Assembly: GCA_943842625.1 (NCBI GenBank)
Contig: CALTCK010000008.1
Coordinates: 1-64,000, forward strand
Origin: an uncultured Flavobacteriaceae bacterium
GTDB taxonomy: Bacteria; Bacteroidota; Bacteroidia; Flavobacteriales; Flavobacteriaceae
Direction of reading: 5' to 3'
DNA: 64,000 nt
The notes under the pieces were generated by a model. That model was given only the letters and a program-made list of their open reading frames with translations, was not told the origin of the DNA and ran no database searches. Of the stretch, positions 1-64,000 are shown piece by piece; position 1 is the stretch's first letter, and each line of letters starts with the position of its first letter. The translations under genes were made by a program, and so were the position numbers.

Positions 1-11
1 AAAAAATAGAT

Positions 12-548
12 TTAGTCACCAATAAATCGTGAATCTCTATCCATAACCGTCCCGCAATTATCACAAGTTCTTAATTCCTCTGAATTATAATAGGCTTTAA
101 AATGGGGTTGAAAATCTTTTTCTACATCCTGTAATTCAAAATAAACTTCATGTAGTTTGTGATTGCAATTATCACAAAACCACATAAGACCATCTTTAAA
201 GTTTTTACCTTTTCTTACACATTCCACAACCAGTCCAATAGAACCTTCACTTCTAACTGGAGAGTGAGGCGTATTGGCCGGCAATAAAAACATATCGCCA
301 GGACCAAGCTTCATTTCTCGCTTTTGACCATCTTCTTGTATATTCACTTGAATATCTCCTTCCAGTTGGTAAAAAAGTTCTTCCGTTTCATTAAAATGAT
401 AATCTTTCCTGGCATTCGGCCCGGCAACAATCATCACAATATAATCTTCAGAAACTACGTATAAGTTCTTATTTGCAACAGGCGGTTTCAAGAAATCTCG
501 ATTATCTTCAATCCATTTGTTTAAATTAAAAGGTTTTGCAATTGCCAT
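12..548 (-). CDS. nbaC: 3-hydroxyanthranilate 3,4-dioxygenase
   Basis: Opens the ring of 3-hydroxyanthranilate in the kynurenine branch of tryptophan breakdown, leading to quinolinate/NAD or 2-aminomuconate. The 178-residue cupin shows the complete bacterial active site: iron ligands H51, E57 and H95, with substrate-binding R47 and R99. The C-terminal rubredoxin-like site is also complete (C125, C128, C162, C165), the same spacing as the characterised bacterial enzyme. An upstream in-frame TTG would add two residues; I chose the ATG giving MAIAKPFNLNKW. The gene is divergent from the beta-mannosidase operon and no other kynurenine-pathway gene lies in the window. Cytosolic. The alternative symbol is haaO. 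Confidence 0.95.
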   Translation of the reverse strand: MAIAKPFNLNKWIEDNRDFLKPPVANKNLYVVSEDYIVMIVAGPNARKDYHFNETEELFYQLEGDIQVNIQEDGQKREMKLGPGDMFLLPANTPHSPVRSEGSIGLVVECVRKGKNFKDGLMWFCDNCNHKLHEVYFELQDVEKDFQPHFKAYYNSEELRTCDNCGTVMDRDSRFIGD

Positions 549-743
549 AGCCAAAATTTTACATTGATATAGGTAAAAATACGGTAAATGGTTGAATTGA
601 AAAAGTAAGTTCTGTTTTCGTTTAAAGTGAGAAAGTCTTTAAATTACTTTATTTTGTTAGTATCACGTTTAAAAAATTAAACAAATAACGTAAAATAACA
701 TTTGTGTTTAATCAGCTTTAATCAATTTGCTTATTTTAGTTGT

Positions 744-3236
744 ATGAAAAAAAGTTTCTTATCTATTGTTTTATTGTTTTTAATATTTTTATCATGCAAA
801 CAATCAAAAAAAGATTTAGAATATAACTCTTTAGTAAATCACTGGGAGTTTTCTGAAAAAGGGGATTCTATTTGGAAACCTGCACTTGTACCCGGAACTG
901 TCCAAACCGATTTATTAAATTTAGGGGAAATCGCTCATCCATTTATTGGTACTAATGAAGATTCTATTCAATGGATTTCACAAAAAAATTGGAACTACAA
1001 AACACCTGTTTCTGTTACAGAAGAAACACTCTTAAAATCAAAACATTTTTTTCGTTTTGAGGGCCTGGATACCTATGCCGACATCTATTTAAATGATAGT
1101 CTTATTATAAAAACCAATAATGCCTTTAGAAGTTGGGAGGTAGATGTAAGTGATGTGTTAAAGCTTGAAAATGAACTAAAAATCGTCTTGAATTCTACTG
1201 ACCTTTTTGAAAAAAAAGAAACCGAAAAACTAGAGTATGAACTACCGGAATCTCCTCGAGTGTTTACTAGAAAACCACAATATCAATACGGATGGGATTG
1301 GGGGCCAACGATCAAAACAATGGGAATTACTAAAGATATCACTCTTATTTCCTATGATAAAATTCGTTTTAAAAGTGTATTTCTAAAAACTAATTCCATT
1401 TCAGAAGCAAAGGCTGAAATTTCTGCTGAATTAACCATCAACACTCAAATTCAAGAAGAAGTCATTATTAAAATAACAAATAATAATACAAAAGAAATAT
1501 TTGAATCTATCATTACTGTTTTTCCTGAGCAACAAGAATACAAAGTGCCTTTTTTAATAAAAAATCCAGAACTATGGTGGACCCATAATTTAGGTAATCC
1601 TTTTTTATACGATATTGATGTGGAGCTTTTAAATGAAGGGTATCGTAATACTTTTTTTAAAAAAAAACTAGGAATTCGGTCAATCGAACTAATTACCGAG
1701 AAAGACTCTATTGGGGAAAGTTTTTACTTTAAACTAAATGGCAAACCGGTTTACATGAAAGGCGCCAACTATATTCCACAAAACATATTTCTCTCCGAAG
1801 TTGATCAAGGAGATTATGTTAAATTAATCAATGATGTCGTAGCCTCCAATATGAATATGCTTCGTGTTTGGGGAGGAGGATTTTATGAAGACAACTTTTT
1901 TTACCAACTCTGTGATGCAAAAGGTGTTTTGGTTTGGCAAGATTTTATGTTTGCTTGCGCAATGTACCCAGGAAATAAGGCATTTCTAGAAAATATAAAA
2001 CAGGAGGCCATTGAAAACGTAAAAAGATTGCGGCAAAATCCAAGTATCGCATTATGGTGTGGAAATAATGAAAATAGTGAAGGATGGCATCGATGGGGCT
2101 GGAAAGATGGTAAAACCAAAGCTCAAAAACAAGAAATTTGGAATGGGTATAATGCTGTGTTTAATCATATTTTACCTCAAATAGTGGACAGCTTGCATCC
2201 TTCAGTTTCGTATTGGGAGAGTTCTCCTAAATTTGGTCGAGGAGATAAAAGATATCAATTTCAGGGGGATGCACACGATTGGTGGGTTTGGCATGACGGC
2301 TATCCTTTTGAGCATTTTGAAGAAGAAGTCCCGCGATTTATGAGTGAGTTTGGATTTCAATCCTTTCCAAGTTATGAAACTATTCAATATTTTACAGAAC
2401 AGGACAGTATTGATTTAAATCACTCTTCTTTTGCCAATCATCAAAAACACTCCAGAGGTTATTCTTTAATTAAGGAATATATGGAACGTGATTTCCCTAT
2501 TCCAATTAATGGAGACGATTATGTGTATATGAGTCAAATGCTTCAAGCGCATGGGATGACCAAAGGAATTTATGCACACCGTAAAGCAAAACCCTATAAT
2601 ATGGGTACTTTATATTGGCAATTAAACGATTGTTGGCCGGCAGTTTCCTGGTCAAGTATGGATGGTTTAGGTAATTGGAAAGCATTACAATATCAAGCAA
2701 AAAAAGCTTTTGAAAATGTAATTATTTCAACAAGTCAAACAGAAAAAAACGTAGCTATTTATATTATAAACGATACTTTTTCTGAAATGAAAAACAAACT
2801 AGTGATTAGTCATTTAGATTTTGACGGAAACGTCTTGTTTGAGGAAGAAATTGCTTTTAATAGCCCAATAAATAGTAGTGAAATCGCTTATAATTATGAC
2901 ATTTCTAACAAAAAATTTACAAAAGAAAATTCCTTTTTAAAACTAACTTATGGAGATGTTGGATACTATCATTATTTTTCAAAACCAAAAAATTTAAACC
3001 TAAAAAATCAGCCTATAGATATTGAAATAAAAGAAAATAATAAAGGGTTTTCAATCAAATTAACATCTGAAACATTGCAAAAAAACGTATTCTTATATTC
3101 TAAAACAAAAGGAGCTTTTAGTGATAATTTTTTCGATCTAGTAGCTAATATCCCTAAAGAAATTCAATTTAATACCACTATTAAATCAAAACCAGATATT
3201 TTATTAAAAACACTAAATCAATTCGTAAAAAACTAA
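744..3236 (+). CDS. Beta-mannosidase lipoprotein (GH2)
   Basis: A glycoside hydrolase of family 2, about 830 residues, the usual size for beta-mannosidases. It has an N-terminal jelly-roll sugar-binding domain, an immunoglobulin-like domain, a TIM-barrel catalytic domain and C-terminal beta domains. The acid/base is E443 in the motif WCGNNEN, and the likely nucleophile is E535 in MSEFGFQS. The open frame extends 14 codons further upstream, but the ATG at 744 gives a clear lipoprotein signal (MKK, a hydrophobic stretch, then Cys18 in LSC), so I use it. Its stop overlaps the start of the beta-hexosaminidase by one base, so the two are translationally coupled. It probably removes terminal beta-mannose at the cell surface or in the periplasm. 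Specificity for Man-beta-1,4-GlcNAc is inferred from the neighbour. Confidence 0.9.
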   Translation: MKKSFLSIVLLFLIFLSCKQSKKDLEYNSLVNHWEFSEKGDSIWKPALVPGTVQTDLLNLGEIAHPFIGTNEDSIQWISQKNWNYKTPVSVTEETLLKSKHFFRFEGLDTYADIYLNDSLIIKTNNAFRSWEVDVSDVLKLENELKIVLNSTDLFEKKETEKLEYELPESPRVFTRKPQYQYGWDWGPTIKTMGITKDITLISYDKIRFKSVFLKTNSISEAKAEISAELTINTQIQEEVIIKITNNNTKEIFESIITVFPEQQEYKVPFLIKNPELWWTHNLGNPFLYDIDVELLNEGYRNTFFKKKLGIRSIELITEKDSIGESFYFKLNGKPVYMKGANYIPQNIFLSEVDQGDYVKLINDVVASNMNMLRVWGGGFYEDNFFYQLCDAKGVLVWQDFMFACAMYPGNKAFLENIKQEAIENVKRLRQNPSIALWCGNNENSEGWHRWGWKDGKTKAQKQEIWNGYNAVFNHILPQIVDSLHPSVSYWESSPKFGRGDKRYQFQGDAHDWWVWHDGYPFEHFEEEVPRFMSEFGFQSFPSYETIQYFTEQDSIDLNHSSFANHQKHSRGYSLIKEYMERDFPIPINGDDYVYMSQMLQAHGMTKGIYAHRKAKPYNMGTLYWQLNDCWPAVSWSSMDGLGNWKALQYQAKKAFENVIISTSQTEKNVAIYIINDTFSEMKNKLVISHLDFDGNVLFEEEIAFNSPINSSEIAYNYDISNKKFTKENSFLKLTYGDVGYYHYFSKPKNLNLKNQPIDIEIKENNKGFSIKLTSETLQKNVFLYSKTKGAFSDNFFDLVANIPKEIQFNTTIKSKPDILLKTLNQFVKN

Positions 3237-5545
3237 TGCAGAAAGTATTCTATTTCCTAATATTTATCAGTGCAATTTTAGCTGCTTGTCAAAACCCAGA
3301 AAACAAAAGTTTGGACTCTTTCCCTTCTTTAATTCCTAAACCTAAAGAGGTTAAAATTAGTGAAGGTATTTTTAATCTAAATAAAAACTCAAGTCTTTAT
3401 GTGGATAAAGAATTTATGAATGCTGGTAAATTCCTGACGAATTATATTGAAAAAGGAAGCTCTTTTAAACTTAAAAAGTCTTCAGAAGATGATGGAACTA
3501 TTACAATTAAAAAGAACGATACCCTATCTAATGAAGGATATACATTAAAAGTTTCAGCGTCTGAAATTTTGATAAATGCAAAGGATGCTTCTGGGGCTTT
3601 CTATGCTATTCAAACCTTACGCCAACTAATGCCATTACAATTAGAAAAAAACCATGGTTTTAAAGAAAAAACAATTTCAATTCCGCAAGTAATTATAGAA
3701 GACAATCCAGTATTTAACTATCGAGGTATGCACTTAGATGTTGGGCGACATTTCTTTCCAAAAGAGTTTATAAAAAAATATATCGCTCATATGTCCATGT
3801 TAAAAATGAATTATTTTCATTGGCATTTAACCGAAGACCAAGGTTGGCGAATCGAAATAAAACAATATCCTAAACTAACTGAAATTGGGGGGTTCCGAGA
3901 TGAAACGCTTGTTGGACATTATAACGACGCACCAGTAACCTATGATGGGACGAAATACGGTGGTTTTTACTCACAAGAAGATGTAAAAGAAATTGTCGAT
4001 TTTGCAAAAAAACATGAAGTTACTATTATTCCAGAAATAGAAATGCCAGGTCATTCGCAAGCGGCAATTAGTGCTTATCCAGCATTGGGCTGTACCAGCG
4101 AGCAATTAGAGGTAGCAACAACTTGGGGGATATTTGAAAATATTTATTGTCCCAATGAAGATACTTTTACTTTTTTAGAAAATGTGTTGTCCGAAGTGAT
4201 GGCATTATTTCCTGGAGATTATATTCATATTGGTGGGGATGAAGCCCCAAAAAAACAATGGAAAAATTGCGTTCATTGCCAGCAATTAATCAAAGATTTA
4301 GATGTAAAAGACGAGCACGGATTGCAAAGTTATTTTATCACCCGAATGGAAAAATTTATCAATAGTAAAGGCAAAAAAATTATTGGTTGGGATGAAATTT
4401 TAGAAGGAGGATTGGCGCCTAATGCAACCGTAATGTCTTGGCGAGGAACCCAAGGAGCTATTGATGCGGCAAAAAAAGGTCACGACGTAATATTAACCCC
4501 TACTTCTCATGCATATTTTGATTATTATCAATCTAATAATGAAAATGAACCCTTAGCAATAGGTGGTTTTTTACCTTTAGAAAAAGTGTATCGTTTTAAT
4601 CCCATACCATCAGAGTTGAATAAGGAGGAAGAAAAACTTGTGCTTGGGGCTCAAGGAAATGTTTGGACCGAATATATGAAAACAGAAGATCAAGTAGAAT
4701 ATATGATATTCCCGAGAATATTAGCAATGAGTGAGGTGGTTTGGAGTGGTGCTACCAAAAATCTTGAAGGTGACTATCCTAATTTTCTTTCAAGAACAGA
4801 AATTTTTAACGAACGGCTTCGTGGACTAGAAATAAATTATGCCAATCATTTGTATGAAATTGAAGGTACTATCATTAATGAAAAAGGTAAAATAAGTTAT
4901 CAGTTATCAACGCCTATTTCTGGCAAAGAAATTCGATATACAATGGATGGTAACAAGGTTGATTTTTCTTCTAAATTATACAACCGAGGTATCATGATTA
5001 CTGATAATACAACAATACAAGCAGGAGTATTTAAGGACAATCAATTGGTAAGTAGTATTTTTTCAGAAACAATAAATTATCATAAAGCAGTAAAAGGAAA
5101 TATTACTATAAACCCAGCTCCTCATACGTCGTATAACGCAGGTGGAAATCAGGCATTAATTAATGGAATTCATGGAAGTGACAAGAGGTATGGAGATAAA
5201 GAGTGGCTAGGATTCTGGGGTGACGATATAGAAATTAAGATCGCTTTAAATGAAGAAACAACCATAAACTCGATAACAACCCGTTTTTATAATACCAATG
5301 GACAATGGATTTATGCTCCTAAAAATATTGATATCTCGTATTCGCTGGATGGAAAAAAATATCATTTATTAAAAGAAGTAGAACTATATAGTACTGACCG
5401 TATTGTTAAAATCAAAGCGGTATTTGACGCTGTAAATGCAAAATATTTAAAAATATTAGCTCGCAATTATGGAGTAATTCCTGAAGGTAAACAAGGTGCT
5501 GGTAATAAAGCTTGGACCTTTATTGATGAAATTATTGTAGAATGA
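3236..5545 (+). CDS. Beta-N-acetylhexosaminidase lipoprotein (GH20)
   Basis: A family 20 hexosaminidase of 769 residues. It has a lipoprotein signal (Cys18 in LAAC), a GH20b-type N-terminal domain to about residue 150, and a catalytic TIM barrel from about 155 to 500. The diagnostic Asp-Glu pair is D335-E336 in HIGGDEAP, and the barrel also carries HWHLTEDQGWR. A chitobiase-like beta domain (about 540-610) and a discoidin/F5-8-type C-terminal domain (about 625-769) follow; the latter probably binds glycan. It works by substrate-assisted catalysis through the 2-acetamido group. Its ATG overlaps the beta-mannosidase stop (TAATG), and its own stop overlaps the cutC start by four bases (ATGA). 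The operon fits sequential removal of beta-Man and beta-GlcNAc. Confidence 0.93.
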   Translation: MQKVFYFLIFISAILAACQNPENKSLDSFPSLIPKPKEVKISEGIFNLNKNSSLYVDKEFMNAGKFLTNYIEKGSSFKLKKSSEDDGTITIKKNDTLSNEGYTLKVSASEILINAKDASGAFYAIQTLRQLMPLQLEKNHGFKEKTISIPQVIIEDNPVFNYRGMHLDVGRHFFPKEFIKKYIAHMSMLKMNYFHWHLTEDQGWRIEIKQYPKLTEIGGFRDETLVGHYNDAPVTYDGTKYGGFYSQEDVKEIVDFAKKHEVTIIPEIEMPGHSQAAISAYPALGCTSEQLEVATTWGIFENIYCPNEDTFTFLENVLSEVMALFPGDYIHIGGDEAPKKQWKNCVHCQQLIKDLDVKDEHGLQSYFITRMEKFINSKGKKIIGWDEILEGGLAPNATVMSWRGTQGAIDAAKKGHDVILTPTSHAYFDYYQSNNENEPLAIGGFLPLEKVYRFNPIPSELNKEEEKLVLGAQGNVWTEYMKTEDQVEYMIFPRILAMSEVVWSGATKNLEGDYPNFLSRTEIFNERLRGLEINYANHLYEIEGTIINEKGKISYQLSTPISGKEIRYTMDGNKVDFSSKLYNRGIMITDNTTIQAGVFKDNQLVSSIFSETINYHKAVKGNITINPAPHTSYNAGGNQALINGIHGSDKRYGDKEWLGFWGDDIEIKIALNEETTINSITTRFYNTNGQWIYAPKNIDISYSLDGKKYHLLKEVELYSTDRIVKIKAVFDAVNAKYLKILARNYGVIPEGKQGAGNKAWTFIDEIIVE

Positions 5546-6241
5546 TTGTAGAGATTTGCGCCAATTCTTTCGAAAGTGCTGTGGCTGCTCAACGCGGAGG
5601 AGCAGACCGCATTGAATTATGCACACAACTAGCTGTTGGTGGATTAACCCCGTCGCGTCATTTAATTAAAAAAGTGGTGTCGAAACTTTCCATTCCCATT
5701 CATGTTTTAATTAGGCCTAGAAAAGGTGATTTTTGTTACTCTAAGGAAGAATTAAATATCATGAAAAACGATATTGAATTTTGCAAATACTTAGGTTGTT
5801 CGGGTGTCGTTAGTGGTGTTTTACGATCAGATTTAACAATAGATTTGATTGCCATAAAACAATTAATTGAAGCCGCAGATGGACTTGATTTTACTTTTCA
5901 TAGAGCATTTGATTGTGTGAAAGATCCTCTAGTATCATTAGAAAATTTGATAGACTTAAAGATTAAAAGAGTTTTAAGCTCTGGATTAAAACCCAGTGCA
6001 ATAGAAGGAATTTCTTTATTATCTGATATGAATAAATTAGCAAATCAACAAATTGAGATTATGCCTGGCAGTGGGATTAATTTGGGGAATGTATTGCGAT
6101 TTAAAAATAAAGGGTTTACTAGTATTCATCTTTCTGCAACTACAACAACCAGAAAAAAAATCAGCTTCATTTTTTGAAGGAGGCACCGAAGGAGTATCAG
6201 ATGAAAAAACAATCCGAAAAATTATATCTTTAGTTTCCTGA
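5542..6241 (+). pseudogene. cutC: CutC family protein, frameshifted near the 3' end
   Basis: A CutC-type TIM-barrel protein that starts MIVEICANSFESA and overlaps the hexosaminidase stop by four bases. The first frame runs to 6177. The family's C-terminal part (SASFFEGGTEG and onward) continues in the next frame to 6241. Removing one A from the eight-A run at 6153-6160 restores a 232-residue protein, the normal length. CutC was named for copper homeostasis, but in Bacteroidota it commonly sits with glycoside hydrolases; the last steps of glycan handling are a plausible role, by inference. The break looks like one extra homopolymer base rather than decay, since the rest is intact. Confidence 0.85.
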
Positions 6242-6243
6242 AA

Positions 6244-6718
6244 TTAAATGCCCCAATTTTTATAAGGCACTCTACTTAATTGAGAATTATAGTAACGGAT
6301 ATCTCCTGTAACTTCTTTTCCGAGCCAATCTGGTTTATCAAAACCTTCATTTTCTTCAGATAATTCAATTTCAGCAATAATGAGTCCTTTATTTTCTGCA
6401 GAAAACTCGTCTACCTCAAAAATATGATTGCCTACTTTAATTTCATAGCGAATTTTTTCAATAAGATTAGGTTCACATAATTCTATTAGTTGTTCGGCCT
6501 CTTTCACAGCTATTTTTTTCTCCCACTCGAATCTGGTAGTCCCTTCGTTATTGGAAATTCCTTTTATGGTAATGTAATGCCTCTTCTCCTTTTATTCTAA
6601 CCCTAACGGTTCGTTCTTTATGAGTATTTAAAAAGCCTTGTACAATGGGGGTTCTTTTATAGGCCTGCTCTTTGTACTTATCTGAAACTATTAAAAATTT
6701 TCTTTCAATTTCTATCAT
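6244..6718 (-). pseudogene. CYTH-domain triphosphatase, frameshifted
   Basis: A small CYTH/triphosphate tunnel metalloenzyme of about 157 residues once repaired. The N-terminal ExExK signature is present in MIEIERKF, followed by VRVRIKG and later acidic and basic strands (FEVDEFSAENKG, AEIELSEENE) that line the tunnel. The C-terminal frame opens at 6507 and the N-terminal frame is read from 6718. One extra base near 6580 (GG where one G gives EEHYITIKG) separates them. Short bacterial CYTH proteins of this length hydrolyse inorganic triphosphate or short polyphosphate; the substrate here is inferred. It converges on cutC with two bases between the stops, and its start is divergent from dinB. 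An alternative ATG lies two codons upstream. Confidence 0.82.
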
Positions 6719-6795
6719 ATTCATTTTCCGTAAAAACGGAAATCTTTTAATTTATAATTCACAAATAATTATCTAAGATATTATAAATTTATAGG

Positions 6796-7894
6796 ATGAA
6801 GGAAGAACTTCTCCAAAGAAAAATAATACACGTGGATATGGATGCATTTTATGCCTCTGTTGAGCAATTGGACAACCCAGAATTGAGAGGGAAAGCCTGT
6901 TGCTGTTGGTGGAACCTCAAAGCGTGGAGTGGTAAGTGCTGCAAGTTATGAGGCTCGAAAATTTGGAGTTCGTTCTGCCATGAGTAGTGTCATGGCAATA
7001 CAAAATTGTCCAGATCTCATCTTTGTAAAATCTAACTTTAAACGATACCATGAAGTATCGAATCAAATTAGAAAAATATTTTACGAATACACCGACAAAG
7101 TCGAGCCTTTATCCTTGGACGAAGCATACTTAGATGTAACAGAAAATAAAAAAGGAAACCCAAGCGCCTCACTAATTGCTAAAGAAATTAGAAAAAAAAT
7201 AAAAGAAGAAACAGGTTTAAATGCCTCAGCAGGTATCTCTATTAATAAATTTATAGCAAAAGTAGCGAGTGATATCAACAAACCCAATGGGCAAAAAACA
7301 GTTCCTCCTAATGAGGTTATTGATTTTTTAGAAAAATTAGATATTAAAAAGTTTTTTGGAGTTGGAAAAGTAACCGTTCAGAAAATGTATCGCCATGGTA
7401 TTTTTACTGGTAAAGACTTAAAAGAAAAATCTAATGAATATTTAGATGAACATTTTGGCAAGAGTGGACGGTTTTATTACAACGTTGTAAGAGGCAAACA
7501 TTTTAGCGAAGTAAAAACCTCTAGAACTCGAAAATCGCTTGCAGCAGAACGTACTTTTAGCGAGAATATCTCTTCAGAAATATTTATGATTAAAAAACTA
7601 GAAGATATTGCAAAAGAGGTTGAAAAACGCCTTAAGAAAAGTAAGGTCGCAGGAAAAACAGTTACCCTTAAAATTAAATACAGTGATTTTACATTACAAA
7701 CTAGAAGCAAAACGTTGCCCTACTATATTTCAGATAAAAATGTAATGGTCGAAACTGTTAAAGAATTGTTATATCAATCGACTATGAAAAATTCGGTACG
7801 ATTGTTGGGCATTTCATTATCTAACCTCAATAATGATAGAGGAAAGCCCGCTAAAGAAAAGGTCGTAGCGGTTCAATTAAAATTCGATTTCTAA
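6796..7894 (+). pseudogene. dinB: DNA polymerase IV, frameshifted near the N-terminus
   Basis: A Y-family translesion polymerase, about 365 residues after repair. The palm metal-binding motif [13 protein letters not shown] is at residues 13-25 in the first frame. The remainder is read one frame over, with the catalytic LSLDEAYLDVT motif, the thumb helix-hairpin-helix region and the little-finger domain ending in VQLKFDF. The first frame derails after NPELRGK. Removing one G from the GGG at 6889-6891 gives [15 protein letters not shown], as the family expects. An internal GTG at 6929 could be mistaken for the start, but it would omit the catalytic aspartate. The enzyme bypasses DNA damage as a monomer, normally with the sliding clamp. 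Confidence 0.9.
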
Positions 7895-7963
7895 TTAACA
7901 TTATAAAATTTCATATGTGATAAAATTACTTAAAATTATTTTTTAACCCTAATAACTCATATT

Positions 7964-8756
7964 ATGAAAACAGCAAAAATTTTAAGCTTTGCACTGGCAA
8001 GTACCACCTTATTTATTTCTTGTAAAAAAGAGGTTAACCCTTCCAAAGAAATTAAAAAAAATTCCGAAAACGAATTAGCAATTGTCGATACAACTATTAT
8101 CGAAGAAAAAACTAAAAAAAATAGTGACTACTTGTATGTTACTTCCTGTTTCGGGGCTAAGTCTAAGGGCTTATGCAAATTTACAAAGTGAAAAACTTGC
8201 AGTTATGCCTTACGGTACTAAAGTAAAAGTGGTCTCTTTTGAAAAAAATCCAACGATGAAAGTAGGAGATATAGTTGGTGGAATGAACGAAGTTGAATAC
8301 AATCACAAAAAAGGATTTGCTTTTAATGGATATCTTTCTAAATATTTCCCACCTGAAAAAAGAATTTCAGCTAAAAGATACAGTGAAGAGTTACAGTTAA
8401 AACATAAAACTGTAAAATATTCTGAAAGTAAATCAGGAACTGTAAGCAATCCAATTATTACTGAAAAATTAATTGTACCAGATATACAATGGCATGAAGC
8501 TTTTTATATGGCACAACAATTATTTAAATTTCCAAAAGAATTTGAGTTTCCATCTTCAAAAGGAAAAGAGAAAGAAATAAAATTAGAAAAAAAGTTTATG
8601 AAAGATAGTTGGGTAAGTGAATTACAAATTAATAGAAAAGAAAATAGATTTACTAAAATTGAATATCACTATAAAAATAAAGGATTTAATAAAGTAGTGT
8701 CTATTTACAAAGAAAGCGGGCAACTAGTTATATGTAACACCGAAGAAATTAAATAA
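7964..8756 (+). pseudogene. SH3-domain lipoprotein, frameshifted
   Basis: A secreted lipoprotein with a bacterial SH3-like domain. The signal peptide ends at Cys20 (LFISC). The first frame ends just after the opening strand of the SH3 domain (YLYVTS). The domain continues in the next frame as VSGLSLRAYANLQSEK and then PYGTKVKVV, the typical SH3 pattern. Deleting one C of the CC at 8145-8146 joins them into about 263 residues. The remaining C-terminal part (about 100-263) is lysine-rich and I do not recognise it. SH3 domains of this type often bind peptidoglycan or proteins in the envelope. A hairpin terminator follows the gene. Confidence 0.75.
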
Positions 8757-8780
8757 CCTATCAATTGTATTATTAAATTT

Positions 8781-8810
8781 AAGGCTGATCCTTAACGGTT
8801 AGCCTTTTTT
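8781..8810 (+). terminator. Rho-independent terminator after the SH3 lipoprotein gene
   Basis: An eight-base-pair stem (left arm 8781-8788, right arm 8799-8806, one G-T pair) with a ten-base loop, followed by a run of T. It lies 25 bases past the stop at 8756 and ahead of the DUF983 promoter. Confidence 0.7.
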
Positions 8811-8847
8811 AGTAACTCTAGTTACAGGTTTTTAGTTTCAAGAATTT

Positions 8848-8855
8848 TATATTTG
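8848..8855 (+). promoter_or_regulatory. Putative -7 promoter box (TATATTTG)
   Basis: An exact match to the Bacteroidota primary-sigma -7 consensus TAnnTTTG, 14 bases before the DUF983 start codon. I see no convincing -33 TTG at the right distance, and the untranslated leader would be very short, so confidence is moderate. Confidence 0.45.
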
Positions 8856-8868
8856 TAAAAAACGAATA

Positions 8869-9246
8869 ATGCTAGGTAAGGGAACAAAATTATACAGTAT
8901 TTTAAGATTAAAATGTCCTCGATGTCAAGAGGGTGATTTTTACAAAGGTCACCCATATAGTTATTCTGGTATGGGACGAGTAAAAGAAAATTGCTCAAAA
9001 TGTGATTTAAAATATAATATCGAACCTAGTTTTTATCAAGGCTCTTACTACGTTACTTATGCTTTAGGAGTGGCATTATTTATAGCCGTTTGGATTTTAC
9101 AGTTACTCTTTTTTCCAGGTGTTGACCCTGGAACTTTACTCCTAGCTATGTTGGTATCGCTACTTATCTTTTCTCCCCTACTTTATGCTTTATCAAAAAT
9201 TATGTGGATCAACTTTTTTGTGAAGTTTGAAAAAAAGAAAAATTAA
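8869..9246 (+). CDS. DUF983 family membrane protein
   Basis: A protein of 125 residues with two CxxC pairs in the N-terminal part (C16/C19 and C42/C45) that form a likely zinc ribbon. Two transmembrane helices follow at about residues 58-80 and 85-105. This is the standard DUF983 architecture. The function of the family is unknown; it is common in Bacteroidota and Alphaproteobacteria, sometimes near respiratory genes. It stands as a single gene with its own -7 box upstream and a terminator before that. No neighbour here suggests a role. Confidence 0.85.
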   Translation: MLGKGTKLYSILRLKCPRCQEGDFYKGHPYSYSGMGRVKENCSKCDLKYNIEPSFYQGSYYVTYALGVALFIAVWILQLLFFPGVDPGTLLLAMLVSLLIFSPLLYALSKIMWINFFVKFEKKKN

Positions 9247-9320
9247 TATTAAGAATTGTTTCTGATTATTTTAAAATAAACTTCGTTTTACTTTTAATAA
9301 AAAGATTGTAGATTTACAAT

Positions 9321-9953
9321 ATGATAGAGGTTTTAAAAAATAATTACGGTCATCTATTCGAAGATGAATTAATCACTGAAATTAATAGGATTGGAACTTT
9401 AAAAAAAGTCCCCGAGGGGCAAAAATTAATTGAAATTGGACAGTATATTAAATCCATGCCTTTATTAATAAGTGGTGCTATAAAAATAATGAGAAACGAT
9501 GATGATGGTGACGAATTATTGCTGTATTTTTTAGAGAGTGGAGAAACCTGTGCCATGACATTAACCTGTTGTTTAGGTCAAACCAAAAGTGAAATAAGAG
9601 CTGTTTCAGAAATACCAACCGAACTTATAATGATTCCAATCGAAAAAATGGAAGAATGGACTACTAAGTACAAATCTTGGAGAAATTTTGTTTTTGAAAG
9701 CTATCATAACAGACTTATGGAAATGCTCGAAACAATTGATTCTATTGCTTTCCTAAAAATGGATGAACGATTGTTAAAATATCTAAAAAATAAATGTAAA
9801 ATCACCAACGATAATACCGTTAATAATACTCACCAAGATATTGCTAACGAACTACATACTTCAAGAGTTGTTGTATCAAGATTGTTAAAAAAACTTAAAA
9901 ATCAAGGCAAAATTGAACTCCAAAGGAATAATATTAAAATTATAAATTTATAA
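9321..9953 (+). CDS. Crp/Fnr family transcriptional regulator
   Basis: A regulator of 210 residues with a cyclic-nucleotide-binding-type beta-roll (about 15-115), a dimerisation helix (about 118-145) and a C-terminal winged helix-turn-helix (about 165-205, with DIANELHTSRVVVSRLLKKL). It lacks the Fnr N-terminal cysteine cluster. It does carry three cysteines close together in the ligand domain (C77, C83, C84; motif ETCAMTLTCCLG). The downstream genes encode persulfide/thiosulfate-type enzymes, so a thiol- or sulfide-responsive role is plausible but inferred. A near-consensus -7 box (TAGATTTA, 9309-9316) lies just upstream. It probably controls the sulfur genes from 10.8 to 14.7 kb. Confidence 0.9.
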   Translation: MIEVLKNNYGHLFEDELITEINRIGTLKKVPEGQKLIEIGQYIKSMPLLISGAIKIMRNDDDGDELLLYFLESGETCAMTLTCCLGQTKSEIRAVSEIPTELIMIPIEKMEEWTTKYKSWRNFVFESYHNRLMEMLETIDSIAFLKMDERLLKYLKNKCKITNDNTVNNTHQDIANELHTSRVVVSRLLKKLKNQGKIELQRNNIKIINL

Positions 9954-10005
9954 GTTCAATAAATTTACCTTATATCTATTTACTTAAATTAAAATTTTAT
10001 TTAAT

Positions 10006-10698
10006 ATGAAATCTGCAGATCATATCAATATCGATGGTTTTAAACACGTATCCTACCGTATAACTGCTTTATCAGAAGAAGAAGCAGTTACTAAAAGCGA
10101 ATCATATTTTTACAAGCTAAACGAAAGGAGATCGGTTAGGGACTATTCGGATAAATGGATCCCAAAGAAAATTATTGATAATTTAATTAAAAGTGCTTCA
10201 ACAGCACCATCAGGGGCACATAAACAACCTTGGACTTTTTGTGCAATTTCAAATCAAGAGTTAAAATCCAAAATAAGAAAAGCAGCCGAAATTGAAGAAA
10301 AAAAAAGTTACCAATCTCGAATGAGTGAACGTTGGAAAAAAGATCTGAAACCTTTAGGTACTAATATGAATAAACCCTTTTTAGAAATTGCCCCTTGGCT
10401 GATTGTTGTTTTTAAAAAACCCTACGATTTTGACAAAGATGGTAATAAAATAAATAACTATTATGTAAATGAATCTGTTGGCATCGCTTGTGGTATGATG
10501 ATATCAGCCATACAAAATGCTGGATTAGTTACGCTTACCCATACTCCTAGTCCAATGAATTTTTTATCTAAGATACTTAATAGGCCTAGTAATGAAAGGG
10601 CATTTTTATTACTTCCAGTGGGCTATCCTAAATTTCCGACCTATGTACCAGATATTAAGAGAAAAGCTTTAAAAAAAGTATCAGCGTATTATACATAG
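10006..10698 (+). CDS. Iodotyrosine deiodinase-like nitroreductase
   Basis: A flavoprotein of the nitroreductase superfamily, 230 residues. The FMN-binding RRSVR motif is at 41-45 and STAPSGAHKQPW at 65-76. The residues that bind the amino acid zwitterion in iodotyrosine deiodinase (Glu, Tyr, Lys) are present as E98, Y102 and K123. The spacings of 4 and 21 are those of the human enzyme, and the region around them (RMSERWKKDL, TNMNKPFLEIAP) also matches that family. It therefore probably binds a halogenated tyrosine and dehalogenates it reductively, rather than acting as a general nitroreductase. Unlike the vertebrate form it has no membrane anchor. It sits between the Crp regulator and the SulP gene. 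Confidence 0.85.
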   Translation: MKSADHINIDGFKHVSYRITALSEEEAVTKSESYFYKLNERRSVRDYSDKWIPKKIIDNLIKSASTAPSGAHKQPWTFCAISNQELKSKIRKAAEIEEKKSYQSRMSERWKKDLKPLGTNMNKPFLEIAPWLIVVFKKPYDFDKDGNKINNYYVNESVGIACGMMISAIQNAGLVTLTHTPSPMNFLSKILNRPSNERAFLLLPVGYPKFPTYVPDIKRKALKKVSAYYT

Positions 10699-10773
10699 TA
10701 AGTGGAAACCGCAATTTTAATTAGATTTTTTAGGATAACACCTAATGTTACTTTAAAAGCTAATTGTATTACT

Positions 10774-10781
10774 TACTTTTG
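10774..10781 (+). promoter_or_regulatory. Putative -7 promoter box (TACTTTTG)
   Basis: Matches TAnnTTTG and lies 18 bases before the SulP start codon. No clear -33 element was seen. It suggests SulP has its own promoter rather than relying on the gene upstream, 100 bases away. Confidence 0.45.
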
Positions 10782-10798
10782 TAAAGATTTTTTGACTC

Positions 10799-12547
10799 AT
10801 GAAATTAAGCAAATTATTTCCTATCCTGGATTGGCTCCCAAATTATAAAAAAGAATGGCTTCGAGGTGATCTAATCGCCGGAATAACGGTAGGTATCATG
10901 CTGATCCCTCAAGGAATTGCTTATGCATTGATTGCTGGTTTACCTCCAATATATGGGCTATACACAGCATTAATACCGCAAGTAATTTATGCCTTTTTAG
11001 GAACCTCAAGACAATTAGCAGTTGGACCTGTTGCTATGGACTCCCTGGTTGTCGCTGCAGGAATAGCTACATTAGCCGAGGTTGGTTCTGATCAATTTAT
11101 CGAGTTTGCTATTTTATTAGCCTTAATTATGGGACTACTTCAAATAGTGTTTGGGCTATTTCGTCTAGGTTTTATCGTGAATTTTTTATCAAAACCAGTA
11201 ATTAGTGGTTTTACTTCAGCTGCAGCAATTATTATAGGATTAAGTCAATTAAATAATTTTTTAGGAATAAATGTAGATCGTAATAATAAGCTTCAATATT
11301 TATTATATGATGCTTTTCAACATGTTGAAGAAACACATTGGTTAACTTTTGCAGTTGGAATTACGTCTATATTGGGAATGATCTTGATAAAGGAGTATTT
11401 TAAAAAAATTCCTGCCGCATTAGTTATTGTATTACTTTCTATTTTAGTTGTTAGATTTTTTAATTTAGATCTTCTAGGAGTAGCTATTATCGGAGAAATA
11501 CCACAAGGTTTACCAAATTTTAAAATACCTGTATTTGATAAACAAATCCTAATTAAATTATTCCCAATAGCATTAACACTTTCTTTAATAGCTTATTTAG
11601 AGGCTATTTCTATCGCAAAATCATTAGAGCCAAAACATTCAGAGTATAAAGTAGTCCCAAATCAAGAATTAATTGCCTTAGGGATGAGTAATTTTATTGG
11701 TTCTTTTTTTCAAACATATCCAGCAACAGCTGGTTTTTCTAGAACCGCAATTAACGAGGAGTCAAAGGCAAAAACCCCTTTATCTTCATTAATTTCAGCA
11801 TTAATTATTGCTTTTACACTTGTTTTTTTAACCCCCATATTTTATTATTTACCCAAAGCAGTTTTAGCAGCTATTATTATGGTGGCAGTATTTAGACTAT
11901 TGGATATTAAAACACCTAAAAAACTATTAAAATTTGCAAAAACAGACCTAGTTATCTTAATTATTACTTTAATAGTAACAGCTACAGCTGGTATAATAGA
12001 AGGAATATTTACTGGAGTCGCCTTATCTATTATTCTTCTTATTTACAAGAGTACTTTTCCTCATATGGCAATTTTAGGAAAAGTTCCAGGAACTCATTTT
12101 TATCGAAATACAAAAAGATTTAATGAAGTAGAAATTCATGATGAAATATTAATTATTCGTTTTGATGCACAATTAGATTTTGCAAATACAGCTTATTTTA
12201 AAGATAAACTTGAGGATTATTCTAAGTTAAAAGGAAATGGGTTAAAGCTCCTAGTTTTAGATTGCGAAAGTATTAATAGAATTGATAGTAGTGCTATCTT
12301 CACCTTAATTGAGTTGTTAGATTATTTTAATCAAAAAGAAGTAACTATGGCTTTTGCTAGTTTAAAAGGTCCCGTTAGAGATAAAATTATTAACTCTGGA
12401 TTTATGGAAAAAGCAAATGAAACTTTATTTTTTATGGGGATTCAAGAAGTTGTAGATTGGTATCATACCGGCATAAAACAAGATAAATTTTACAAATACT
12501 TAAAACAAAATAATAAAAGAAAAAAAAATAATGATAGTGTAACATAA
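10799..12547 (+). CDS. SulP family anion permease with STAS domain
   Basis: A transporter of the SLC26/SulP family, 582 residues. It has a membrane domain of many helices (about residues 25-425) with the family signature near the N-terminus (LIPQGIAYALIAGLPPIYGL) and a cytosolic STAS domain (about 440-550) containing the DSS motif in RIDSSAIF. Substrates of the family include sulfate, bicarbonate and other anions. The neighbouring rhodanese and persulfide dioxygenase-like genes favour a sulfur oxyanion here, by inference. It has a likely own promoter. The lysine-rich tail after residue 565 is probably disordered. Confidence 0.9.
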   Translation: MKLSKLFPILDWLPNYKKEWLRGDLIAGITVGIMLIPQGIAYALIAGLPPIYGLYTALIPQVIYAFLGTSRQLAVGPVAMDSLVVAAGIATLAEVGSDQFIEFAILLALIMGLLQIVFGLFRLGFIVNFLSKPVISGFTSAAAIIIGLSQLNNFLGINVDRNNKLQYLLYDAFQHVEETHWLTFAVGITSILGMILIKEYFKKIPAALVIVLLSILVVRFFNLDLLGVAIIGEIPQGLPNFKIPVFDKQILIKLFPIALTLSLIAYLEAISIAKSLEPKHSEYKVVPNQELIALGMSNFIGSFFQTYPATAGFSRTAINEESKAKTPLSSLISALIIAFTLVFLTPIFYYLPKAVLAAIIMVAVFRLLDIKTPKKLLKFAKTDLVILIITLIVTATAGIIEGIFTGVALSIILLIYKSTFPHMAILGKVPGTHFYRNTKRFNEVEIHDEILIIRFDAQLDFANTAYFKDKLEDYSKLKGNGLKLLVLDCESINRIDSSAIFTLIELLDYFNQKEVTMAFASLKGPVRDKIINSGFMEKANETLFFMGIQEVVDWYHTGIKQDKFYKYLKQNNKRKKNNDSVT

Positions 12548-12563
12548 GTTACCACCATTAATT

Positions 12564-12571
12564 TAAATTTG
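12564..12571 (+). promoter_or_regulatory. Putative -7 promoter box (TAAATTTG)
   Basis: Matches TAnnTTTG, 31 bases before the start of the MBL-rhodanese gene, leaving a leader of plausible length. No convincing -33 element. Confidence 0.45.
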
Positions 12572-12601
12572 TTATAAATTTCATATTTAGAATTTATTAC
12601 T

Positions 12602-14020
12602 ATGAAAGTAGAACAATTATTTACCGGATGTCTTGCAGAGATGGCTTATTACATTGAGTCTAATGGGGAAGCAGCAGTAGTAGATCCTTTGAGAGAGACA
12701 GAACCCTATATACAAATGGCAAAAGCTGATCAGGCTAAAATAAAATATATATTTCTAACACATTTTCACGCCGATTTTGTTTCCGGACAATATGATTTAG
12801 CTCTTAAAACAGGTGCAAAAATTATCTTTGGCCCCAATGCAACGACAGAATATAATATTTATAATGGAGCTGATGGGGAAGAATTTTTTATAGGAAATAG
12901 TAAAATAACCTTATTACATACTCCCGGGCATACTATGGAATCATCATCTTACTTAATAACGGATGAAAATGGGGACACTCCTTTTGTTTTAACTGGAGAT
13001 GCTCTTTTTATTGGAGATGTTGGTCGTCCAGATTTGGCAGTAAAAGATGGCGCTATAACGGAAGAGGATCTTGCCGGACACTTATTTGATTCTTTAAGAA
13101 ATAAAATAATGACCTTACCAGATGACATTGTTATATATCCAAGTCATGGTGCAGGTTCTGCTTGTGGAAAAAATATAAGTTCAGCAACTTATGATACATT
13201 AGGTAATCAAAAGAAAACTAATTATGCTTTAAGAGCCAACATGTCGAGAAAGGAGTTTATTGAAGAAGTGATCTCTGGTTTAAAGCCACCACCACAATAT
13301 TTTCCTAATAATGTTCGAATGAACAAATCAATTAATACAAATATTGATGAAGTTTTACACAAAGGTACAACTCCATTAGATCCTTCAACATTTAAAAGAT
13401 TAAGTGACCAAAAAGACGTCTTAGTTATAGATACTCGCTCTAAAGAAGCATACTCAAATGAGGGGACTATTCCTGGCGCATGGTATATTGGTATTGATGG
13501 AAGTTTTGCGCCCTGGGTTGGAGCTTTAGTTTCAGATATCAACCAAAAAATAATATTTATTACAGATGATGAATTACGTATACATGAAATTGTCACTCGT
13601 TTTTCAAGGGTTGGATATGATAACACTTTAGGTTATTTGAATGGAGGCGTCGCAAATTGGAAATCTTATGGTTATGAATTAGAATTCATTGAATCCATAT
13701 CAGCTAGTAGGTTTGTAGATATGTTAGCCGAAGAAAAAGTTGAAAAACCAATTGATGTTCGGAAAGAATCTGAATATTTTTCAGAACATGTTATTGGAGT
13801 AGAAAATTTTCCGTTAGATGACATCCACACAAATTTTAAAAAGATTAATCCAGAGAAAAACTATTTTTTGCATTGTAAATCTGGTTATCGTTCTTTAATT
13901 GCTGCTTCTATATTTAAAGCAAATGGAGTGAAGAAAGTAACTAATATAGAAGGAGGATTTAAGGAAATCGTCAAAACAAAGATCCCTCTGTCTGATTATA
14001 TTTGCCCCACAAACTTTTAA
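12602..14020 (+). CDS. MBL-fold hydrolase with two rhodanese domains (persulfide dioxygenase-like)
   Basis: A protein of 472 residues. The N-terminal metallo-beta-lactamase domain (about 1-240) carries THFHADFVSG and further histidines of the ETHE1 persulfide dioxygenase/glyoxalase II group. Two rhodanese domains follow. The first (about 255-355) has no cysteine at the active-site loop, so it is probably structural. The second (about 365-465) has C425 in HCKSGYRS and should accept a sulfane sulfur. Such fusions pass persulfide between the rhodanese and the iron dioxygenase to yield sulfite. Cytosolic. It is followed by a single-domain rhodanese 44 bases downstream, which supports a sulfide/persulfide oxidation role. 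Exact substrate is inferred. Confidence 0.9.
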   Translation: MKVEQLFTGCLAEMAYYIESNGEAAVVDPLRETEPYIQMAKADQAKIKYIFLTHFHADFVSGQYDLALKTGAKIIFGPNATTEYNIYNGADGEEFFIGNSKITLLHTPGHTMESSSYLITDENGDTPFVLTGDALFIGDVGRPDLAVKDGAITEEDLAGHLFDSLRNKIMTLPDDIVIYPSHGAGSACGKNISSATYDTLGNQKKTNYALRANMSRKEFIEEVISGLKPPPQYFPNNVRMNKSINTNIDEVLHKGTTPLDPSTFKRLSDQKDVLVIDTRSKEAYSNEGTIPGAWYIGIDGSFAPWVGALVSDINQKIIFITDDELRIHEIVTRFSRVGYDNTLGYLNGGVANWKSYGYELEFIESISASRFVDMLAEEKVEKPIDVRKESEYFSEHVIGVENFPLDDIHTNFKKINPEKNYFLHCKSGYRSLIAASIFKANGVKKVTNIEGGFKEIVKTKIPLSDYICPTNF

Positions 14021-14064
14021 TGAAATTCTATAAATAGCATATTAAAATAAAACCATATAATTGA

Positions 14065-14376
14065 ATGAAAAATATAAATAATATCGAATTTAAAGAGCTT
14101 ATTAGTAAAAATTCTGAAGCCATAATCATTGATTGCAGAACCGAAAGTGAGTGGGACGAGGGAAGGATTAAAAACGCTGTTTTATTGGATCTTTTTGAAT
14201 CACAACTATTTATGCAAAAAATTGAGAATTTTGATAAAAGTAAAATGTATTTGGTCTATTGCAGAAGTGGCTCAAGGAGTGTGGCTGCTTGTCAGATTCT
14301 AGAATCTGTTGGTATTAAAAATGTTTATAATCTTACAGGAGGTATCACGGACTGGAATGGCGATATCATTGTTTAA
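14065..14376 (+). CDS. Single-domain rhodanese-like protein
   Basis: A sulfurtransferase-like protein of 103 residues with the active-site loop CRSGSRS (C66) and the early motif IIDCRTESEWDEG. It has no signal peptide, so it is cytosolic. It lies directly after the MBL-rhodanese gene and 14 bases ahead of the HMA-domain gene, so all three are probably co-transcribed. It likely carries persulfide sulfur between partners; the acceptor is not evident. Confidence 0.9.
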   Translation: MKNINNIEFKELISKNSEAIIIDCRTESEWDEGRIKNAVLLDLFESQLFMQKIENFDKSKMYLVYCRSGSRSVAACQILESVGIKNVYNLTGGITDWNGDIIV

Positions 14377-14390
14377 TTAAATTCAAAAAA

Positions 14391-14657
14391 ATGACTACAA
14401 TAATAAAAATTCAAAACTTAAAATGTGGTGGTTGTGCAAATACAATTATGAAAAAAATTTCAACTATTGAAAACGTAACAAATGTAAACGTAAATATTGA
14501 AAAGTCTACTGTTACATTTGATTCTCTTACTCAAAATGAAATTACAATTGTAAGACACAAAATGGCTGTATTGGGGTATCCTGCTGACGGTGAAAGTAAT
14601 TCCGTGGTCTCAAAGGCAAAATCATATTTTAGCTGTGCAGCAGGTAAAATGGCATAA
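14391..14657 (+). CDS. Heavy-metal-associated (HMA) domain protein
   Basis: A small protein of 88 residues with a ferredoxin-like HMA fold. The metal-binding motif is a variant, LKCGGC (C12 and C15), in place of the more usual MxCxxC. A third cysteine lies in the C-terminal tail (SYFSCAAGKMA). Proteins of this kind bind Cu(I) or other soft metals. There is no P-type ATPase or metal regulator nearby. Its position at the end of the rhodanese genes suggests it serves the sulfur module or handles metal thiolates, which is inference only. Confidence 0.85.
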   Translation: MTTIIKIQNLKCGGCANTIMKKISTIENVTNVNVNIEKSTVTFDSLTQNEITIVRHKMAVLGYPADGESNSVVSKAKSYFSCAAGKMA

Positions 14658-14723
14658 AATTAATTATTCATAGTGGAATTTCTTAATTAAGCAATAGATA
14701 ATCTTAGAAAAATATTAAGTATA

Positions 14724-15734
14724 ATGCTCGAATGGATTAAATATAAAATCATCAAAAAAAAGCTATTAAAAAAAGCTATTGAGCATACTACTTTAAAAGA
14801 AATAGAAGAAAAACACAAAAATCCAAATGAAGACTTATTTAATGATTCAAGTTATTTCAATGGTTTAGGGGATGATGGATCCTTCTTTTTGGTAAGACAA
14901 AGTTTTAGAACTAGCAGAGGAAATGAATTTTGGTTAGAATTATTTTTTTCTGATATAGGATTGTTACGTTTAAAAAATCATCCTGGTAAGGAAGGTGACG
15001 GATTTCATCAAGGAAATTTGAAATTTGACTGCCTGCAACTTGGTGAGAAATGGAATGTTAGTTTTAATGGAGAATTGGACTTAAATGGGAAAAGTAAAAA
15101 AGTTGAATTTGATCTTATTTTTTCAGCGAAAACTCCGATTGTAAATTTTCATAATGCTATGATAGTCGACGCTACTGCGAGAGCTATTGCAAAAGGAAAA
15201 TGGTCGAAATCATTCTTTGAAAAACTAAAAGATTCAAAAAAACACCATTTCGAACAGGGTGGGAATTTGATCGGAAGTGTAACAATTGATCAAGATAAAA
15301 GGGATGTAAATTGGTCTTCGATGAGAGACCATAGTTGGGGAATACGAAAATGGAGTGGCTGGAAAAGACATGTTTGGCTTTGTGGAATGATGGAAAATGG
15401 TCAGTCCTTTAACGTTTCCATGGTTGAATATGATTACATGGGACAATTAACAGCAGGATTTATCACTGAAGGAAATCAAATACATTATTTAAGAGAATTT
15501 CCTTTGATCACTGAGTTTGCATCAAATCCAATTCATCCAGAAAAACTAAACCTTAGGTTAAAATATTCTGATAATAAAGAGTACCTCTTAAATTATAAAC
15601 AAAAAACTTTTGTTCCCTATAATATGGATGGAGAATACATAATTAATGAAGGGATTTCATCTGGGACCGTAAATGGAATTAAATTGAAATTAGTTACAGA
15701 ATTCGGATTTAACCCAAAGCATTATGATTTATAG
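14724..15734 (+). CDS. AttH/DUF7064-like beta-barrel protein paired with a dikinase
   Basis: A protein of 336 residues without a signal peptide. After a short helical N-terminus it consists mostly of beta-strand-like sequence. It has the motif RDHSWGIRKW at 201-210, the hallmark of the AttH/CrtC-like (lipocalin-like double-barrel) proteins now split into DUF7064/DUF7065. The family's enzyme activity is not established; related CrtC proteins hydrate carotenoids. Its end overlaps the start of the rifampicin-phosphotransferase-like gene by 11 bases, so the two are made together and probably act on the same molecule. I identified it by motif only; the family name is from memory. Confidence 0.6.
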   Translation: MLEWIKYKIIKKKLLKKAIEHTTLKEIEEKHKNPNEDLFNDSSYFNGLGDDGSFFLVRQSFRTSRGNEFWLELFFSDIGLLRLKNHPGKEGDGFHQGNLKFDCLQLGEKWNVSFNGELDLNGKSKKVEFDLIFSAKTPIVNFHNAMIVDATARAIAKGKWSKSFFEKLKDSKKHHFEQGGNLIGSVTIDQDKRDVNWSSMRDHSWGIRKWSGWKRHVWLCGMMENGQSFNVSMVEYDYMGQLTAGFITEGNQIHYLREFPLITEFASNPIHPEKLNLRLKYSDNKEYLLNYKQKTFVPYNMDGEYIINEGISSGTVNGIKLKLVTEFGFNPKHYDL

Positions 15735-18090
15735 ATTCGATTCAAAAGAAGAAGGAACAAATCTGGGAGGAAAAGGAAAAGGACTTTCGATGTTGAATTT
15801 TTATGGATTTTCTGTTCCTGATTTTATGGTCATTACGCCTTCAAGTATAGAAACCTTTCTAAATGAACCTTCAAAATATATTGAGTGGATGTCAAGCAAG
15901 CCGAAAGCTGTTCGCTCAAGTGGAGTGAAAGAAGATGGTGAAGAACATTCTTACGCCGGACAATACGATTCTTTTTTAAATCAAAAAACAGAAAATGAAA
16001 TAGTAAAAGCTGTTCAAGACTGTGTTGCCTCAGCTAGATCAAATAGGGTTAAAAAATATGATGACGGGAAAAAACTGGTCAATCTTCCAGATGGAATTGC
16101 TGTAATCATTCAAGATATGGTTGACGCTAAGTATGCTGGTGTTGCATTTTCTGTTAATCCTGTTAATCACAGAAGAGATATGGTCAGTATCAATTTAGTG
16201 GAAGGTTTAGCCGATAAATTGGTGGATGGAAAAATTGAATCTGAAAATTTAATTATAAATAAATACGACACAGATACAATTTTTGAGTCTCAAATTGCTT
16301 CTCCTGAAATACTAAGAGAATTAATATCTGGATTGGAAAAGTTAGAACATGAAATTGGAAAACCTGTAGATGTTGAATGGGCTGTAGATCAAAATGATCA
16401 ATTGTTTTGGTTACAAGTTCGTCCTATTACAACACTTTCGGATATCCATCCCAATGAATTAGATTCAAAGCTTACCGCTAAAAAAGAGATTTTAACTCGT
16501 GCAAATATTGGAGAAATGATGCCAGGTCATTTATCGCCTTTATCGATTTCTACCTTTGGAAAAGCTATAGAGTATGGGATTCAAGAGTTTTATACAGAGT
16601 GTGGTGTCCAGAAAAAAATTATAAATAAGCATATTTATATTAAGTATTTTTATAATCATGGATTTATAAGTATGACAGGGTTGTATAAAATTGCTGATGC
16701 TATTATTTTACCAAAAAAATTATACATTGAATACAGTATTCTAGGGAGACCATTAGGAGGAAAATCATTGGACCCCGAAAGAAGTTTACTTGTACAATTA
16801 AACAATCAAAGAAAACAGTTCTCCTATTTAGGAAAAGCTAAAAAGAGATTGGGAAAATTAAGCAATTTAAATGCTAGCATTCATCAACCTAAAAATTTAG
16901 GAAAAAGAGATTTGTATGAATGGATTGATAGTCAACTACACAATTTAAATAAAGCTTACTCCTACCATTATTGTACTTCAGCTAAGTCCGGAAGTCAATA
17001 TTCTGCATTGATTAGTGCGATTAGCGGTGGCCCAATCCCTACTCCTAAAAGTAATGCCATTGCTTCCCATTTTTTAAGAAATATTGATGGAATTGTTGGG
17101 GCAGAATCGATTCAACAATTGAAAAACATAGCCAAGGCAATTGATTCCGAAAATTTAAACCTAGAAGGAATGACCGATGAGAAATTACTTAAGAGGATTC
17201 AATCCAATTCGAAAACGAATAAAGTATACAGTCAGTTTCTAGAGAATCATGGCCATAGATGTGTCAGAGAGGGAGATTTAAAAGAAAAAGATTGGTCACA
17301 AGAACCCATAAAACTTATTCCCGTAATTAGAAATATTGTGAAATCACAAGAGTTTGATTCCTCAACTGAAGCATTCGATATTAAAGATGCAATGAAAGAA
17401 TTGCCAAAAATGAATGGAGTAAAAAAAATGATTGTTAAAAAATTAGCTATGTCTACTAGAAAAGCTGTAGCCCTAAGAGAAATGAGTAAATCTGCTGCAA
17501 TTAAGTTTCAGCAAAAAATCAAATTTGCTTACATTGAATTAAGTAAAATTTTAATGCATGATGATTTATTAAATACAAAAGAAGACATTTTCTATCTTAA
17601 GCATAAAGAAATAGGCCTGTTAATTGAAGGAAAAATGAAAAGCCCCAATAAGCATATACAAGAGAGAAAAAAACTAGACACTCTCTATTCAAAAATGAGT
17701 TTTCATGAAGTTTATTTTGGACATCCTTTCCCTATAAAAAATACAATTCATCAAAAAGGTAACAAGGGTACGGTTGTAAGTCAAGGAAAAGTTCGGGGTA
17801 AAGTTAAAGTTGTGCGTACTTTGAATGACGCTGATAAATTGGTTAAAGGTGACATCATGATATGTGAATATACAGATATAGGCTGGTCCCCCTATTTTGC
17901 AATTATCGGAGGGATTATCACTGAAATTGGGTCTCCATTAAGTCACGGCGCAGTTGTAGCAAGGGAATATGGCATTCCTGCAATAGTTAATATGAAAGGT
18001 GCAATGAATAAATTTGAAGACCATCAAGAAATAATTATTGATACAACGCAGCAGAACGTTGTTCAACTCCTTAAGGATTCGAACATATGA
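15724..18090 (+). CDS. PEP synthase/rifampicin phosphotransferase-like dikinase
   Basis: A protein of 788 residues with the three-part layout of rifampicin phosphotransferase and PEP synthase. An ATP-grasp domain (PPDK_N type, about 1-245) carries GGKGKGLSML near the start and VRSSGVKEDGEEHSYAGQYD. A largely helical middle region spans about 260-670. A C-terminal swivelling phosphohistidine domain (about 690-785) holds H741 in SPLSHGAVVAREYG. The chemistry would be ATP-dependent phosphorylation of the histidine, then transfer to a substrate held by the middle region. It lacks the PEP/pyruvate-binding TIM barrel of true PEP synthase, so the acceptor is likely a small molecule. Its start overlaps the AttH-like gene by 11 bases. 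The substrate is unknown, and calling it antibiotic resistance would be unsupported. Confidence 0.8.
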   Translation: MIYRFDSKEEGTNLGGKGKGLSMLNFYGFSVPDFMVITPSSIETFLNEPSKYIEWMSSKPKAVRSSGVKEDGEEHSYAGQYDSFLNQKTENEIVKAVQDCVASARSNRVKKYDDGKKLVNLPDGIAVIIQDMVDAKYAGVAFSVNPVNHRRDMVSINLVEGLADKLVDGKIESENLIINKYDTDTIFESQIASPEILRELISGLEKLEHEIGKPVDVEWAVDQNDQLFWLQVRPITTLSDIHPNELDSKLTAKKEILTRANIGEMMPGHLSPLSISTFGKAIEYGIQEFYTECGVQKKIINKHIYIKYFYNHGFISMTGLYKIADAIILPKKLYIEYSILGRPLGGKSLDPERSLLVQLNNQRKQFSYLGKAKKRLGKLSNLNASIHQPKNLGKRDLYEWIDSQLHNLNKAYSYHYCTSAKSGSQYSALISAISGGPIPTPKSNAIASHFLRNIDGIVGAESIQQLKNIAKAIDSENLNLEGMTDEKLLKRIQSNSKTNKVYSQFLENHGHRCVREGDLKEKDWSQEPIKLIPVIRNIVKSQEFDSSTEAFDIKDAMKELPKMNGVKKMIVKKLAMSTRKAVALREMSKSAAIKFQQKIKFAYIELSKILMHDDLLNTKEDIFYLKHKEIGLLIEGKMKSPNKHIQERKKLDTLYSKMSFHEVYFGHPFPIKNTIHQKGNKGTVVSQGKVRGKVKVVRTLNDADKLVKGDIMICEYTDIGWSPYFAIIGGIITEIGSPLSHGAVVAREYGIPAIVNMKGAMNKFEDHQEIIIDTTQQNVVQLLKDSNI

Positions 18091-18118
18091 TGTTTTTATT
18101 TTAAATCACGATCTAGAC

Positions 18119-18994
18119 TTAATTTTTGCGAAAACCTGTTAATAATTGACCTAAAAATCCTTTGGGAAAATTTTCTTCATTTGAGAACCCTAATTCAATT
18201 TCTCCATTATCATCCGGAATATAATTAGTTTTAAATAAAAAATCCCAGATACTTAAGCTAATTCCAAAGTTTATTCCCTTGGGCTTGTTTTCTGGTAACG
18301 TTTTCATATGATGATATAAATGCATTACAGAATTATTTAGGATGTACTTGAAAGGACCCCAAGTTATTCTGATATTAGCATGATTTAAATGCCCAATAGT
18401 TATTGCAATAAAATGAACAATATAGGCTTGCTCTGGCTCAAAACCTCCTAATAACATAACCCCTAGAGTTTTTAACGGCTTGTATAGTATATTTTCCATC
18501 CAATGATATCGCAGGTGAGCAGCAAAGCCCATTTCTTTTACAGAATGATGAACTTTGTGAAACCGCCACAAAAAATCGTATTTATGCAATAAAACATGAG
18601 TCAACCATTGCACAAAATCTAGAATAATAAAAAAAACAACTAATTGAAATCCGACTGGCCAATTTGAAATATTGAAAACTGCTAGACTTTTTGTTGTAAT
18701 TCCTATTTTGTGAAAAAGCAACCCTAATACCTCGTAGTCTCCGCTTATTAGAATTGAAAAAATGAAAAAATTAAAAAACATGTAAAAACCATCCATCCAA
18801 AAATCTTTTCTAAAAAGCGATTGGTTTTTTCTCCAAGGAAAAATTATTTCAAGAAACCAAACTACTAGTGAAATGACGATTAGTCCCCAAAAGTAATTGT
18901 TATTCCAAGGAACTTTAAATAAAATGGAATCCAAAGTCCAATTTAAAGTTGAGGTAAATTCATTTATAAAGGCAGTAACATACTTTTCCATCAT
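18119..18994 (-). CDS. Sterol desaturase/fatty acid hydroxylase superfamily protein
   Basis: An integral membrane di-iron enzyme candidate of 291 residues with several hydrophobic segments and the histidine clusters of the superfamily: HVLLH, HKVHH, HLNH and HLYHH. These clusters bind the two irons on the cytosolic face. Members hydroxylate or desaturate lipids or carotenoids; the substrate here cannot be read from sequence. It converges on the dikinase gene with 28 bases between stops, and 242 bases of apparently empty DNA lie on its upstream side. Confidence 0.88.
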   Translation of the reverse strand: MMEKYVTAFINEFTSTLNWTLDSILFKVPWNNNYFWGLIVISLVVWFLEIIFPWRKNQSLFRKDFWMDGFYMFFNFFIFSILISGDYEVLGLLFHKIGITTKSLAVFNISNWPVGFQLVVFFIILDFVQWLTHVLLHKYDFLWRFHKVHHSVKEMGFAAHLRYHWMENILYKPLKTLGVMLLGGFEPEQAYIVHFIAITIGHLNHANIRITWGPFKYILNNSVMHLYHHMKTLPENKPKGINFGISLSIWDFLFKTNYIPDDNGEIELGFSNEENFPKGFLGQLLTGFRKN

Positions 18995-19236
18995 TACTGA
19001 TTTTGAAACATCAATGTTGTTATAAAAACGCCATCAAGAACACAATTATTTGGGTGCAAGTACTACAATTTATAAGCATTAAGCAAATATTTTAAATGAA
19101 AAAAGTTCTGTTTACTTAAAAATACTGTTATTTAATCTTGCAGGAAATATTATTCCAATCTGAATAAGTGAAATAAAAAGTATCAAATAGATTTTCACCT
19201 CCAGCTTTTAGATATAAATTTTGATTAAAGTAAAAA

Positions 19237-20476
19237 TTATAACTTATAAATCCAACTAGATGGGTTCATCTTTTGATCGTTCTGGTAGATTAAAAACTTG
19301 AGGATAGATTTTCCAGAGCTTGCTTTGGTGGCCACCGATCCAATTTCTTGTTTAGTAAAAACTTTATCTCCTTTTTTTACCGTTACATTAGTTAAGTTTT
19401 GATATACTGTAATATAATTACCATGTTTAATAAAAACTGCATTAGAAGCACCTTTAATTTTTTGAATTTCCATCACCTCCCCATTAAATACAGCTCTGGC
19501 TTTGGCATTTTTTTGGGTGGTAATTTCTACACCACTACAATAGGTTGTTACGTTGGGTAATTGAGGGATGTCTCGTATTTCCAAAACGTTTTACAACGAC
19601 TCCATTTTTTATAGGCCAAGGTAGTTTCCCTTTATTTTTGGTAAAATCTGCAGCTAATAATTTTGCTTCAGGTGTTAAGGCTAATCTTATGGAAGATCCG
19701 GCTGTTTTAGTTCCTTTATTAGTGGTATTTTTTTTATTGGAAGCAGCAATGGCATCTCTAATTAACTTCTCTATTTGTTTGTCAATTTTATTAGCTTCTT
19801 TTTGTTTTTTCTGGATTTGTCTAGCAAATTTATTACCGTCTTTTTTTAAAATTGAAATTAACTCATTTTGTTCTTCTAATTCTTTTGATAATTTAGTTTT
19901 TGCTAGTTTATTTTGATTAATAAGAGCTTGTTTTTTCTTTTTGTCTTCTAATAATCCTTGATTTAATTCCTCTAAAACAACAGATTTTTTCTTAATATTT
20001 TCTCCTTGCATTTTACGATGCTTGGCATATTGTTTCATATACTGAAGACGTTTATAGGCTTGTAAAAAACTTTCAGAGGATAATAAAAACATAACCCTAC
20101 TATGCTGCGATTTACTTTTATATGATTTAGCTATCATCGAGGCATAGTCTTCTTTTAGGTCCTTTAATTCGGTTTCTAAAAGTGTAATTTTTGCTTTGTT
20201 ATTATTAATTTCTCGAGAAAGGTAATTGGCCTGTTGATTGGTAACTCTTATTAAGTTTTGACGAGCTATAATTTTACTATTTAAATCCTCTACTTGATTT
20301 AATACCGACTTTTCTTCCTTTTTTGTAGCAAATAACAGACTATTAATTTGCTTAATTTCACTTAATAAAGCTTGTCTTTTTTCTTCTAATTCTTTTTGCT
20401 TATTGACTTGTGCAAATCCTGAACTAAAAAAAATTAGGGATAAAAAAAGAAAAGAATATTTATAAAATCTACTCAT
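19237..20476 (-). pseudogene. EnvC-like murein hydrolase activator (M23), frameshifted
   Basis: A periplasmic protein with a signal peptide, a long coiled coil (about residues 22-250) and a C-terminal LytM/M23 domain, the EnvC layout. The coiled-coil part reads to 19535 and ends shortly after VVKRFGNTRHP. The rest of the M23 domain continues one frame over, from about 19567 to 19237. One extra C (GGG on the plus strand at 19565-19567) explains the break; removing it gives RHPQLPNVTTY and 412 residues in total. The visible M23 part lacks the HxH zinc motif, so it should be an amidase activator rather than a peptidase. Its start abuts the DUF4292 stop, placing it last in the envelope operon. 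Confidence 0.85.
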
Positions 20477-21271
20477 TTAGTTTAGTTGTATTTCTTCATA
20501 GCCGTTAGGTATGGTAAACGGAAAACGAATGGATACATTGTAATCTATTTTTTTATAATTGACTACTATTTGGGTTTTTTCTTCTTTTTGAGTGGCAATT
20601 ATTCTAAAATCTGAAGGAAAATAACCACCCTCTAAATTTTGATAAGTTCCATAATTAATGGTAAACATTCTATCATCGGTTGGTTGTGATAAAGACTCCG
20701 ATGCTATTTTAAAATTATCTGGATTTACTAATAATGAATGTATAAAATTATGAGGTTGCATTTTAGGTTGCAACATATATTTGTTAGCTACAACATCTGA
20801 AACATACTTATTATCTAAATCAAAAATAGATTGACCTAATAGTATTCCTTGTGCTTTTTCAAAATCAATTTCGGTACCTAACCATCTACTCAGTAATGAG
20901 TAATCACCTTTAAAATAAGTGTTAGAAATAGTTTCATAATAGCTAACAGATTCTGGTGTGATCAATAGTTTAGCAAGTGTAATTCCAAGTAGTGATGCCT
21001 TAATCCAAATTTTTTGGTCCTTCTCCATTCTTAAACTAACTGTTAGACTTTGAACATCTCTAACACTTTCGTATTTTACTTGTATTCTTGCAGCTATAGT
21101 AGAAAATTTTGGTAGCGCTTCATCATGACTTTTCATTATATCTTTAGAAGATAAGTTCTTATTTGCTGTTTCTGAACCCACTGCTATTTTACTACCCCCA
21201 CAAGAGGTAATGACTAAACAAATAAATAATATGATACTAAGTTTAATCTTCACTTTACAAATTTTAATCAT
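20477..21271 (-). CDS. DUF4292 family lipoprotein
   Basis: A lipoprotein of 264 residues (signal ending ITSCGG). The mature part is beta-rich and resembles the DUF4292/LolA-LolB type of fold; the family is typical of Bacteroidota. It sits between a TPR protein (eight-base overlap) and the EnvC-like gene (adjacent), an arrangement conserved in Flavobacteriaceae. A role in outer-membrane lipoprotein or envelope handling is plausible but not shown. Confidence 0.85.
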   Translation of the reverse strand: MIKICKVKIKLSIILFICLVITSCGGSKIAVGSETANKNLSSKDIMKSHDEALPKFSTIAARIQVKYESVRDVQSLTVSLRMEKDQKIWIKASLLGITLAKLLITPESVSYYETISNTYFKGDYSLLSRWLGTEIDFEKAQGILLGQSIFDLDNKYVSDVVANKYMLQPKMQPHNFIHSLLVNPDNFKIASESLSQPTDDRMFTINYGTYQNLEGGYFPSDFRIIATQKEEKTQIVVNYKKIDYNVSIRFPFTIPNGYEEIQLN

Positions 21272-22646
21272 CCATCGTTTGATTGGAAATAGATAATTGG
21301 TTTATTTTTTTCTGATACATTTTTGCTTTTTTCAAACTTCCCTTTAAAGTATGTGCAATGATTAATTGTTGGTAAAAATCATATTCCATTTTAGGGTCGT
21401 CAAAAAGATAATCCAATCCCATTTCAAAAATTTCAATAGCTTGATCTGCGTTTTTTAACTCGTTATTTGCAACTCCATTTACTAAGTACAACAGAGGTTG
21501 TGCAGGAAATATTTCTAATCCTTTATTACTTAATAAAATGGCATCCTCATATTTTTCTACTTCAAGTTGTAATAAGACGGTGTTTTTTAATAAGCCGTAA
21601 TTATCTAAATCGTTTTCGATTCCTTTTTTATAGAAATTTAATGCTTTTTCTTTATCCTCTTCCGATAAATAATAATCCCCTAATAACAAATAAACTTGAC
21701 TATTTTCTAAAGCTAAAATATTAAGATCTAAACCTTCAATTTCAGATTTAAAAGCAGGATTTTTTTTAGTGAATATTAAAAAGTCTTCTAAAACGCGGTT
21801 CTTGCTTTTATTTTCAATTTGATCGGAAGTAAAAACAACATTCATAGAATTAATTGACTCTTGAGAGTTACCTTCATCTAGATAAAATTTGTACAAAGCC
21901 AGGTGTGCCAATTGAGATTTTGGTTGTTGTTTTATCAGTTCTTTAGCAGTGTCAAAAGCTTTTTGGGTATTGCCTTCATCGCTATATAAATAAATTAAAT
22001 TAAGGTATTCCTGTTCACTCTTTGGGTTTTTAGTGATTTTTACTTCTAGATTCCTTATTGCTTTTTCAGTATTACTAGTAACTCTGTAAATTTGAGTTCT
22101 TAGTGCATTTCTATAGGTGCTTTCTCCCCATTCTGCGTCTAATTCATCTAGGAATAGTAATGCTTTATCGTATTGTTTTGTGCGATGGTAGAGGTTTGCT
22201 AAATCTTCTTTATAATCGCTGTCTTGCAATACTAGTTTTTTAACTACTGGAATGGCAGCTTTATAATTTTTAGCGTCATAATACATATCGTACAATGCCT
22301 CTAGCACATCTAACTTTTCTGGGCTCCACTCTAAAACAAGGTTATAGTTTATTTCTGCCTCTTCAAAACGTTTTAAAGCGGTCAAATTTTTACCTTTTTC
22401 AAAATAAACAACGGCTTTGTTTTCTTGGTTATCTTTGACTGCAACTTCGGCTTTATCAAGAGCATTTAATGCTAGTTCATAATTTTCTATTCCTTTTTGT
22501 TTTAAAGCTTCAAAAAAGTGTACTTGAAAATCGTCATTTACATTTCCTAAATCATCTGTAGGCATTTTATCTTGGGCTGACATCTCTTTTGGGATACATA
22601 AAATCCCAAAAAATAAAAGACCAAGAAATATGTATTTAATTTTCAC
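21264..22646 (-). CDS. Tetratricopeptide repeat protein with signal peptide
   Basis: A protein of 460 residues with a cleavable signal (MKIKYIFLGLLFFGILCIPKEMSAQ) and TPR repeats over most of its length (about 45-450). The repeats show the alternating small/large residue pattern, for example ENKAVVYFEKGKNLTALKRF and KALNFYKKGIENDLDNYG. It is probably a periplasmic scaffold. It overlaps DUF4292 by eight bases and follows the nucleotidyltransferase gene by seven, so it is part of the same operon. Confidence 0.88.
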   Translation of the reverse strand: MKIKYIFLGLLFFGILCIPKEMSAQDKMPTDDLGNVNDDFQVHFFEALKQKGIENYELALNALDKAEVAVKDNQENKAVVYFEKGKNLTALKRFEEAEINYNLVLEWSPEKLDVLEALYDMYYDAKNYKAAIPVVKKLVLQDSDYKEDLANLYHRTKQYDKALLFLDELDAEWGESTYRNALRTQIYRVTSNTEKAIRNLEVKITKNPKSEQEYLNLIYLYSDEGNTQKAFDTAKELIKQQPKSQLAHLALYKFYLDEGNSQESINSMNVVFTSDQIENKSKNRVLEDFLIFTKKNPAFKSEIEGLDLNILALENSQVYLLLGDYYLSEEDKEKALNFYKKGIENDLDNYGLLKNTVLLQLEVEKYEDAILLSNKGLEIFPAQPLLYLVNGVANNELKNADQAIEIFEMGLDYLFDDPKMEYDFYQQLIIAHTLKGSLKKAKMYQKKINQLSISNQTMDD

Positions 22647-22653
22647 TTTATAA

Positions 22654-23672
22654 TTATTTCAATGCTGAATAGTCACCAATACTAACATTGGTAAACCTAC
22701 CGTTAAAAGTTGCGTGGTTTCCAATCATTGCGTTATTCAAAGTCAGCGCTTTTAATCAATGTATGCGTTTGGATTATGCTATTTTTAACATTGCTGTCTT
22801 CTATGGTAGTATTAGCTCCTATAGAAGCAAACGGACCAACGGTACTATTTATTAGAGTTACTCCTTCTCCAATAAAACATGGTTCTATAATCTTTGAGTT
22901 TGTTGATTTTATAGTATCTGAAATTAAAGCTTCTCTACTTTCGTTTAAAAATCCTAACATTCTACGATTGGTTTCTATGGTGACTTCTTTATTTCCACAA
23001 TCCATCCATTCATCTACAGTACCCGTTTTAAAAACGTTACCATTAGCCATCATTCTTTTAATCCCGTCATTAATTTGATATTCGCCACCCGTTAATGATA
23101 TTGTTATCTATTACATACTGCAATTCATTTTTAAGTACAGCTACATCTTTAAAATAATAAATACCTATAACCGCTTGATCACTCACAAATTCAGTTGGTT
23201 TTTCAACCAATTCAGTTATCTCATGATTTTCATTTAAATTCACCACTCCATAGGCTTCTGGGTTGGCAACTTTTTTAGTCCAAATAACGCTATCTGCTTC
23301 TTTATCTAGATCAAAACATGCTCTAATTAAAGTGTCTGCATAAGCAATAACAGCAGGTCCAGAAAGAGATTGCTCTGCACACATAATTGCGTGTCCTGTG
23401 CCTAATGGATTTAATTGTCGATAAATACTTGCCTTAGCTCCTAGTTCTGTTGCTAACTGTTTTAAGCTATCAACCACCTCATCTCCAAACCAAGCTGGGT
23501 CTCCTAGAATAAATGCTATTTCATCTATGGGTTCATCTAATAAATTTGCAATATCTTCTACCAAACGATGTACTATTGGTTTCCCTGCTACTGGAATTAA
23601 TGGCTTTGGGACAGTTAAACTATGCGGTCTCAGACGTGATCCTCTTCCCGCCATTGGTACTATTATTTTCAT
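22654..23672 (-). pseudogene. Sugar-phosphate nucleotidyltransferase, two frameshifts
   Basis: A nucleotidyltransferase with an N-terminal Rossmann domain (GRGSRLRPHSLTVPKPLIP at 9-27) and a C-terminal left-handed beta-helix of hexapeptide repeats (IIEPCFIGEGVTLINSTVG). It activates a sugar phosphate with NTP. The reading frame changes twice: near 23088-23090 (an extra base in CCC on the plus strand, between INGG and EYQINDG) and near 22736 (between SADFD and NAMIGNHATF). Correcting both gives about 338 residues with a normal end at 22656. The gene lies in an operon between dut and the TPR gene. Two separate +1 events in an otherwise clean gene suggest sequence error. The exact sugar is undetermined. 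Confidence 0.85.
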
Positions 23673-23714
23673 ATATAATTCCTGTTAATTCAGGGTTTTT
23701 AAATTATTTTTTAT

Positions 23715-24150
23715 CTATTTCACTCCGGTACTACCAAATCCTCCAGTACCTCTTTCCGTTTCTCCTAAAACATCTACTTTTTGCCATGCTGCTCTCTCGT
23801 GTTTTGCGATCACTAATTGCGCTACTCGTTCTCCATTCTCTATTGTAAAATCTTCATTGGAAAGATTCACCAATATCACTCCTATTTCACCTCGATAATC
23901 TGCATCAACAGTACCTGGAGCATTTAATACTGTGATTCCCTTTTTTGCAGCCAAACCACTTCTTGGTCTAACTTGAGCTTCAATACCAATAGGCAACTCT
24001 ATAAAAAGTCCTGTTTTAATAATTGTTCTTTCTAAGGGTTTTAATGTTACTGCTGTTGTCTAAATTAGCTCTTAAGTCCATTCCAGCTGAAGCAATGGTC
24101 TCATATTCAGGTAATGAATGGGTGGATTTGTTGATTATTTTTATATTCAT
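23715..24150 (-). pseudogene. dut: dUTP diphosphatase, frameshifted
   Basis: A trimeric dUTPase that converts dUTP to dUMP and pyrophosphate, keeping uracil out of DNA and supplying dUMP for thymidylate. Motif 1 (AGMDLRA) is in the first frame, from the ATG at 24150. Motif 3 ([14 protein letters not shown], with the catalytic Asp) and the C-terminal glycine-rich motif 5 ([10 protein letters not shown]) are in the next frame. Removing one base at 24056-24057 gives LDTAVTLKP and an intact 144-residue enzyme. Since dut is normally essential, a real frameshift here is unlikely unless another copy exists. It lies 42 bases upstream of the nucleotidyltransferase gene. Confidence 0.9.
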
Positions 24151-24180
24151 TTAGTATGTAATAACTTAATAACTTCTTTT

Positions 24181-25641
24181 TTATCTTTTTATTAGTTGTT
24201 TGATTTCTTTCTTTTCTGAAACAAAAATCATTCCTAAAAACACTGTTAGTAAAACTGTCCCTTTCCAGATACTTCCATGGAAAACATAGAATGAAAATAC
24301 CGAAAATACAATAGATAACAATAGGTATAATCCTATTTTTTTTAAATCGTAAGGGACCTTATAATGTTTCCTTCCTAAAAAATAAGAAACCATCATCATA
24401 CTACCGTATGCTGCCAATGTGGCTATAGCAGATCCTCTATAGCTAATAATTGGTATTAATAAGAAATTAAGTGTTAATGTAATGATGGCTCCAAAAACAG
24501 AAATATAAGCGCCAAATTTAGTGCGATCGGTTACTTTATACCAAACAGATAAGTTGTGATAGATTCCTAGACATAAATTAGCCAATAGAATAATAGGAAC
24601 AATTACTAATGCTTCCCAAAAACTACTATCTGGAATTAGTACTAATTTAAAAAAGTCTAAATAAACAACTACAAAAAGTAATATGAAGCTCCCTAAAATG
24701 GTGTAGTATTTTGTAATAGTAGCATAAGTTTCTTTAGCATTTTCGCTTTTAGAATGGTTAAAGAAAAATGGCTCTATTCCTAATCGAAAAGCGGTTGCAA
24801 ACAAGGTCATGAAAACACCTAACTTGTAACAAGCGGCATACATTCCTAGTTCGGCATCTGCAATCTCTGAAGGCAATAAATAACGTAATAAAATTTTATC
24901 AAAGGCTTCGTTTACGGAAAATGCAATCCCCGCTATTAATACTGGTAATGCGTATTTCATCATTTTTTTCCAAATAACTAGATCAAATAAAAGCTTCATT
25001 TTCAAATATAGAGGCATTAAAATTAGAAATGTAATTCCACTAGCAATTAAATTTGAAATAAATACATAAGCTACTTTTCCTTCCTCTAAATTAATAGAGC
25101 TCCACAAGGAATTTGCATCGTTTTTAGCCCAAAGAGGAAGCACTAAAAAGAAGAATAAATTAAATCCTAGATTGGTACAAACATTAATAATTTTAATGAT
25201 AGCATAACGAGTTGGTTTTTCGTTAGCTCGTAACCATACAAAAGGGATAACCACTAAAGCGTCTAAACCTAAAATAAATAATCCATAGGTAATATATTCA
25301 ACTTTAAAATTAAGAAATGTGGCAATTTCAGCTTTTAGAAAAAGTGTGATAGTTAAAAAAACAAGAGTTGTAACCGTAAGTGAAAAGAGCGCAGTAGATT
25401 GTACTTTTTCTTTTTGAAAATCATCCTTATTAGTAAATCTAAAAAAAGCTGTTTCCATTCCATAAGAAAGAAGAACATTCCCCAGGATAAGAAATGCCAT
25501 GTATGAAGCGTATACTCCATATTGTTCTTTACCAAGAACCAATACATATAATGGTACTAAAAAAATAGCTAAAGCCCGAGGTAAAACAGTCGCTAATCCG
25601 TAAATAAATGTTTGCTTGAAGAGTTTTTTTAAAATTACCAA
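24181..25641 (-). CDS. Oligosaccharide flippase family protein (MATE/Wzx-type)
   Basis: A membrane protein of 486 residues with about 12-14 predicted helices of the polysaccharide biosynthesis/flippase type, including the N-terminal pattern QTFIYGLATVLPRALAIFLV. It should move lipid-linked glycans or a similar amphipathic lipid across the inner membrane. The start is a TTG (VILKKLFKQ context); no nearby ATG would keep the first helix. It is the first gene of the envelope operon that runs through dut to the EnvC-like gene, and is separate from the polysaccharide locus at 40-63 kb. Confidence 0.88.
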   Translation of the reverse strand: MVILKKLFKQTFIYGLATVLPRALAIFLVPLYVLVLGKEQYGVYASYMAFLILGNVLLSYGMETAFFRFTNKDDFQKEKVQSTALFSLTVTTLVFLTITLFLKAEIATFLNFKVEYITYGLFILGLDALVVIPFVWLRANEKPTRYAIIKIINVCTNLGFNLFFFLVLPLWAKNDANSLWSSINLEEGKVAYVFISNLIASGITFLILMPLYLKMKLLFDLVIWKKMMKYALPVLIAGIAFSVNEAFDKILLRYLLPSEIADAELGMYAACYKLGVFMTLFATAFRLGIEPFFFNHSKSENAKETYATITKYYTILGSFILLFVVVYLDFFKLVLIPDSSFWEALVIVPIILLANLCLGIYHNLSVWYKVTDRTKFGAYISVFGAIITLTLNFLLIPIISYRGSAIATLAAYGSMMMVSYFLGRKHYKVPYDLKKIGLYLLLSIVFSVFSFYVFHGSIWKGTVLLTVFLGMIFVSEKKEIKQLIKR

Positions 25642-25872
25642 TCTTCTAATGTTTTTCGTTAATATTTAAATGTACAAAATGCGATGGAAATAATAAGCAA
25701 AATATGACAAATGCTATGTTTTCCGAAAAATTAGATAGTACTTTTTTTAGTCTTATTTAAAAAGTTGTTCATTGCTCAAACTAAAACTCCTTTAAATAAA
25801 TTAGCGGAAATTGCACACCAAAATATAGAGAACAACAGATGGAGATTATTTTGATAATAGGATGAGCTAAAC

Positions 25873-25905
25873 AAAAAAGCCTTTTAATAAACTTAAAAGG
25901 CTTTT
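25873..25905 (-). terminator. Rho-independent terminator of the atp operon
   Basis: A perfect 13-base-pair stem (arms 25875-25887 and 25893-25905) with a five-base loop. On the minus strand it ends in a run of T. It lies 32 bases past the atpG stop and so closes the minus-strand atp operon. Confidence 0.85.
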
Positions 25906-25937
25906 GTATATTTATGAAATTTGGTTTGCTAAAAGTT

Positions 25938-26804
25938 TTATCCAGCTAAAGCCTCTGCTCCACCAACAATTTCTAAAATTTCGTTAGTTATCGCAGCTTG
26001 CCTTGCTTTGTTATACTGCAGGGTTAAAGCATCACGCAATTCGGTAGCATTATCTGTTGCTTTGTGCATAGCTGTCATACGAGCTCCGTGTTCACTTGCA
26101 GAAGAATCTCTTAAGGCTTTAAATAATTGCATTTTTAAACTCTTTGGAATTAATTCTTCAACTATTTTTTCTTTTGACGGCTCAAATATGTAGTCGGATA
26201 CTTCTACTTTTTCATCAAGTTCCTGATTTGAGACAATTGGTAAAAATTGTTCATTCATGATTATTTGAGTGGCAGCATTTTTAAACTTATTATAGATTAA
26301 TATAATTTTGTCATACGTCCCATCAGTAAATAAATTCATTAACTTCTGTGCAATTTGCGCGTTGTTTTCGTAAGTTAACACATCGAAAATTTCAGTATTA
26401 TTTTCAATAATAGTCTGTTCTTTATTTAAAACGTCATTTGCTTTTTTTCCTAAAGTAAAAAAATCTACCTGCTTCCCTTTGTAAGTTTCGTTCATTAAAG
26501 ACAAACTACTTTTTACAATATTAGAATTAAAGGCACCGGCCAATCCACGATTAGAAGAAATAGCAACTAATAGTACTTTTTTTACTTCTCTATCTGCTGT
26601 ATAATCGCTACCAATATCACCATCTAAAGTTGCACTTAAACTTTGTAATAATTCGGTTTGTTTATCTGCATAAGGACGCATAGTGGTAATAGCATCTTGT
26701 GCTTTTTTCAATTTTGCAGCAGATACCATTTTCATGGCACTAGTAATCTGCATCGTTGAAGATACCGAAGATATTCTATTACGTATTTCTTTTAAATTTG
26801 CCAT
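25938..26804 (-). CDS. atpG: ATP synthase F1 subunit gamma
   Basis: The central rotor shaft of F1, 288 residues, with the conserved N-terminal helix (MANLKEIRNRISSV, ITSAMKMVSAAKLKKAQ) and C-terminal helix (ITNEILEIVGGAEAL) that form the coiled coil. Last gene of the operon, 56 bases after atpA, followed by a strong terminator. In Bacteroidota the beta and epsilon genes lie elsewhere, which fits their absence here. Confidence 0.97.
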   Translation of the reverse strand: MANLKEIRNRISSVSSTMQITSAMKMVSAAKLKKAQDAITTMRPYADKQTELLQSLSATLDGDIGSDYTADREVKKVLLVAISSNRGLAGAFNSNIVKSSLSLMNETYKGKQVDFFTLGKKANDVLNKEQTIIENNTEIFDVLTYENNAQIAQKLMNLFTDGTYDKIILIYNKFKNAATQIIMNEQFLPIVSNQELDEKVEVSDYIFEPSKEKIVEELIPKSLKMQLFKALRDSSASEHGARMTAMHKATDNATELRDALTLQYNKARQAAITNEILEIVGGAEALAG

Positions 26805-26860
26805 TATATCAAGTGTAAAGCAATCAGTAATTAAATATTATAATTACTAATTGCTAATTT

Positions 26861-28438
26861 TTAATTGTAATTAGCTGCAATATCATTAGCTACTTTTGAC
26901 AAAACTTCAATTGCTTCGTCGGTTAATTTTCCAGCTTTTAAGGTATCTAAAGTATCTCTATGTTTAGCATTAAGGTATTCGATGAAATCTCTTTCAAATT
27001 CTTTTACCTTATTCACAGGCACATCGCGTAATAAGTTTTTAGATCCTGCGTAAATAATTGCAATTTGGTCTTCAACTGTAAACGGATCATTTTGTGCTTG
27101 TTTTAAAATTTCAACGTTACGTTTTCCTTTTTCAATAACACTCAAAGTTGCGGCATCCAAATCGGAACCAAACTTAGCAAATGCTTCTAATTCACGGAAT
27201 TGTGCTTGGTCTAACTTAAGTGTACCTGAAACTTTTTTCATTGATTTAACCTGAGCGTTTCCCCCAACACGAGATACAGAAATACCTACGTTAATCGCTG
27301 GACGAACCCCAGAGTTAAATAAATCTCCATCTAAAAATATTTGACCATCGGTAATCGAAATTACATTTGTTGGAATATAAGCAGATACATCACCCGCTTG
27401 AGTTTCAATAATAGGTAACGCTGTTAACGAACCACCACCTTTTACAACATCTTTTAAAGAGTCTGGTAAATCGTTCATACGTTTAGCGATATCGTCATCA
27501 TTGATCACTTTTGCTGAACGCTCTAATAATCTTGAGTGAAGGTAAAATACATCACCTGGGTACGCCTCACGTCCTGGTGGACGACGTAATAATAATGATA
27601 CCTCACGGTAAGCTACCGCCTGTTTAGATAAATCATCATAAATTATTAATGCTGGACGACCAGTGTCTCTAAAATACTCTCCAATTGCAGCACCTGCGAA
27701 AGGGGCATAAACTTGCATTGGGGCAGGATCACTTGCGTTTGCAGCAACAATGGTTGTGTAAGCTAGTGCCCCTTTTTCTTCTAATACTTTAGCAATATTT
27801 GCTACTGTAGAAGCTTTTTGCCCAATTGCAACATATATACAATATACTGGTTCCCCAGCGTCGTAAAATTCTTTTTGGTTTAGAATCGTATCAATACAAA
27901 CCGTTGTTTTACCGGTTTGACGGTCACCAATCACCAATTCACGTTGTCCTCTACCTACTGGAATCATCGCATCAATCGATTTAATTCCTGTTTGAAGCGG
28001 TTCTGTTACAGGCTCACGAAAAATTACACCTGGAGCAATTCGCTCTAACGGCATTTCGTAAGTTGTCCCCTCTATCGGTCCTTTACCGTCAATAGGCTCT
28101 CCTAGCGTATTTACAACACGGCCAGAAATACCTTCTCCTACATTAATAGATGCTATACGTTGTGTACGTTTTACTGTGGAACCTTCAACAATGTTTTTAG
28201 AGTGACCTAATAATACCACCCCTACATTATCTTCTTCAAGGTTAAGTACAATTCCTTCCAATCCGTTTTCGAATTCTACTAATTCGCCGTATTGTGCATT
28301 TGATAATCCGTAAACGCGAGCGATACCATCACCTACAGTTAGAACACTTCCTACTTCATCTAATGAAGCGGTAGATTCGTAACCTGATAATTGATTTTTT
28401 AAAATTGCTGATACTTCAGCTGGTTTAACTTCTGCCAT
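26861..28438 (-). CDS. atpA: ATP synthase F1 subunit alpha
   Basis: The non-catalytic nucleotide-binding subunit, 525 residues, with the Walker A motif GDRQTGKT (about 174-181), the YDDLSKQ Walker B region and the family signature [22 protein letters not shown]. Starts at an ATG with MAEVKPAEV. Lies 38 bases after atpH. The sequence is complete, with no anomaly. Confidence 0.98.
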
Positions 28439-28476
28439 TTTTCAACTATATTATTCAGAATAAATCTGACGTTTAT

Positions 28477-29019
28477 TTAAATACTTTTACTAAATTCTCG
28501 TTTAATTTTTGCTAGGCTGTTTGCTATACTAGCATTGTACTGTAAATCTCCTATTCGTAAAACAAATCCACCAATTATCGATTCATCAATAGTACTTTCC
28601 AAAGTTACCTTATCACTTCCTGTTAGTTCTTTTACTTTGACCAGTACTTTTTCTTCTAATTCTGGAGAAAGAGCTACAGCGGTTGTTACTCGAGCTACTT
28701 TAATTCCTTGAAATTCTTTGTATAATTCGATATAGCTTATAGCTACATGATTTAACAAAGAGGCTCTTTTATTAGCAACTAATGTAGAAATCAATGATTT
28801 GGTAATATCTGTTTGTTCTCTAAATATTTTATGCAGCGCTTCTTTTTTATCTTCATCGTTATAAACCGGATTAAAAAGCATTTCGCTCAAATCACTATTG
28901 TCAGAAATAGTTTTGGAAATCGACTGCATATCTTCAAAAGCAACATGAGCTGTGTTGGTCTCTGATGCTTGAAGTAAAACTGCTTTTGCGTAACGTCTTG
29001 CTGCTCTAATTCCAATCAT
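28477..29019 (-). CDS. atpH: ATP synthase F1 subunit delta
   Basis: The stator subunit that links F1 to the b-subunit stalk, 180 residues, with the N-terminal helical domain (RAARRYAKAVLLQA) and the C-terminal signature DESIIGGFVLRIGDLQYN. It lies six bases after atpF, so the two are tightly coupled. Confidence 0.96.
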   Translation of the reverse strand: MIGIRAARRYAKAVLLQASETNTAHVAFEDMQSISKTISDNSDLSEMLFNPVYNDEDKKEALHKIFREQTDITKSLISTLVANKRASLLNHVAISYIELYKEFQGIKVARVTTAVALSPELEEKVLVKVKELTGSDKVTLESTIDESIIGGFVLRIGDLQYNASIANSLAKIKREFSKSI

Positions 29020-29025
29020 TTAATT

Positions 29026-29520
29026 TTAATTTAAAGTAGAATCGTTCAACATGTCTTCTACTAATTTTAATTGTTTGTCTTTATTAGAAAGTTCTTCTTT
29101 TACAACTTTTTCAGCAATTTCGATAGATAATGACGCCATCTGACTTTTTAAATCTGCCATTGCTGATTTTTTTTCATTCTTAATAGCTTCTTGAGCCTGA
29201 GAAATTATAGCGTCAGCTGTGATCTTTGCTTCTTCTTTAGCATCAGATATCATTTTTACTTTAATATCACGTGCTTCTTTTATCATGGCTTCTCTTTCAA
29301 TTCTAGCATCTTTTAAAATCCGCTCATTATTAGCTGTAAGATTTTTCATTTCTTCCCTAGCATTTTCAGCTTCTTTAAGTGCTTTCAAAATAGAGGTTTC
29401 TCTATCGTTTACAGAATTAAGAATTGGCTTCCAAGCGAATTTTCCTAATATAAAAAGTAAAATCAAAAAAGAAAGTGTTGTCCAAAAAATAAGCCCTATA
29501 TCTGGGGTCACTAAATCCAT
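29026..29520 (-). CDS. atpF: ATP synthase Fo subunit b
   Basis: The peripheral stalk subunit, 164 residues: one N-terminal membrane helix (about 8-27, IGLIFWTTLSFLILLFILGKF) and a long charged helix to about residue 150 that dimerises. It sits 68 bases after atpE; an intercistronic hairpin lies in that gap. Confidence 0.96.
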   Translation of the reverse strand: MDLVTPDIGLIFWTTLSFLILLFILGKFAWKPILNSVNDRETSILKALKEAENAREEMKNLTANNERILKDARIEREAMIKEARDIKVKMISDAKEEAKITADAIISQAQEAIKNEKKSAMADLKSQMASLSIEIAEKVVKEELSNKDKQLKLVEDMLNDSTLN

Positions 29521-29552
29521 AGTTGTAATTTATTTATAATTAATTTTTTATA

Positions 29553-29583
29553 AAAAAGGTGTAACCAATGATTACACCTTTTT
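29553..29583 (-). promoter_or_regulatory. Intercistronic hairpin between atpE and atpF
   Basis: A perfect 12-base-pair stem (arms 29553-29564 and 29572-29583) with a seven-base loop, just past the atpE stop. On the minus strand no long T run follows the stem beyond the T residues inside it, so termination may be partial. It could stabilise the atpE transcript or reduce read-through into atpF, matching the high copy number of subunit c in the ring. Confidence 0.6.
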
Positions 29584-29588
29584 GATTT

Positions 29589-29837
29589 TTAAGCTGACAT
29601 TGCAAGAAAGGATACAACAACAGCAAATAATGCAACCGCCTCAATAAAGGCAATTAGTACAATTGCAGATCCTTGTAATTTTCCTTGCATTTCAGGTTGA
29701 CGTGCCATTGCTTCCATAGCAGCTCCCCCAATTTTACCAATCCCAATTCCACCGCCAATCGCGGCTAAACCAGCACCTATTGCAGCAAATGCTCCATAAG
29801 AAACCGTTGCTACTTCTTGTAATAATGCTAAACTCAT
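29589..29837 (-). CDS. atpE: ATP synthase Fo subunit c
   Basis: The rotor-ring proteolipid, 82 residues, two membrane helices joined by a polar loop (ARQPEMQGK). The ion-binding carboxylate is E66 in FIEAVALF. The Na+-type ligands (a Gln in helix 1 and Ser/Thr after the Glu) are absent, so it should be proton-coupled. Lies 25 bases after atpB. The N-terminal helix is glycine-rich (GGGIGIGKIGG), as expected. Confidence 0.97.
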   Translation of the reverse strand: MSLALLQEVATVSYGAFAAIGAGLAAIGGGIGIGKIGGAAMEAMARQPEMQGKLQGSAIVLIAFIEAVALFAVVVSFLAMSA

Positions 29838-29862
29838 AGTTTAAATATTTAAAAATTAATTA

Positions 29863-30969
29863 TTAATGTTCTTCTTCTAATGCTTGTCCAAAATAAAGTG
29901 CAGACAACATGGTAAATATATATGCTTGAATTGCTACAACCAATATTTCAATCACACTAATAAATACTGTGAAAATTACGGATGCTGGAGAAATCCAAAC
30001 TGTTTTTAATATAAAAATTAACGATATTAAGCTCAATACAATTACGTGTCCTGCTGTTATATTAGCAAACAAACGAATCATAAGTGCAATTGGCTTTACA
30101 AACATTCCAATAAACTCAATAGGGGCTAAGAAAATTTTCATTGGAACTGGAAGCCCTGGCATCCAGAAAATGTGTTTCCAATAATTCTTTTTTGCAACTA
30201 CTGTAGTTATTATAAATGTTAAAAGGGCTAAAGTAAATGTAAATCCAATATTGCCACTCAAATTAGAGCTAAACGGGAAAAAAGGAATTAAACCAAAAAT
30301 GTTATTTAACCATATAAAAAAGAATATAGTTAGTAAAAATGGCATATATTTTCTGTATTTATGTTCGCCAATATTTGGTATTGCTACCTCATCACGAATA
30401 AAAATAATAATAGGTTCAATGAATTTTGCAATTCCAGAAGGCATATTATTATTAGATTTTTTATATGATCTAGCCGCAGCTAAAAATAAAATTATTAAAA
30501 CAATGATTGACAGAAACATTGAAAAAACATTCTTAGTAATTGATAAATCGATAACTTTTAAATTTTTTGGATGATTCTCATAATCTAGTGTTATATATTC
30601 CCCATTACTATTTTTAGTATCATTTGCATAATAAATTTTCCCATGAAAAAGAGTAAACCTTTGGTTCCCTTTTTCAACAACTACAGTTCCTTTTTCGTCG
30701 TGATGAAACTCGTTAGACATAAAAGTCACCAATCCATTATCAGTCCATAAAATTATTGGTAATGAAATAGATAGTGGGTGCCCATTCCAATCTAAAATAT
30801 GAAAATTGTGAGAATCACCAATATGATGCATGATCATTTCAGTAATATTGAATTCTTCTACTTTTATTGTTTCTTCTTGATGTTCTTGAGCTATAAGTGA
30901 ACTAAAAGCAAAAACAAAAAACAGTCCTAAAATAAGTTTCTTAATATGGTTATAATTTATTGTTCCCAA
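29863..30969 (-). CDS. atpB: ATP synthase Fo subunit a
   Basis: The proton-channel subunit, 368 residues, longer than the enterobacterial form. It has a signal-peptide-like N-terminus and a periplasmic domain of about 130 residues ahead of the usual helices, typical for Bacteroidota. The essential arginine is in LMIRLFANITAGH. The annotated start is a TTG; the next ATG (about residue 44) would remove the signal, so I keep the TTG. It lies 78 bases after the small membrane gene upstream. Confidence 0.95.
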   Translation of the reverse strand: MGTINYNHIKKLILGLFFVFAFSSLIAQEHQEETIKVEEFNITEMIMHHIGDSHNFHILDWNGHPLSISLPIILWTDNGLVTFMSNEFHHDEKGTVVVEKGNQRFTLFHGKIYYANDTKNSNGEYITLDYENHPKNLKVIDLSITKNVFSMFLSIIVLIILFLAAARSYKKSNNNMPSGIAKFIEPIIIFIRDEVAIPNIGEHKYRKYMPFLLTIFFFIWLNNIFGLIPFFPFSSNLSGNIGFTFTLALLTFIITTVVAKKNYWKHIFWMPGLPVPMKIFLAPIEFIGMFVKPIALMIRLFANITAGHVIVLSLISLIFILKTVWISPASVIFTVFISVIEILVVAIQAYIFTMLSALYFGQALEEEH

Positions 30970-31047
30970 TATAACAGTTTTGTGTTTCTGAATTTTTGTG
31001 CAAATGTAATAACATTAAATGAATTTGCAAACCAAATAATACTTTGT

Positions 31048-31425
31048 TTATTGCTTTTTTAGATAATTATTTATATAATAAATTTCAAAGGTTAAATAAA
31101 AAAAATAAGGAATAAAAAAATTCATTATTTCTAATACTTTTTCTTCAGATTTTCCCGTAATTATGGGCAGTAAAAAAACAATGGAAAGAACCATTTTAAC
31201 AATTGTCAATACTAAAAATAAGGTAAATGAATTCGAATTTTGCTTTAATCTAATTATGAAAAAAACAAAGACTACTAAAAAAAAATGAAATACATAAATT
31301 ACCCATATAGGTAAATAGAGCACATTTTTAGAAAAAAACAAATCAGAGATATAAATATGTACTCCTAGTAATAGTATTGTAAAGCCCAAAAGTGTAATTG
31401 TATAGATTATTAAATCTTTTGTCAT
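31048..31425 (-). CDS. Small membrane protein of the atp operon (DUF6168-like)
   Basis: A protein of 125 residues with four predicted membrane helices. It occupies the position between atpZ/atpI and atpB where Proteobacteria have AtpI, and where Flavobacteriaceae commonly carry a DUF6168-type protein (name from memory). Its start overlaps the AtpZ-like gene by four bases. It may assist Fo assembly or ion supply, by position only. Confidence 0.65.
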   Translation of the reverse strand: MTKDLIIYTITLLGFTILLLGVHIYISDLFFSKNVLYLPIWVIYVFHFFLVVFVFFIIRLKQNSNSFTLFLVLTIVKMVLSIVFLLPIITGKSEEKVLEIMNFFIPYFFYLTFEIYYINNYLKKQ

Positions 31426-31688
31426 TTTTTAGTTTTTTTGTAGGTTGTATTTGTTGCTTGTTTTATAACATAAAACATAGTAATAATAACAGATATTAAG
31501 CTGAGGGCTATTGTGAATAAAGAAAAATCGTTAGGGTACTTCTCATCAAGTTTAAGACCTAAATAAGTGCCTAAGCCAATAATTACAATCATTTGAAAAG
31601 CTATACCTGAAAACTTAGCATAAGCATTAAGACGATCAATCGGTTTTTTTTTCGATTTCTTTAGAGGGTGTTCTTTGTGATCTGTCAA
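31422..31688 (-). CDS. AtpZ/AtpI family protein
   Basis: A protein of 88 residues with a charged N-terminus (KKSKKKPIDRL) and two membrane helices (about 27-48 and 56-76), the GLGTYLGLKLDEKYPN linker being characteristic of the AtpZ/AtpI group. These help assemble the c-ring or import Mg2+. The gene overlaps the end of the bactofilin gene by 53 bases in another frame and overlaps the next small membrane gene by four. Confidence 0.85.
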   Translation of the reverse strand: MTDHKEHPLKKSKKKPIDRLNAYAKFSGIAFQMIVIIGLGTYLGLKLDEKYPNDFSLFTIALSLISVIITMFYVIKQATNTTYKKTKK

Positions 31689-32115
31689 AAGAATTATTTT
31701 GTGTTATTTTTTCTTCGTTTTTATTACCTGGAATAGAATTAATTTTTAATTTCTTATTAACTTCTTTCATCTTACAAGTAGCATTGAAAATAGCTCCCTG
31801 TTCAACCGCTAATTTTCCTGTTACAACCTCGCCTTCAATTTTTGAAGTACTCCTAAGGCTTAAAGTGCCTTCGACGTCAAGAATCCCTTTAACTTGACCT
31901 TCTATATCGGCATTATTGCAAATTAAAGTTCCGACAATTTTACCAGTTTTTCCGACAACAATCTTTGAAGGAGTTTTTATGTTCCCTTCAATTACACCAT
32001 CTATTCTAAAGTAACCATTAGAGGTGACATCTCCTTTTAGTATCGTTCCGTCATTGATGCTATTTTGTCCTGATCCCGGATTGTCGTATTCCTTTGTTTT
32101 TTTTTCTGAAAACAT
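31636..32115 (-). CDS. Bactofilin (polymer-forming cytoskeletal protein)
   Basis: A protein of 159 residues with the bactofilin core, a right-handed beta-helix of short repeats (about 20-110, such as GTILKGDVTSNGYFRIDGVI and IEGNIKTP), flanked by disordered charged tails. Bactofilins polymerise without nucleotide and organise envelope or morphogenetic proteins. It lies nine bases after porW and overlaps the AtpZ gene by 53 bases, which ties envelope/gliding genes and the atp operon into one transcript. Confidence 0.9.
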   Translation of the reverse strand: MFSEKKTKEYDNPGSGQNSINDGTILKGDVTSNGYFRIDGVIEGNIKTPSKIVVGKTGKIVGTLICNNADIEGQVKGILDVEGTLSLRSTSKIEGEVVTGKLAVEQGAIFNATCKMKEVNKKLKINSIPGNKNEEKITQNNSFDRSQRTPSKEIEKKTD

Positions 32116-32124
32116 AACTGATTA

Positions 32125-34773
32125 TTATTTAGAATCTTTCGTACTATTTAATTTGGAAGATTTATTTGATTTGTTAGTAGCTTTAGTCTTTTCTTTAGAT
32201 GTTTTTCTTGATTTATCTTGCATTGTTACCTTAGTTAAATCGGTGTTTAAATACATCTCAAAGTTTTTATGAATTTGTATAATTGCATAATTTTCCGATG
32301 AAATCTCAAAAAAAGAAGTTGTTATTTTATCTTTTTTTCTTTCACTTAAAGATTCTGCAAACCCCTTTGCGCCTTGTCTCGATTTTAATCCATGAATCAT
32401 TACAAACAATGTCTCAGGATTATAATAATCAATAGATGTTGACATTTCTTCATTTTGAGAATTCATAATAACTCCCTTTAGTTTTTCGTGCAATTCTTCC
32501 GCAAGAAGATAATCATTTGTATTAAACTTGTACGCTATTTTCCATCGTTCACTTTCTTTATCTATAATAAAAGTTGTTGTTGATATTTTAGGTATGAGTG
32601 TTTTATAGAGACTCAAAGCTTCTTTACCTTGTTCGTCGTTAGGATAGGTTAAGGCGACAAAATTTAAGGCTTTTTTGTAAGGTTCAAAGCCCTGCTGACG
32701 ACCTATAGAATTAGCTTTTAATAATTCGAATTTTGAAATTATCGGATTTCCAAAATACATTGCTATATAAATATCACAATTATCTATAACATCTTGATAT
32801 TTTGAGTTTTCAAAATCTTTATAAAGTTGATTGTATTTATATTCAGGACTGGACTCGTCTGATGCTAAAATAGCATTTGGATTTAATAAAATCTCAGCAT
32901 ATCTAGAGTTTGGATACGTTAAAGTAATTTCGCTTTTGTATTGAGAAGCTAAAAGGTTGTTCCCTTCTAAATCGTTAATTTTGTATAGGTTATAAAGAGC
33001 TGGTAATAGTAATCTTTTGTCTGGACTAAATGAAACCAAAGTCTCTAAGCGGTCCTTTGCCAAGTCATATTCTTTAAATTTTTCTTTGTAAATAAGTCCT
33101 AGCTGATAATATGCAAAGTTTCTGTCTTTAGTTATACTATCAATTATTTTTTTATCATTAGGAATCGTTGCAATATAAGTTTCCGGTTTAAAGCGATCAT
33201 TTTCCGAAACAGGTGCAATATAGTTTTCTTCAACACTTTCCAATTTTGAAATTTTATCAGACAACCTCCAATTATCCTCTAGTTTTCTGTTTCCCCATCT
33301 TTTTCTAAACTCTTCTTTTCCAAATGCTACCGTTGTAGAGTTATAAAAATAAAAGCTACCTGCTCCAGCGCTAGGCCCTTTTTTTGAACCAGAATTTTCG
33401 GAATTAGAATTAAAAAAAAGATTATTTTCTATATTTTCTTCATTTTGAATTTTTGCTAATGAATCCTCTAAAACGATTCTCTTTAATTCTGTGGTAAATA
33501 GAGTAAAATATTCTAGTTGTTGCGCTTCAGTCATGTTTACTAGATGAAGTATACTATCGCTATTGTAAGCAATATCTTCATATTTAATAACATCATCTAA
33601 ATTTTCTCTTTTCTTTTTTATTCGTCTGTATTGTCTTGACCCTTCTTCCAAATTTGTTAGTGTACTGTCATAATAAGCGCCAGCAGATTTGTAAGATCTG
33701 TCATCAAAATATATTTCTGCTAGCGTTTGATAATTTACAGATTGCATAACTCTATCCTCACGGTAGGATTTAATGGATTTGTTGTAGAAATCAATAGCTA
33801 ATTCAATACTATCATTTTTTTTATAATATTCTCCAATTTGATTGTAAATTTTATCTAGGAATGGCCTGTTTTCTCGATTTTTTTCCAAATCATATAATAA
33901 TTCCAATAAAGCAAAACGATCCTCTTTTGTGAAATCGAAATTTTTTGCTTTTTCTATGTAAGCATTAATCATATAAACCCTGGGAGATTTTCTGTTTAAA
34001 GCAATAACTTTATCAAATTCTAAGTTTGCGCTATCAATTTTTTCAAGCTTATCGTAAAGTTGAGCTGTAATAAAGGTATAGCGACCTTTGAGTTCGTTGT
34101 TTTTTGTATTTTCAGCTGCAAAGTTCATGTACGGCAATGCAACGTCTAAAGAATCTAAATTTATGTAGGCTTGAGATAAAATTCCAGCTGCATCGGCCAA
34201 TTCATCTTTGTCTATTTGGTTCTTTTCGAACATTTTTTTTAGGTTCTCAATAGCGACTTCCTCATTATTTAATCTAATGTTTGTTTTTGCTTTCCAAACC
34301 TTTGCTTTATTAATACTATTACAAGTAGGATAGGTCTTTAAAATAAAGTTAAAAGCGTCAAGTGCTTGAACAAAGCGACCGTCGTAATATCTGGCTTTTC
34401 CTAAAAGAATATATGCTTCATCGATTTGGGGATTGTATTCTTTTCCTTCTAAAAAAATGGCATGTTTTTGAACTCCTTTTGCCGCTTTTTCTTCAGCTTT
34501 ATTAAAATTTTCATTTTTACTTTCTCCTGAAAGTAAACTACTTTCTTCCAGCTCTAAACGCTCTACTGGAAGAATTTCCCAAAAATTATCTCTGTACGAT
34601 GAGGCTAATTGGAGTTTACCTTCTTCAAAAGCTATATTTCCGTTATATAGAATATTATATTCTGTGGTTATAGAATGTTTACTTCTACTTAGAAACGTGT
34701 TTTTTTTACGCGAACATGCGGCTAAAAACAGAATAGCCATTAAAAAAAATATAGTTTTTATTATTCCCTTCAA
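32125..34773 (-). CDS. porW: Type IX secretion/gliding lipoprotein PorW/SprE
   Basis: A large TPR lipoprotein of 882 residues. The signal ends in LFLAAC, and TPR-like helices fill most of the length, with the family's pattern at the N-terminus (RSKHSITTEYNILYNG). It closes with a lysine/serine-rich tail after about residue 850. PorW/SprE links the outer-membrane and inner-membrane parts of the type IX secretion system that exports gliding adhesins and enzymes. The start is a TTG; the next ATG (residue 12) would remove the basic n-region of the signal. It heads the run porW, bactofilin, atpZ, atpB and onward. Confidence 0.88.
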   Translation of the reverse strand: MKGIIKTIFFLMAILFLAACSRKKNTFLSRSKHSITTEYNILYNGNIAFEEGKLQLASSYRDNFWEILPVERLELEESSLLSGESKNENFNKAEEKAAKGVQKHAIFLEGKEYNPQIDEAYILLGKARYYDGRFVQALDAFNFILKTYPTCNSINKAKVWKAKTNIRLNNEEVAIENLKKMFEKNQIDKDELADAAGILSQAYINLDSLDVALPYMNFAAENTKNNELKGRYTFITAQLYDKLEKIDSANLEFDKVIALNRKSPRVYMINAYIEKAKNFDFTKEDRFALLELLYDLEKNRENRPFLDKIYNQIGEYYKKNDSIELAIDFYNKSIKSYREDRVMQSVNYQTLAEIYFDDRSYKSAGAYYDSTLTNLEEGSRQYRRIKKKRENLDDVIKYEDIAYNSDSILHLVNMTEAQQLEYFTLFTTELKRIVLEDSLAKIQNEENIENNLFFNSNSENSGSKKGPSAGAGSFYFYNSTTVAFGKEEFRKRWGNRKLEDNWRLSDKISKLESVEENYIAPVSENDRFKPETYIATIPNDKKIIDSITKDRNFAYYQLGLIYKEKFKEYDLAKDRLETLVSFSPDKRLLLPALYNLYKINDLEGNNLLASQYKSEITLTYPNSRYAEILLNPNAILASDESSPEYKYNQLYKDFENSKYQDVIDNCDIYIAMYFGNPIISKFELLKANSIGRQQGFEPYKKALNFVALTYPNDEQGKEALSLYKTLIPKISTTTFIIDKESERWKIAYKFNTNDYLLAEELHEKLKGVIMNSQNEEMSTSIDYYNPETLFVMIHGLKSRQGAKGFAESLSERKKDKITTSFFEISSENYAIIQIHKNFEMYLNTDLTKVTMQDKSRKTSKEKTKATNKSNKSSKLNSTKDSK

Positions 34774-34998
34774 AATATAAGTTGTTTTGTTTATGATACT
34801 GAAACTTAAAAGCTTTGCTTTTAGTATATATACATTACTATTGAGTGTAAAAATACATTTCTTTTATAATATAAATGAATATTAATATAAAATTCCTTTT
34901 CAGTACTTTATATTTTGTACTTAAAATTTAAACTTTAAAACAACGGCGTAGTTTAAAAATTATAAATTCCTTTGTATTTTTACCAAAATTATATTCAT

Positions 34999-35301
34999 AT
35001 GAGCGAAAAGGTAAAAAATAAAAATATCTCGGTTACTATTGTTGTAGATGAGGAAATTCTGACAATAAAAATGGCCAAAAATGAAAATATTTTAGAAGCT
35101 GCTTTAAAAAATAATATTGACGCTCCTTATTCTTGTCAAGGAGGAGTCTGCTCGTCATGTATTGCAAGAGTTACTGAGGGTAAAGCGACAATGGTGGAAA
35201 ATCAAATTTTAACAGAAAATGAGGTTTCAGAAGGGCTAATTCTAACTTGTCAAGCACATCCAGTTTCAGAAATTTTAAGCATTGATTACGATGACGTTTA
35301 A
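34999..35301 (+). CDS. 2Fe-2S ferredoxin
   Basis: A plant-type [2Fe-2S] ferredoxin of 100 residues with ligands C46, C51, C54 and C84 (CxxxxCxxC, then a distant C). The sequence around them (APYSCQGGVCSSC, LTCQAHP) resembles the C-terminal ferredoxin domain of PaaE-type reductases. An upstream in-frame ATG at 34972 is less likely; the ATG at 34999 gives the usual length. It would carry electrons to an oxygenase or desaturase; the partner is not adjacent. It converges on the GT9 gene with seven bases between stops. Confidence 0.9.
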   Translation: MSEKVKNKNISVTIVVDEEILTIKMAKNENILEAALKNNIDAPYSCQGGVCSSCIARVTEGKATMVENQILTENEVSEGLILTCQAHPVSEILSIDYDDV

Positions 35302-35308
35302 CTACAAA

Positions 35309-36349
35309 TTAACTTTTCATTAAAGTCAAAACTTTATTAACTACATCAAGAGGTGCAATCGATTTCATTGCATCTTCGTAATTTTCAGGATACTTATTCC
35401 CATAAACTGATGTTGGGATCAATGGAAATTTTTCAATATCCACCATTAAACTATTGTTATATTGTTGCCCAAATGGAGCAAAACCTAAAAAAGGGTGGGT
35501 AACACCCCAAAGAGTAACAATAGGTACTCCATAAATGGCTGCTAAGTGACCATTACTGCTATCCATCGACACCATAAGGTCTAAGTTAGAAATTAATGCT
35601 AATTCCTCTTTAAATTTATACTTTCCTGCCATATTAATTACATCAGGATATTTTTTTGTGATTATATTTAACTTTTCGATCTCGTTCTGACCTCCGCCAA
35701 TCAAAACAATTTGTAATTCTTTATTCTTTATTAAATGTACAATCACTTCTTCCATCAATTCTAAAGGATACATTTTGCTCTTGTAAGCCGCAAATGGAGC
35801 TATTCCGACTATTTTTTTTGTTTTAGAAAATATAATATTGATTTTCTCATTATCTATCTTTCTTTTTAAGAATGACTCAAAAGAAGATAAATTAATAGGG
35901 CAGCCAAGAGATTCAAAAACATCGGCATATCTTTGATGAGTTGATTTTAATTGTCTCAGCGTTTTATTATTCTTCCTGGTTAAGGATTTTTTTTCTCTTC
36001 TTCCTTTATCAAGAGTTGATATTTTTTTTCCGAAAAGCTTTAATAACTTAGAAAGTGTTTTAGATCTTATAACATTATGTAAATCTGCAACCGCGTCGAT
36101 ATTCAAAAATTTTATTTTTTTATAAAGTCTTAATAGGCCTATAATTCCTTTGTGTTTATCCTCTAAAGCTGCCTCTAGGAACGTAACATTTTTAAGATCT
36201 TCAAAGAGGGGTTTAAAAAAAGTTCTAGATAGAACTGTTAAATGTATCTCTGGATAAGTTTTGGTAAAAACTTTAAGAACAGGGACTATCATAGCGACAT
36301 CTCCCATTGCTGATAATCTTATAATCAATATGTTTTTGGGTCTTTTCAA
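35309..36349 (-). CDS. Glycosyltransferase family 9 protein
   Basis: A GT-B enzyme of the ADP-heptose transferase type, 346 residues, with the N-terminal RLSAMGDVAM signature and the C-terminal SMDSSNGHLAAIYGVPIVTLWG nucleotide-binding region (split here by its DSSN motif). It should add a heptose-like sugar to lipopolysaccharide core or another lipid-linked glycan, at the inner face of the membrane. It follows the DUF4254 gene by 26 bases, a pairing conserved in Flavobacteriaceae. Confidence 0.9.
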   Translation of the reverse strand: MKRPKNILIIRLSAMGDVAMIVPVLKVFTKTYPEIHLTVLSRTFFKPLFEDLKNVTFLEAALEDKHKGIIGLLRLYKKIKFLNIDAVADLHNVIRSKTLSKLLKLFGKKISTLDKGRREKKSLTRKNNKTLRQLKSTHQRYADVFESLGCPINLSSFESFLKRKIDNEKINIIFSKTKKIVGIAPFAAYKSKMYPLELMEEVIVHLIKNKELQIVLIGGGQNEIEKLNIITKKYPDVINMAGKYKFKEELALISNLDLMVSMDSSNGHLAAIYGVPIVTLWGVTHPFLGFAPFGQQYNNSLMVDIEKFPLIPTSVYGNKYPENYEDAMKSIAPLDVVNKVLTLMKS

Positions 36350-36375
36350 TTAAGATGGATTTCTTTAACTAAAAA

Positions 36376-36984
36376 TTATTTTCCTTCTCTAAGTACTGGG
36401 TTTAATTCATGATCATTATACATTTTCATCTGTTTATAAACCTTCATATACTTAACTCCAGATTCGATATCATTTAATAACTGATCAATTGCAGTACTTA
36501 AATCTAATCTCTGCTCCAATAAGATATTTAGTTTTACTTGGCAGGAGTTTCTATGATCTTCAGACGCATTGTCTCTTGTCGCTTCTTCATTCATATGAAA
36601 AACTTTTAAGGCTAATATTGAAAGCCTATCAACACCCCAAGCAGGGCTCTCTGTGTTAATGGTTGCGTTCTCTTTAACAGAAGTCATTTTATATTTTTCC
36701 AGGAAATAGCTGTCTATATACTCAACCATATCCGTACGATCTTGGTTAGAGGCATCAATTTGTCTTTTTAAAGTTAAAGCGCTTTTAGGATCAATATTAG
36801 GATCTCGAATAATGTCTTCATAATGCCATTGAACCGTGTCAATCCAACATTTTCTGTAAAGGAGGTGTTCTAGATTTTGAGATTGTGAATCATAAGGGTT
36901 GCTAAAGTCTTGATCCACCCTGTCAATGATGTGGTATTTCTCTATAACTTCTTTAAAAATAATATTTGCTTTTTCTGAAAACAT
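36376..36984 (-). CDS. DUF4254 domain-containing protein
   Basis: A helical cytosolic protein of 202 residues without a signal peptide. Its length and sequence (NLEHLLYRKCWIDTVQWHYED, LSILALKVFHMNEE) fit DUF4254, whose genes commonly precede a family 9 glycosyltransferase. The function is unknown; the fixed pairing suggests a link to envelope glycan synthesis. Confidence 0.85.
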   Translation of the reverse strand: MFSEKANIIFKEVIEKYHIIDRVDQDFSNPYDSQSQNLEHLLYRKCWIDTVQWHYEDIIRDPNIDPKSALTLKRQIDASNQDRTDMVEYIDSYFLEKYKMTSVKENATINTESPAWGVDRLSILALKVFHMNEEATRDNASEDHRNSCQVKLNILLEQRLDLSTAIDQLLNDIESGVKYMKVYKQMKMYNDHELNPVLREGK

Positions 36985-37198
36985 GTCTTTTTGGTTTTTT
37001 TAATGAGAGACTATTTAATTGTTATTATTGCTTTATAATTATCAGCTGAAATCCCATATCAATATCCATACTTTTATAGCTCAAAAAACTTTTACTCATT
37101 TTTTGCAAAGGTATTATATTTTGTAATACTATTTTATAAACGCTATTTAAATGTATTGTAATTAATACAGTGGAGAAGCGCTTATGAAAGCTTTAGAT

Positions 37199-38127
37199 TT
37201 AAAAAAAATAACTGAAAATTGGGGCTAATAATAAAAACCATAACATCATTTCTGATACCCATTTTCTTTGAAGAGCTTCAATGAAATTCGAAAATAAAAT
37301 AGAAATAGGTACGATTGTAAAAATTAATTCAATCACCATTTTTTTGACCTGTTATGTAGCCACTAGAATAATTCCTGTGATCAACGTAAAAATTATAATC
37401 CAATATTTCGATTTTTTTCTTAAGGGAGTTTTTGTGAAATTTAAAACTTTAGAATACAAGACTTATTACAGTCATTGACAATATAACAAGAAGTGAAAAA
37501 AAGTTATTTAAAAGTTTGTATGAGGAGAAGTCAAAGCTTATAAATTTTTTGTGGTCTGTATACCAATATCATGTTATTATCTAGATATAAGAAATAAATA
37601 GTACAAATAATAAAAACAAAAAACATCCCTATTATTGGAATCAAAAAGAGTTTAAAATTCTTGGAGGCAAGCTGTATTAATGCTGCATATAAAACTAGTA
37701 AAAACAGTATACTCCAAAAATAAAAAAGTGTTGCAACGCCAATCCATAAAGAAGCGTCTAATATTTTTTTTTGAATATTTTTTTTTGAATTGAAACTTAA
37801 AATTCTTCGTAAGGCTAATAAGATAAATACCGTTGAAAAAATAGGTTTGCTATTTTGAAAAACATTTGGTGTTGACAGTAAAAGGCAGATAAAAATAAAT
37901 AATGCATAAGAATTTATTTGTGTGAGATTATTTTTTTTTATGATAAAGGCAAAGATTAACATTAAGACGATGTAAAGTCCAAATTTAAACGTTAACTGAA
38001 TTAGCCGAATAAAGTCATTCTCAAAACTCGAAATTTGAAAATTATAAAAGGTATATCCTACAAATAATAGCAAACTGATTAATATGAAATGAAAAGGTTT
38101 AGAATTGCTGAAAAAGTTTGTGAGCAT
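37199..38127 (-). pseudogene. DUF6427 family membrane protein, broken in three places
   Basis: The intact first part begins at 38127 (MLTNFFSNSKPFHF) and encodes several membrane helices. It then runs off frame near 37545-37550. The family sequence resumes in the next frame (FISFDFSSYKLLNNFFSLL) and shifts again near 37453. It resumes a third time (KYWIIIFTLITGIILVAT), meets an in-frame TAA at 37352-37354, and then continues QVKKMVIELIFTIVPIS to a proper stop at 37199. The two shifts are +1 events at short homopolymers; the nonsense codon is a separate change. Summed, this would be about 308 residues. It pairs divergently with the DUF6341 gene. It is either a real pseudogene or the worst-affected stretch of an error-prone assembly. 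Confidence 0.75.
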
Positions 38128-38140
38128 GATACTTAATTTA

Positions 38141-38148
38141 TATTTTTG
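38141..38148 (+). promoter_or_regulatory. Putative promoter: -7 box TATTTTTG with TTTG at -33
   Basis: The best-formed promoter in the window: TTTG at 38117-38120, a 20-base spacer, then TATTTTTG matching TAnnTTTG, 20 bases ahead of the DUF6341 start. The TTTG lies inside the first codons of the divergent DUF6427 gene. Confidence 0.6.
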
Positions 38149-38168
38149 CAATCATAAATGATAAAGAT

Positions 38169-38408
38169 ATGACTTGGACAGGTTTTTTTGAAGGAATACA
38201 AAGTTTTTTTGAGGGAGTTGCATTTGCCCCATTCAACGCATTACGTGAGTTAGAAGCTACGAATTGGTGGATAGCTAACTCTATGTCTTGGATTTTTCTA
38301 ATAATTTGTTCTTTAGCTATCGTTTATTGGATTGGACAACTTAAAAAATACGATACTACAGAAGGTAGTGATGATAAAAGTATTACTGCCCATAAATATT
38401 TAGGTTAA
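38169..38408 (+). CDS. DUF6341 family small protein
   Basis: A protein of 79 residues, tryptophan-rich, with one membrane helix (about 35-55) and a charged C-terminus. The pattern WTGFFEGIQSFFEGVAFAPFN matches the small Flavobacteriaceae family DUF6341 (name from memory), which travels with DUF6427 next to purD. Function unknown. Its end overlaps the end of purD, on the other strand, by nine bases. Confidence 0.75.
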   Translation: MTWTGFFEGIQSFFEGVAFAPFNALRELEATNWWIANSMSWIFLIICSLAIVYWIGQLKKYDTTEGSDDKSITAHKYLG

Positions 38409-39674
38409 ATCAAACCCTATATCTGATCTAAAATTCATCTTATCGAAATGTAATTTTTCTATACTTTTATAAGACTTTCCTAGGGCTTCCTTAAAGTTAT
38501 TCCCCATAGAAGTTATTGCTATCACTCTCCCGCCGTTTGTTAAAATATGATCACCGTTATTTAATGTTCCTGCATGAAAAACAATTGAATCAGAAATCGT
38601 ATCAAGTCCAGAGATCACTTTACCTTTTTCATAAGCCTCTGGATAACCTCCTGATACAAGCATTACAGTTGCAGCAGTTTTATTATCAATTTCTAACTTA
38701 ATTTTATCTAAATTTTGATTTGCTGTAGCTTCTAATAATGTTATTAAGTCTGTTTTTATTCTAGGAAGAACTACTTCGGTCTCGGGATCACCCATTCTTA
38801 CATTGTATTCAATTACGAAGGGGTCATTATTTACTTTAATAAGTCCTATAAAAATAAAACCCTTATAGTCGATTTGTTCTTCCTGAAGACCTTTTACCGT
38901 TGGAATAACAATACGATCTTCTATTTTTTTCATAAATTTTTTATCAACAAAAGGAATTGGTGATATGGCTCCCATACCTCCAGTATTTAAACCCATATCC
39001 CCTTCGCCAATACGTTTGTAATCTTTAGCTGTTGGTAATATTTTGTAATTTTTACCATCGGTAAGTACAAAAACGCTTAACTCAATACCATCTAAAAATT
39101 CTTCAATTACAACAGTAGAACTAGCAGTGCCAAATTTAGCATGGGTAAGCATGTTTTCTAATTCCTGTTGAGCCTCCAAAATATTATTAATAATTAAAAC
39201 CCCTTTTCCTGCGGCTAAACCATCCGCCTTTAAAACGTAGGGGGAGCTTAATGTTTCTAAAAATAATTTACCCTCTGATACTGATTTTTTGGTAAAGCTT
39301 TGATAAGCTGCTGTTGGAATTTGGTGATTAATCATAAATTCTTTAGCCCGTTCTTTACTCCCTTCAAGAAGAGCACCTGCCATTGAGGGTCCAATAAGCA
39401 GTACGTCTTTTAATTCTGAATCTGAATGGAAAAAATCAACGATTCCTTTTACTAATGGGTCCTCAGGACCTACTACAACCATAGTAATTTGGCGTTTAAT
39501 AACAGTCTCTTTAATCGCTTTAAAATCAGTAACAGCGATAGAAATGTTAGTTCCAATCTCAGATGTGCCAGCGTTTCCTGGTGCTACATACAATTTATTA
39601 CATCTAATACTCTCTGAAATTTTATATGCAAATGCGTGTTCTCGACCTCCAGATCCTAAAATTAGTATATTCAT
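38400..39674 (-). CDS. purD: Phosphoribosylamine-glycine ligase
   Basis: The second step of de novo purine synthesis: ATP-dependent joining of phosphoribosylamine and glycine. 424 residues, the usual length, with the N-terminal GSGGREHAFAYK motif, the ATP-grasp core (VLKADGLAAGKGVLI) and the signature YNVRMGDPETEVVLPRI. Cytosolic monomer. A TAnnTTTG box at 39698-39705 is placed to drive it. Tail-to-tail overlap with DUF6341. Confidence 0.97.
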   Translation of the reverse strand: MNILILGSGGREHAFAYKISESIRCNKLYVAPGNAGTSEIGTNISIAVTDFKAIKETVIKRQITMVVVGPEDPLVKGIVDFFHSDSELKDVLLIGPSMAGALLEGSKERAKEFMINHQIPTAAYQSFTKKSVSEGKLFLETLSSPYVLKADGLAAGKGVLIINNILEAQQELENMLTHAKFGTASSTVVIEEFLDGIELSVFVLTDGKNYKILPTAKDYKRIGEGDMGLNTGGMGAISPIPFVDKKFMKKIEDRIVIPTVKGLQEEQIDYKGFIFIGLIKVNNDPFVIEYNVRMGDPETEVVLPRIKTDLITLLEATANQNLDKIKLEIDNKTAATVMLVSGGYPEAYEKGKVISGLDTISDSIVFHAGTLNNGDHILTNGGRVIAITSMGNNFKEALGKSYKSIEKLHFDKMNFRSDIGFDLT

Positions 39675-39697
39675 TTTTGAAATGTAATTTAATCTGA

Positions 39698-39705
39698 CAA
39701 AAATA
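39698..39705 (-). promoter_or_regulatory. Putative -7 promoter box of purD (TATTTTTG)
   Basis: Matches TAnnTTTG on the minus strand, 23 bases ahead of the purD start. The 11-base sequence CGCAACCAATT (39715-39725, minus strand) lies at about the -33 position. Confidence 0.5.
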
Positions 39706-39771
39706 ATTGTTTGTAATTGGTTGCGCTAATTTTAATGACCGTATTTATTTGGATTGTTATAAAATTACTTC

Positions 39772-41136
39772 CTAATTATTACTATTTAATAAGCTTTTTC
39801 TTCTCCACCTCAGCGCATTATAGATTGTTCGAATTATAATTCTTAAATCCATAATAATAGACCAGTTTTCAAGATAAAATATATCATACTTTACTCGATT
39901 TGTAATAAAATTATCATCTTCAACTTCACCTCTAAAGCCACTAACTTGAGCAAGTCCTGTAATACCAGGCTTAACAAAATGTCGTACCATAAATTTATCT
40001 ATTTTTTCAGCATACATGTGAGTGTGGCTTACCATGTGGGGTCTTGGCCCAACAACTGACATTTCTCCTCTTAAAACATTAATGAATTGTGGTAACTCAT
40101 CAATACTTGTTTTTCTTATAAATTTTCCAATACGTGTTACTCTTGGATCTCCTTTTCTTATTTGATGTAGATGAGCTTCAGGGTTTGGTCTCATGGAGCG
40201 AAACTTATAACAATAAAACTCTTTATAATCTAAACCATTTCTTTTTTGTTTAAAAAAAACAGGTCCTCTAGACTCAATTCTAATAATTAAACCTAATAAT
40301 GGAGTTAGCCAAGAAAGTATTCCAATAATAACTATTAATGAAAATAAAATATCAAAACTTCTTTTTACAAATTGATTTATGGGTTCATTAATAGGTATAT
40401 TTCTAAGGGATAATATAGGTAAATAACCATAGTAAGTAAAATCTAATTTTTTAGAATAGATTTCTTTATTATCAGGTAAAAATTTTAAAATCTTAAGATT
40501 ATTGTCTGCATAGTCAATTAGCTTAACGAGTTCTTGATTATTAATTTCAGTTACAGAGGAATAAATTTCATCAATTTCATTTTCAGAAATATATTCCGTA
40601 ATACTATCAATATTTATATTATCTTTTAAATTAAATATTTTAATTAGTTTGTAGCCATAATCTGGATTATCATTAAAATACTTTCTCAATTGGTCAGTTT
40701 TTTTATTTAATCCAATAATGACTACTTTCCTTAGGTTTCCATTAAATATTGTCCGATATTTTTTTAGTAAAATATAGATAGAGATTTTTAAAATGGTAAT
40801 TAGAAATACTACAATTAATATATATTCTACTATAAATTTTGGGTTCAGTTTAATTTCTCTATGAAACCCAAAAAAAGAATAAACTAGTAAAACAAATAAA
40901 ACAGACTGTTTCCCGACCAAAGTAAAAATTCTTGTAACACTTGTAAATCTGTATATTTCATAAAATCTGGTCGATAATGAAGATACAATCCATGAAAAAG
41001 AAATAAATAATATAAAGTTTAATAATGTAGATTTTTCTAGATTCAATTGATTTGCAACTAACCCAATAATTAACAAATCTAAAGCATACGAAATAGGCCT
41101 CAAAAATCCGGAGTATCTTCCTCTTTTAAAAATCAT
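39772..41136 (-). CDS. Undecaprenyl-phosphate sugar phosphotransferase (WcaJ-type)
   Basis: The initiating enzyme of the polysaccharide: it transfers a sugar-1-phosphate from a nucleotide sugar to undecaprenyl phosphate. 454 residues with four N-terminal membrane helices, a CoA-binding-like domain (about 130-250), a further membrane segment at about 265-285 and the catalytic C-terminus (FYCYKFRSMRPN, KTSIDELPQFINVLRGEMSV, VGPRP). The sugar is usually glucose or galactose. Though first in the pathway, it is the last gene of the minus-strand locus, five bases after the UDP-xylose synthase gene. Confidence 0.92.
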   Translation of the reverse strand: MIFKRGRYSGFLRPISYALDLLIIGLVANQLNLEKSTLLNFILFISFSWIVSSLSTRFYEIYRFTSVTRIFTLVGKQSVLFVLLVYSFFGFHREIKLNPKFIVEYILIVVFLITILKISIYILLKKYRTIFNGNLRKVVIIGLNKKTDQLRKYFNDNPDYGYKLIKIFNLKDNINIDSITEYISENEIDEIYSSVTEINNQELVKLIDYADNNLKILKFLPDNKEIYSKKLDFTYYGYLPILSLRNIPINEPINQFVKRSFDILFSLIVIIGILSWLTPLLGLIIRIESRGPVFFKQKRNGLDYKEFYCYKFRSMRPNPEAHLHQIRKGDPRVTRIGKFIRKTSIDELPQFINVLRGEMSVVGPRPHMVSHTHMYAEKIDKFMVRHFVKPGITGLAQVSGFRGEVEDDNFITNRVKYDIFYLENWSIIMDLRIIIRTIYNALRWRRKSLLNSNN

Positions 41137-41140
41137 TTAT

Positions 41141-42130
41141 TTATTTTCTAATATGTTTAGAAAAGTCCTTGTGTTCGCTTTTCATTAATTCTTTAGAAGT
41201 AAGACTTTTAAAATATTTAAAAGTCTTTTTCATCCCTTCACTTCTTGATATTTTTGGTTCCCAATTTAATATTTCTTTTGCTTTTGTTATATCAGGCTGT
41301 CTTTGAAGGGGATCATCGGTTGGTAGTGGTTTAAAAATAATTTTTTGCTTAGTTCCTGTTAGCTTAATAATTTCTTTAGCGAAATCTAAAATAGATATTT
41401 CATTAGGATTTCCTATATTAACTGGATAAACGTAGCTACTTTTAAGGAGTTTATAAAAACCCTCTATTTCGTCCTCTACGTAGCAAAATGATCTTGTTTG
41501 CGAACCATCTCCAAAAACTGTTAAATCTTCTCCTCTGAGAGCTTGACCCATAAATGCTGGTATAACTCTCCCATCATTTAACCTCATTCTTGGGCCATAG
41601 GTATTGAAGATTCTAGCAATGCGAACATCAACCCCGTGAAAGCGGTGATATGCCATAGTTATTGACTCTTGAAATCTTTTTGCTTCATCATAAACACCTC
41701 TTGGACCAATGGTATTAACATTACCATAGTATTCTTCAGTTTGTGGATGCACTAAAGGGTCGCCATACACTTCAGAAGTTGAAGCAATCATTATTCTTGC
41801 ATTTTTTGCCTTGGCTAAACCCAATAAATTGTGGGTCCCCAAAGAACCTACCTTTAATGTTTGAATAGGTATTTTAAGATAATCTATTGGACTTGCTGGC
41901 GATGCGAAATGAAGAATATAGTCTAACTCACCAGGAACATTTACAAATTTTGAAACATCATGGTGATAAAACTCAAAGTTTTTATGCTTAAATAAGTGTT
42001 CAATATTTTTTATATCTCCTGTAATTAGATTATCCATTGCGATAACAAAATCACCTTCCTTGATAAATCTATCACATAGATGAGATCCCAAAAATCCTGC
42101 AGCACCAGTTATTAAAACTCTTTTTTTCAT
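41141..42130 (-). CDS. uxs: UDP-glucuronate decarboxylase (UDP-xylose synthase)
   Basis: A short-chain dehydrogenase of 329 residues that turns UDP-glucuronate into UDP-xylose with tightly bound NAD+. The [14 protein letters not shown] nucleotide motif is at 8-21, the catalytic YxxxK as YDEAK, and family-specific stretches include [14 protein letters not shown] and [13 protein letters not shown]. It directly follows the UDP-glucose dehydrogenase gene, which makes its substrate, so the polymer should contain xylose or a sugar derived from it. Confidence 0.92.
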
Positions 42131-42140
42131 ATATTTTAGT

Positions 42141-43442
42141 TTATATTCTCCCTATTGAGTGATATAAAAACCCCTCTTTTTTAATCTCCTCGGTTTCATA
42201 TAAGTTTCTACCATCAAAAATTATATTCTGATTTAAAAGTTTCTTTACCTTGTCAAAATCTGGTGTTCTAAAAACACTCCACTCAGTACAAATAACAAGA
42301 GCATCAGCATCTTCTAAAGCATCATACATAGATTCCGAGTAATTTAGTTTTTCCCCAAATTTTTTCTCAATATTTGGCATAGCTTCAGGATCATAAACCG
42401 ATAATAATGCGCCTTTATCTAATAATTTATTCATTAAATAAATTGCTGGGGCCTCTCTTACATCATCTGTTTCAGGTTTGAAAGCTAATCCCCATATTGC
42501 TATTTTTTTGTTTAATAAATTACCTTTAAAATATTTTTCAATTTTAGGATATAAAATTGTTTTTTGTTTTTCATTAACTTCAATAACAGAATCAAGAATT
42601 TTAAAATTATATAATACATCTTTTCCTGCTTTTTGTAAAGCCTTTACATCTTTTGGAAAACAAGAACCACCATATCCTATTCCTGGAAATAAAAATCGAT
42701 TTCCTATTCTTGAATCAGTACCAATACCTACTCTTATCTTATCTACATCAGCACCGACTCTCTCGCAATAATTAGCAATTTCATTCATAAAAGTAATTTT
42801 TGTTGCTAAAAAAGCATTCGCTGCATACTTGGTTAATTCTGCTGATTTTTCATCCATAATGATTATTGGATTTCCTGATCGAACAAATGGATTATATAGT
42901 TTCTTCATTAATTCTGTAGCTTTTTCACTACGAGATCCAATCACAATTCTCTCAGGTTTAAGAAAGTCATCAACTGCAAATCCTTCTCTTAAAAACTCAG
43001 GGTTAGAAACCACATCAAAGTTACACTTTGCATTTTTTGAAATTGCTTTTTGAACTTTCTCAGCTGTGCCGACTGGTACTGTACTTTTATCTACAATAAC
43101 TTTATAGTCTTTAATTTTTTTTCCTATTTGATCTGCAACTCCTAAAACATATGACAAATCTGCAGAGCCATCTTCATCTTCAGGAGTAGGAAGTGCAAGA
43201 AAAATAATTTCTCCAAAGCTTAACCCTTCATCTAAAGAACTTGTAAAGTTTAGTCTTCCTGCCTTTATATTTCTTTCGAATAATAAATCAAGATGCGGTT
43301 CATAAATAGGGACAATCCCAGATTTCATATTATTTACTTTATCTTGATCAATATCTACACATACAACTTCATTTCCTGTTTCCGCTAGACAAGTCCCAGT
43401 TACTAAACCTACATACCCTGTACCAATTACTGCTATTTTCAA
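42141..43442 (-). CDS. ugd: UDP-glucose 6-dehydrogenase
   Basis: Oxidises UDP-glucose twice to UDP-glucuronate. 433 residues, with the N-terminal [18 protein letters not shown] motif, catalytic cysteine in [10 protein letters not shown] (about residue 260) and a C-terminal UDP-binding domain. The start is a TTG just upstream of KIAVIGTG. The product feeds the adjacent decarboxylase, and may also enter the polymer as glucuronate. Confidence 0.95.
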
Positions 43443-43459
43443 TTTTCTATTAATTTAAA

Positions 43460-44584
43460 TTAGTTTATATATTTTCTATAAATCCTTTCGATGTTAAGAA
43501 TATTATTCTCTATATTATAGTTAGATTTAAAAGATTCGAAAGCATTATGCTCAAATACTTTTCTCTTTTCATCATTATTATAAAGTGTAAAAATACGATT
43601 TGCCATAGTCTTTATATCATTTTCTTCAACAACATATCCATTTATTTCGTTTTTTACTAAATCTCTATTGCCATCAGTATTTGTAACAACACAGGCTTTT
43701 TTTAAGGCCAAAGACTCTATAATTGAGTATGGCAATCCTTCATATCTAGCCGTAGAGATATAAAATTTACTTTTCTTAATAATTTTAAAAATTTCACCTC
43801 GATACATCCAAGGCACTAACGTGATGTTTTGTTCAAGAGTGTATTTGTTTATTAATTTCTCAATATTTTTTTTATTTGGACTATACTCACCAACACCTAG
43901 TATTACAAGATGAATTTTTGGTATTACTTTTTTTACCTCTCTAATAACTTCAACCATCATTTCAATATTTTTTTGAAATGATGGTCTCCCAACACTACAA
44001 ATAAAATCAGAGGGGAGGCTAATGGAGATTTGATCATTGTCTAACTCGATAGGATTAATACTGTTATTAAATAAATTTGTATTCTTTCTTTTGTATCCAA
44101 CATCATTTATCCCCCTATTTAATTCAGACGGAGATGAGGCTACTAAGATTGAATTTATATTTTTGAAAAATTTTTCAATTACTAAAAAAATTTTTCTTTT
44201 TAATCCTTTTGGACTGCTTAAATAGGAATAAGCTTGTGGAGTGTGCAATACTTTTGTGTTAAAAAAAATAGAAGCAACTCTTCCAATAATACCCCCTTTA
44301 GCACTGTGTGCATGAATAATATCTGGGTTTTCAGCTTTTAATATTTTTATAGTATTATAAATTGCTTTAAAGTCATTTAGAGGTGAAATTTCACGCTGTA
44401 TAGAAAGTTTATAGTCTATTAATTTTCGATGATCTTTATTAACAAAGTTTACTTTAGTATCATTTTGACCATGAACTATAATATGTTCAAATTGATTTGG
44501 ATTACAATTCTCTAATATTAATCTCAAGGAAACATCAACTCCACCAACAGAATTTAGAATATGGGCTATTTTAATTTTTTTCAT
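43460..44584 (-). CDS. Glycosyltransferase family 4 protein
   Basis: A GT-B retaining transferase of 374 residues. N-terminal HSAKGGIIGRVAS region, and a C-terminal donor site with GRPSFQKNIEMMVEV and the EX7E-type stretch EGLPYSIIESLALKKACV. It adds one sugar of the repeat unit at the cytosolic face. Overlaps the upstream Wzy-type gene by four bases (ATGA). Confidence 0.9.
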   Translation of the reverse strand: MKKIKIAHILNSVGGVDVSLRLILENCNPNQFEHIIVHGQNDTKVNFVNKDHRKLIDYKLSIQREISPLNDFKAIYNTIKILKAENPDIIHAHSAKGGIIGRVASIFFNTKVLHTPQAYSYLSSPKGLKRKIFLVIEKFFKNINSILVASSPSELNRGINDVGYKRKNTNLFNNSINPIELDNDQISISLPSDFICSVGRPSFQKNIEMMVEVIREVKKVIPKIHLVILGVGEYSPNKKNIEKLINKYTLEQNITLVPWMYRGEIFKIIKKSKFYISTARYEGLPYSIIESLALKKACVVTNTDGNRDLVKNEINGYVVEENDIKTMANRIFTLYNNDEKRKVFEHNAFESFKSNYNIENNILNIERIYRKYIN

Positions 44585-45801
44585 TGTTTTGATAATTTCT
44601 CTAAATTTTTTGATTTTTCTTCAAACATTATTAAAATTAAAATCAGCGCAAATATATAACCTCCTAATTGCCTGTGAAAAAAACTTTCTATAAAAGTAAA
44701 TAACAAAAGAGAGATAAATAATGCCATTTTGTAATAAGAATATTTACTTTGAAAAAACAGTAAACTATAAAGTATCAAAAACAATATTACCGCAATTAAG
44801 CCACTCGATAAATAAAAATCTAAAAATTGGTTGTGGGGGTTAAATTGTTTTTTAATAAAGTATTCTCTTTTTTTAGGGTCTTTTATAACTTCTCCATAAC
44901 AATCCGTTAATTTCTCTTGTGCTCTGTAAAATCCAATACCTTTAAATAAATTAAAATCACTTTTTGTTATTAAATTATTACACTCCCAAATAACAACTCT
45001 TGGCTCCCACTTCTTTACAAGCTCAATATAAGTTAGATTTTTTTCAGTATTATTGGTAAATAAGAAACGTTCTTGTAAATTATTATTTAAATAAAACGAA
45101 ATCATTGTTACTCCTATAATTCCAATAGAAAAAAAGAAATAAGTTTTTCTTTTTTTTGTATAAAAAATTTTTATTGAATATAAGAGAAACAACAATATAA
45201 TAGCAACTCTTGAAGAAATGAGTAGCACAAAAATTACATTAATAATAATATTGGTAAAATACCATTTATTCGTGGCATTAAAATTTTTATCCATTAATCC
45301 TAGAGAAGCAATAATACTTATAATACATAAAGTTCCTAAGTATAATCTATCTATAATTAATACCTCATTTATTATTGAACCTGTAGCGAACTTGAATTCT
45401 TCGTTTGATAGGTAGAAAAAATAAAGGTTCCAGAGAGAGATTAATATCCCTATAAAAACAGAAACTATAATGGTTTTTTTTAGCTTATTTATATTTTCTA
45501 TAGGTATATAAAGTACAATTAATAAAAATGCTGAGATTACCTTTTGTATAATTGTAATATCATTTAAATAATCCTGGAACAATAAACTATTAGTTGATAT
45601 GTAAAAAATGAGTATACCAAATATGTATATATTTTTAGATTTTAATTTTAGAAAGTCTTTTTTAGAAACAACAAAAGGAAAAAAAGTGAGTAAGGCAATT
45701 AATACAATATTAGGAATTGCAGTAGCATACTTATCTAAAGGCAATACAAAAACAAAAAACAAAAACAAATACGGATATATACTTTTTAAAATTTCCTTCA
45801 T
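44581..45801 (-). CDS. O-antigen polymerase/ligase-type membrane protein (first copy)
   Basis: A protein of 406 residues with about 11 membrane helices and a large periplasmic loop (about 235-320) that holds GIGFYRAQEKLTDCYG and the NPHNQFLDFYLSSG motif, typical of the Wzy/WaaL superfamily. It either polymerises repeat units or ligates the polymer to its anchor. A second member lies at 47898-49310, so the two may share these jobs. Four-base gap to the next gene upstream. Confidence 0.85.
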   Translation of the reverse strand: MKEILKSIYPYLFLFFVFVLPLDKYATAIPNIVLIALLTFFPFVVSKKDFLKLKSKNIYIFGILIFYISTNSLLFQDYLNDITIIQKVISAFLLIVLYIPIENINKLKKTIIVSVFIGILISLWNLYFFYLSNEEFKFATGSIINEVLIIDRLYLGTLCIISIIASLGLMDKNFNATNKWYFTNIIINVIFVLLISSRVAIILLFLLYSIKIFYTKKRKTYFFFSIGIIGVTMISFYLNNNLQERFLFTNNTEKNLTYIELVKKWEPRVVIWECNNLITKSDFNLFKGIGFYRAQEKLTDCYGEVIKDPKKREYFIKKQFNPHNQFLDFYLSSGLIAVILFLILYSLLFFQSKYSYYKMALFISLLLFTFIESFFHRQLGGYIFALILILIMFEEKSKNLEKLSKQ

Positions 45802-45804
45802 TTG

Positions 45805-46602
45805 TTACTTTTTTAATAGTTGTTTAAACAGGGTTGTAATTCTTCTTGGAAGCAACAATAATATATAACCTCTAATTAACCCATAAATTGGATAGAATCC
45901 AAAATAAAAATGTTCTAAAACAATCTTTATTCTATTTTTTACTTGCAATTTTCTTTTTGTGGTAGAAATAGAATTCGGATCAACAATATAATCCATCAAT
46001 AACTCTGGATAATTTTCGCATTTAAAATGCTTTACGGCATTAAAAAAAAATGCATAATCTTGGGATGCGTGTCTGTATTTATATGGATAATATCCTGTTT
46101 TTTTAAGTATCTCGGCGTAAAAAACTACCGTAGGATTACAAAACATGCTATTTAAATACATTTTCTTCTTAATTATCGAATATGCTGTTGGTAACTTTAA
46201 ATTATGCAAAAAATTACCTTTTTCATCAATAAAACGTGCCCACGTTCCTAAAACTTTTACTTTTGGATTGTCACTTAGGTATTTTAATTGTTTTTTATAT
46301 TTATTCTCGTAACATAAGTCTCCACAATCAAGCCTACCAATTAAGAGGTAATTTAACTCTTCAATTTTTTTAAGCCCTTTATTTGCTGCAACACCTACTC
46401 CAGAGTTTTTGTTTAAATATTCAAAAAATATTTTTCCATTAGTATAAACAGATTTTATATAATTTTCATCAAACTTAATCGTACTTCCATCGTCAACAAT
46501 TATAAGGTCAACACTAAAAGGTTCTTTGATAGACAGTATAGAATCTTCTAATCCCTTTGGATTATTATAATGTGCAATCAATATTATTAAGTCACTTTTC
46601 AT
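45805..46602 (-). CDS. Glycosyltransferase family 2 protein
   Basis: A GT-A inverting transferase of 265 residues with the VDLIIVDDGST motif, a GRLDCGD variant of the DxD metal site and the conserved acceptor region ASQDYAFF. It ends in a hydrophobic, probably membrane-associated segment (about 228-262). Adds one sugar of the repeat unit. Confidence 0.9.
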   Translation of the reverse strand: MKSDLIILIAHYNNPKGLEDSILSIKEPFSVDLIIVDDGSTIKFDENYIKSVYTNGKIFFEYLNKNSGVGVAANKGLKKIEELNYLLIGRLDCGDLCYENKYKKQLKYLSDNPKVKVLGTWARFIDEKGNFLHNLKLPTAYSIIKKKMYLNSMFCNPTVVFYAEILKKTGYYPYKYRHASQDYAFFFNAVKHFKCENYPELLMDYIVDPNSISTTKRKLQVKNRIKIVLEHFYFGFYPIYGLIRGYILLLLPRRITTLFKQLLKK

Positions 46603-46609
46603 AAGGTTG

Positions 46610-47911
46610 TTAAGAAATAAATGTTTTTATTTTATCTTTCTTATACGAATAAAGTATCGCAAATGCATTCCAAAATAATATGCTAAAAGCCGTTGCAAAT
46701 GCTGCGCCCATCATACCAAAAACTGGGATACAAAACCAATTTAAAGTTGCATTGACAATCAACCCCATAAATAAAAACTGATTTAGTTTGTTTTGTTTTC
46801 CTGTCATATTCATATAAATCGCTATTGGTCCACTTAATGATCTGAAAAATTGCCCTAATAGTAATATCCATAGTGCTTTTTTTGCCTCTATAAAATTCTC
46901 GCCGAATAAACTCAATATAAATTCAGAAAAAATAAATAGAAATAAAATAGCAGGGATGCTAAACAAAATTATTAATCGAGAACTTTTCTTTACAATTGTT
47001 TTTAATGATACAAAATCATCATTAGAGTAGAATTCAGCAATTTTAGGCCCTGCAATGATATTTACAGACAATAAAACTAGTGATGTTATGGTTGCAATCT
47101 TTACAGCAGAGGCATAATAAGCTACTGTTTCAAAATCTGAAAATTTTCCTAATAGAATTATATCAACGCTTTGCATCAAGAAATAAGATATGGAACTTAG
47201 CGCCATTGGGAATGATCTTAAAAAGATATCTTTATAAGAGTAAGGTTTTTTTATATAGTCATTGTTACAGTTCTTAAATACCTTGTGAACTCTATAGGAA
47301 CTAGAGATGGCTAGTATAAAAAAACTAAATAGAAACGCTTCAGTTAACCAATAAGTATGATCAGTCAAAAAGAGAATAATTGCTATTAGTAAGAAAGAAA
47401 CATGCCGGTAAATATTTCGATACAATTCTGAGAAAAGAGGTTTTTGTAGAGCTCTTAATGTATCAATATTTAATAGTGTAACCGTAAAGGCAATAATTGA
47501 TAGCGTTAGTTTTAATATTAATTGTGATGTGCCTGGCTTATTAAAAAATAAATTAATTGAGGAATTTGGAACAATTAAAAATAACAAGACTATTACAGTG
47601 GATGAAGCAAAAATCATCATCATCATTTTTTTATAGACTCTTTTTAATTCACCTAACTTATTTCTAGCCTTTAAAACACCTGAATAAAATATAATAGCCT
47701 GATCGGTACCAAGCAAACAAAGTCCTCCTAAGATGAGTAATAACGACCTTGTAAAGTCATATTTACCAACTTCTTCCGTTGGAAAATTATTTGTTAAAAA
47801 TAAAGTCAATGAAAAAAATAAAATAACCCCACCAACTCTAAGAAAAAGAACCTTAAGGCTTTTGCTTACAAATCTATCTTTTAAAAATAATATGAGTTTA
47901 TTTTTTATCAA
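46610..47911 (-). CDS. Wzx-type flippase
   Basis: A polysaccharide flippase of 433 residues with about 12-14 membrane helices. It turns lipid-linked repeat units to the periplasmic side for polymerisation. The annotated start is a TTG and overlaps the end of the upstream ligase gene by 14 bases. Weakly similar in layout to the flippase at 24.2-25.6 kb but a different gene in a different operon. Confidence 0.87.
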   Translation of the reverse strand: MIKNKLILFLKDRFVSKSLKVLFLRVGGVILFFSLTLFLTNNFPTEEVGKYDFTRSLLLILGGLCLLGTDQAIIFYSGVLKARNKLGELKRVYKKMMMMIFASSTVIVLLFLIVPNSSINLFFNKPGTSQLILKLTLSIIAFTVTLLNIDTLRALQKPLFSELYRNIYRHVSFLLIAIILFLTDHTYWLTEAFLFSFFILAISSSYRVHKVFKNCNNDYIKKPYSYKDIFLRSFPMALSSISYFLMQSVDIILLGKFSDFETVAYYASAVKIATITSLVLLSVNIIAGPKIAEFYSNDDFVSLKTIVKKSSRLIILFSIPAILFLFIFSEFILSLFGENFIEAKKALWILLLGQFFRSLSGPIAIYMNMTGKQNKLNQFLFMGLIVNATLNWFCIPVFGMMGAAFATAFSILFWNAFAILYSYKKDKIKTFIS

Positions 47912-49310
47912 TTTTAAATTTTATATTTCTGGTTAAAATTAATAATAGAGCGAAATTAATCCAAAATCCGAAAACTCTTATGGTATCCATTTTAAACCAA
48001 TTCATTATAAAACCAATCATTGATATAAGTAAAACCATAGCAAAGATTGAATCTTGATTTTTTAATTTAAAAAGTCTAAAACAGGTGTACAAAATATACA
48101 AAATCCAATTAGTAAATAAAACAAATCCAACGATTCCAGTTTCTGCCAAAATTCTTATAAATAAATTGTATCCAGGAGGAAAATTTGGATGTTCCGGATT
48201 TAGATATTTAATTTTAAACTCCCAATTATTATAGGTAGACCAAGGAGGAAGATTTTTAATCATTTCGTAAGTTTGTTGGCCATAACCTACCCCAGAAACA
48301 GGATTATCTAAAAAAACTTGAAATAATGCATATTGTATTCCGAATCTAGATTTATTTGAAACAGCGTGGTTATTGTCGTTTATTTTGAATGAAGTAATTT
48401 TTTCTTTTAAATAATTAACAATTTCAGGGCCTTTTATTATTCCAATTATTAGAGTTATAAAGGCAAAACCTGTTGCCAATCTTAATAATAACTGATGGTT
48501 TTTCTTATTTTTATATAATAATAGTAGAAATACTAAAACTTGGGCTCCAATAATTACTAAACCAGCTCTTGACCCAGAAAATAAAGCTAAAATCAATATC
48601 ATTAATGACGGAATAAACCTCTTTACTCCTTTTTCAGTAATAATGTAGCTAAACATCCATCCAGAAATAGTTAGTAGGTATGTTGCTAGTGCCGGAGGCT
48701 CATAAGTTACAGAGGAAATTCTTTCTCCATTTGGATCAATATATACATTTGTAAAAGGGAAATAATCAAATAAAAGCAAAGTGCTTCTTAAAGCATTAAT
48801 ATTAAATTTAACTATTAATATTTCAAAAAAGCCATAGGTAAAAACCACCAACAAAGAAGCTAAAAACACCTTTCTAATTTTATTAAATATCTCACTGTTA
48901 GTATACCTGCTCATTACATTATAATAAGATACTAATAGAATTACAGATGACAAAATCAAAACAGCGTATTGCCTTATAAATCTATTAACTCCAGAGGTAT
49001 ACTTAAAATTATAATGGATTATATTATGAGTATTTAGTAATGTCGAAATAAAAAACCACAACAGTATAATCAACAATAATGAAAAGAGTGGATTTTTAAA
49101 AGGGATTCTAATTTTTTGAGAAAAGAAAACAGCTATTAAAAGAAGAAAAAATACTATAATAAAAAAGAAAAAACTAGCTTCTTTTTTGAACTCTCCTAAA
49201 AATGATAACCCTTCAAAAGAACTAAACGGTATAAAAAAAACGCCTAAAAAAAAAAGCAAAGCAATTACCTTTTCTAGTGTAAACTTATTATAGAAAGAAG
49301 AGGTTTTCAA
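47898..49310 (-). CDS. O-antigen ligase family protein (second copy)
   Basis: A membrane protein of 470 residues with about 12 helices and the Wzy_C/ligase pattern: SGSRAGLVIIGAQV in a helix, a periplasmic loop with SGVGYGQQTYEMI and the NPEHPNFPPGYNLFIRILAETG stretch (key residues His and Gly). TTG start. It lies 24 bases after the Wzz-like gene. The presence of a second Wzy/ligase-type protein four genes on suggests one polymerises and one ligates. Confidence 0.87.
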   Translation of the reverse strand: MKTSSFYNKFTLEKVIALLFFLGVFFIPFSSFEGLSFLGEFKKEASFFFFIIVFFLLLIAVFFSQKIRIPFKNPLFSLLLIILLWFFISTLLNTHNIIHYNFKYTSGVNRFIRQYAVLILSSVILLVSYYNVMSRYTNSEIFNKIRKVFLASLLVVFTYGFFEILIVKFNINALRSTLLLFDYFPFTNVYIDPNGERISSVTYEPPALATYLLTISGWMFSYIITEKGVKRFIPSLMILILALFSGSRAGLVIIGAQVLVFLLLLYKNKKNHQLLLRLATGFAFITLIIGIIKGPEIVNYLKEKITSFKINDNNHAVSNKSRFGIQYALFQVFLDNPVSGVGYGQQTYEMIKNLPPWSTYNNWEFKIKYLNPEHPNFPPGYNLFIRILAETGIVGFVLFTNWILYILYTCFRLFKLKNQDSIFAMVLLISMIGFIMNWFKMDTIRVFGFWINFALLLILTRNIKFKIDKK

Positions 49311-49334
49311 AGCTATCTTAGGATTTTCTTAATT

Positions 49335-50315
49335 TTATAATTCAGAATTTTTACTATCAGCTAATTTTTTAACTTTCTTGTATTGATGTTTTAAATAAGA
49401 GTACATTAAAAAAGCTACTATAAAATAAAGCGGTATAGTATTCTGATCTAAAGGCAATAATTTATCCTTATCATGCAGTGAAGGATTGTTCATAACAGTA
49501 ACTATATTATCATACTTAACAATCTCTGTTCTTATTCTTTCTCTAAGTTTAAGAGCTCCTGATTTTTTCTCCATTAATAAACCCATATCCATAATGCCAC
49601 TTCCTGTAGATATATAAATATCTTCAGGTTTAGAATTAACTGAAGACTTCTCAGAAATTGAGCTCATAACGTTGTTAATACCTTCAATAGTTATATTAAG
49701 CTCTTTAATTTGATCTTTAGTATCCTCAATAACTACAGCTTTTATCTCATTAAATTTTGAATTGCTATTCAAGTAATTTATCAAATTTTGAATAACTTCA
49801 TCATTAGCATCACTAGTGGTACTTAAAAATATCTTATGATATTTATAATCTGTAAAAAAAACTTCTGATGTCAAGAGTTCATCCTCAAAGTCTGCTTTTT
49901 CTAATAAAGGTTCAATAGCCCGATAATTATACATTGTTTTTTCAAGGAGTTCAATAATATTAACGATAGGCTTTATTTCTATCTTCGTAATTAATCCCTC
50001 AGGATTAAATCCTATTTGGTCCAAATAATCAGAGTCATCTAACTTATAACTTAATAAATTCAAGGCACTGTAAACATAGCTAGTGCTTTTAAAATTCGTT
50101 TGAATAATGATTGTTGTTATTTTTCCTGACTTATTATATTTTTCATAAAGGTAACCTGAGGCAATACCTAGAACTAGAATTATTCCTATTACCCACCAAT
50201 TCTTAATTAAAAACTGAATACCATAATATAGACGTATTAACAAGTTGTTAAAACTATTTTTAATTTTACTAAATATTAATCCTAAGTCTATTTCATCTGC
50301 ATTGGTTTGTGACAT
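49335..50315 (-). CDS. Wzz-like chain-length/export protein
   Basis: A protein of 326 residues with one membrane helix near the N-terminus (about 36-54, WVIGIILVLGIASGYLYEKY), a periplasmic part with coiled-coil sequence, and a second helix near the C-terminus (about 296-312). This is the Wzz topology, without the cytosolic tyrosine kinase domain of Wzc. It should set polymer length. It has its own -7 box and a 141-base upstream gap, so it probably begins a separate transcript. Confidence 0.7.
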   Translation of the reverse strand: MSQTNADEIDLGLIFSKIKNSFNNLLIRLYYGIQFLIKNWWVIGIILVLGIASGYLYEKYNKSGKITTIIIQTNFKSTSYVYSALNLLSYKLDDSDYLDQIGFNPEGLITKIEIKPIVNIIELLEKTMYNYRAIEPLLEKADFEDELLTSEVFFTDYKYHKIFLSTTSDANDEVIQNLINYLNSNSKFNEIKAVVIEDTKDQIKELNITIEGINNVMSSISEKSSVNSKPEDIYISTGSGIMDMGLLMEKKSGALKLRERIRTEIVKYDNIVTVMNNPSLHDKDKLLPLDQNTIPLYFIVAFLMYSYLKHQYKKVKKLADSKNSEL

Positions 50316-50377
50316 AATTAATGCTTTTTAGTTGTTAGTGATTGTGTCTATTAAAATTGTTATTAAACTACTTTCTG

Positions 50378-50385
50378 CAAAAATA
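50378..50385 (-). promoter_or_regulatory. Putative -7 promoter box of the Wzz-like gene (TATTTTTG)
   Basis: Matches TAnnTTTG on the minus strand, about 62 bases ahead of the start at 50315, in the 141-base gap that divides the locus. The CGCAACCAATT repeat (50422-50432) lies about 37 bases further upstream. No good -33 element. Confidence 0.45.
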
Positions 50386-50456
50386 TAACTTTTACACCAT
50401 AATTAAGATAAAATATAGTTGAATTGGTTGCGTTACCATTCTATCTGATTATAATT

Positions 50457-52265
50457 TTAAAGAGCAATAAAAACACTGTTATTAATCTCTGATTTTGATT
50501 CCCAGTTAAGAATTGCTGAATTAGGGTTTGCAATTCCAATGATTACTTTAAAATGATTTGTTTTTGGTTTCACTTTTAAAGAACACTGGTACCATCCCTC
50601 TGATAATTTTTTTATACTTGCATGACCATTATTAAAGTCATCTGTATTTTCAATTCCTTTGACATTACCGTTTAAAACATCAAAAACAGCATCAATTCTA
50701 CTTGGATATTCACCCTGAATTCGTATTGCAAATAAATGACTGGTTTTTGAAGCCTTTACAATAAAACTTGCACTATAATCTTCAATAAAATCAGTATTTA
50801 CATATTTTGTAATACCATAAGAAATATAAGAAGTGTCTATTCTTTTGAGGTTAAAAATAGTATCTCCCTTATAAGTTTTAGTTAAAGGCAACAAATCTAG
50901 ATTTGAAAGTTTCCATTTAGAATAATTACTTGGCTTTATTTTGATAGACTCATTAATTATAGTACTAGGTGTTGCATATAATGATTTTAATTTTTCTGTT
51001 TCTTTTCTTATAATCTCTTGATTCTTGGCTAATATATTCTTACTTATATTTAGATTTTTTGAATCAAATTCTTTTTTTAATAGAATGTTAAAATAATTTG
51101 TTTCTTTTTGATTACTTCTTATGATATTATTTAAATAACCTTTTTTTGATACTTTTTCTAATGCCTTAATTAATTCCTGAAAATATAGGGTATCTCTTTT
51201 TTTGTTAGCAAAAAGAAAATGATGGTATTTATCAATTTCTTGTCCAGAGTTACCATCAAATGATATGGGCTCTAATTTTGAAGTTATTGGGTTGTAATAA
51301 AACCTAAGATTAATAATGTAGCCGCCATGGAAGGCTCCGAATAAATTAGACAGTGCATTATGCATTGCTAATTGTTTAGTATTAAACACTTGACTTATAC
51401 TATAATTATTTTTTCTAAATTCTTCTAAAATATTTTTACTAAAATCAAAATAATTGTATAATAATGAGTCTTCCAGTACCTTTGATTCAGAAAAAACTCT
51501 TATAGGATATTTCCATATTCCTTCTTTTTCTGATTTAAATTTATCCCATCTTAAACCAGATTTTTTGCCTACAGCAATTCTTTTCTTTATGTCACTCCAC
51601 CAGTTTTCTTCTGAGAATTTAAGTATAACACTTTCTTTTCGTCCATTATTTTCTATTAATCGTTTATCAAAAGTTTCTTCAATGGCATAAATACCTAGAT
51701 TCTGACTAATGTAGCCGGATTTATCTTCTTTTTTAATAATCATTGCTCCTTCAACAAAACCATAACGCAATCCTATTAAGCCTTCTTTTTTGTTTGTTTT
51801 CTGATAAACCCATTCATTAATAAATCCTCTTGTGATTGGATGATGTATAGAGAATTTTTTCATCCCCTGTATAGTTTTATCTCCCTTTAATTTTATTCTA
51901 AAAGACCATTTATCCCCTATTAGATGATCTATCCAGTCACCTTTTAGACGAATATCTGCTTTATACTTTTTGCCATTATATCGTAAAGTTGCTGACACAT
52001 ATTTCTTCTCTTTTGCACTAATAACACCTATACTTAGTGCTCTGTCTCTATATTTTTTTAATTTGTTGTAATTTTTTTCAGATAAGTTGATTTCAATAAA
52101 ATTCAAAGTTGTTTTTTGTGATACTGAAAAATATTCTTTCTCATCTTTATCAATTTTTGTTGTTTCATATACGGGAGGATTCCCATAAAATATTAAAATG
52201 AAAACCATTAAGATTAAGCTAGATATCAGTATGTAACTGATTGTGTTTGATGATTTAACTTTCAT
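50457..52265 (-). CDS. CotH kinase family protein
   Basis: A protein of 602 residues with an N-terminal signal/anchor helix (about 10-28) and a CotH-type atypical protein kinase domain (about 50-430). The family's metal-binding aspartate is D337 in PISFDGNSG, and RLKGDWIDH and WSFRIKLKGD are the CotH strand motifs. A C-terminal beta domain (about 455-600) looks like a lectin/concanavalin-type fold. Bacillus CotH phosphorylates spore-coat proteins; this organism should not sporulate, so here it probably phosphorylates a secreted target. The upstream DUF4956 and VTC genes form a recurring partner set. It abuts DUF4956 with no gap. Confidence 0.87.
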   Translation of the reverse strand: MKVKSSNTISYILISSLILMVFILIFYGNPPVYETTKIDKDEKEYFSVSQKTTLNFIEINLSEKNYNKLKKYRDRALSIGVISAKEKKYVSATLRYNGKKYKADIRLKGDWIDHLIGDKWSFRIKLKGDKTIQGMKKFSIHHPITRGFINEWVYQKTNKKEGLIGLRYGFVEGAMIIKKEDKSGYISQNLGIYAIEETFDKRLIENNGRKESVILKFSEENWWSDIKKRIAVGKKSGLRWDKFKSEKEGIWKYPIRVFSESKVLEDSLLYNYFDFSKNILEEFRKNNYSISQVFNTKQLAMHNALSNLFGAFHGGYIINLRFYYNPITSKLEPISFDGNSGQEIDKYHHFLFANKKRDTLYFQELIKALEKVSKKGYLNNIIRSNQKETNYFNILLKKEFDSKNLNISKNILAKNQEIIRKETEKLKSLYATPSTIINESIKIKPSNYSKWKLSNLDLLPLTKTYKGDTIFNLKRIDTSYISYGITKYVNTDFIEDYSASFIVKASKTSHLFAIRIQGEYPSRIDAVFDVLNGNVKGIENTDDFNNGHASIKKLSEGWYQCSLKVKPKTNHFKVIIGIANPNSAILNWESKSEINNSVFIAL

Positions 52266-52958
52266 TTAGTAAGCTTCTATAAAACTAAATTGAATGCTCC
52301 CAATCTTTTTCAATTCAGTTTTAGCTTCTAGAATGTTTTGTAAGCTATTAAACTCAACACTGAAGGAAAGTTCTGTTGTCGAGTTTACCTCGTCTAAGCG
52401 ACGCAAATCTACTCTTGAGCAATATTTTTTCAAAACATCTATAATCTCTTTTTCGTTTAATTTTGAATTGGAAGTGTTCGAAACCATCACTATTAAGTTT
52501 TGCAAAACTTCCTGTTTTTCCGAATTTATATTTTGAATTATTATATAAATAATTATAATTACTACTCCAACCAAAGTCAAGAGACGTTGATTAGCTCCCA
52601 TACCAAGTCCAATCGCTATCGCTATAAAGAAATAAACTAATTCTTCAGGTTCTTTTATTGCGGTTCTGAACCTTACAATAGATAATGCTCCAACCAAACC
52701 TAACGATAAAGCGAGTGATGATTTTACTATTGTAATTACGATCATTACTGTTATAGCCATTAAAACAAAAGTTTGTTTTAATTTCTTTCGATTGGATAGA
52801 GAGCTTCCGTATTTTGTATATATAAGGCCCAGAATATATGCAAGAATTATTGTAATAAAAATATTTATTAAGAATTCTGTTGGGGAAGTGTCACCGATTG
52901 AAAATTGATTGGCTAATTGATTTAAAAAGGTCTTAGAGTTGCTCTGAAGTGTTATCAT
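52266..52958 (-). CDS. DUF4956 domain-containing membrane protein
   Basis: A protein of 230 residues with about four membrane helices (within about 25-145, including LSLGLVGALSIVRFRTAIKE, the family hallmark, and AIAIGLGMGANQ) and a cytosolic C-terminal domain. The function is unknown. DUF4956 genes repeatedly lie beside VTC polyphosphate polymerases and CotH kinases, as here: the CotH gene follows at once and the VTC gene ends 10 bases upstream. Confidence 0.9.
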   Translation of the reverse strand: MITLQSNSKTFLNQLANQFSIGDTSPTEFLINIFITIILAYILGLIYTKYGSSLSNRKKLKQTFVLMAITVMIVITIVKSSLALSLGLVGALSIVRFRTAIKEPEELVYFFIAIAIGLGMGANQRLLTLVGVVIIIIYIIIQNINSEKQEVLQNLIVMVSNTSNSKLNEKEIIDVLKKYCSRVDLRRLDEVNSTTELSFSVEFNSLQNILEAKTELKKIGSIQFSFIEAY

Positions 52959-52968
52959 GATTATTTTA

Positions 52969-53706
52969 TTATTGTGGAAATTGCTTTATGGTATTTACGC
53001 CATTTACATATTTTGAATTTTTATTAATTCTAAAGGGGAATTGTGTAGAGATTTGTTGAGCGCATTTATCGTCTTCAATATTATATTTTAATTCAACAAT
53101 TTTATTTTCATCTTTTGTTGGTGCAATATTAAAATTATTAAACTTTTTATCAATTCCGTAATATACTAAATTAAAATCTACTGTAATTCTAAATTTATTG
53201 TTGGCTGATAAATAATATTTTCTAGAATAAGAGTTAAGTAAAGAAGGGGTTACTAATCTTGTAGACTCTAAAATAGGTAATGGTATATCAGACTCTTTAA
53301 AAATCTTTTGAATTCTAACCGATGTAAAGTTATTATCTAAAGTGAAGGGGGTTAGTTGATATGACCATTTGTCTCCTACTAATCCTTTTTTAATCTTAAT
53401 TTCTAATACCGGATTTTTAATAACTCCAAAGGTCTCTCCATACCAGCGTATTCTGATTTTCTTTCTTTCAGAAACGCCTAATACATTATCAAAATAGTCA
53501 TTATAACCAGCGCTATCAAAATAAATATTATTAACTTGTCTTTGATGGTAAACTTCTCTAAATAGATATTTATTTTTCTTTACTGTTGCTTCGATTCTAC
53601 TTGTTTTATAATTATCTGGAACTGTAAATTTTCGTTCATACCTATAATTATGTTTAGGGTTTATATAATGTATAATACTTTCTTCTTTTAAAGGTTTATA
53701 AGTCAT
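52969..53706 (-). CDS. VTC-domain polyphosphate polymerase
   Basis: A protein of 245 residues made of one VTC tunnel domain. The basic and acidic residues lining the tunnel are visible: YERKFTV at 23-29, the VNNIYFDS strand, RKKIRIRWYG, LEIKIKKG and IVELKYN. By analogy with yeast Vtc4 it should make inorganic polyphosphate from ATP, or bind it. It has no membrane segment, so it may pair with DUF4956 as the membrane part. Cytosolic. Confidence 0.88.
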   Translation of the reverse strand: MTYKPLKEESIIHYINPKHNYRYERKFTVPDNYKTSRIEATVKKNKYLFREVYHQRQVNNIYFDSAGYNDYFDNVLGVSERKKIRIRWYGETFGVIKNPVLEIKIKKGLVGDKWSYQLTPFTLDNNFTSVRIQKIFKESDIPLPILESTRLVTPSLLNSYSRKYYLSANNKFRITVDFNLVYYGIDKKFNNFNIAPTKDENKIVELKYNIEDDKCAQQISTQFPFRINKNSKYVNGVNTIKQFPQ

Positions 53707-53727
53707 ATTATTTTTAAATATCTCTTT

Positions 53728-56238
53728 TTATTTGCTACTTTTCCCAAATTCTACACCGTACATTTTGCTTTTTACATTTTTTAAAGTTGTGGCCTCTTTT
53801 CCATTAAAATGAAGAGATGATTTATTTTCTATTAGATGAATGGTTTCAACACTATCTAACTTTACTTTTGTAAGTTTTATATGTGAAGGACCAAACTCTG
53901 GCTTTTTTTTAAAGGCAGTAAATGCAAGTTTATTGTTCCTAATAGTTAGGTTTTTTCCTTCCACAATAGATAAGTCTTTTCCGGCAAGACCAATCTCGCT
54001 ATTGTTTATTGTTACATTATTTATAGTCATTTTACTATTTTCTCCTGCACTTAAGCCTTTATCGCCTGCTTTGTTTATAGTTACGTTTGTTATTTTGATA
54101 TCTGAACCTGAAACATCTATAGCGTCATTTCCTAAGTTTATAAAATTACTGTCTTTTACAATACCCTCAACAAAGTCCCCATCAAAAGCATCTGACTTAG
54201 TGTTTTTCAGAGTACAATAACTCATAAAAAAATTTGTTCGTACAATATTTAAAGCATCTTCAGATCTATTATTTGATATCGATACATATTCTAATTTCAC
54301 AGGAGATTCGTAAAAGGTTATGGCACCTGTTACTGTCCAATTACCATGAGACGGGTTTGTTAAGTATTTGATCGATACATATTTTAAATACGAATTTCTT
54401 TTATCTGCTAAAACCAATATTCCTTGACCTTTTTTATCTGAGGAATAAATTTCTACAGGTGATTTTTTGGTGCCAATGAATTTTAAAGGCGAATTCGAAA
54501 TAATTTTTCCTCCGTCAAGAATATTGATTTTTGTTCCAGATTTTGCTTTTAAAATATATCCTGGCGGGATAATTAATGGCGTGTCAATAATTATAGAGTC
54601 TAAAAAAGTAATCTCTTTTTTCTTTTGATCTATAACTAAGTCTTTATTTAGTTTAATAGTTGGTGAGGTCCTAAATAAGTCATCTTTTTTAACTTCAGAA
54701 GCAATGTATGGTGCTATTGATACTCTATGAATTGAATCAAGACCAATAAATGAAAAAACAACTTTTAAATCGTAAATATCCTTTGATAATTTAAACCCTG
54801 TAGTTTTTGATTTCTTATGGACAAATAAATTTTCAAAACTTCTTGGAAGAGGTATATCTATAATTTTCTTCTGCCCCATTAATAGTTCTTGAAAAGGACT
54901 CAAAGTTGATATTCGCTTTGATTTCTTATAATTAAGACCTTTTATTTCTATTGGAAAATCAGAAACGTTGTGAAGGGATAGTTTCAAGTTTCCGTCTGTT
55001 AATGAAATAAATTCAGCAGAAATTATTGAATAAAAAAATAAACTGTTTATTAATAAATTTTGATTTACCAACAGAGTATTGTAATTATAAATTTTATTGG
55101 GATAATATGAATTTATAAGCGCCAGTTCTTTTTTGTAGGCATCTTTGTTAGATATAGCTAAAAAGTCTTTACTCACACTGTCAATAGCTCTAATGTAACC
55201 CTTTAAAAAAGAAGAGGTTTTTAATTTTGGTGCTTTTACAATTTTAGCCATTTCTCCAAGACAATTTGAATCCACATAAAAAGGCTCTAATAATCTTGTT
55301 TTTTTATTCAAAACAAAATGCAATATTTCGTTACACCCACTAGTAAAAATATTTTTTATTATAAAGTAATCGATTAATTTAGTGATATCAAAAACGGAAT
55401 CTATATTGGTTTTTTTAAGCAGGTTAATTTTCAATTGTTCTGCTTTAGGTCCTAAAAAATTAAGACTAGAAATTAGAGAGTCATTCCCGTTATTCATGGC
55501 CTTCCAAAATAAATCTGAATCACTCACGGTAGCAAGGTTAACATTGTTTTGCTTGATATAAAATTCTATACTTTGTGTCGTTTGAAAAAGGCTGTCGTTT
55601 TTTAAACTATAAGAATATGGTAAATGTTTTATATTTTTTGCATCAAGACTTTTTTTATAGAAATACATATAAGGGTTTGGAATAGAAAACTTTGAATAGT
55701 TATTGTTTTTGAAAATTAAACTTTCCACCTCTTCGTTAGTCCGGGTTTTGATGGTGGTATTCCAATCGTTTCTTGCTGTTCTGTATTTGTCTATACTAAC
55801 TTCAATTTCTATTACATTTACTTGAGGCAATTCTTTAATAAACACACCGTAGTCTATATTATTATAACTATATAAAACCGCTTTATTAGTATTAGTAGTT
55901 TCTAGTTTTTTTAAATCCTTTGGCTGTTCGCTGGTAGTGTAAAGTAATCGGATATTAAAATCAGTTTCTTGCTCGTCTATAGTGGGAAATTCCTTAAATA
56001 TTAATAGCTCCTTGGTAAGATCATCCTCATAAATAGTACCAAAATAGCTATTATTAATTTTTTTAGCATGTTTAAGTATGCTACTATATTTCTGGGGCAT
56101 TTCAACTAAAAAGGGATTGTTTTCTGAAGGGTTCTTTTCTAAAAAGTTGCTCTTATATAACAAAAAAAATATGCTTATTATTACAAAGAAAAATGCGATT
56201 AAAAAAAAAATTCGATTATTAGCTTTTAAAACCATCAT
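53728..56238 (-). CDS. Beta-helix protein with a CotH-like N-terminal region
   Basis: A protein of 836 residues with an N-terminal membrane helix (about 10-27). A middle region (about 30-530) resembles CotH proteins: D323 in EPFYVDSNCLG lines up with D337 of the neighbouring CotH, and IDYFIIKNIFTSGCNEILHF matches its surroundings. A right-handed parallel beta-helix follows (about 570-830) with repeated turns such as VTINKAGDKGLSAGENSKMT and NNVTINNSEIGLAGKD. Beta-helices of this kind bind or cleave polysaccharide or serve as scaffolds. It is encoded with CotH, DUF4956 and VTC. Whether the kinase-like part is active cannot be told from sequence. Confidence 0.65.
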   Translation of the reverse strand: MMVLKANNRIFFLIAFFFVIISIFFLLYKSNFLEKNPSENNPFLVEMPQKYSSILKHAKKINNSYFGTIYEDDLTKELLIFKEFPTIDEQETDFNIRLLYTTSEQPKDLKKLETTNTNKAVLYSYNNIDYGVFIKELPQVNVIEIEVSIDKYRTARNDWNTTIKTRTNEEVESLIFKNNNYSKFSIPNPYMYFYKKSLDAKNIKHLPYSYSLKNDSLFQTTQSIEFYIKQNNVNLATVSDSDLFWKAMNNGNDSLISSLNFLGPKAEQLKINLLKKTNIDSVFDITKLIDYFIIKNIFTSGCNEILHFVLNKKTRLLEPFYVDSNCLGEMAKIVKAPKLKTSSFLKGYIRAIDSVSKDFLAISNKDAYKKELALINSYYPNKIYNYNTLLVNQNLLINSLFFYSIISAEFISLTDGNLKLSLHNVSDFPIEIKGLNYKKSKRISTLSPFQELLMGQKKIIDIPLPRSFENLFVHKKSKTTGFKLSKDIYDLKVVFSFIGLDSIHRVSIAPYIASEVKKDDLFRTSPTIKLNKDLVIDQKKKEITFLDSIIIDTPLIIPPGYILKAKSGTKINILDGGKIISNSPLKFIGTKKSPVEIYSSDKKGQGILVLADKRNSYLKYVSIKYLTNPSHGNWTVTGAITFYESPVKLEYVSISNNRSEDALNIVRTNFFMSYCTLKNTKSDAFDGDFVEGIVKDSNFINLGNDAIDVSGSDIKITNVTINKAGDKGLSAGENSKMTINNVTINNSEIGLAGKDLSIVEGKNLTIRNNKLAFTAFKKKPEFGPSHIKLTKVKLDSVETIHLIENKSSLHFNGKEATTLKNVKSKMYGVEFGKSSK

Positions 56239-56243
56239 TCGCC

Positions 56244-57089
56244 TTAATGCTTTAATTTACCTAAAGAATTAATATTATCTCCGTTTAGATGAACTAAATT
56301 TAGTTTCACGGATTTATCTTCGTAAATATCCACAATTACTATATTATCTCTAACACCTCCACCCATTCCAGTAGCTATATAAGTAATATTATTTTCTTTA
56401 AAATATGCATACTCTATTATGTGATCTTTCTTTTTGTATTCTTTCGAAAAAGCACCTACATCTCCTGCGAATAAATATACTTCTTTTCCGATAGACTCTA
56501 GAATAGGCTGTATTGTAGACCAATAATTTGGCGTTTCTGCTCTGTTTTGCTGCCAATTTGGTTTTGGTTCTGAAAATTTTTCTTTAGACCACCATATCAA
56601 TTGATGCATGAATATAAAGATATGGTCAGCATTTTGGCCCTCATTTTGCAAAGTTTCTTTTAAAAAAACAAGTTGATCTCCTGAAATATTCCATTGGTCA
56701 ATATTTGGATCTAATACGATAAATAAATTATTGTCCTGAACAAACTTTTGATATGATTTTCCAAACATATCTTCAAAATTGTCCAAAGGCCCATCGTGAT
56801 TTCCCCTTGCTATATAATAAGGCATAGTAAGATCTTCCAGCTCTTTTAAAACATTAGGCCAACTACTGGGATACCTAACAACATCTCCAAGTAAAACACC
56901 AAAAGATAAATTTTTACTATTTAAAAAAGAAAACTTTTCTTTAAATGGAGGGTAAAGCTCCTTTTTTCCTGTTGGAGCAGGTTTTCCATATGCATGTCCA
57001 GCAACAAAAAAAGATTGTTGTATTTTTTTTTCTGACTCAGTACAACCTAAAAAAAGCATGACTGAAAATATTAATAAAATATATTTCAT
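56244..57089 (-). CDS. Metallophosphoesterase lipoprotein
   Basis: A calcineurin-like phosphoesterase of 281 residues. I moved the start to the ATG at 57089, which gives a proper lipoprotein signal (MKYILLIFSVMLFLGC) and overlaps the rfbD stop as TAATG; the longer frame starting at 57122 would put 11 charged residues before it. The metal motifs are AGHAYG, GDVVRYP, GNHDG, MHQ and AGDVGAF. The first motif lacks the usual Asp-x-His, so metal binding may be unusual. It may dephosphorylate targets of the CotH kinase or trim phosphate from the polymer; that is inference from location. Confidence 0.82.
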   Translation of the reverse strand: MKYILLIFSVMLFLGCTESEKKIQQSFFVAGHAYGKPAPTGKKELYPPFKEKFSFLNSKNLSFGVLLGDVVRYPSSWPNVLKELEDLTMPYYIARGNHDGPLDNFEDMFGKSYQKFVQDNNLFIVLDPNIDQWNISGDQLVFLKETLQNEGQNADHIFIFMHQLIWWSKEKFSEPKPNWQQNRAETPNYWSTIQPILESIGKEVYLFAGDVGAFSKEYKKKDHIIEYAYFKENNITYIATGMGGGVRDNIVIVDIYEDKSVKLNLVHLNGDNINSLGKLKH

Positions 57090-57931
57090 TAGGGAATTAT
57101 TTTTTTTAAACTTTTTTCCCAAGAGGGTAATAAAAAACCAAATACTTCAGTAAATTTTTCTGTGTTTAATACACTAAACACTGGTCTTTGTGCAAATGTA
57201 CGGTAATAGTCCGTTTTTACAAGATTTGTTTGTGTTAATTGGCCCGTTTGCGTTAATATCTCTTTTGCAAAGTCATACCAAGTTGCTTCTCCCTCATTAC
57301 TATAATTATAAATACCGTACTTCTTAGAATCAGATGCTATGATATTAAGAATAACCTCTGCTAAATCGTTAGCATTAGTTGGAGTTCCTGTTTGTTCTGT
57401 TGTAACAGTTATTGATTTTCCTTCATTTACAAATCTTAAAATTGTATTGTAAAAATTTTGGCCGTATTGGGAGTAAAGCCATGAGGTTCTAATAATATAA
57501 TGTTTCTTCAAAATTTCTTGTAACGCCTTTTCTCCTTCCAATTTAGATGCTCCATAAACATTAACTGGATTCGTTGGATCTTTTTCAGTGTAGGGGGCTC
57601 TTTTTTTTCCATCAAATACATAATCTGTTGATATTTGAATCAATGTGGTATTGTTTTTCTTACACTGTTTTGCTAAGTTTTTTACACCATCTCCATTAAC
57701 TAAAAAAGCCTTTTCCTTTTCACTTTCTGCTTTTTCAACATTAGTATATGCTGCCGTGTTAACGCAATAATCAAATTCTTCTTTATCAAATAATACCCGG
57801 ATTGCTTCTTTATTTACAATGTCTAATTCTTTTCGGCCAAGAAATAGAAAATTATATTCTGGATAATGATTCGATATATCTCTTATGCACTTTCCTAGTT
57901 GTCCGTTTGCGCCTGTAATAACTATTTTCAT
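57089..57931 (-). CDS. rfbD: dTDP-4-dehydrorhamnose reductase
   Basis: The last step to dTDP-L-rhamnose, with NAD(P)H. 280 residues, with GANGQLGK at 7-14, the STDYVFDG region and catalytic YGASK. Overlaps rfbC by four bases (ATGA). Confidence 0.96.
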   Translation of the reverse strand: MKIVITGANGQLGKCIRDISNHYPEYNFLFLGRKELDIVNKEAIRVLFDKEEFDYCVNTAAYTNVEKAESEKEKAFLVNGDGVKNLAKQCKKNNTTLIQISTDYVFDGKKRAPYTEKDPTNPVNVYGASKLEGEKALQEILKKHYIIRTSWLYSQYGQNFYNTILRFVNEGKSITVTTEQTGTPTNANDLAEVILNIIASDSKKYGIYNYSNEGEATWYDFAKEILTQTGQLTQTNLVKTDYYRTFAQRPVFSVLNTEKFTEVFGFLLPSWEKSLKKIIP

Positions 57932-58476
57932 TCTGCTATTGCTTCTAAAAAAGAAGGAAGTTTTAAATCTTTATCTGATATGATTAGTTTGTCATTTGGG
58001 AGATGCCAATCCAGTTGAAGAGTTGCGTCATTATATATAATTCCTCTCTCCGATGCTTTATCATAAAAATTATCGCATTTGTATGCAAATTTAGAAGTTG
58101 GAGACAAAGTGATAAATCCGTGTGCAAAACCGCGAGGTACGAATAATTGTTTTTTGGAAATATCATCTAAAATTACGGAGAAATGCTTGCCAAAGGTTTC
58201 AGATTCTTTTCTCATATCAACAACGACATCTAAAATTCTTCCTTCGATAGCTCTTACTAGCTTTGCTTGAGCCATTTTTCCCACCTGGTAGTGCATTCCT
58301 CTTAAAACACCAAAACTAGATGTAGATTGATTGTCTTGTACAAAGTTTACTTTTTGCCCTGAAACTTTTTTAAACAAGATATCATTGAAAGCTTCATGAA
58401 AGGAACCGCGCTCATCGTTAAAAATGGTTGGAGTTAATATAAAAGAATCTTTTAAAGGGGTTTGTTCAATCTTCAC
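57928..58476 (-). CDS. rfbC: dTDP-4-dehydrorhamnose 3,5-epimerase
   Basis: A cupin epimerase of 182 residues; conserved DERGSFHEAFND, LRGMHYQVGK and PRGFAHGF motifs carry the catalytic His and Asp. The start is a GTG just before KIEQTPLKD. Follows rfbA by 11 bases. Confidence 0.96.
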   Translation of the reverse strand: MKIEQTPLKDSFILTPTIFNDERGSFHEAFNDILFKKVSGQKVNFVQDNQSTSSFGVLRGMHYQVGKMAQAKLVRAIEGRILDVVVDMRKESETFGKHFSVILDDISKKQLFVPRGFAHGFITLSPTSKFAYKCDNFYDKASERGIIYNDATLQLDWHLPNDKLIISDKDLKLPSFLEAIAE

Positions 58477-58487
58477 TTGATCATTTT

Positions 58488-59336
58488 TTATAATAAATGT
58501 TTACCATAACCACTTTTTAATAATGGTTTTATTAATTTATTTAATTGGTCCTTAGTAATAAACCCCATTTCGTATGCTGCTTGCTCTATGCTTCCTATTT
58601 TAAGGCCTTGACGTTCTTCAATAACCTCAACAAATTGTGATGCTTGCATTAAAGATGCAAATGTACCTGTATCAAGCCAAGCAGTACCCTTATCAAGAAT
58701 ACTAACGTTTAGTTTTCCTAGATTAAGATATTTGTTGTTTATATCTGTGATTTCTAACTCTCCTCGATCACTCGGCTTTATATTTGACGCAATAGCTACT
58801 ACGCTATTATCGTAAAAATAAATACCTGGAACCGCAAAATTAGATTTTGGGTTTGTAGGTTTTTCTTCTATGGTTAAAACCTTTCCTTGATCATCAAACT
58901 CAACTACGCCGTATCGTTCAGGGTCCTGCACATGGTAAGCGTAAATAATACCTCCATCTGGATCGTTATTGGATTGTAATAATTCCTTTAAACCAGATCC
59001 GTAAAATATATTATCTCCAAGGATTAAAGCAACTTTATCATCGCCTATAAAGTCTTTTCCAATTATAAATGCTTCTGCTAAACCATTAGGTTGATCCTGT
59101 ACAGCATAGGTAAATTCACAACCGAATTTTTTACCATCTCCTAAAAGTTTCTCAAATAATGGTAAATCTTGTGGTGTAGATATGATTAATATTTCTCTAA
59201 TCCCTGCATATATTAATGTTGATAAAGGATAGTAAATCATAGGTTTATCATAAACCGGCATTAATTGTTTGCTAACAGCTAAAGTAATGGGGTGAAGTCT
59301 TGTTCCAGATCCTCCTGCTAAAATTATTCCTTTCAT
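58488..59336 (-). CDS. rfbA: Glucose-1-phosphate thymidylyltransferase
   Basis: Makes dTDP-glucose from glucose-1-phosphate and dTTP, the first step of rhamnose synthesis. 282 residues, with the signature [20 protein letters not shown] at 8-27 and the [12 protein letters not shown] metal-binding region. Three bases after rfbB. Confidence 0.97.
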
Positions 59337-59339
59337 AAT

Positions 59340-60356
59340 TTATTGTAATTGGTCCTTATTGTTTAAGTACCATTCAATTGTTTTTAAAATCCCGCTTTCA
59401 AAGTTTTCTTCCGCTTTCCAACCTAATTCACTTTCAATTTTATCAGCATCTATAGCATACCTAAAGTCATGACCTGCTCGATCTTGAACAAAATTCATTT
59501 GATCTCTGTAAGGTGTTTTGTTGGGCACTAAGTTATCTAATAAATCACAGATAGTATGAGCAATATAAAGATTTTCTCGTTCATTTCTTCCACCAATATT
59601 GTACGTTTCTCCTAACCTCCCATTATCTAAAACTAATTTTATTCCTTTACAATGATCAGTTACATAAATCCAATCTCTAATGTTTTTTCCATTTCCGTAA
59701 ATAGGAATTACTTCACCTGATAAAGCTTTTCTTATGATCGTAGGTATTAGTTTTTCTTTATGCTGATGAGCACCGTAGTTATTTGAACAATTAGTAGTAA
59801 CTACAGGCATCCCATAGGTGTGGAAATAGCTTCTTACGATAAAATCTGAAGAAGCCTTAGAAGCACTATATGGGCTATTTGGAGCATATGCTGTGGTTTC
59901 TGTAAATAAACCAGTCTCCCCTAAAGTTCCATATACCTCATCCGTTGAAACATTTAAAAATCGTGCGTCTTTAAAGTCTTTTTTTAATTGATTTGGACCG
60001 TTCATCCACAAACAATAAGCACTATGAACCAAATTAAAAGTCCCAATAATATTTGTTTGAATAAATGCAGATGGGCCGGTGATGGAATTATCTACATGAG
60101 ACTCAGCAGCAAAATGTATTACTTTATTAAATCGATTCTCTGTAAAAAGATTATTGATTAGTGTTTTATCACAAATATCTCCTTTGATAAAGTTATAATT
60201 AGGCAAGTGGGAAACCGCTTTTAAATTTTTTAAATTCCCAGCGTATGTTAAATTGTCTAATATAAATACTTCATCTTCTGAATTAGAAATTACTAATTCT
60301 ACATAATTAGAGCCTATAAATCCAGCACCTCCTGTTATTAATATTTTGTTTTTCAA
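59340..60356 (-). CDS. rfbB: dTDP-glucose 4,6-dehydratase
   Basis: Converts dTDP-glucose to dTDP-4-keto-6-deoxyglucose. 338 residues, with GGAGFIGSNYVEL, the STDEVYGTLG motif (catalytic Asp-Glu) and YSASK. The start is a TTG ahead of KNKILITGG. First of the rfbBACD set, seven bases after the DUF6909 gene. Confidence 0.97.
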   Translation of the reverse strand: MKNKILITGGAGFIGSNYVELVISNSEDEVFILDNLTYAGNLKNLKAVSHLPNYNFIKGDICDKTLINNLFTENRFNKVIHFAAESHVDNSITGPSAFIQTNIIGTFNLVHSAYCLWMNGPNQLKKDFKDARFLNVSTDEVYGTLGETGLFTETTAYAPNSPYSASKASSDFIVRSYFHTYGMPVVTTNCSNNYGAHQHKEKLIPTIIRKALSGEVIPIYGNGKNIRDWIYVTDHCKGIKLVLDNGRLGETYNIGGRNERENLYIAHTICDLLDNLVPNKTPYRDQMNFVQDRAGHDFRYAIDADKIESELGWKAEENFESGILKTIEWYLNNKDQLQ

Positions 60357-60363
60357 TATTTCT

Positions 60364-62031
60364 CTAAACTAAAATTTGATTTAACATTTTTTCTGTAATC
60401 AAGTACGTTGGTTTAACTCCAGAAGTTCCAAGTCCTCCTGAAGCAAGAGTGCCCCCTGTTTCTAGGGGATTATCTGATGCGTAATACGCATATTGAACCT
60501 TTACTTTTGAGCTAATACTGCGGCGTATTTTAGAAGCGGATTGAATTGCTTTTTGATAGTGCGCTCCTTCCATTTCAAGACCTACTACGTTCCAGGTGGA
60601 GTTTTTAAAAAATTTTAAAATATCTTTGTTTTGAAGCGAAGTTCCTAAAACAGTAATCATTGCTCCTTTACAAACTTTTATTTCTTCTCCTTCAAAATGA
60701 GATTTTTTAAGCATATTTTTAAAAGGGTAGTTGTCAGCAGTGCCCTCGAAAACATGGGCAGAGGGAAGCATAATATCTCCTTTACCTCCTTCTAGAATAC
60801 CTGCTTTACCCATAATTGATACCGACTTAACATCTAAAAAATTTATAATTTTCTTTGATTTTTTATAAGGTTTTAATAATTCATCAAGAGTTTCAAAGGC
60901 CTGTTCACCAAAAGCATAGTCCATAACAATTAGTACTGGCGTGGCATCGATAGCGCTATTAGTCAATGTGCTTGGTAATTTAGCTGTGTCAATAATTTGA
61001 ACGTTAATATTGGTGCCACTATTGTCTTTGATATAAATTAATCCATTTTGAGCAGCGTATTTCATAACTTTTTCACGAAGCAATGTGTTCTTTGAGTCAC
61101 TCAACATTTCATAAATTTCCATAGCTGAATATTTTTTATGTTCAGCTGTTAAAGCAAAAGGACTATAGATTGTATTCATAACACTGTGCATGTTTGCACT
61201 TATAATATGAATTGGTCGTTCTAAAAGATTAATTTTATCCAATTTTTTCTTAATCCCAGAAGCCCAGATTTCACCGTGAATGTGTTGCCCTAAACGCTCT
61301 CTTAAAACAGGACTAAAAGTGATAATTCGTTTTTTAGATGTTGTCACCTCATTGATAGCCAATTTTCCTAAATAGTAGATGATTTTTAAAAAACGATTTG
61401 GATCTGTTTTAGTAGCAAAATTAGGGTAAGCGTCACTAACCTCTTCAAAAGTTCTTCCTAAAAAATTGGCTGTATGGGTTAAGGCAATTTCTTTATCTTT
61501 TTTACTTAGTTTTCCTTTTTTTAGAGCCGCGGATTCTAGCTTTTTCCAATCCCTGTTTACGTCTTTGCCGTCGTTTATAAGAACCTGAGACATTATTTTA
61601 TGAGATTCAATAAATAAAAAAGTAAGGTGGGTAAGTACATCATAAATTTCTGAACGACCTCGAGTCACTTCAATATTCATTTGCTCTTCATCAATGCGAT
61701 AGCAATTTCTTCTTCTCTTAGAAGGTATAATAGGTTCAAAATGTGAGTTTTTATAACCTTCATCACTCGTTAGGTTGATAAAGCTACACTCTTCAATTCC
61801 TATGGGAAGACGATCGATAACATATAATAAGCCCTCTAATTCAATTTTATCTTCAGTTATTGAGCCATAAATCTCAGGGCTTAGGGTTAGTAATGAGTCT
61901 CTTAAAGTTTCTCCCGATACTCCCATAGGTTTATAAAACCCACGGTTAAACAAATGGCGCATCGTTATGTATAATCTTTCTATGGCACCTGAACTCTCTT
62001 GAGCACGCGTTCTTTTGTGTGTTATAATCAT
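60364..62031 (-). CDS. DUF6909 family protein with a nucleoside-phosphorylase-like C-terminus
   Basis: A cytosolic protein of 555 residues, no signal peptide. I assign it to the Flavobacteriaceae family DUF6909 from memory. The N-terminal 250 residues are helical and unrecognised. The C-terminal half shows an order of motifs like nucleoside phosphorylases/nucleosidases: ISANMHSVMN, then GKAGILEGGKGDIMLPSAH, then GLEMEGAHYQKAI (E488) and ASDN (S519-D520). It may therefore act on a nucleoside or nucleotide, perhaps like AMP nucleosidase. It lies between rfbB and the GH3-family gene. Confidence 0.6.
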   Translation of the reverse strand: MIITHKRTRAQESSGAIERLYITMRHLFNRGFYKPMGVSGETLRDSLLTLSPEIYGSITEDKIELEGLLYVIDRLPIGIEECSFINLTSDEGYKNSHFEPIIPSKRRRNCYRIDEEQMNIEVTRGRSEIYDVLTHLTFLFIESHKIMSQVLINDGKDVNRDWKKLESAALKKGKLSKKDKEIALTHTANFLGRTFEEVSDAYPNFATKTDPNRFLKIIYYLGKLAINEVTTSKKRIITFSPVLRERLGQHIHGEIWASGIKKKLDKINLLERPIHIISANMHSVMNTIYSPFALTAEHKKYSAMEIYEMLSDSKNTLLREKVMKYAAQNGLIYIKDNSGTNINVQIIDTAKLPSTLTNSAIDATPVLIVMDYAFGEQAFETLDELLKPYKKSKKIINFLDVKSVSIMGKAGILEGGKGDIMLPSAHVFEGTADNYPFKNMLKKSHFEGEEIKVCKGAMITVLGTSLQNKDILKFFKNSTWNVVGLEMEGAHYQKAIQSASKIRRSISSKVKVQYAYYASDNPLETGGTLASGGLGTSGVKPTYLITEKMLNQILV

Positions 62032-62082
62032 ATTTTTATTTGTTCAAAAATACTACAATAAAAAGAGAAATTTAAATTGTGT

Positions 62083-63576
62083 TTAACTCTGGTTAATTAA
62101 AACTTCTGCAATTTTTCGATTATCAGACAGTCTAGGTACTTTATTTTGCCCACCTAGTTTCCCTTGAGATTTCATATAGTTATTAAAACTATCGGTTTTT
62201 AAAGAGGTGATTTTTAAAGTTTGAAGAACCTTGCCTGTAATCAAATCTTTATAATACGTATTTTGATCTTGCATGATGGTGTCCATAAAAAATGCTATTT
62301 CTTCAAGATTTTCCGGCAATGTCTCGAACTCTATTAGCCATTCATGATATGGTAATTCTCCATTTAAAGAGTTGATTTGTGGAGCAACAGTGAATTCTGA
62401 AATTGAAAACTTAAACTCATTCATAGCCTCCTTTATTGCGTGCTCTACTTCTTTACCGATGACATGTTCACCAAAAGCTGAAATAAAATGTTTGATTCTA
62501 CCTGAAACAATCACTCTATATGGGCTTGTTGAGGTAAACATCACCGTATCTCCAATATTATATCCCCAAAGACCAGCATTCGTGGAGATAATCATTACAT
62601 AATTTACTCCAACTTTTACTTCTCCAATGGTCAATCGTTTTGAATTCTCCTCATAAAATTTAGAAGCTTCAATAAATTCATAAAAGATTCCAGAATTTAA
62701 TTGTAGTAACATCCCCTTTTGTTTTTGAGAATCTTGAAAGGCGAAAAAACCTTCAGAAGCAGGATACAATTCTATACTATCCACGCTTCTTCCGATCATT
62801 TCTTCAAATTTTGCTCGATAAGGTTCGTAGTTAACTCCTCCGTAAACAAAAAGCTGATAGTTTTTAAAAAGTTCTCCTACTTTTTTATTGGATGCTTTTT
62901 GAAGCTTCTCATAATACATTTGTATCCAAGATGGAATTCCTCCAATGAGTGTCATATTCTCATCTTTGGTTTCTTCAACAATTGCGTCCACTTTCGTTTC
63001 CCAATCATCAATACAATTGGCTTCCCAACTTGGTAATCTGTTTTTTTGTAAATATTTTGGAACAAAATGGGCAACAATACCAGATAATCGACCAATATTA
63101 ATCCCGTTTTTTATTTCTAATTTTGGGCTTCCTTGTAAAAAAATCATTTTACCATTTACAAAATCCACATTTCCAGTTTCTTCAATATAACATAATAAAG
63201 CATTTTTTGCTGCTTCAATATGAGACGGCATTGATTGTTTGGTAATTGGAATGTATTTAGCTCCAGAAGTAGTTCCCGAAGTTTTTGCTATGTAAGTAGG
63301 CTTTCCTTTCCATAATACATTTTCTTCGCCATTTGCGGTTCTTTCAAAATATTCTTTTAAGCCCTCGTAATCCCTTGCTGTAACACGTTTAACAAAATCT
63401 TGATGTGTTTTAATACTTTGAAAATCATGGTCTTTACCAAAAGAAGTATTTTTGGCTTGAGTAATTAGTTTTTGAAAAACTTTTTGCTGAGTCTCTATTG
63501 GCTTAGAAGCCCATCTTTTTATGCTTTTTGTTGCTTTTTTAGCTAGTATTTTGGCTCCTAAAGATTTTAAAAACAT
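62083..63576 (-). CDS. GH3 auxin-responsive promoter family protein
   Basis: An acyl-adenylating enzyme of the GH3/JAR1 type, 497 residues. The ATP-binding motif KTSGTTSGAKYIPIT is at about 93-107, with further conserved stretches YPASEGFFAFQDS and NAGLWGYNIGDTVMFTS. Plant members join amino acids to hormone carboxylates; bacterial ones are widespread but mostly of unknown substrate. It follows the M23 peptidase gene by three bases and is therefore co-transcribed with it. Confidence 0.9.
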   Translation of the reverse strand: MFLKSLGAKILAKKATKSIKRWASKPIETQQKVFQKLITQAKNTSFGKDHDFQSIKTHQDFVKRVTARDYEGLKEYFERTANGEENVLWKGKPTYIAKTSGTTSGAKYIPITKQSMPSHIEAAKNALLCYIEETGNVDFVNGKMIFLQGSPKLEIKNGINIGRLSGIVAHFVPKYLQKNRLPSWEANCIDDWETKVDAIVEETKDENMTLIGGIPSWIQMYYEKLQKASNKKVGELFKNYQLFVYGGVNYEPYRAKFEEMIGRSVDSIELYPASEGFFAFQDSQKQKGMLLQLNSGIFYEFIEASKFYEENSKRLTIGEVKVGVNYVMIISTNAGLWGYNIGDTVMFTSTSPYRVIVSGRIKHFISAFGEHVIGKEVEHAIKEAMNEFKFSISEFTVAPQINSLNGELPYHEWLIEFETLPENLEEIAFFMDTIMQDQNTYYKDLITGKVLQTLKITSLKTDSFNNYMKSQGKLGGQNKVPRLSDNRKIAEVLINQS

Positions 63577-63579
63577 AGT

Positions 63580-64000
63580 TTATTCAAAGTCTATAAAATT
63601 AGTTGGGTCAATAGGGTAACCGTCACTCCATAATTCAAAATGTAAATGGGGACCTGTAGATAATTCACCTGTATTTCCTGCAGTAGCTATAACTTCTCCT
63701 GTCTTTACTAAGCTACCTTGTTCTTTTAAAAGCTGTGAATTGTGCTTATAAACAGATATTAAGTTATTAGAATGCTCAATAATAATTACATAACCGGTTT
63801 GAGTGGTCCATTCTGAAAATATTACGGTCCCGTCTGCAGCAGATTTTACTGGTGCGTCTTTTGAAGTAACAATATCAATGGCATAGTGTTTTTCACGTGC
63901 GTTGAACTCGTGCGAAATAGTTCCTTTGACTGGAGGAAATAAAACAAAATTAATTTCAGAATTATTAATTAACGGGTTGTATTTATCTTCTAACGATACT
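63580..64000 (-). CDS. M23 family peptidase, partial (N-terminus outside the window)
   Basis: The C-terminal 139 residues of a LytM/M23 metallopeptidase, read on the minus strand from the window edge to the stop at 63580-63582. Zinc-site motifs are present: the H(x)nD part in KHYAIDIVTS and the HxH in GPHLHFELW, so unlike the EnvC-like protein at 19.2 kb it should be an active cell-wall peptidase. The start, signal peptide and any upstream domain lie beyond 64000. The visible part is unbroken. Confidence 0.85.
   Translation of the reverse strand, partial: VSLEDKYNPLINNSEINFVLFPPVKGTISHEFNAREKHYAIDIVTSKDAPVKSAADGTVIFSEWTTQTGYVIIIEHSNNLISVYKHNSQLLKEQGSLVKTGEVIATAGNTGELSTGPHLHFELWSDGYPIDPTNFIDFE

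Follow-up and report, generated by a model that had tools for sequence, protein, structure and literature searches.

A conserved gene module joining a VTC-domain protein, DUF4956 and a histidine-type CotH-like protein in an uncultured Flavobacteriaceae bacterium, and its possible role in polyphosphate-driven surface phosphorylation

The closest system in print is a trio of genes for a CotH protein, a polyphosphate (polyP) polymerase and a DUF4956 protein, which the available portions of two papers present as an accessory set of Gram-positive pel clusters (PMC7112168, PMC12345266). In Streptococcus intermedius, as far as the accessible text goes, Pel fell when the CotH gene SIR_1594 was deleted and rose when SIR_1592 (equated by us with the DUF4956 gene of PMC7112168) was deleted, and no change was reported for deletion of the polyP-polymerase gene SIR_1593; the same text states that its analyses did not detect the arrangement anywhere but at the Pel locus (PMC12345266). 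For these Gram-positive loci a regulatory role of CotH has been suggested in print. A related set, according to the portion of the description available, occurs in the Clostridium perfringens locus NELoc-2, where genes for a VTC protein, a protein named “tubulin/FtsZ”, a CotH protein and a chitin-synthase-like transferase are reported (PMC2879425). The literature that was searched yielded no activity for any bacterial VTC/DUF4956 pair.

The window examined here, a stretch of 64,000 nucleotides from an uncultured Flavobacteriaceae bacterium (contig CALTCK010000008.1), carries at 50457-57089 five open reading frames on the minus strand, tightly packed with gaps of 0-21 bp. The first-pass annotation had claimed five consecutive genes within a polysaccharide locus, and all five are indeed present, on that strand and conserved as a unit. 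The first gene of the block encodes a calcineurin-like phosphoesterase lipoprotein (56244..57089, or to 57122; minus strand), whose start, judged by start-site sequence and orthologues, is likely the ATG at 57089 and possibly the TTG at 57122; the former overlaps the stop codon of rmlD (TAATG), and rmlB, rmlA, rmlC and rmlD are the upstream neighbours of the block. Downstream, after 141 bp, lies a gene for a 326-residue protein with only a sub-threshold match to Wzz (E 0.45), followed by genes for a Wzy_C protein and for a flippase of the MatE/Wzx type. A scan for promoters and terminators gave no signal above chance level. In a genome of the same genus, the segment 50441..57140 is near-identical (4 mismatches across 50457 to 57122) and the flanking sequence has diverged, so the five genes appear to have been exchanged as one unit.

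The co-occurrence of these families was surveyed twice. The first survey covered a sample of 148 relatives, with the window's genome and its near-identical counterpart G011 among them, and in it every VTC match (34/34) is paired with a DUF4956 gene, at a largest gap of 3,358 bp; the genome-level association has a Fisher p of 2.7e-25, a value that ignores kinship. VTC is missing for 12 of the 46 DUF4956 matches in these genomes, and the window's own genome contains a DUF4956 gene without VTC beside a CotH gene (L092). The second survey took the best 80 of 586 DUF4956 matches, and its frequencies consequently lean to the window's type: VTC lies within 5 kb of DUF4956 in 65 of these 80 loci and anywhere in the locus in 66, and among the 37 loci with at least 5 kb on both sides, 35 have VTC, 34 have a CotH of either kind and 32 have both. 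The module is present in many phyla and in isolates such as Dokdonia pacifica, Aquimarina megaterium and Maribacter algarum. That the genes are chance neighbours with no shared function has a virtually nil probability, given the 34/34 linkage, the recurring order and the apparent exchange of the block as a unit; the earlier proposal of a single module is thereby borne out.

The polysaccharide setting, evident in this window from the rml genes on one side and the Wzy_C and Wzx-type genes on the other, does not extend to the neighbours of the 80 loci in general. A scan of 143 neighbouring genes from these loci (the best 80 of 586; at most one gene per side plus one inside, of 120-620 residues, called crudely as longest open reading frames) gave, among the top 25 of 133 families, 3-5 matches for each glycosyltransferase model and 9 for canonical CotH. 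With no glycosyltransferase model among those families exceeding 5 of 143 neighbours, general embedding in polysaccharide loci is not supported, and the module appears to be self-contained, not a regular component of the polysaccharide export machinery. Contiguity with pelDEADAFG, which would mark the Pel-linked set, is not seen either: PelG has no match in the window's genome nor in any of 30 genomes with other loci (30/30, covering 30 of the 80 loci and including many drafts); among the 148 relatives it has a match in three, one of them above the cut-off, and none of the three has VTC. The present loci are therefore counter-examples, at the family level, to an arrangement confined to Pel in the sense of the accessible text of PMC12345266, and the distribution of the trio goes far beyond the Gram-positive Pel loci for which it has been discussed.

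The protein encoded at 50457..52265 (minus strand; 602 residues), here called CotHa, has a membrane anchor at residues 8-26, a kinase-like domain of CotH fold at approximately 56-430 and a jelly-roll-like C-terminal domain at approximately 450-600, the latter akin to domains of the phage baseplate and, weakly, to CBM6. Neither CotHa nor the beta-helix protein of the block matches the Pfam CotH family (PF08757), and a genome search placed the two PF08757 matches of this genome on other contigs. The AlphaFold model of CotHa (pLDDT 78.6) retrieves in Foldseek, as best matches, the CotH structures 5jd9/5jda (E 1e-11, probability 1.00), and a profile-profile comparison with canonical CotH (hhalign) gives 94.1% and E 1.3e-7; on these grounds a CotH kinase-like fold is predicted. 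A profile built from the family of CotHa had no match among PDB sequences. H313 occupies the position of the catalytic Asp (D228 in Bacillus subtilis), and histidine is found at this column in 59 of 63 covering rows of the alignment of such H-type CotH proteins, the others having W, E, Q and P. In B. subtilis, the D228Q variant of CotH is inactive, according to the part of the source available (PMC7821199). The metal-binding position (B. subtilis D251) corresponds to D337 and is Asp in 49, Glu in 12 and Asn in 2 of 63 rows, that is, Asp or Glu in 61/63; Glu197 is kept in 61/64 rows and Lys119 in 51/64. H-type matches scoring under 60 bits and rows with a gap at the position in question are excluded from these counts; near-identical rows (the window with G011, L082 with L140) are counted. 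A distant relative found with the H-type profile, L139, passes PF08757 (35 bits, cut-off 23.8) and lacks both the catalytic-site His and the metal Asp. An N-terminal transmembrane segment is predicted in 61 of 70 H-type rows. On the VTC tree the H-type labels are clustered (0/500 shuffles as low), yet require 11 changes, and the H-type has no single origin on this tree. Of the exported CotH kinase first envisaged, the CotH likeness and the N-terminal anchor stand, whereas Pfam membership fails and, the usual catalytic Asp being missing, kinase activity is not to be assumed; judging by this replacement, CotHa could be a non-kinase.

The beta-helix protein (53728..56238, minus strand; 836 residues) also has an N-terminal membrane anchor, followed by a CotH-like part (approximately 55039-55698) and a right-handed beta-helix (approximately 53731-54711), which Pfam beta-helix models match below their cut-offs only. 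Its CotH-like part, previously taken as a second region of this kind, has lost five of the six motifs examined (RLKGD, KWS, EExFDK, HxxxxHN and YYNP are altered in the copies of the window and of M. algarum, and LEP is kept). A second active kinase is thus rejected here: the region is a degenerate remnant, unlikely to have a kinase role. The conserved residues of the beta-helix, including an invariant Asp/Asn/Lys/Ser/Glu set, have been retained while the kinase motifs decayed, the 18 residues compared having been chosen for conservation already seen in the alignment. In 51 of the 80 loci (best 80 of 586 DUF4956 matches) an H-type CotH and a beta-helix form a single fused protein, as in Dokdonia pacifica (L160), so the two functions probably act on one object; read from the sequences, the arrangement in the window is this fused protein split into CotHa and the beta-helix protein. 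Foldseek searches with the beta-helix model (pLDDT 74.6) found a broad range of polysaccharide-acting beta-helices (GH87, GH28, AlgG and others; best E 1.6e-5, low TM-scores), too broad for an activity to be assigned, with no CotH among the 50 matches listed; the profile had no match among PDB sequences.

The predicted polyP polymerase is a VTC-domain (triphosphate tunnel) protein (52969..53706, minus strand; 245 residues; Pfam 81 bits, cut-off 23). Its family has 25 invariant columns in 51 rows and no transmembrane segment in 85/85 rows, and its profile matches Vtc4 of yeast (3g3q, E 1.6e-10). K26, R85, R87, E102, K104, K113, R162 and R173 align with Vtc4 K200, R264, R266, E279, K281, K294, R361 and R373, and E205, K207, S231 and K232 align with E426, K428, S457 and K458 in a second stretch of only 2.1 bits. 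The Pfam scan found no SPX match in this protein, and the window's genome (84% complete) has no match to PPK1 and two to PPK2. The predicted assignment as a polymerase is supported by the tunnel residues shared with Vtc4 and qualified by strand 1, which reads R22-x-E24-x-K26: Arg replaces the first Glu of the tripolyphosphatase motif ExExK, and the second is kept as E24, invariant in 51/51 rows. This RxExK is intermediate between the RxTxK of Vtc4 and the tripolyphosphatase ExExK, so hydrolysis is possible. Another proposal is that the VTC protein acts as a tripolyphosphatase or as a sensor of chain length and that CotHa serves as a pseudokinase scaffold, with the module sensing extracellular phosphate and controlling the beta-helix protein. 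The strand-1 motif (compare the accessible text of PMC4641920) and the Asp to His replacement agree with this proposal. K207, however, is basic where tripolyphosphatases have Glu, on our reading of the same text (PMC4641920), the remaining Vtc4 tunnel residues examined are retained, and CotHa keeps Glu197, Lys119 and the metal Asp/Glu, which the decayed copy in the beta-helix protein does not; we regard the proposal as improbable.

The DUF4956 protein (52266..52958, minus strand; 230 residues; Pfam 76.6 bits, cut-off 30.6) has three predicted transmembrane segments, a conserved SLALSLGLVGALSIVRFRTAIKEPEEL stretch and four basic residues (K79, R96, R98 and K102) invariant in a 58-row alignment. 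In three Anaerolineae loci it bears an exported-looking N-terminal extension (PF06439 in the one scanned), which suggests that the N-terminus lies outside. Its C-terminus is ACT-like in a weak profile match (2ko1, E 0.37), the sole match among PDB sequences. By its basic residues and by analogy with yeast, it may act as a conduit.

Three members of the block carry an N-terminal anchor or lipobox, in line with the export first proposed: CotHa, the beta-helix protein and the phosphoesterase (lipobox FLGC; Metallophos 32.9 bits, cut-off 21.5). With the orientation assumed, all three would be placed outside the cytoplasm. In eight loci the gene for a pyrophosphatase that carries a lipoprotein signal is found no more than 3.6 kb from VTC, which fits an extracytoplasmic polyP economy. 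As an obligate partner it is ruled out, since of the four strong homologues (>190 bits) in the 148 genomes two are at VTC modules and two in genomes without VTC; the window's genome has no such homologue. A regulatory explanation would have CotH, with ATP or another donor, phosphorylate some part of the polysaccharide machinery and adjust the amount of polymer, with VTC and DUF4956 acting as phosphate sensors or buffers. The effects of the SIR_1594 and SIR_1592 deletions on Pel, with none reported for SIR_1593 in the available text (PMC12345266), argue for it, as does the weakly ACT-like C-terminus of DUF4956. Nevertheless, CotHa is predicted to be extracytoplasmic, where ATP is not expected, and H-type proteins lack the catalytic Asp; the module occurs without PelG and mostly without adjacent glycosyltransferases, and the pyrophosphatase lipoproteins are left unexplained, so this explanation is considered unlikely.

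The reading that we prefer, with a probability of about 0.35, is that the five genes together constitute an envelope system for polyP-driven surface phosphorylation. The VTC protein would polymerise polyP from ATP at the cytosolic face, and DUF4956 would anchor it and pass the chain to the periplasm, much as the yeast VTC complex passes polyP into the vacuole. From a position facing the periplasm, CotHa would then phosphorylate a surface glycan, glycoprotein or protein, and would use polyP to do so because ATP is not expected in that compartment; the beta-helix may hold or trim this substrate, and the phosphoesterase, joined in some relatives by the pyrophosphatase lipoprotein, may clean up or reverse the products. 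In favour of this reading are the VTC/DUF4956 linkage, the fused CotH/beta-helix proteins, the tunnel residues of VTC, the CotH fold, the predicted locations of the proteins, the pyrophosphatase lipoproteins and the apparent exchange of the block as a unit. It has against it the strand-1 motif of VTC, the replaced catalytic Asp of CotHa, the failure of the literature search to turn up an activity for a bacterial VTC/DUF4956 pair, the lack of any reported effect of SIR_1593 deletion in the available text (PMC12345266), the DUF4956 genes that occur without VTC, the two strong pyrophosphatase homologues in genomes that lack VTC and the scarcity of glycosyltransferases among the neighbours scanned. 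The same support is shared by another possibility, in which polyP is itself the surface product: exported by VTC and DUF4956, it would be grafted in chains onto a glycan or protein by CotHa, with His313 as phosphate acceptor, to give an anionic coat. The conserved His at the catalytic site and the phage-baseplate-related, weakly CBM6-like C-terminus of CotHa are consistent with such grafting; an outside pyrophosphatase, on the other hand, would tend to destroy short products, and we know of no example of polyP grafted as a surface coat, so that the possibility seems a slim one.

Returning to polyP-driven phosphorylation, a wider form of it would have exported polyP serve envelope phosphorylation in many bacteria, a split VTC synthase-translocase feeding a CotH-fold phosphotransferase (Asp replaced by His, perhaps with a phosphohistidine) that modifies surface glycans presented by its beta-helix partner; this we hold only tentatively, and rather doubt. 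If true, a phosphotransferase fed in this manner solves the absence of ATP outside the cell. No role has been established for bacterial VTC and DUF4956 in the literature searched, and the module links both to the matter of how secreted kinase-like proteins could obtain phosphate where ATP is absent; it is compact and widespread, occurs in named isolates and supplies named residues.

Compared with described systems, the yeast VTC complex (Vtc4; 3g3q, 8i6v) is alike in its membrane partner and in a tunnel domain with equivalent basic and acidic residues, and differs in that the window has separate tunnel and membrane genes, DUF4956 as the membrane part, no SPX match and, in strand 1, Glu where Vtc4 has Thr198. 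The Bacillus CotH spore-coat kinase (5jd9, 5jda) shares with CotHa the fold (TM-score to target 0.66-0.68) and the positions of the metal Asp, the Glu and the Lys, whereas CotHa has 16% identity to it, His for D228, a conserved RLKGD..DH motif, a membrane anchor and a beta-helix or jelly-roll partner. Within the Bacteroidota, clusters of the order VTC-DUF4956-DUF2490-canonical CotH (L087, where DUF2490 was scanned; L088 is alike in order) also have VTC, DUF4956 and CotH consecutively, but their VTC is on a separate branch (8 rows, support 100/100), their CotH retains the Asp and DUF2490 stands in place of the beta-helix. NELoc-2 of C. perfringens resembles the module, going by the portion of its description available, in that VTC and CotH, together with a membrane protein, are encoded close to a glycosyltransferase (PMC2879425). 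The Gram-positive pel accessory set, in the published portions at hand, has the same three families adjacent and a link to an exopolysaccharide, so the initial judgement that the system appears undescribed was too strong; the type of module seen in the window differs from it in an H-type CotH that is either fused with a beta-helix protein or separated from it, in the phosphoesterase and in its Gram-negative host. What is known, then, is the trio of CotH, polyP polymerase and DUF4956, and what is found here is a variant of it with an H-type CotH, a beta-helix protein and a phosphoesterase.

The five genes of the module lie on the minus strand at 50457–57089 (57122 with the alternative phosphoesterase start), where the first-pass annotation had correctly placed them. 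Read 5' to 3', rmlB-A-C-D are followed by the phosphoesterase, the beta-helix protein, VTC, DUF4956 and CotHa (a CotH-fold kinase-like protein of 602 aa), all tightly packed, and the phosphoesterase ATG (57089) shares bases with the stop of rmlD; beyond CotHa come a 141-bp gap, a 326-aa protein (whose sole Pfam match, to Wzz, is sub-threshold), a Wzy_C protein and a Wzx-type flippase. The Pfam matches above cut-off in the module are DUF4956, VTC and Metallophos, neither CotHa nor the beta-helix protein has a CotH match above cut-off, and the two PF08757 matches of the genome both lie away from the module. At its far side, the polysaccharide locus holds genes for a bactofilin and for purD (GARS) (31636–32115 and 35309–39674), and relatives of purD and of the DUF4254 and GT9 genes adjoin the module of another genome, G036 (locus L083).

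The proposal that these genes form one unit rather than random neighbours is borne out by a co-occurrence survey of 148 related genomes (including the window's own and G011, a same-genus genome with a near-identical module), in which all 34 VTC matches, from 32 genomes, have a DUF4956 gene on the same contig at a gap of at most 3,358 bp. DUF4956 gives 46 matches in 40 genomes, 12 of them (one under the Pfam cut-off) without a VTC partner, and the genome-level association has a Fisher p of 2.7e-25, uncorrected for kinship. In a wider scan with a DUF4956 alignment, the best 80 of 586 matches were kept as loci; among these, going by record titles, VTC lies close to a CotH of the H-type family (with His at the catalytic-Asp position) in Bacteroidota, Planctomycetota, Pseudomonadota, Calditrichota, Krumholzibacteriota, Omnitrophota, Margulisbacteria, Bacillota, Chloroflexota and, if the bins are right, Woesearchaeota. 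Where at least 5 kb is available on each side of DUF4956 (37 of these 80 loci), VTC is present in 35, CotH of either kind in 34 and both in 32. A Kordiimonadaceae contig (L147) carries more than one module copy, on opposite strands, with two DUF4956, three VTC and three beta-helix genes. The window's genome has a second DUF4956 gene (L092; contig C1, ~119.6–125.6 kb) with a 988-aa canonical CotH and without VTC, neighboured by an HlyD-like protein (under the Pfam cut-off) and an unassigned 424-aa protein; this DUF4956 and the CotH recur in genomes of the same genus (L098, L107, L108), of which L107 at least also has the HlyD-like protein.

Across 50457–57122, the five genes show 4 mismatches to G011, the closest copy, and identity drops abruptly to 78–87% in four 100-bp windows below the block and to 65–80% in five above it. 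Given this near-identity inside the block and its immediate loss at both ends, the five genes look like a unit exchanged as a whole; a chimeric assembly is a possible alternative, and neither genome is complete (84% for the window's genome, 69% for G011). A second stretch identical to G011 spans ~41.1–44.5 kb. In 500-bp windows the locus is a mosaic relative to G011, with nearly identical UDP-sugar and first glycosyltransferase genes (41141–44540), a Wzx/Wzy segment at ~84–93% (44541–50440) and rml genes at ~74–84%.

In Dokdonia pacifica (L160), Aquimarina megaterium (L183) and loci L081–L083, the kinase-like part and the beta-helix form a single protein of ~1,000 aa, a fusion found in 51 of the 80 loci (best 80 of 586). 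This protein has split into two genes in the window, G011, G026 (L080) and Maribacter algarum (L112), a single supported VTC clade (97/90); L166 (Bacillota) likewise has two. CotHa keeps the kinase core without the beta-helix and is 45% identical between the window and G026 over residues 1–592; in both, its C-terminus is jelly-roll-like, with phage baseplate domains as relatives and a weak relationship to CBM6. This C-terminus (residues from 415 on) matches kinase-less proteins in four other genomes from the same family, with rml-like genes nearby (L100, L101, L102) or UGD- and flippase-like genes (L109). In the beta-helix protein of the window, five kinase motifs are degraded (RLKGD to RLLYT, KWS to DWN, EExFDK to TQSIEF, HxxxxHN to CNEI and YYNP to VLNK) and the same motifs are altered in M. 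algarum, so that the second CotH-like region initially described in the window protein is a relic. The window has all of the 18 beta-helix residues examined, which were picked as already known to be conserved; 24 of 24 rows agree at 16 of them, and 22 and 23 rows at the remaining two. With these residues kept and the kinase motifs decayed, strict selection acts on the beta-helix in its own right.

The AlphaFold model of CotHa (pLDDT 78.6, mostly >90 in the kinase domain) has B. cereus CotH as its first structural matches (5jd9/5jda; E 1e-11, probability 1.00, 16% identity), and in a profile comparison by hhalign, CotHa matches a set of 12 canonical CotH sequences at 94.1% (E 1.3e-7). His313 aligns with the canonical Asp, that of QNFD in B. 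cereus CotH, which we take to be D228 of B. subtilis. The D228Q change abolishes the activity of B. subtilis CotH, according to the available text of PMC7821199. Excluding matches <60 bits and rows gapped at the column, the H-type family has His at the catalytic-Asp position in 59 of the 63 rows covering it, Asp or Glu at the metal Asp position in 61/63, an invariant His114 (64/64), and Arg106 and Lys108 in 56/64 each. The H-type family is thus predicted to have the CotH fold, with an active site that is altered yet conserved rather than decayed.

The VTC profile matches Vtc4 (3g3q, E 1.6e-10), and its invariant or nearly invariant residues align with K200, R264, R266, E279, K281, K294, R361 and R373 (numbers counted from the 8i6v alignment); a second stretch, of 2.1 bits only, aligns with E426, K428, S457 and K458. 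These are presumably the catalytic residues of Vtc4. K458 is named as catalytic in the accessible part of PMC4641920, which also places glutamates at the strand-1 site of tripolyphosphatases. A caution to the polymerase reading is that strand 1 of the window VTC reads RxExK and retains one glutamate of the tripolyphosphatase pair; residue K207 of the protein, which on our reading of that part takes the place of another such glutamate, is basic as in Vtc4. DUF4956 has three predicted transmembrane segments, and four basic residues within or close to the membrane are invariant (K79, R96, R98 and K102); its C-terminal part weakly resembles ACT (E 0.37). Three Anaerolineae members (L133, L149, L161) have 453–480 aa and an exported-looking N-terminal extension, a feature relevant to DUF4956 membrane topology; the one scanned (L149) matches PF06439. 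No PPK1 match was found in the window's genome (84% complete), and two tandem PPK2 genes lie 60 kb past the window (contig C8, 123883–125401).

The phosphoesterase is a predicted lipoprotein, with relatives >100 bits at 7 of the 80 loci (best 80 of 586 matches). Matches at E ≤ 1e-5 occur in 6/148 genomes, and each of the four strong ones comes from a genome that has an H-type module (in G007 away from it). Among 112 sources searched, eight Bacteroidota loci (L080, L081, L112, L143, L158, L160, L175, L187) have, ≤3.6 kb from VTC, an inorganic pyrophosphatase that carries a lipoprotein signal (lipobox by pattern in six, by eye in L112 and L175), and a ninth match, in L127, is 12 kb away. PF00719 was assigned by name for L112, L158 and L187, and the others were recognized by a profile built from L143, L158 and L187. 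Of the four strong homologues in the 148 genomes, two come from genomes that lack VTC, and the window's genome contains no strong homologue, so that a strict link to the module is rejected.

In the proposed scheme, VTC would be a cytosolic polyphosphate synthase with DUF4956 as its membrane partner, CotHa and the beta-helix would perform periplasmic phosphotransfer to a surface glycan or protein, and the phosphatases would remove or recycle the product. The gene arrangement agrees with this scheme. The family assignments, their co-inheritance, the fusion and its splitting, and the changes at the active site come from computation, and topology is a prediction based on hydropathy and lipoboxes; what we infer is the polymerase activity, the transport, the donor and the substrate.

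The strongest rival is that the module may regulate polymer synthesis, as has been proposed for Pel. In Streptococcus intermedius, deletion of SIR_1592 (by our equation, the DUF4956 gene) or SIR_1594 (CotH) alters the amount of Pel and reduces aggregation, and the consulted portion of that work mentions no deletion effect for the polymerase gene (PMC12345266). As far as that portion extends, these authors report that their analyses detect no such arrangement away from the Pel locus (PMC12345266); no PelG was found in the window's genome or in 30/30 genomes with other loci. To call the module undescribed, as first supposed, is too strong, since a set of CotH, polyphosphate polymerase and DUF4956 adjoining Gram-positive pel genes has already been published (PMC7112168, in the part available). 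The open-access literature on DUF4956, VTC and CotH yielded no publication on the H-type CotH, the beta-helix fusion or the pyrophosphatase link. The trio is thus a known set, and relative to that literature the H-type family, the fusion to a beta-helix and the pyrophosphatase link appear to be new.
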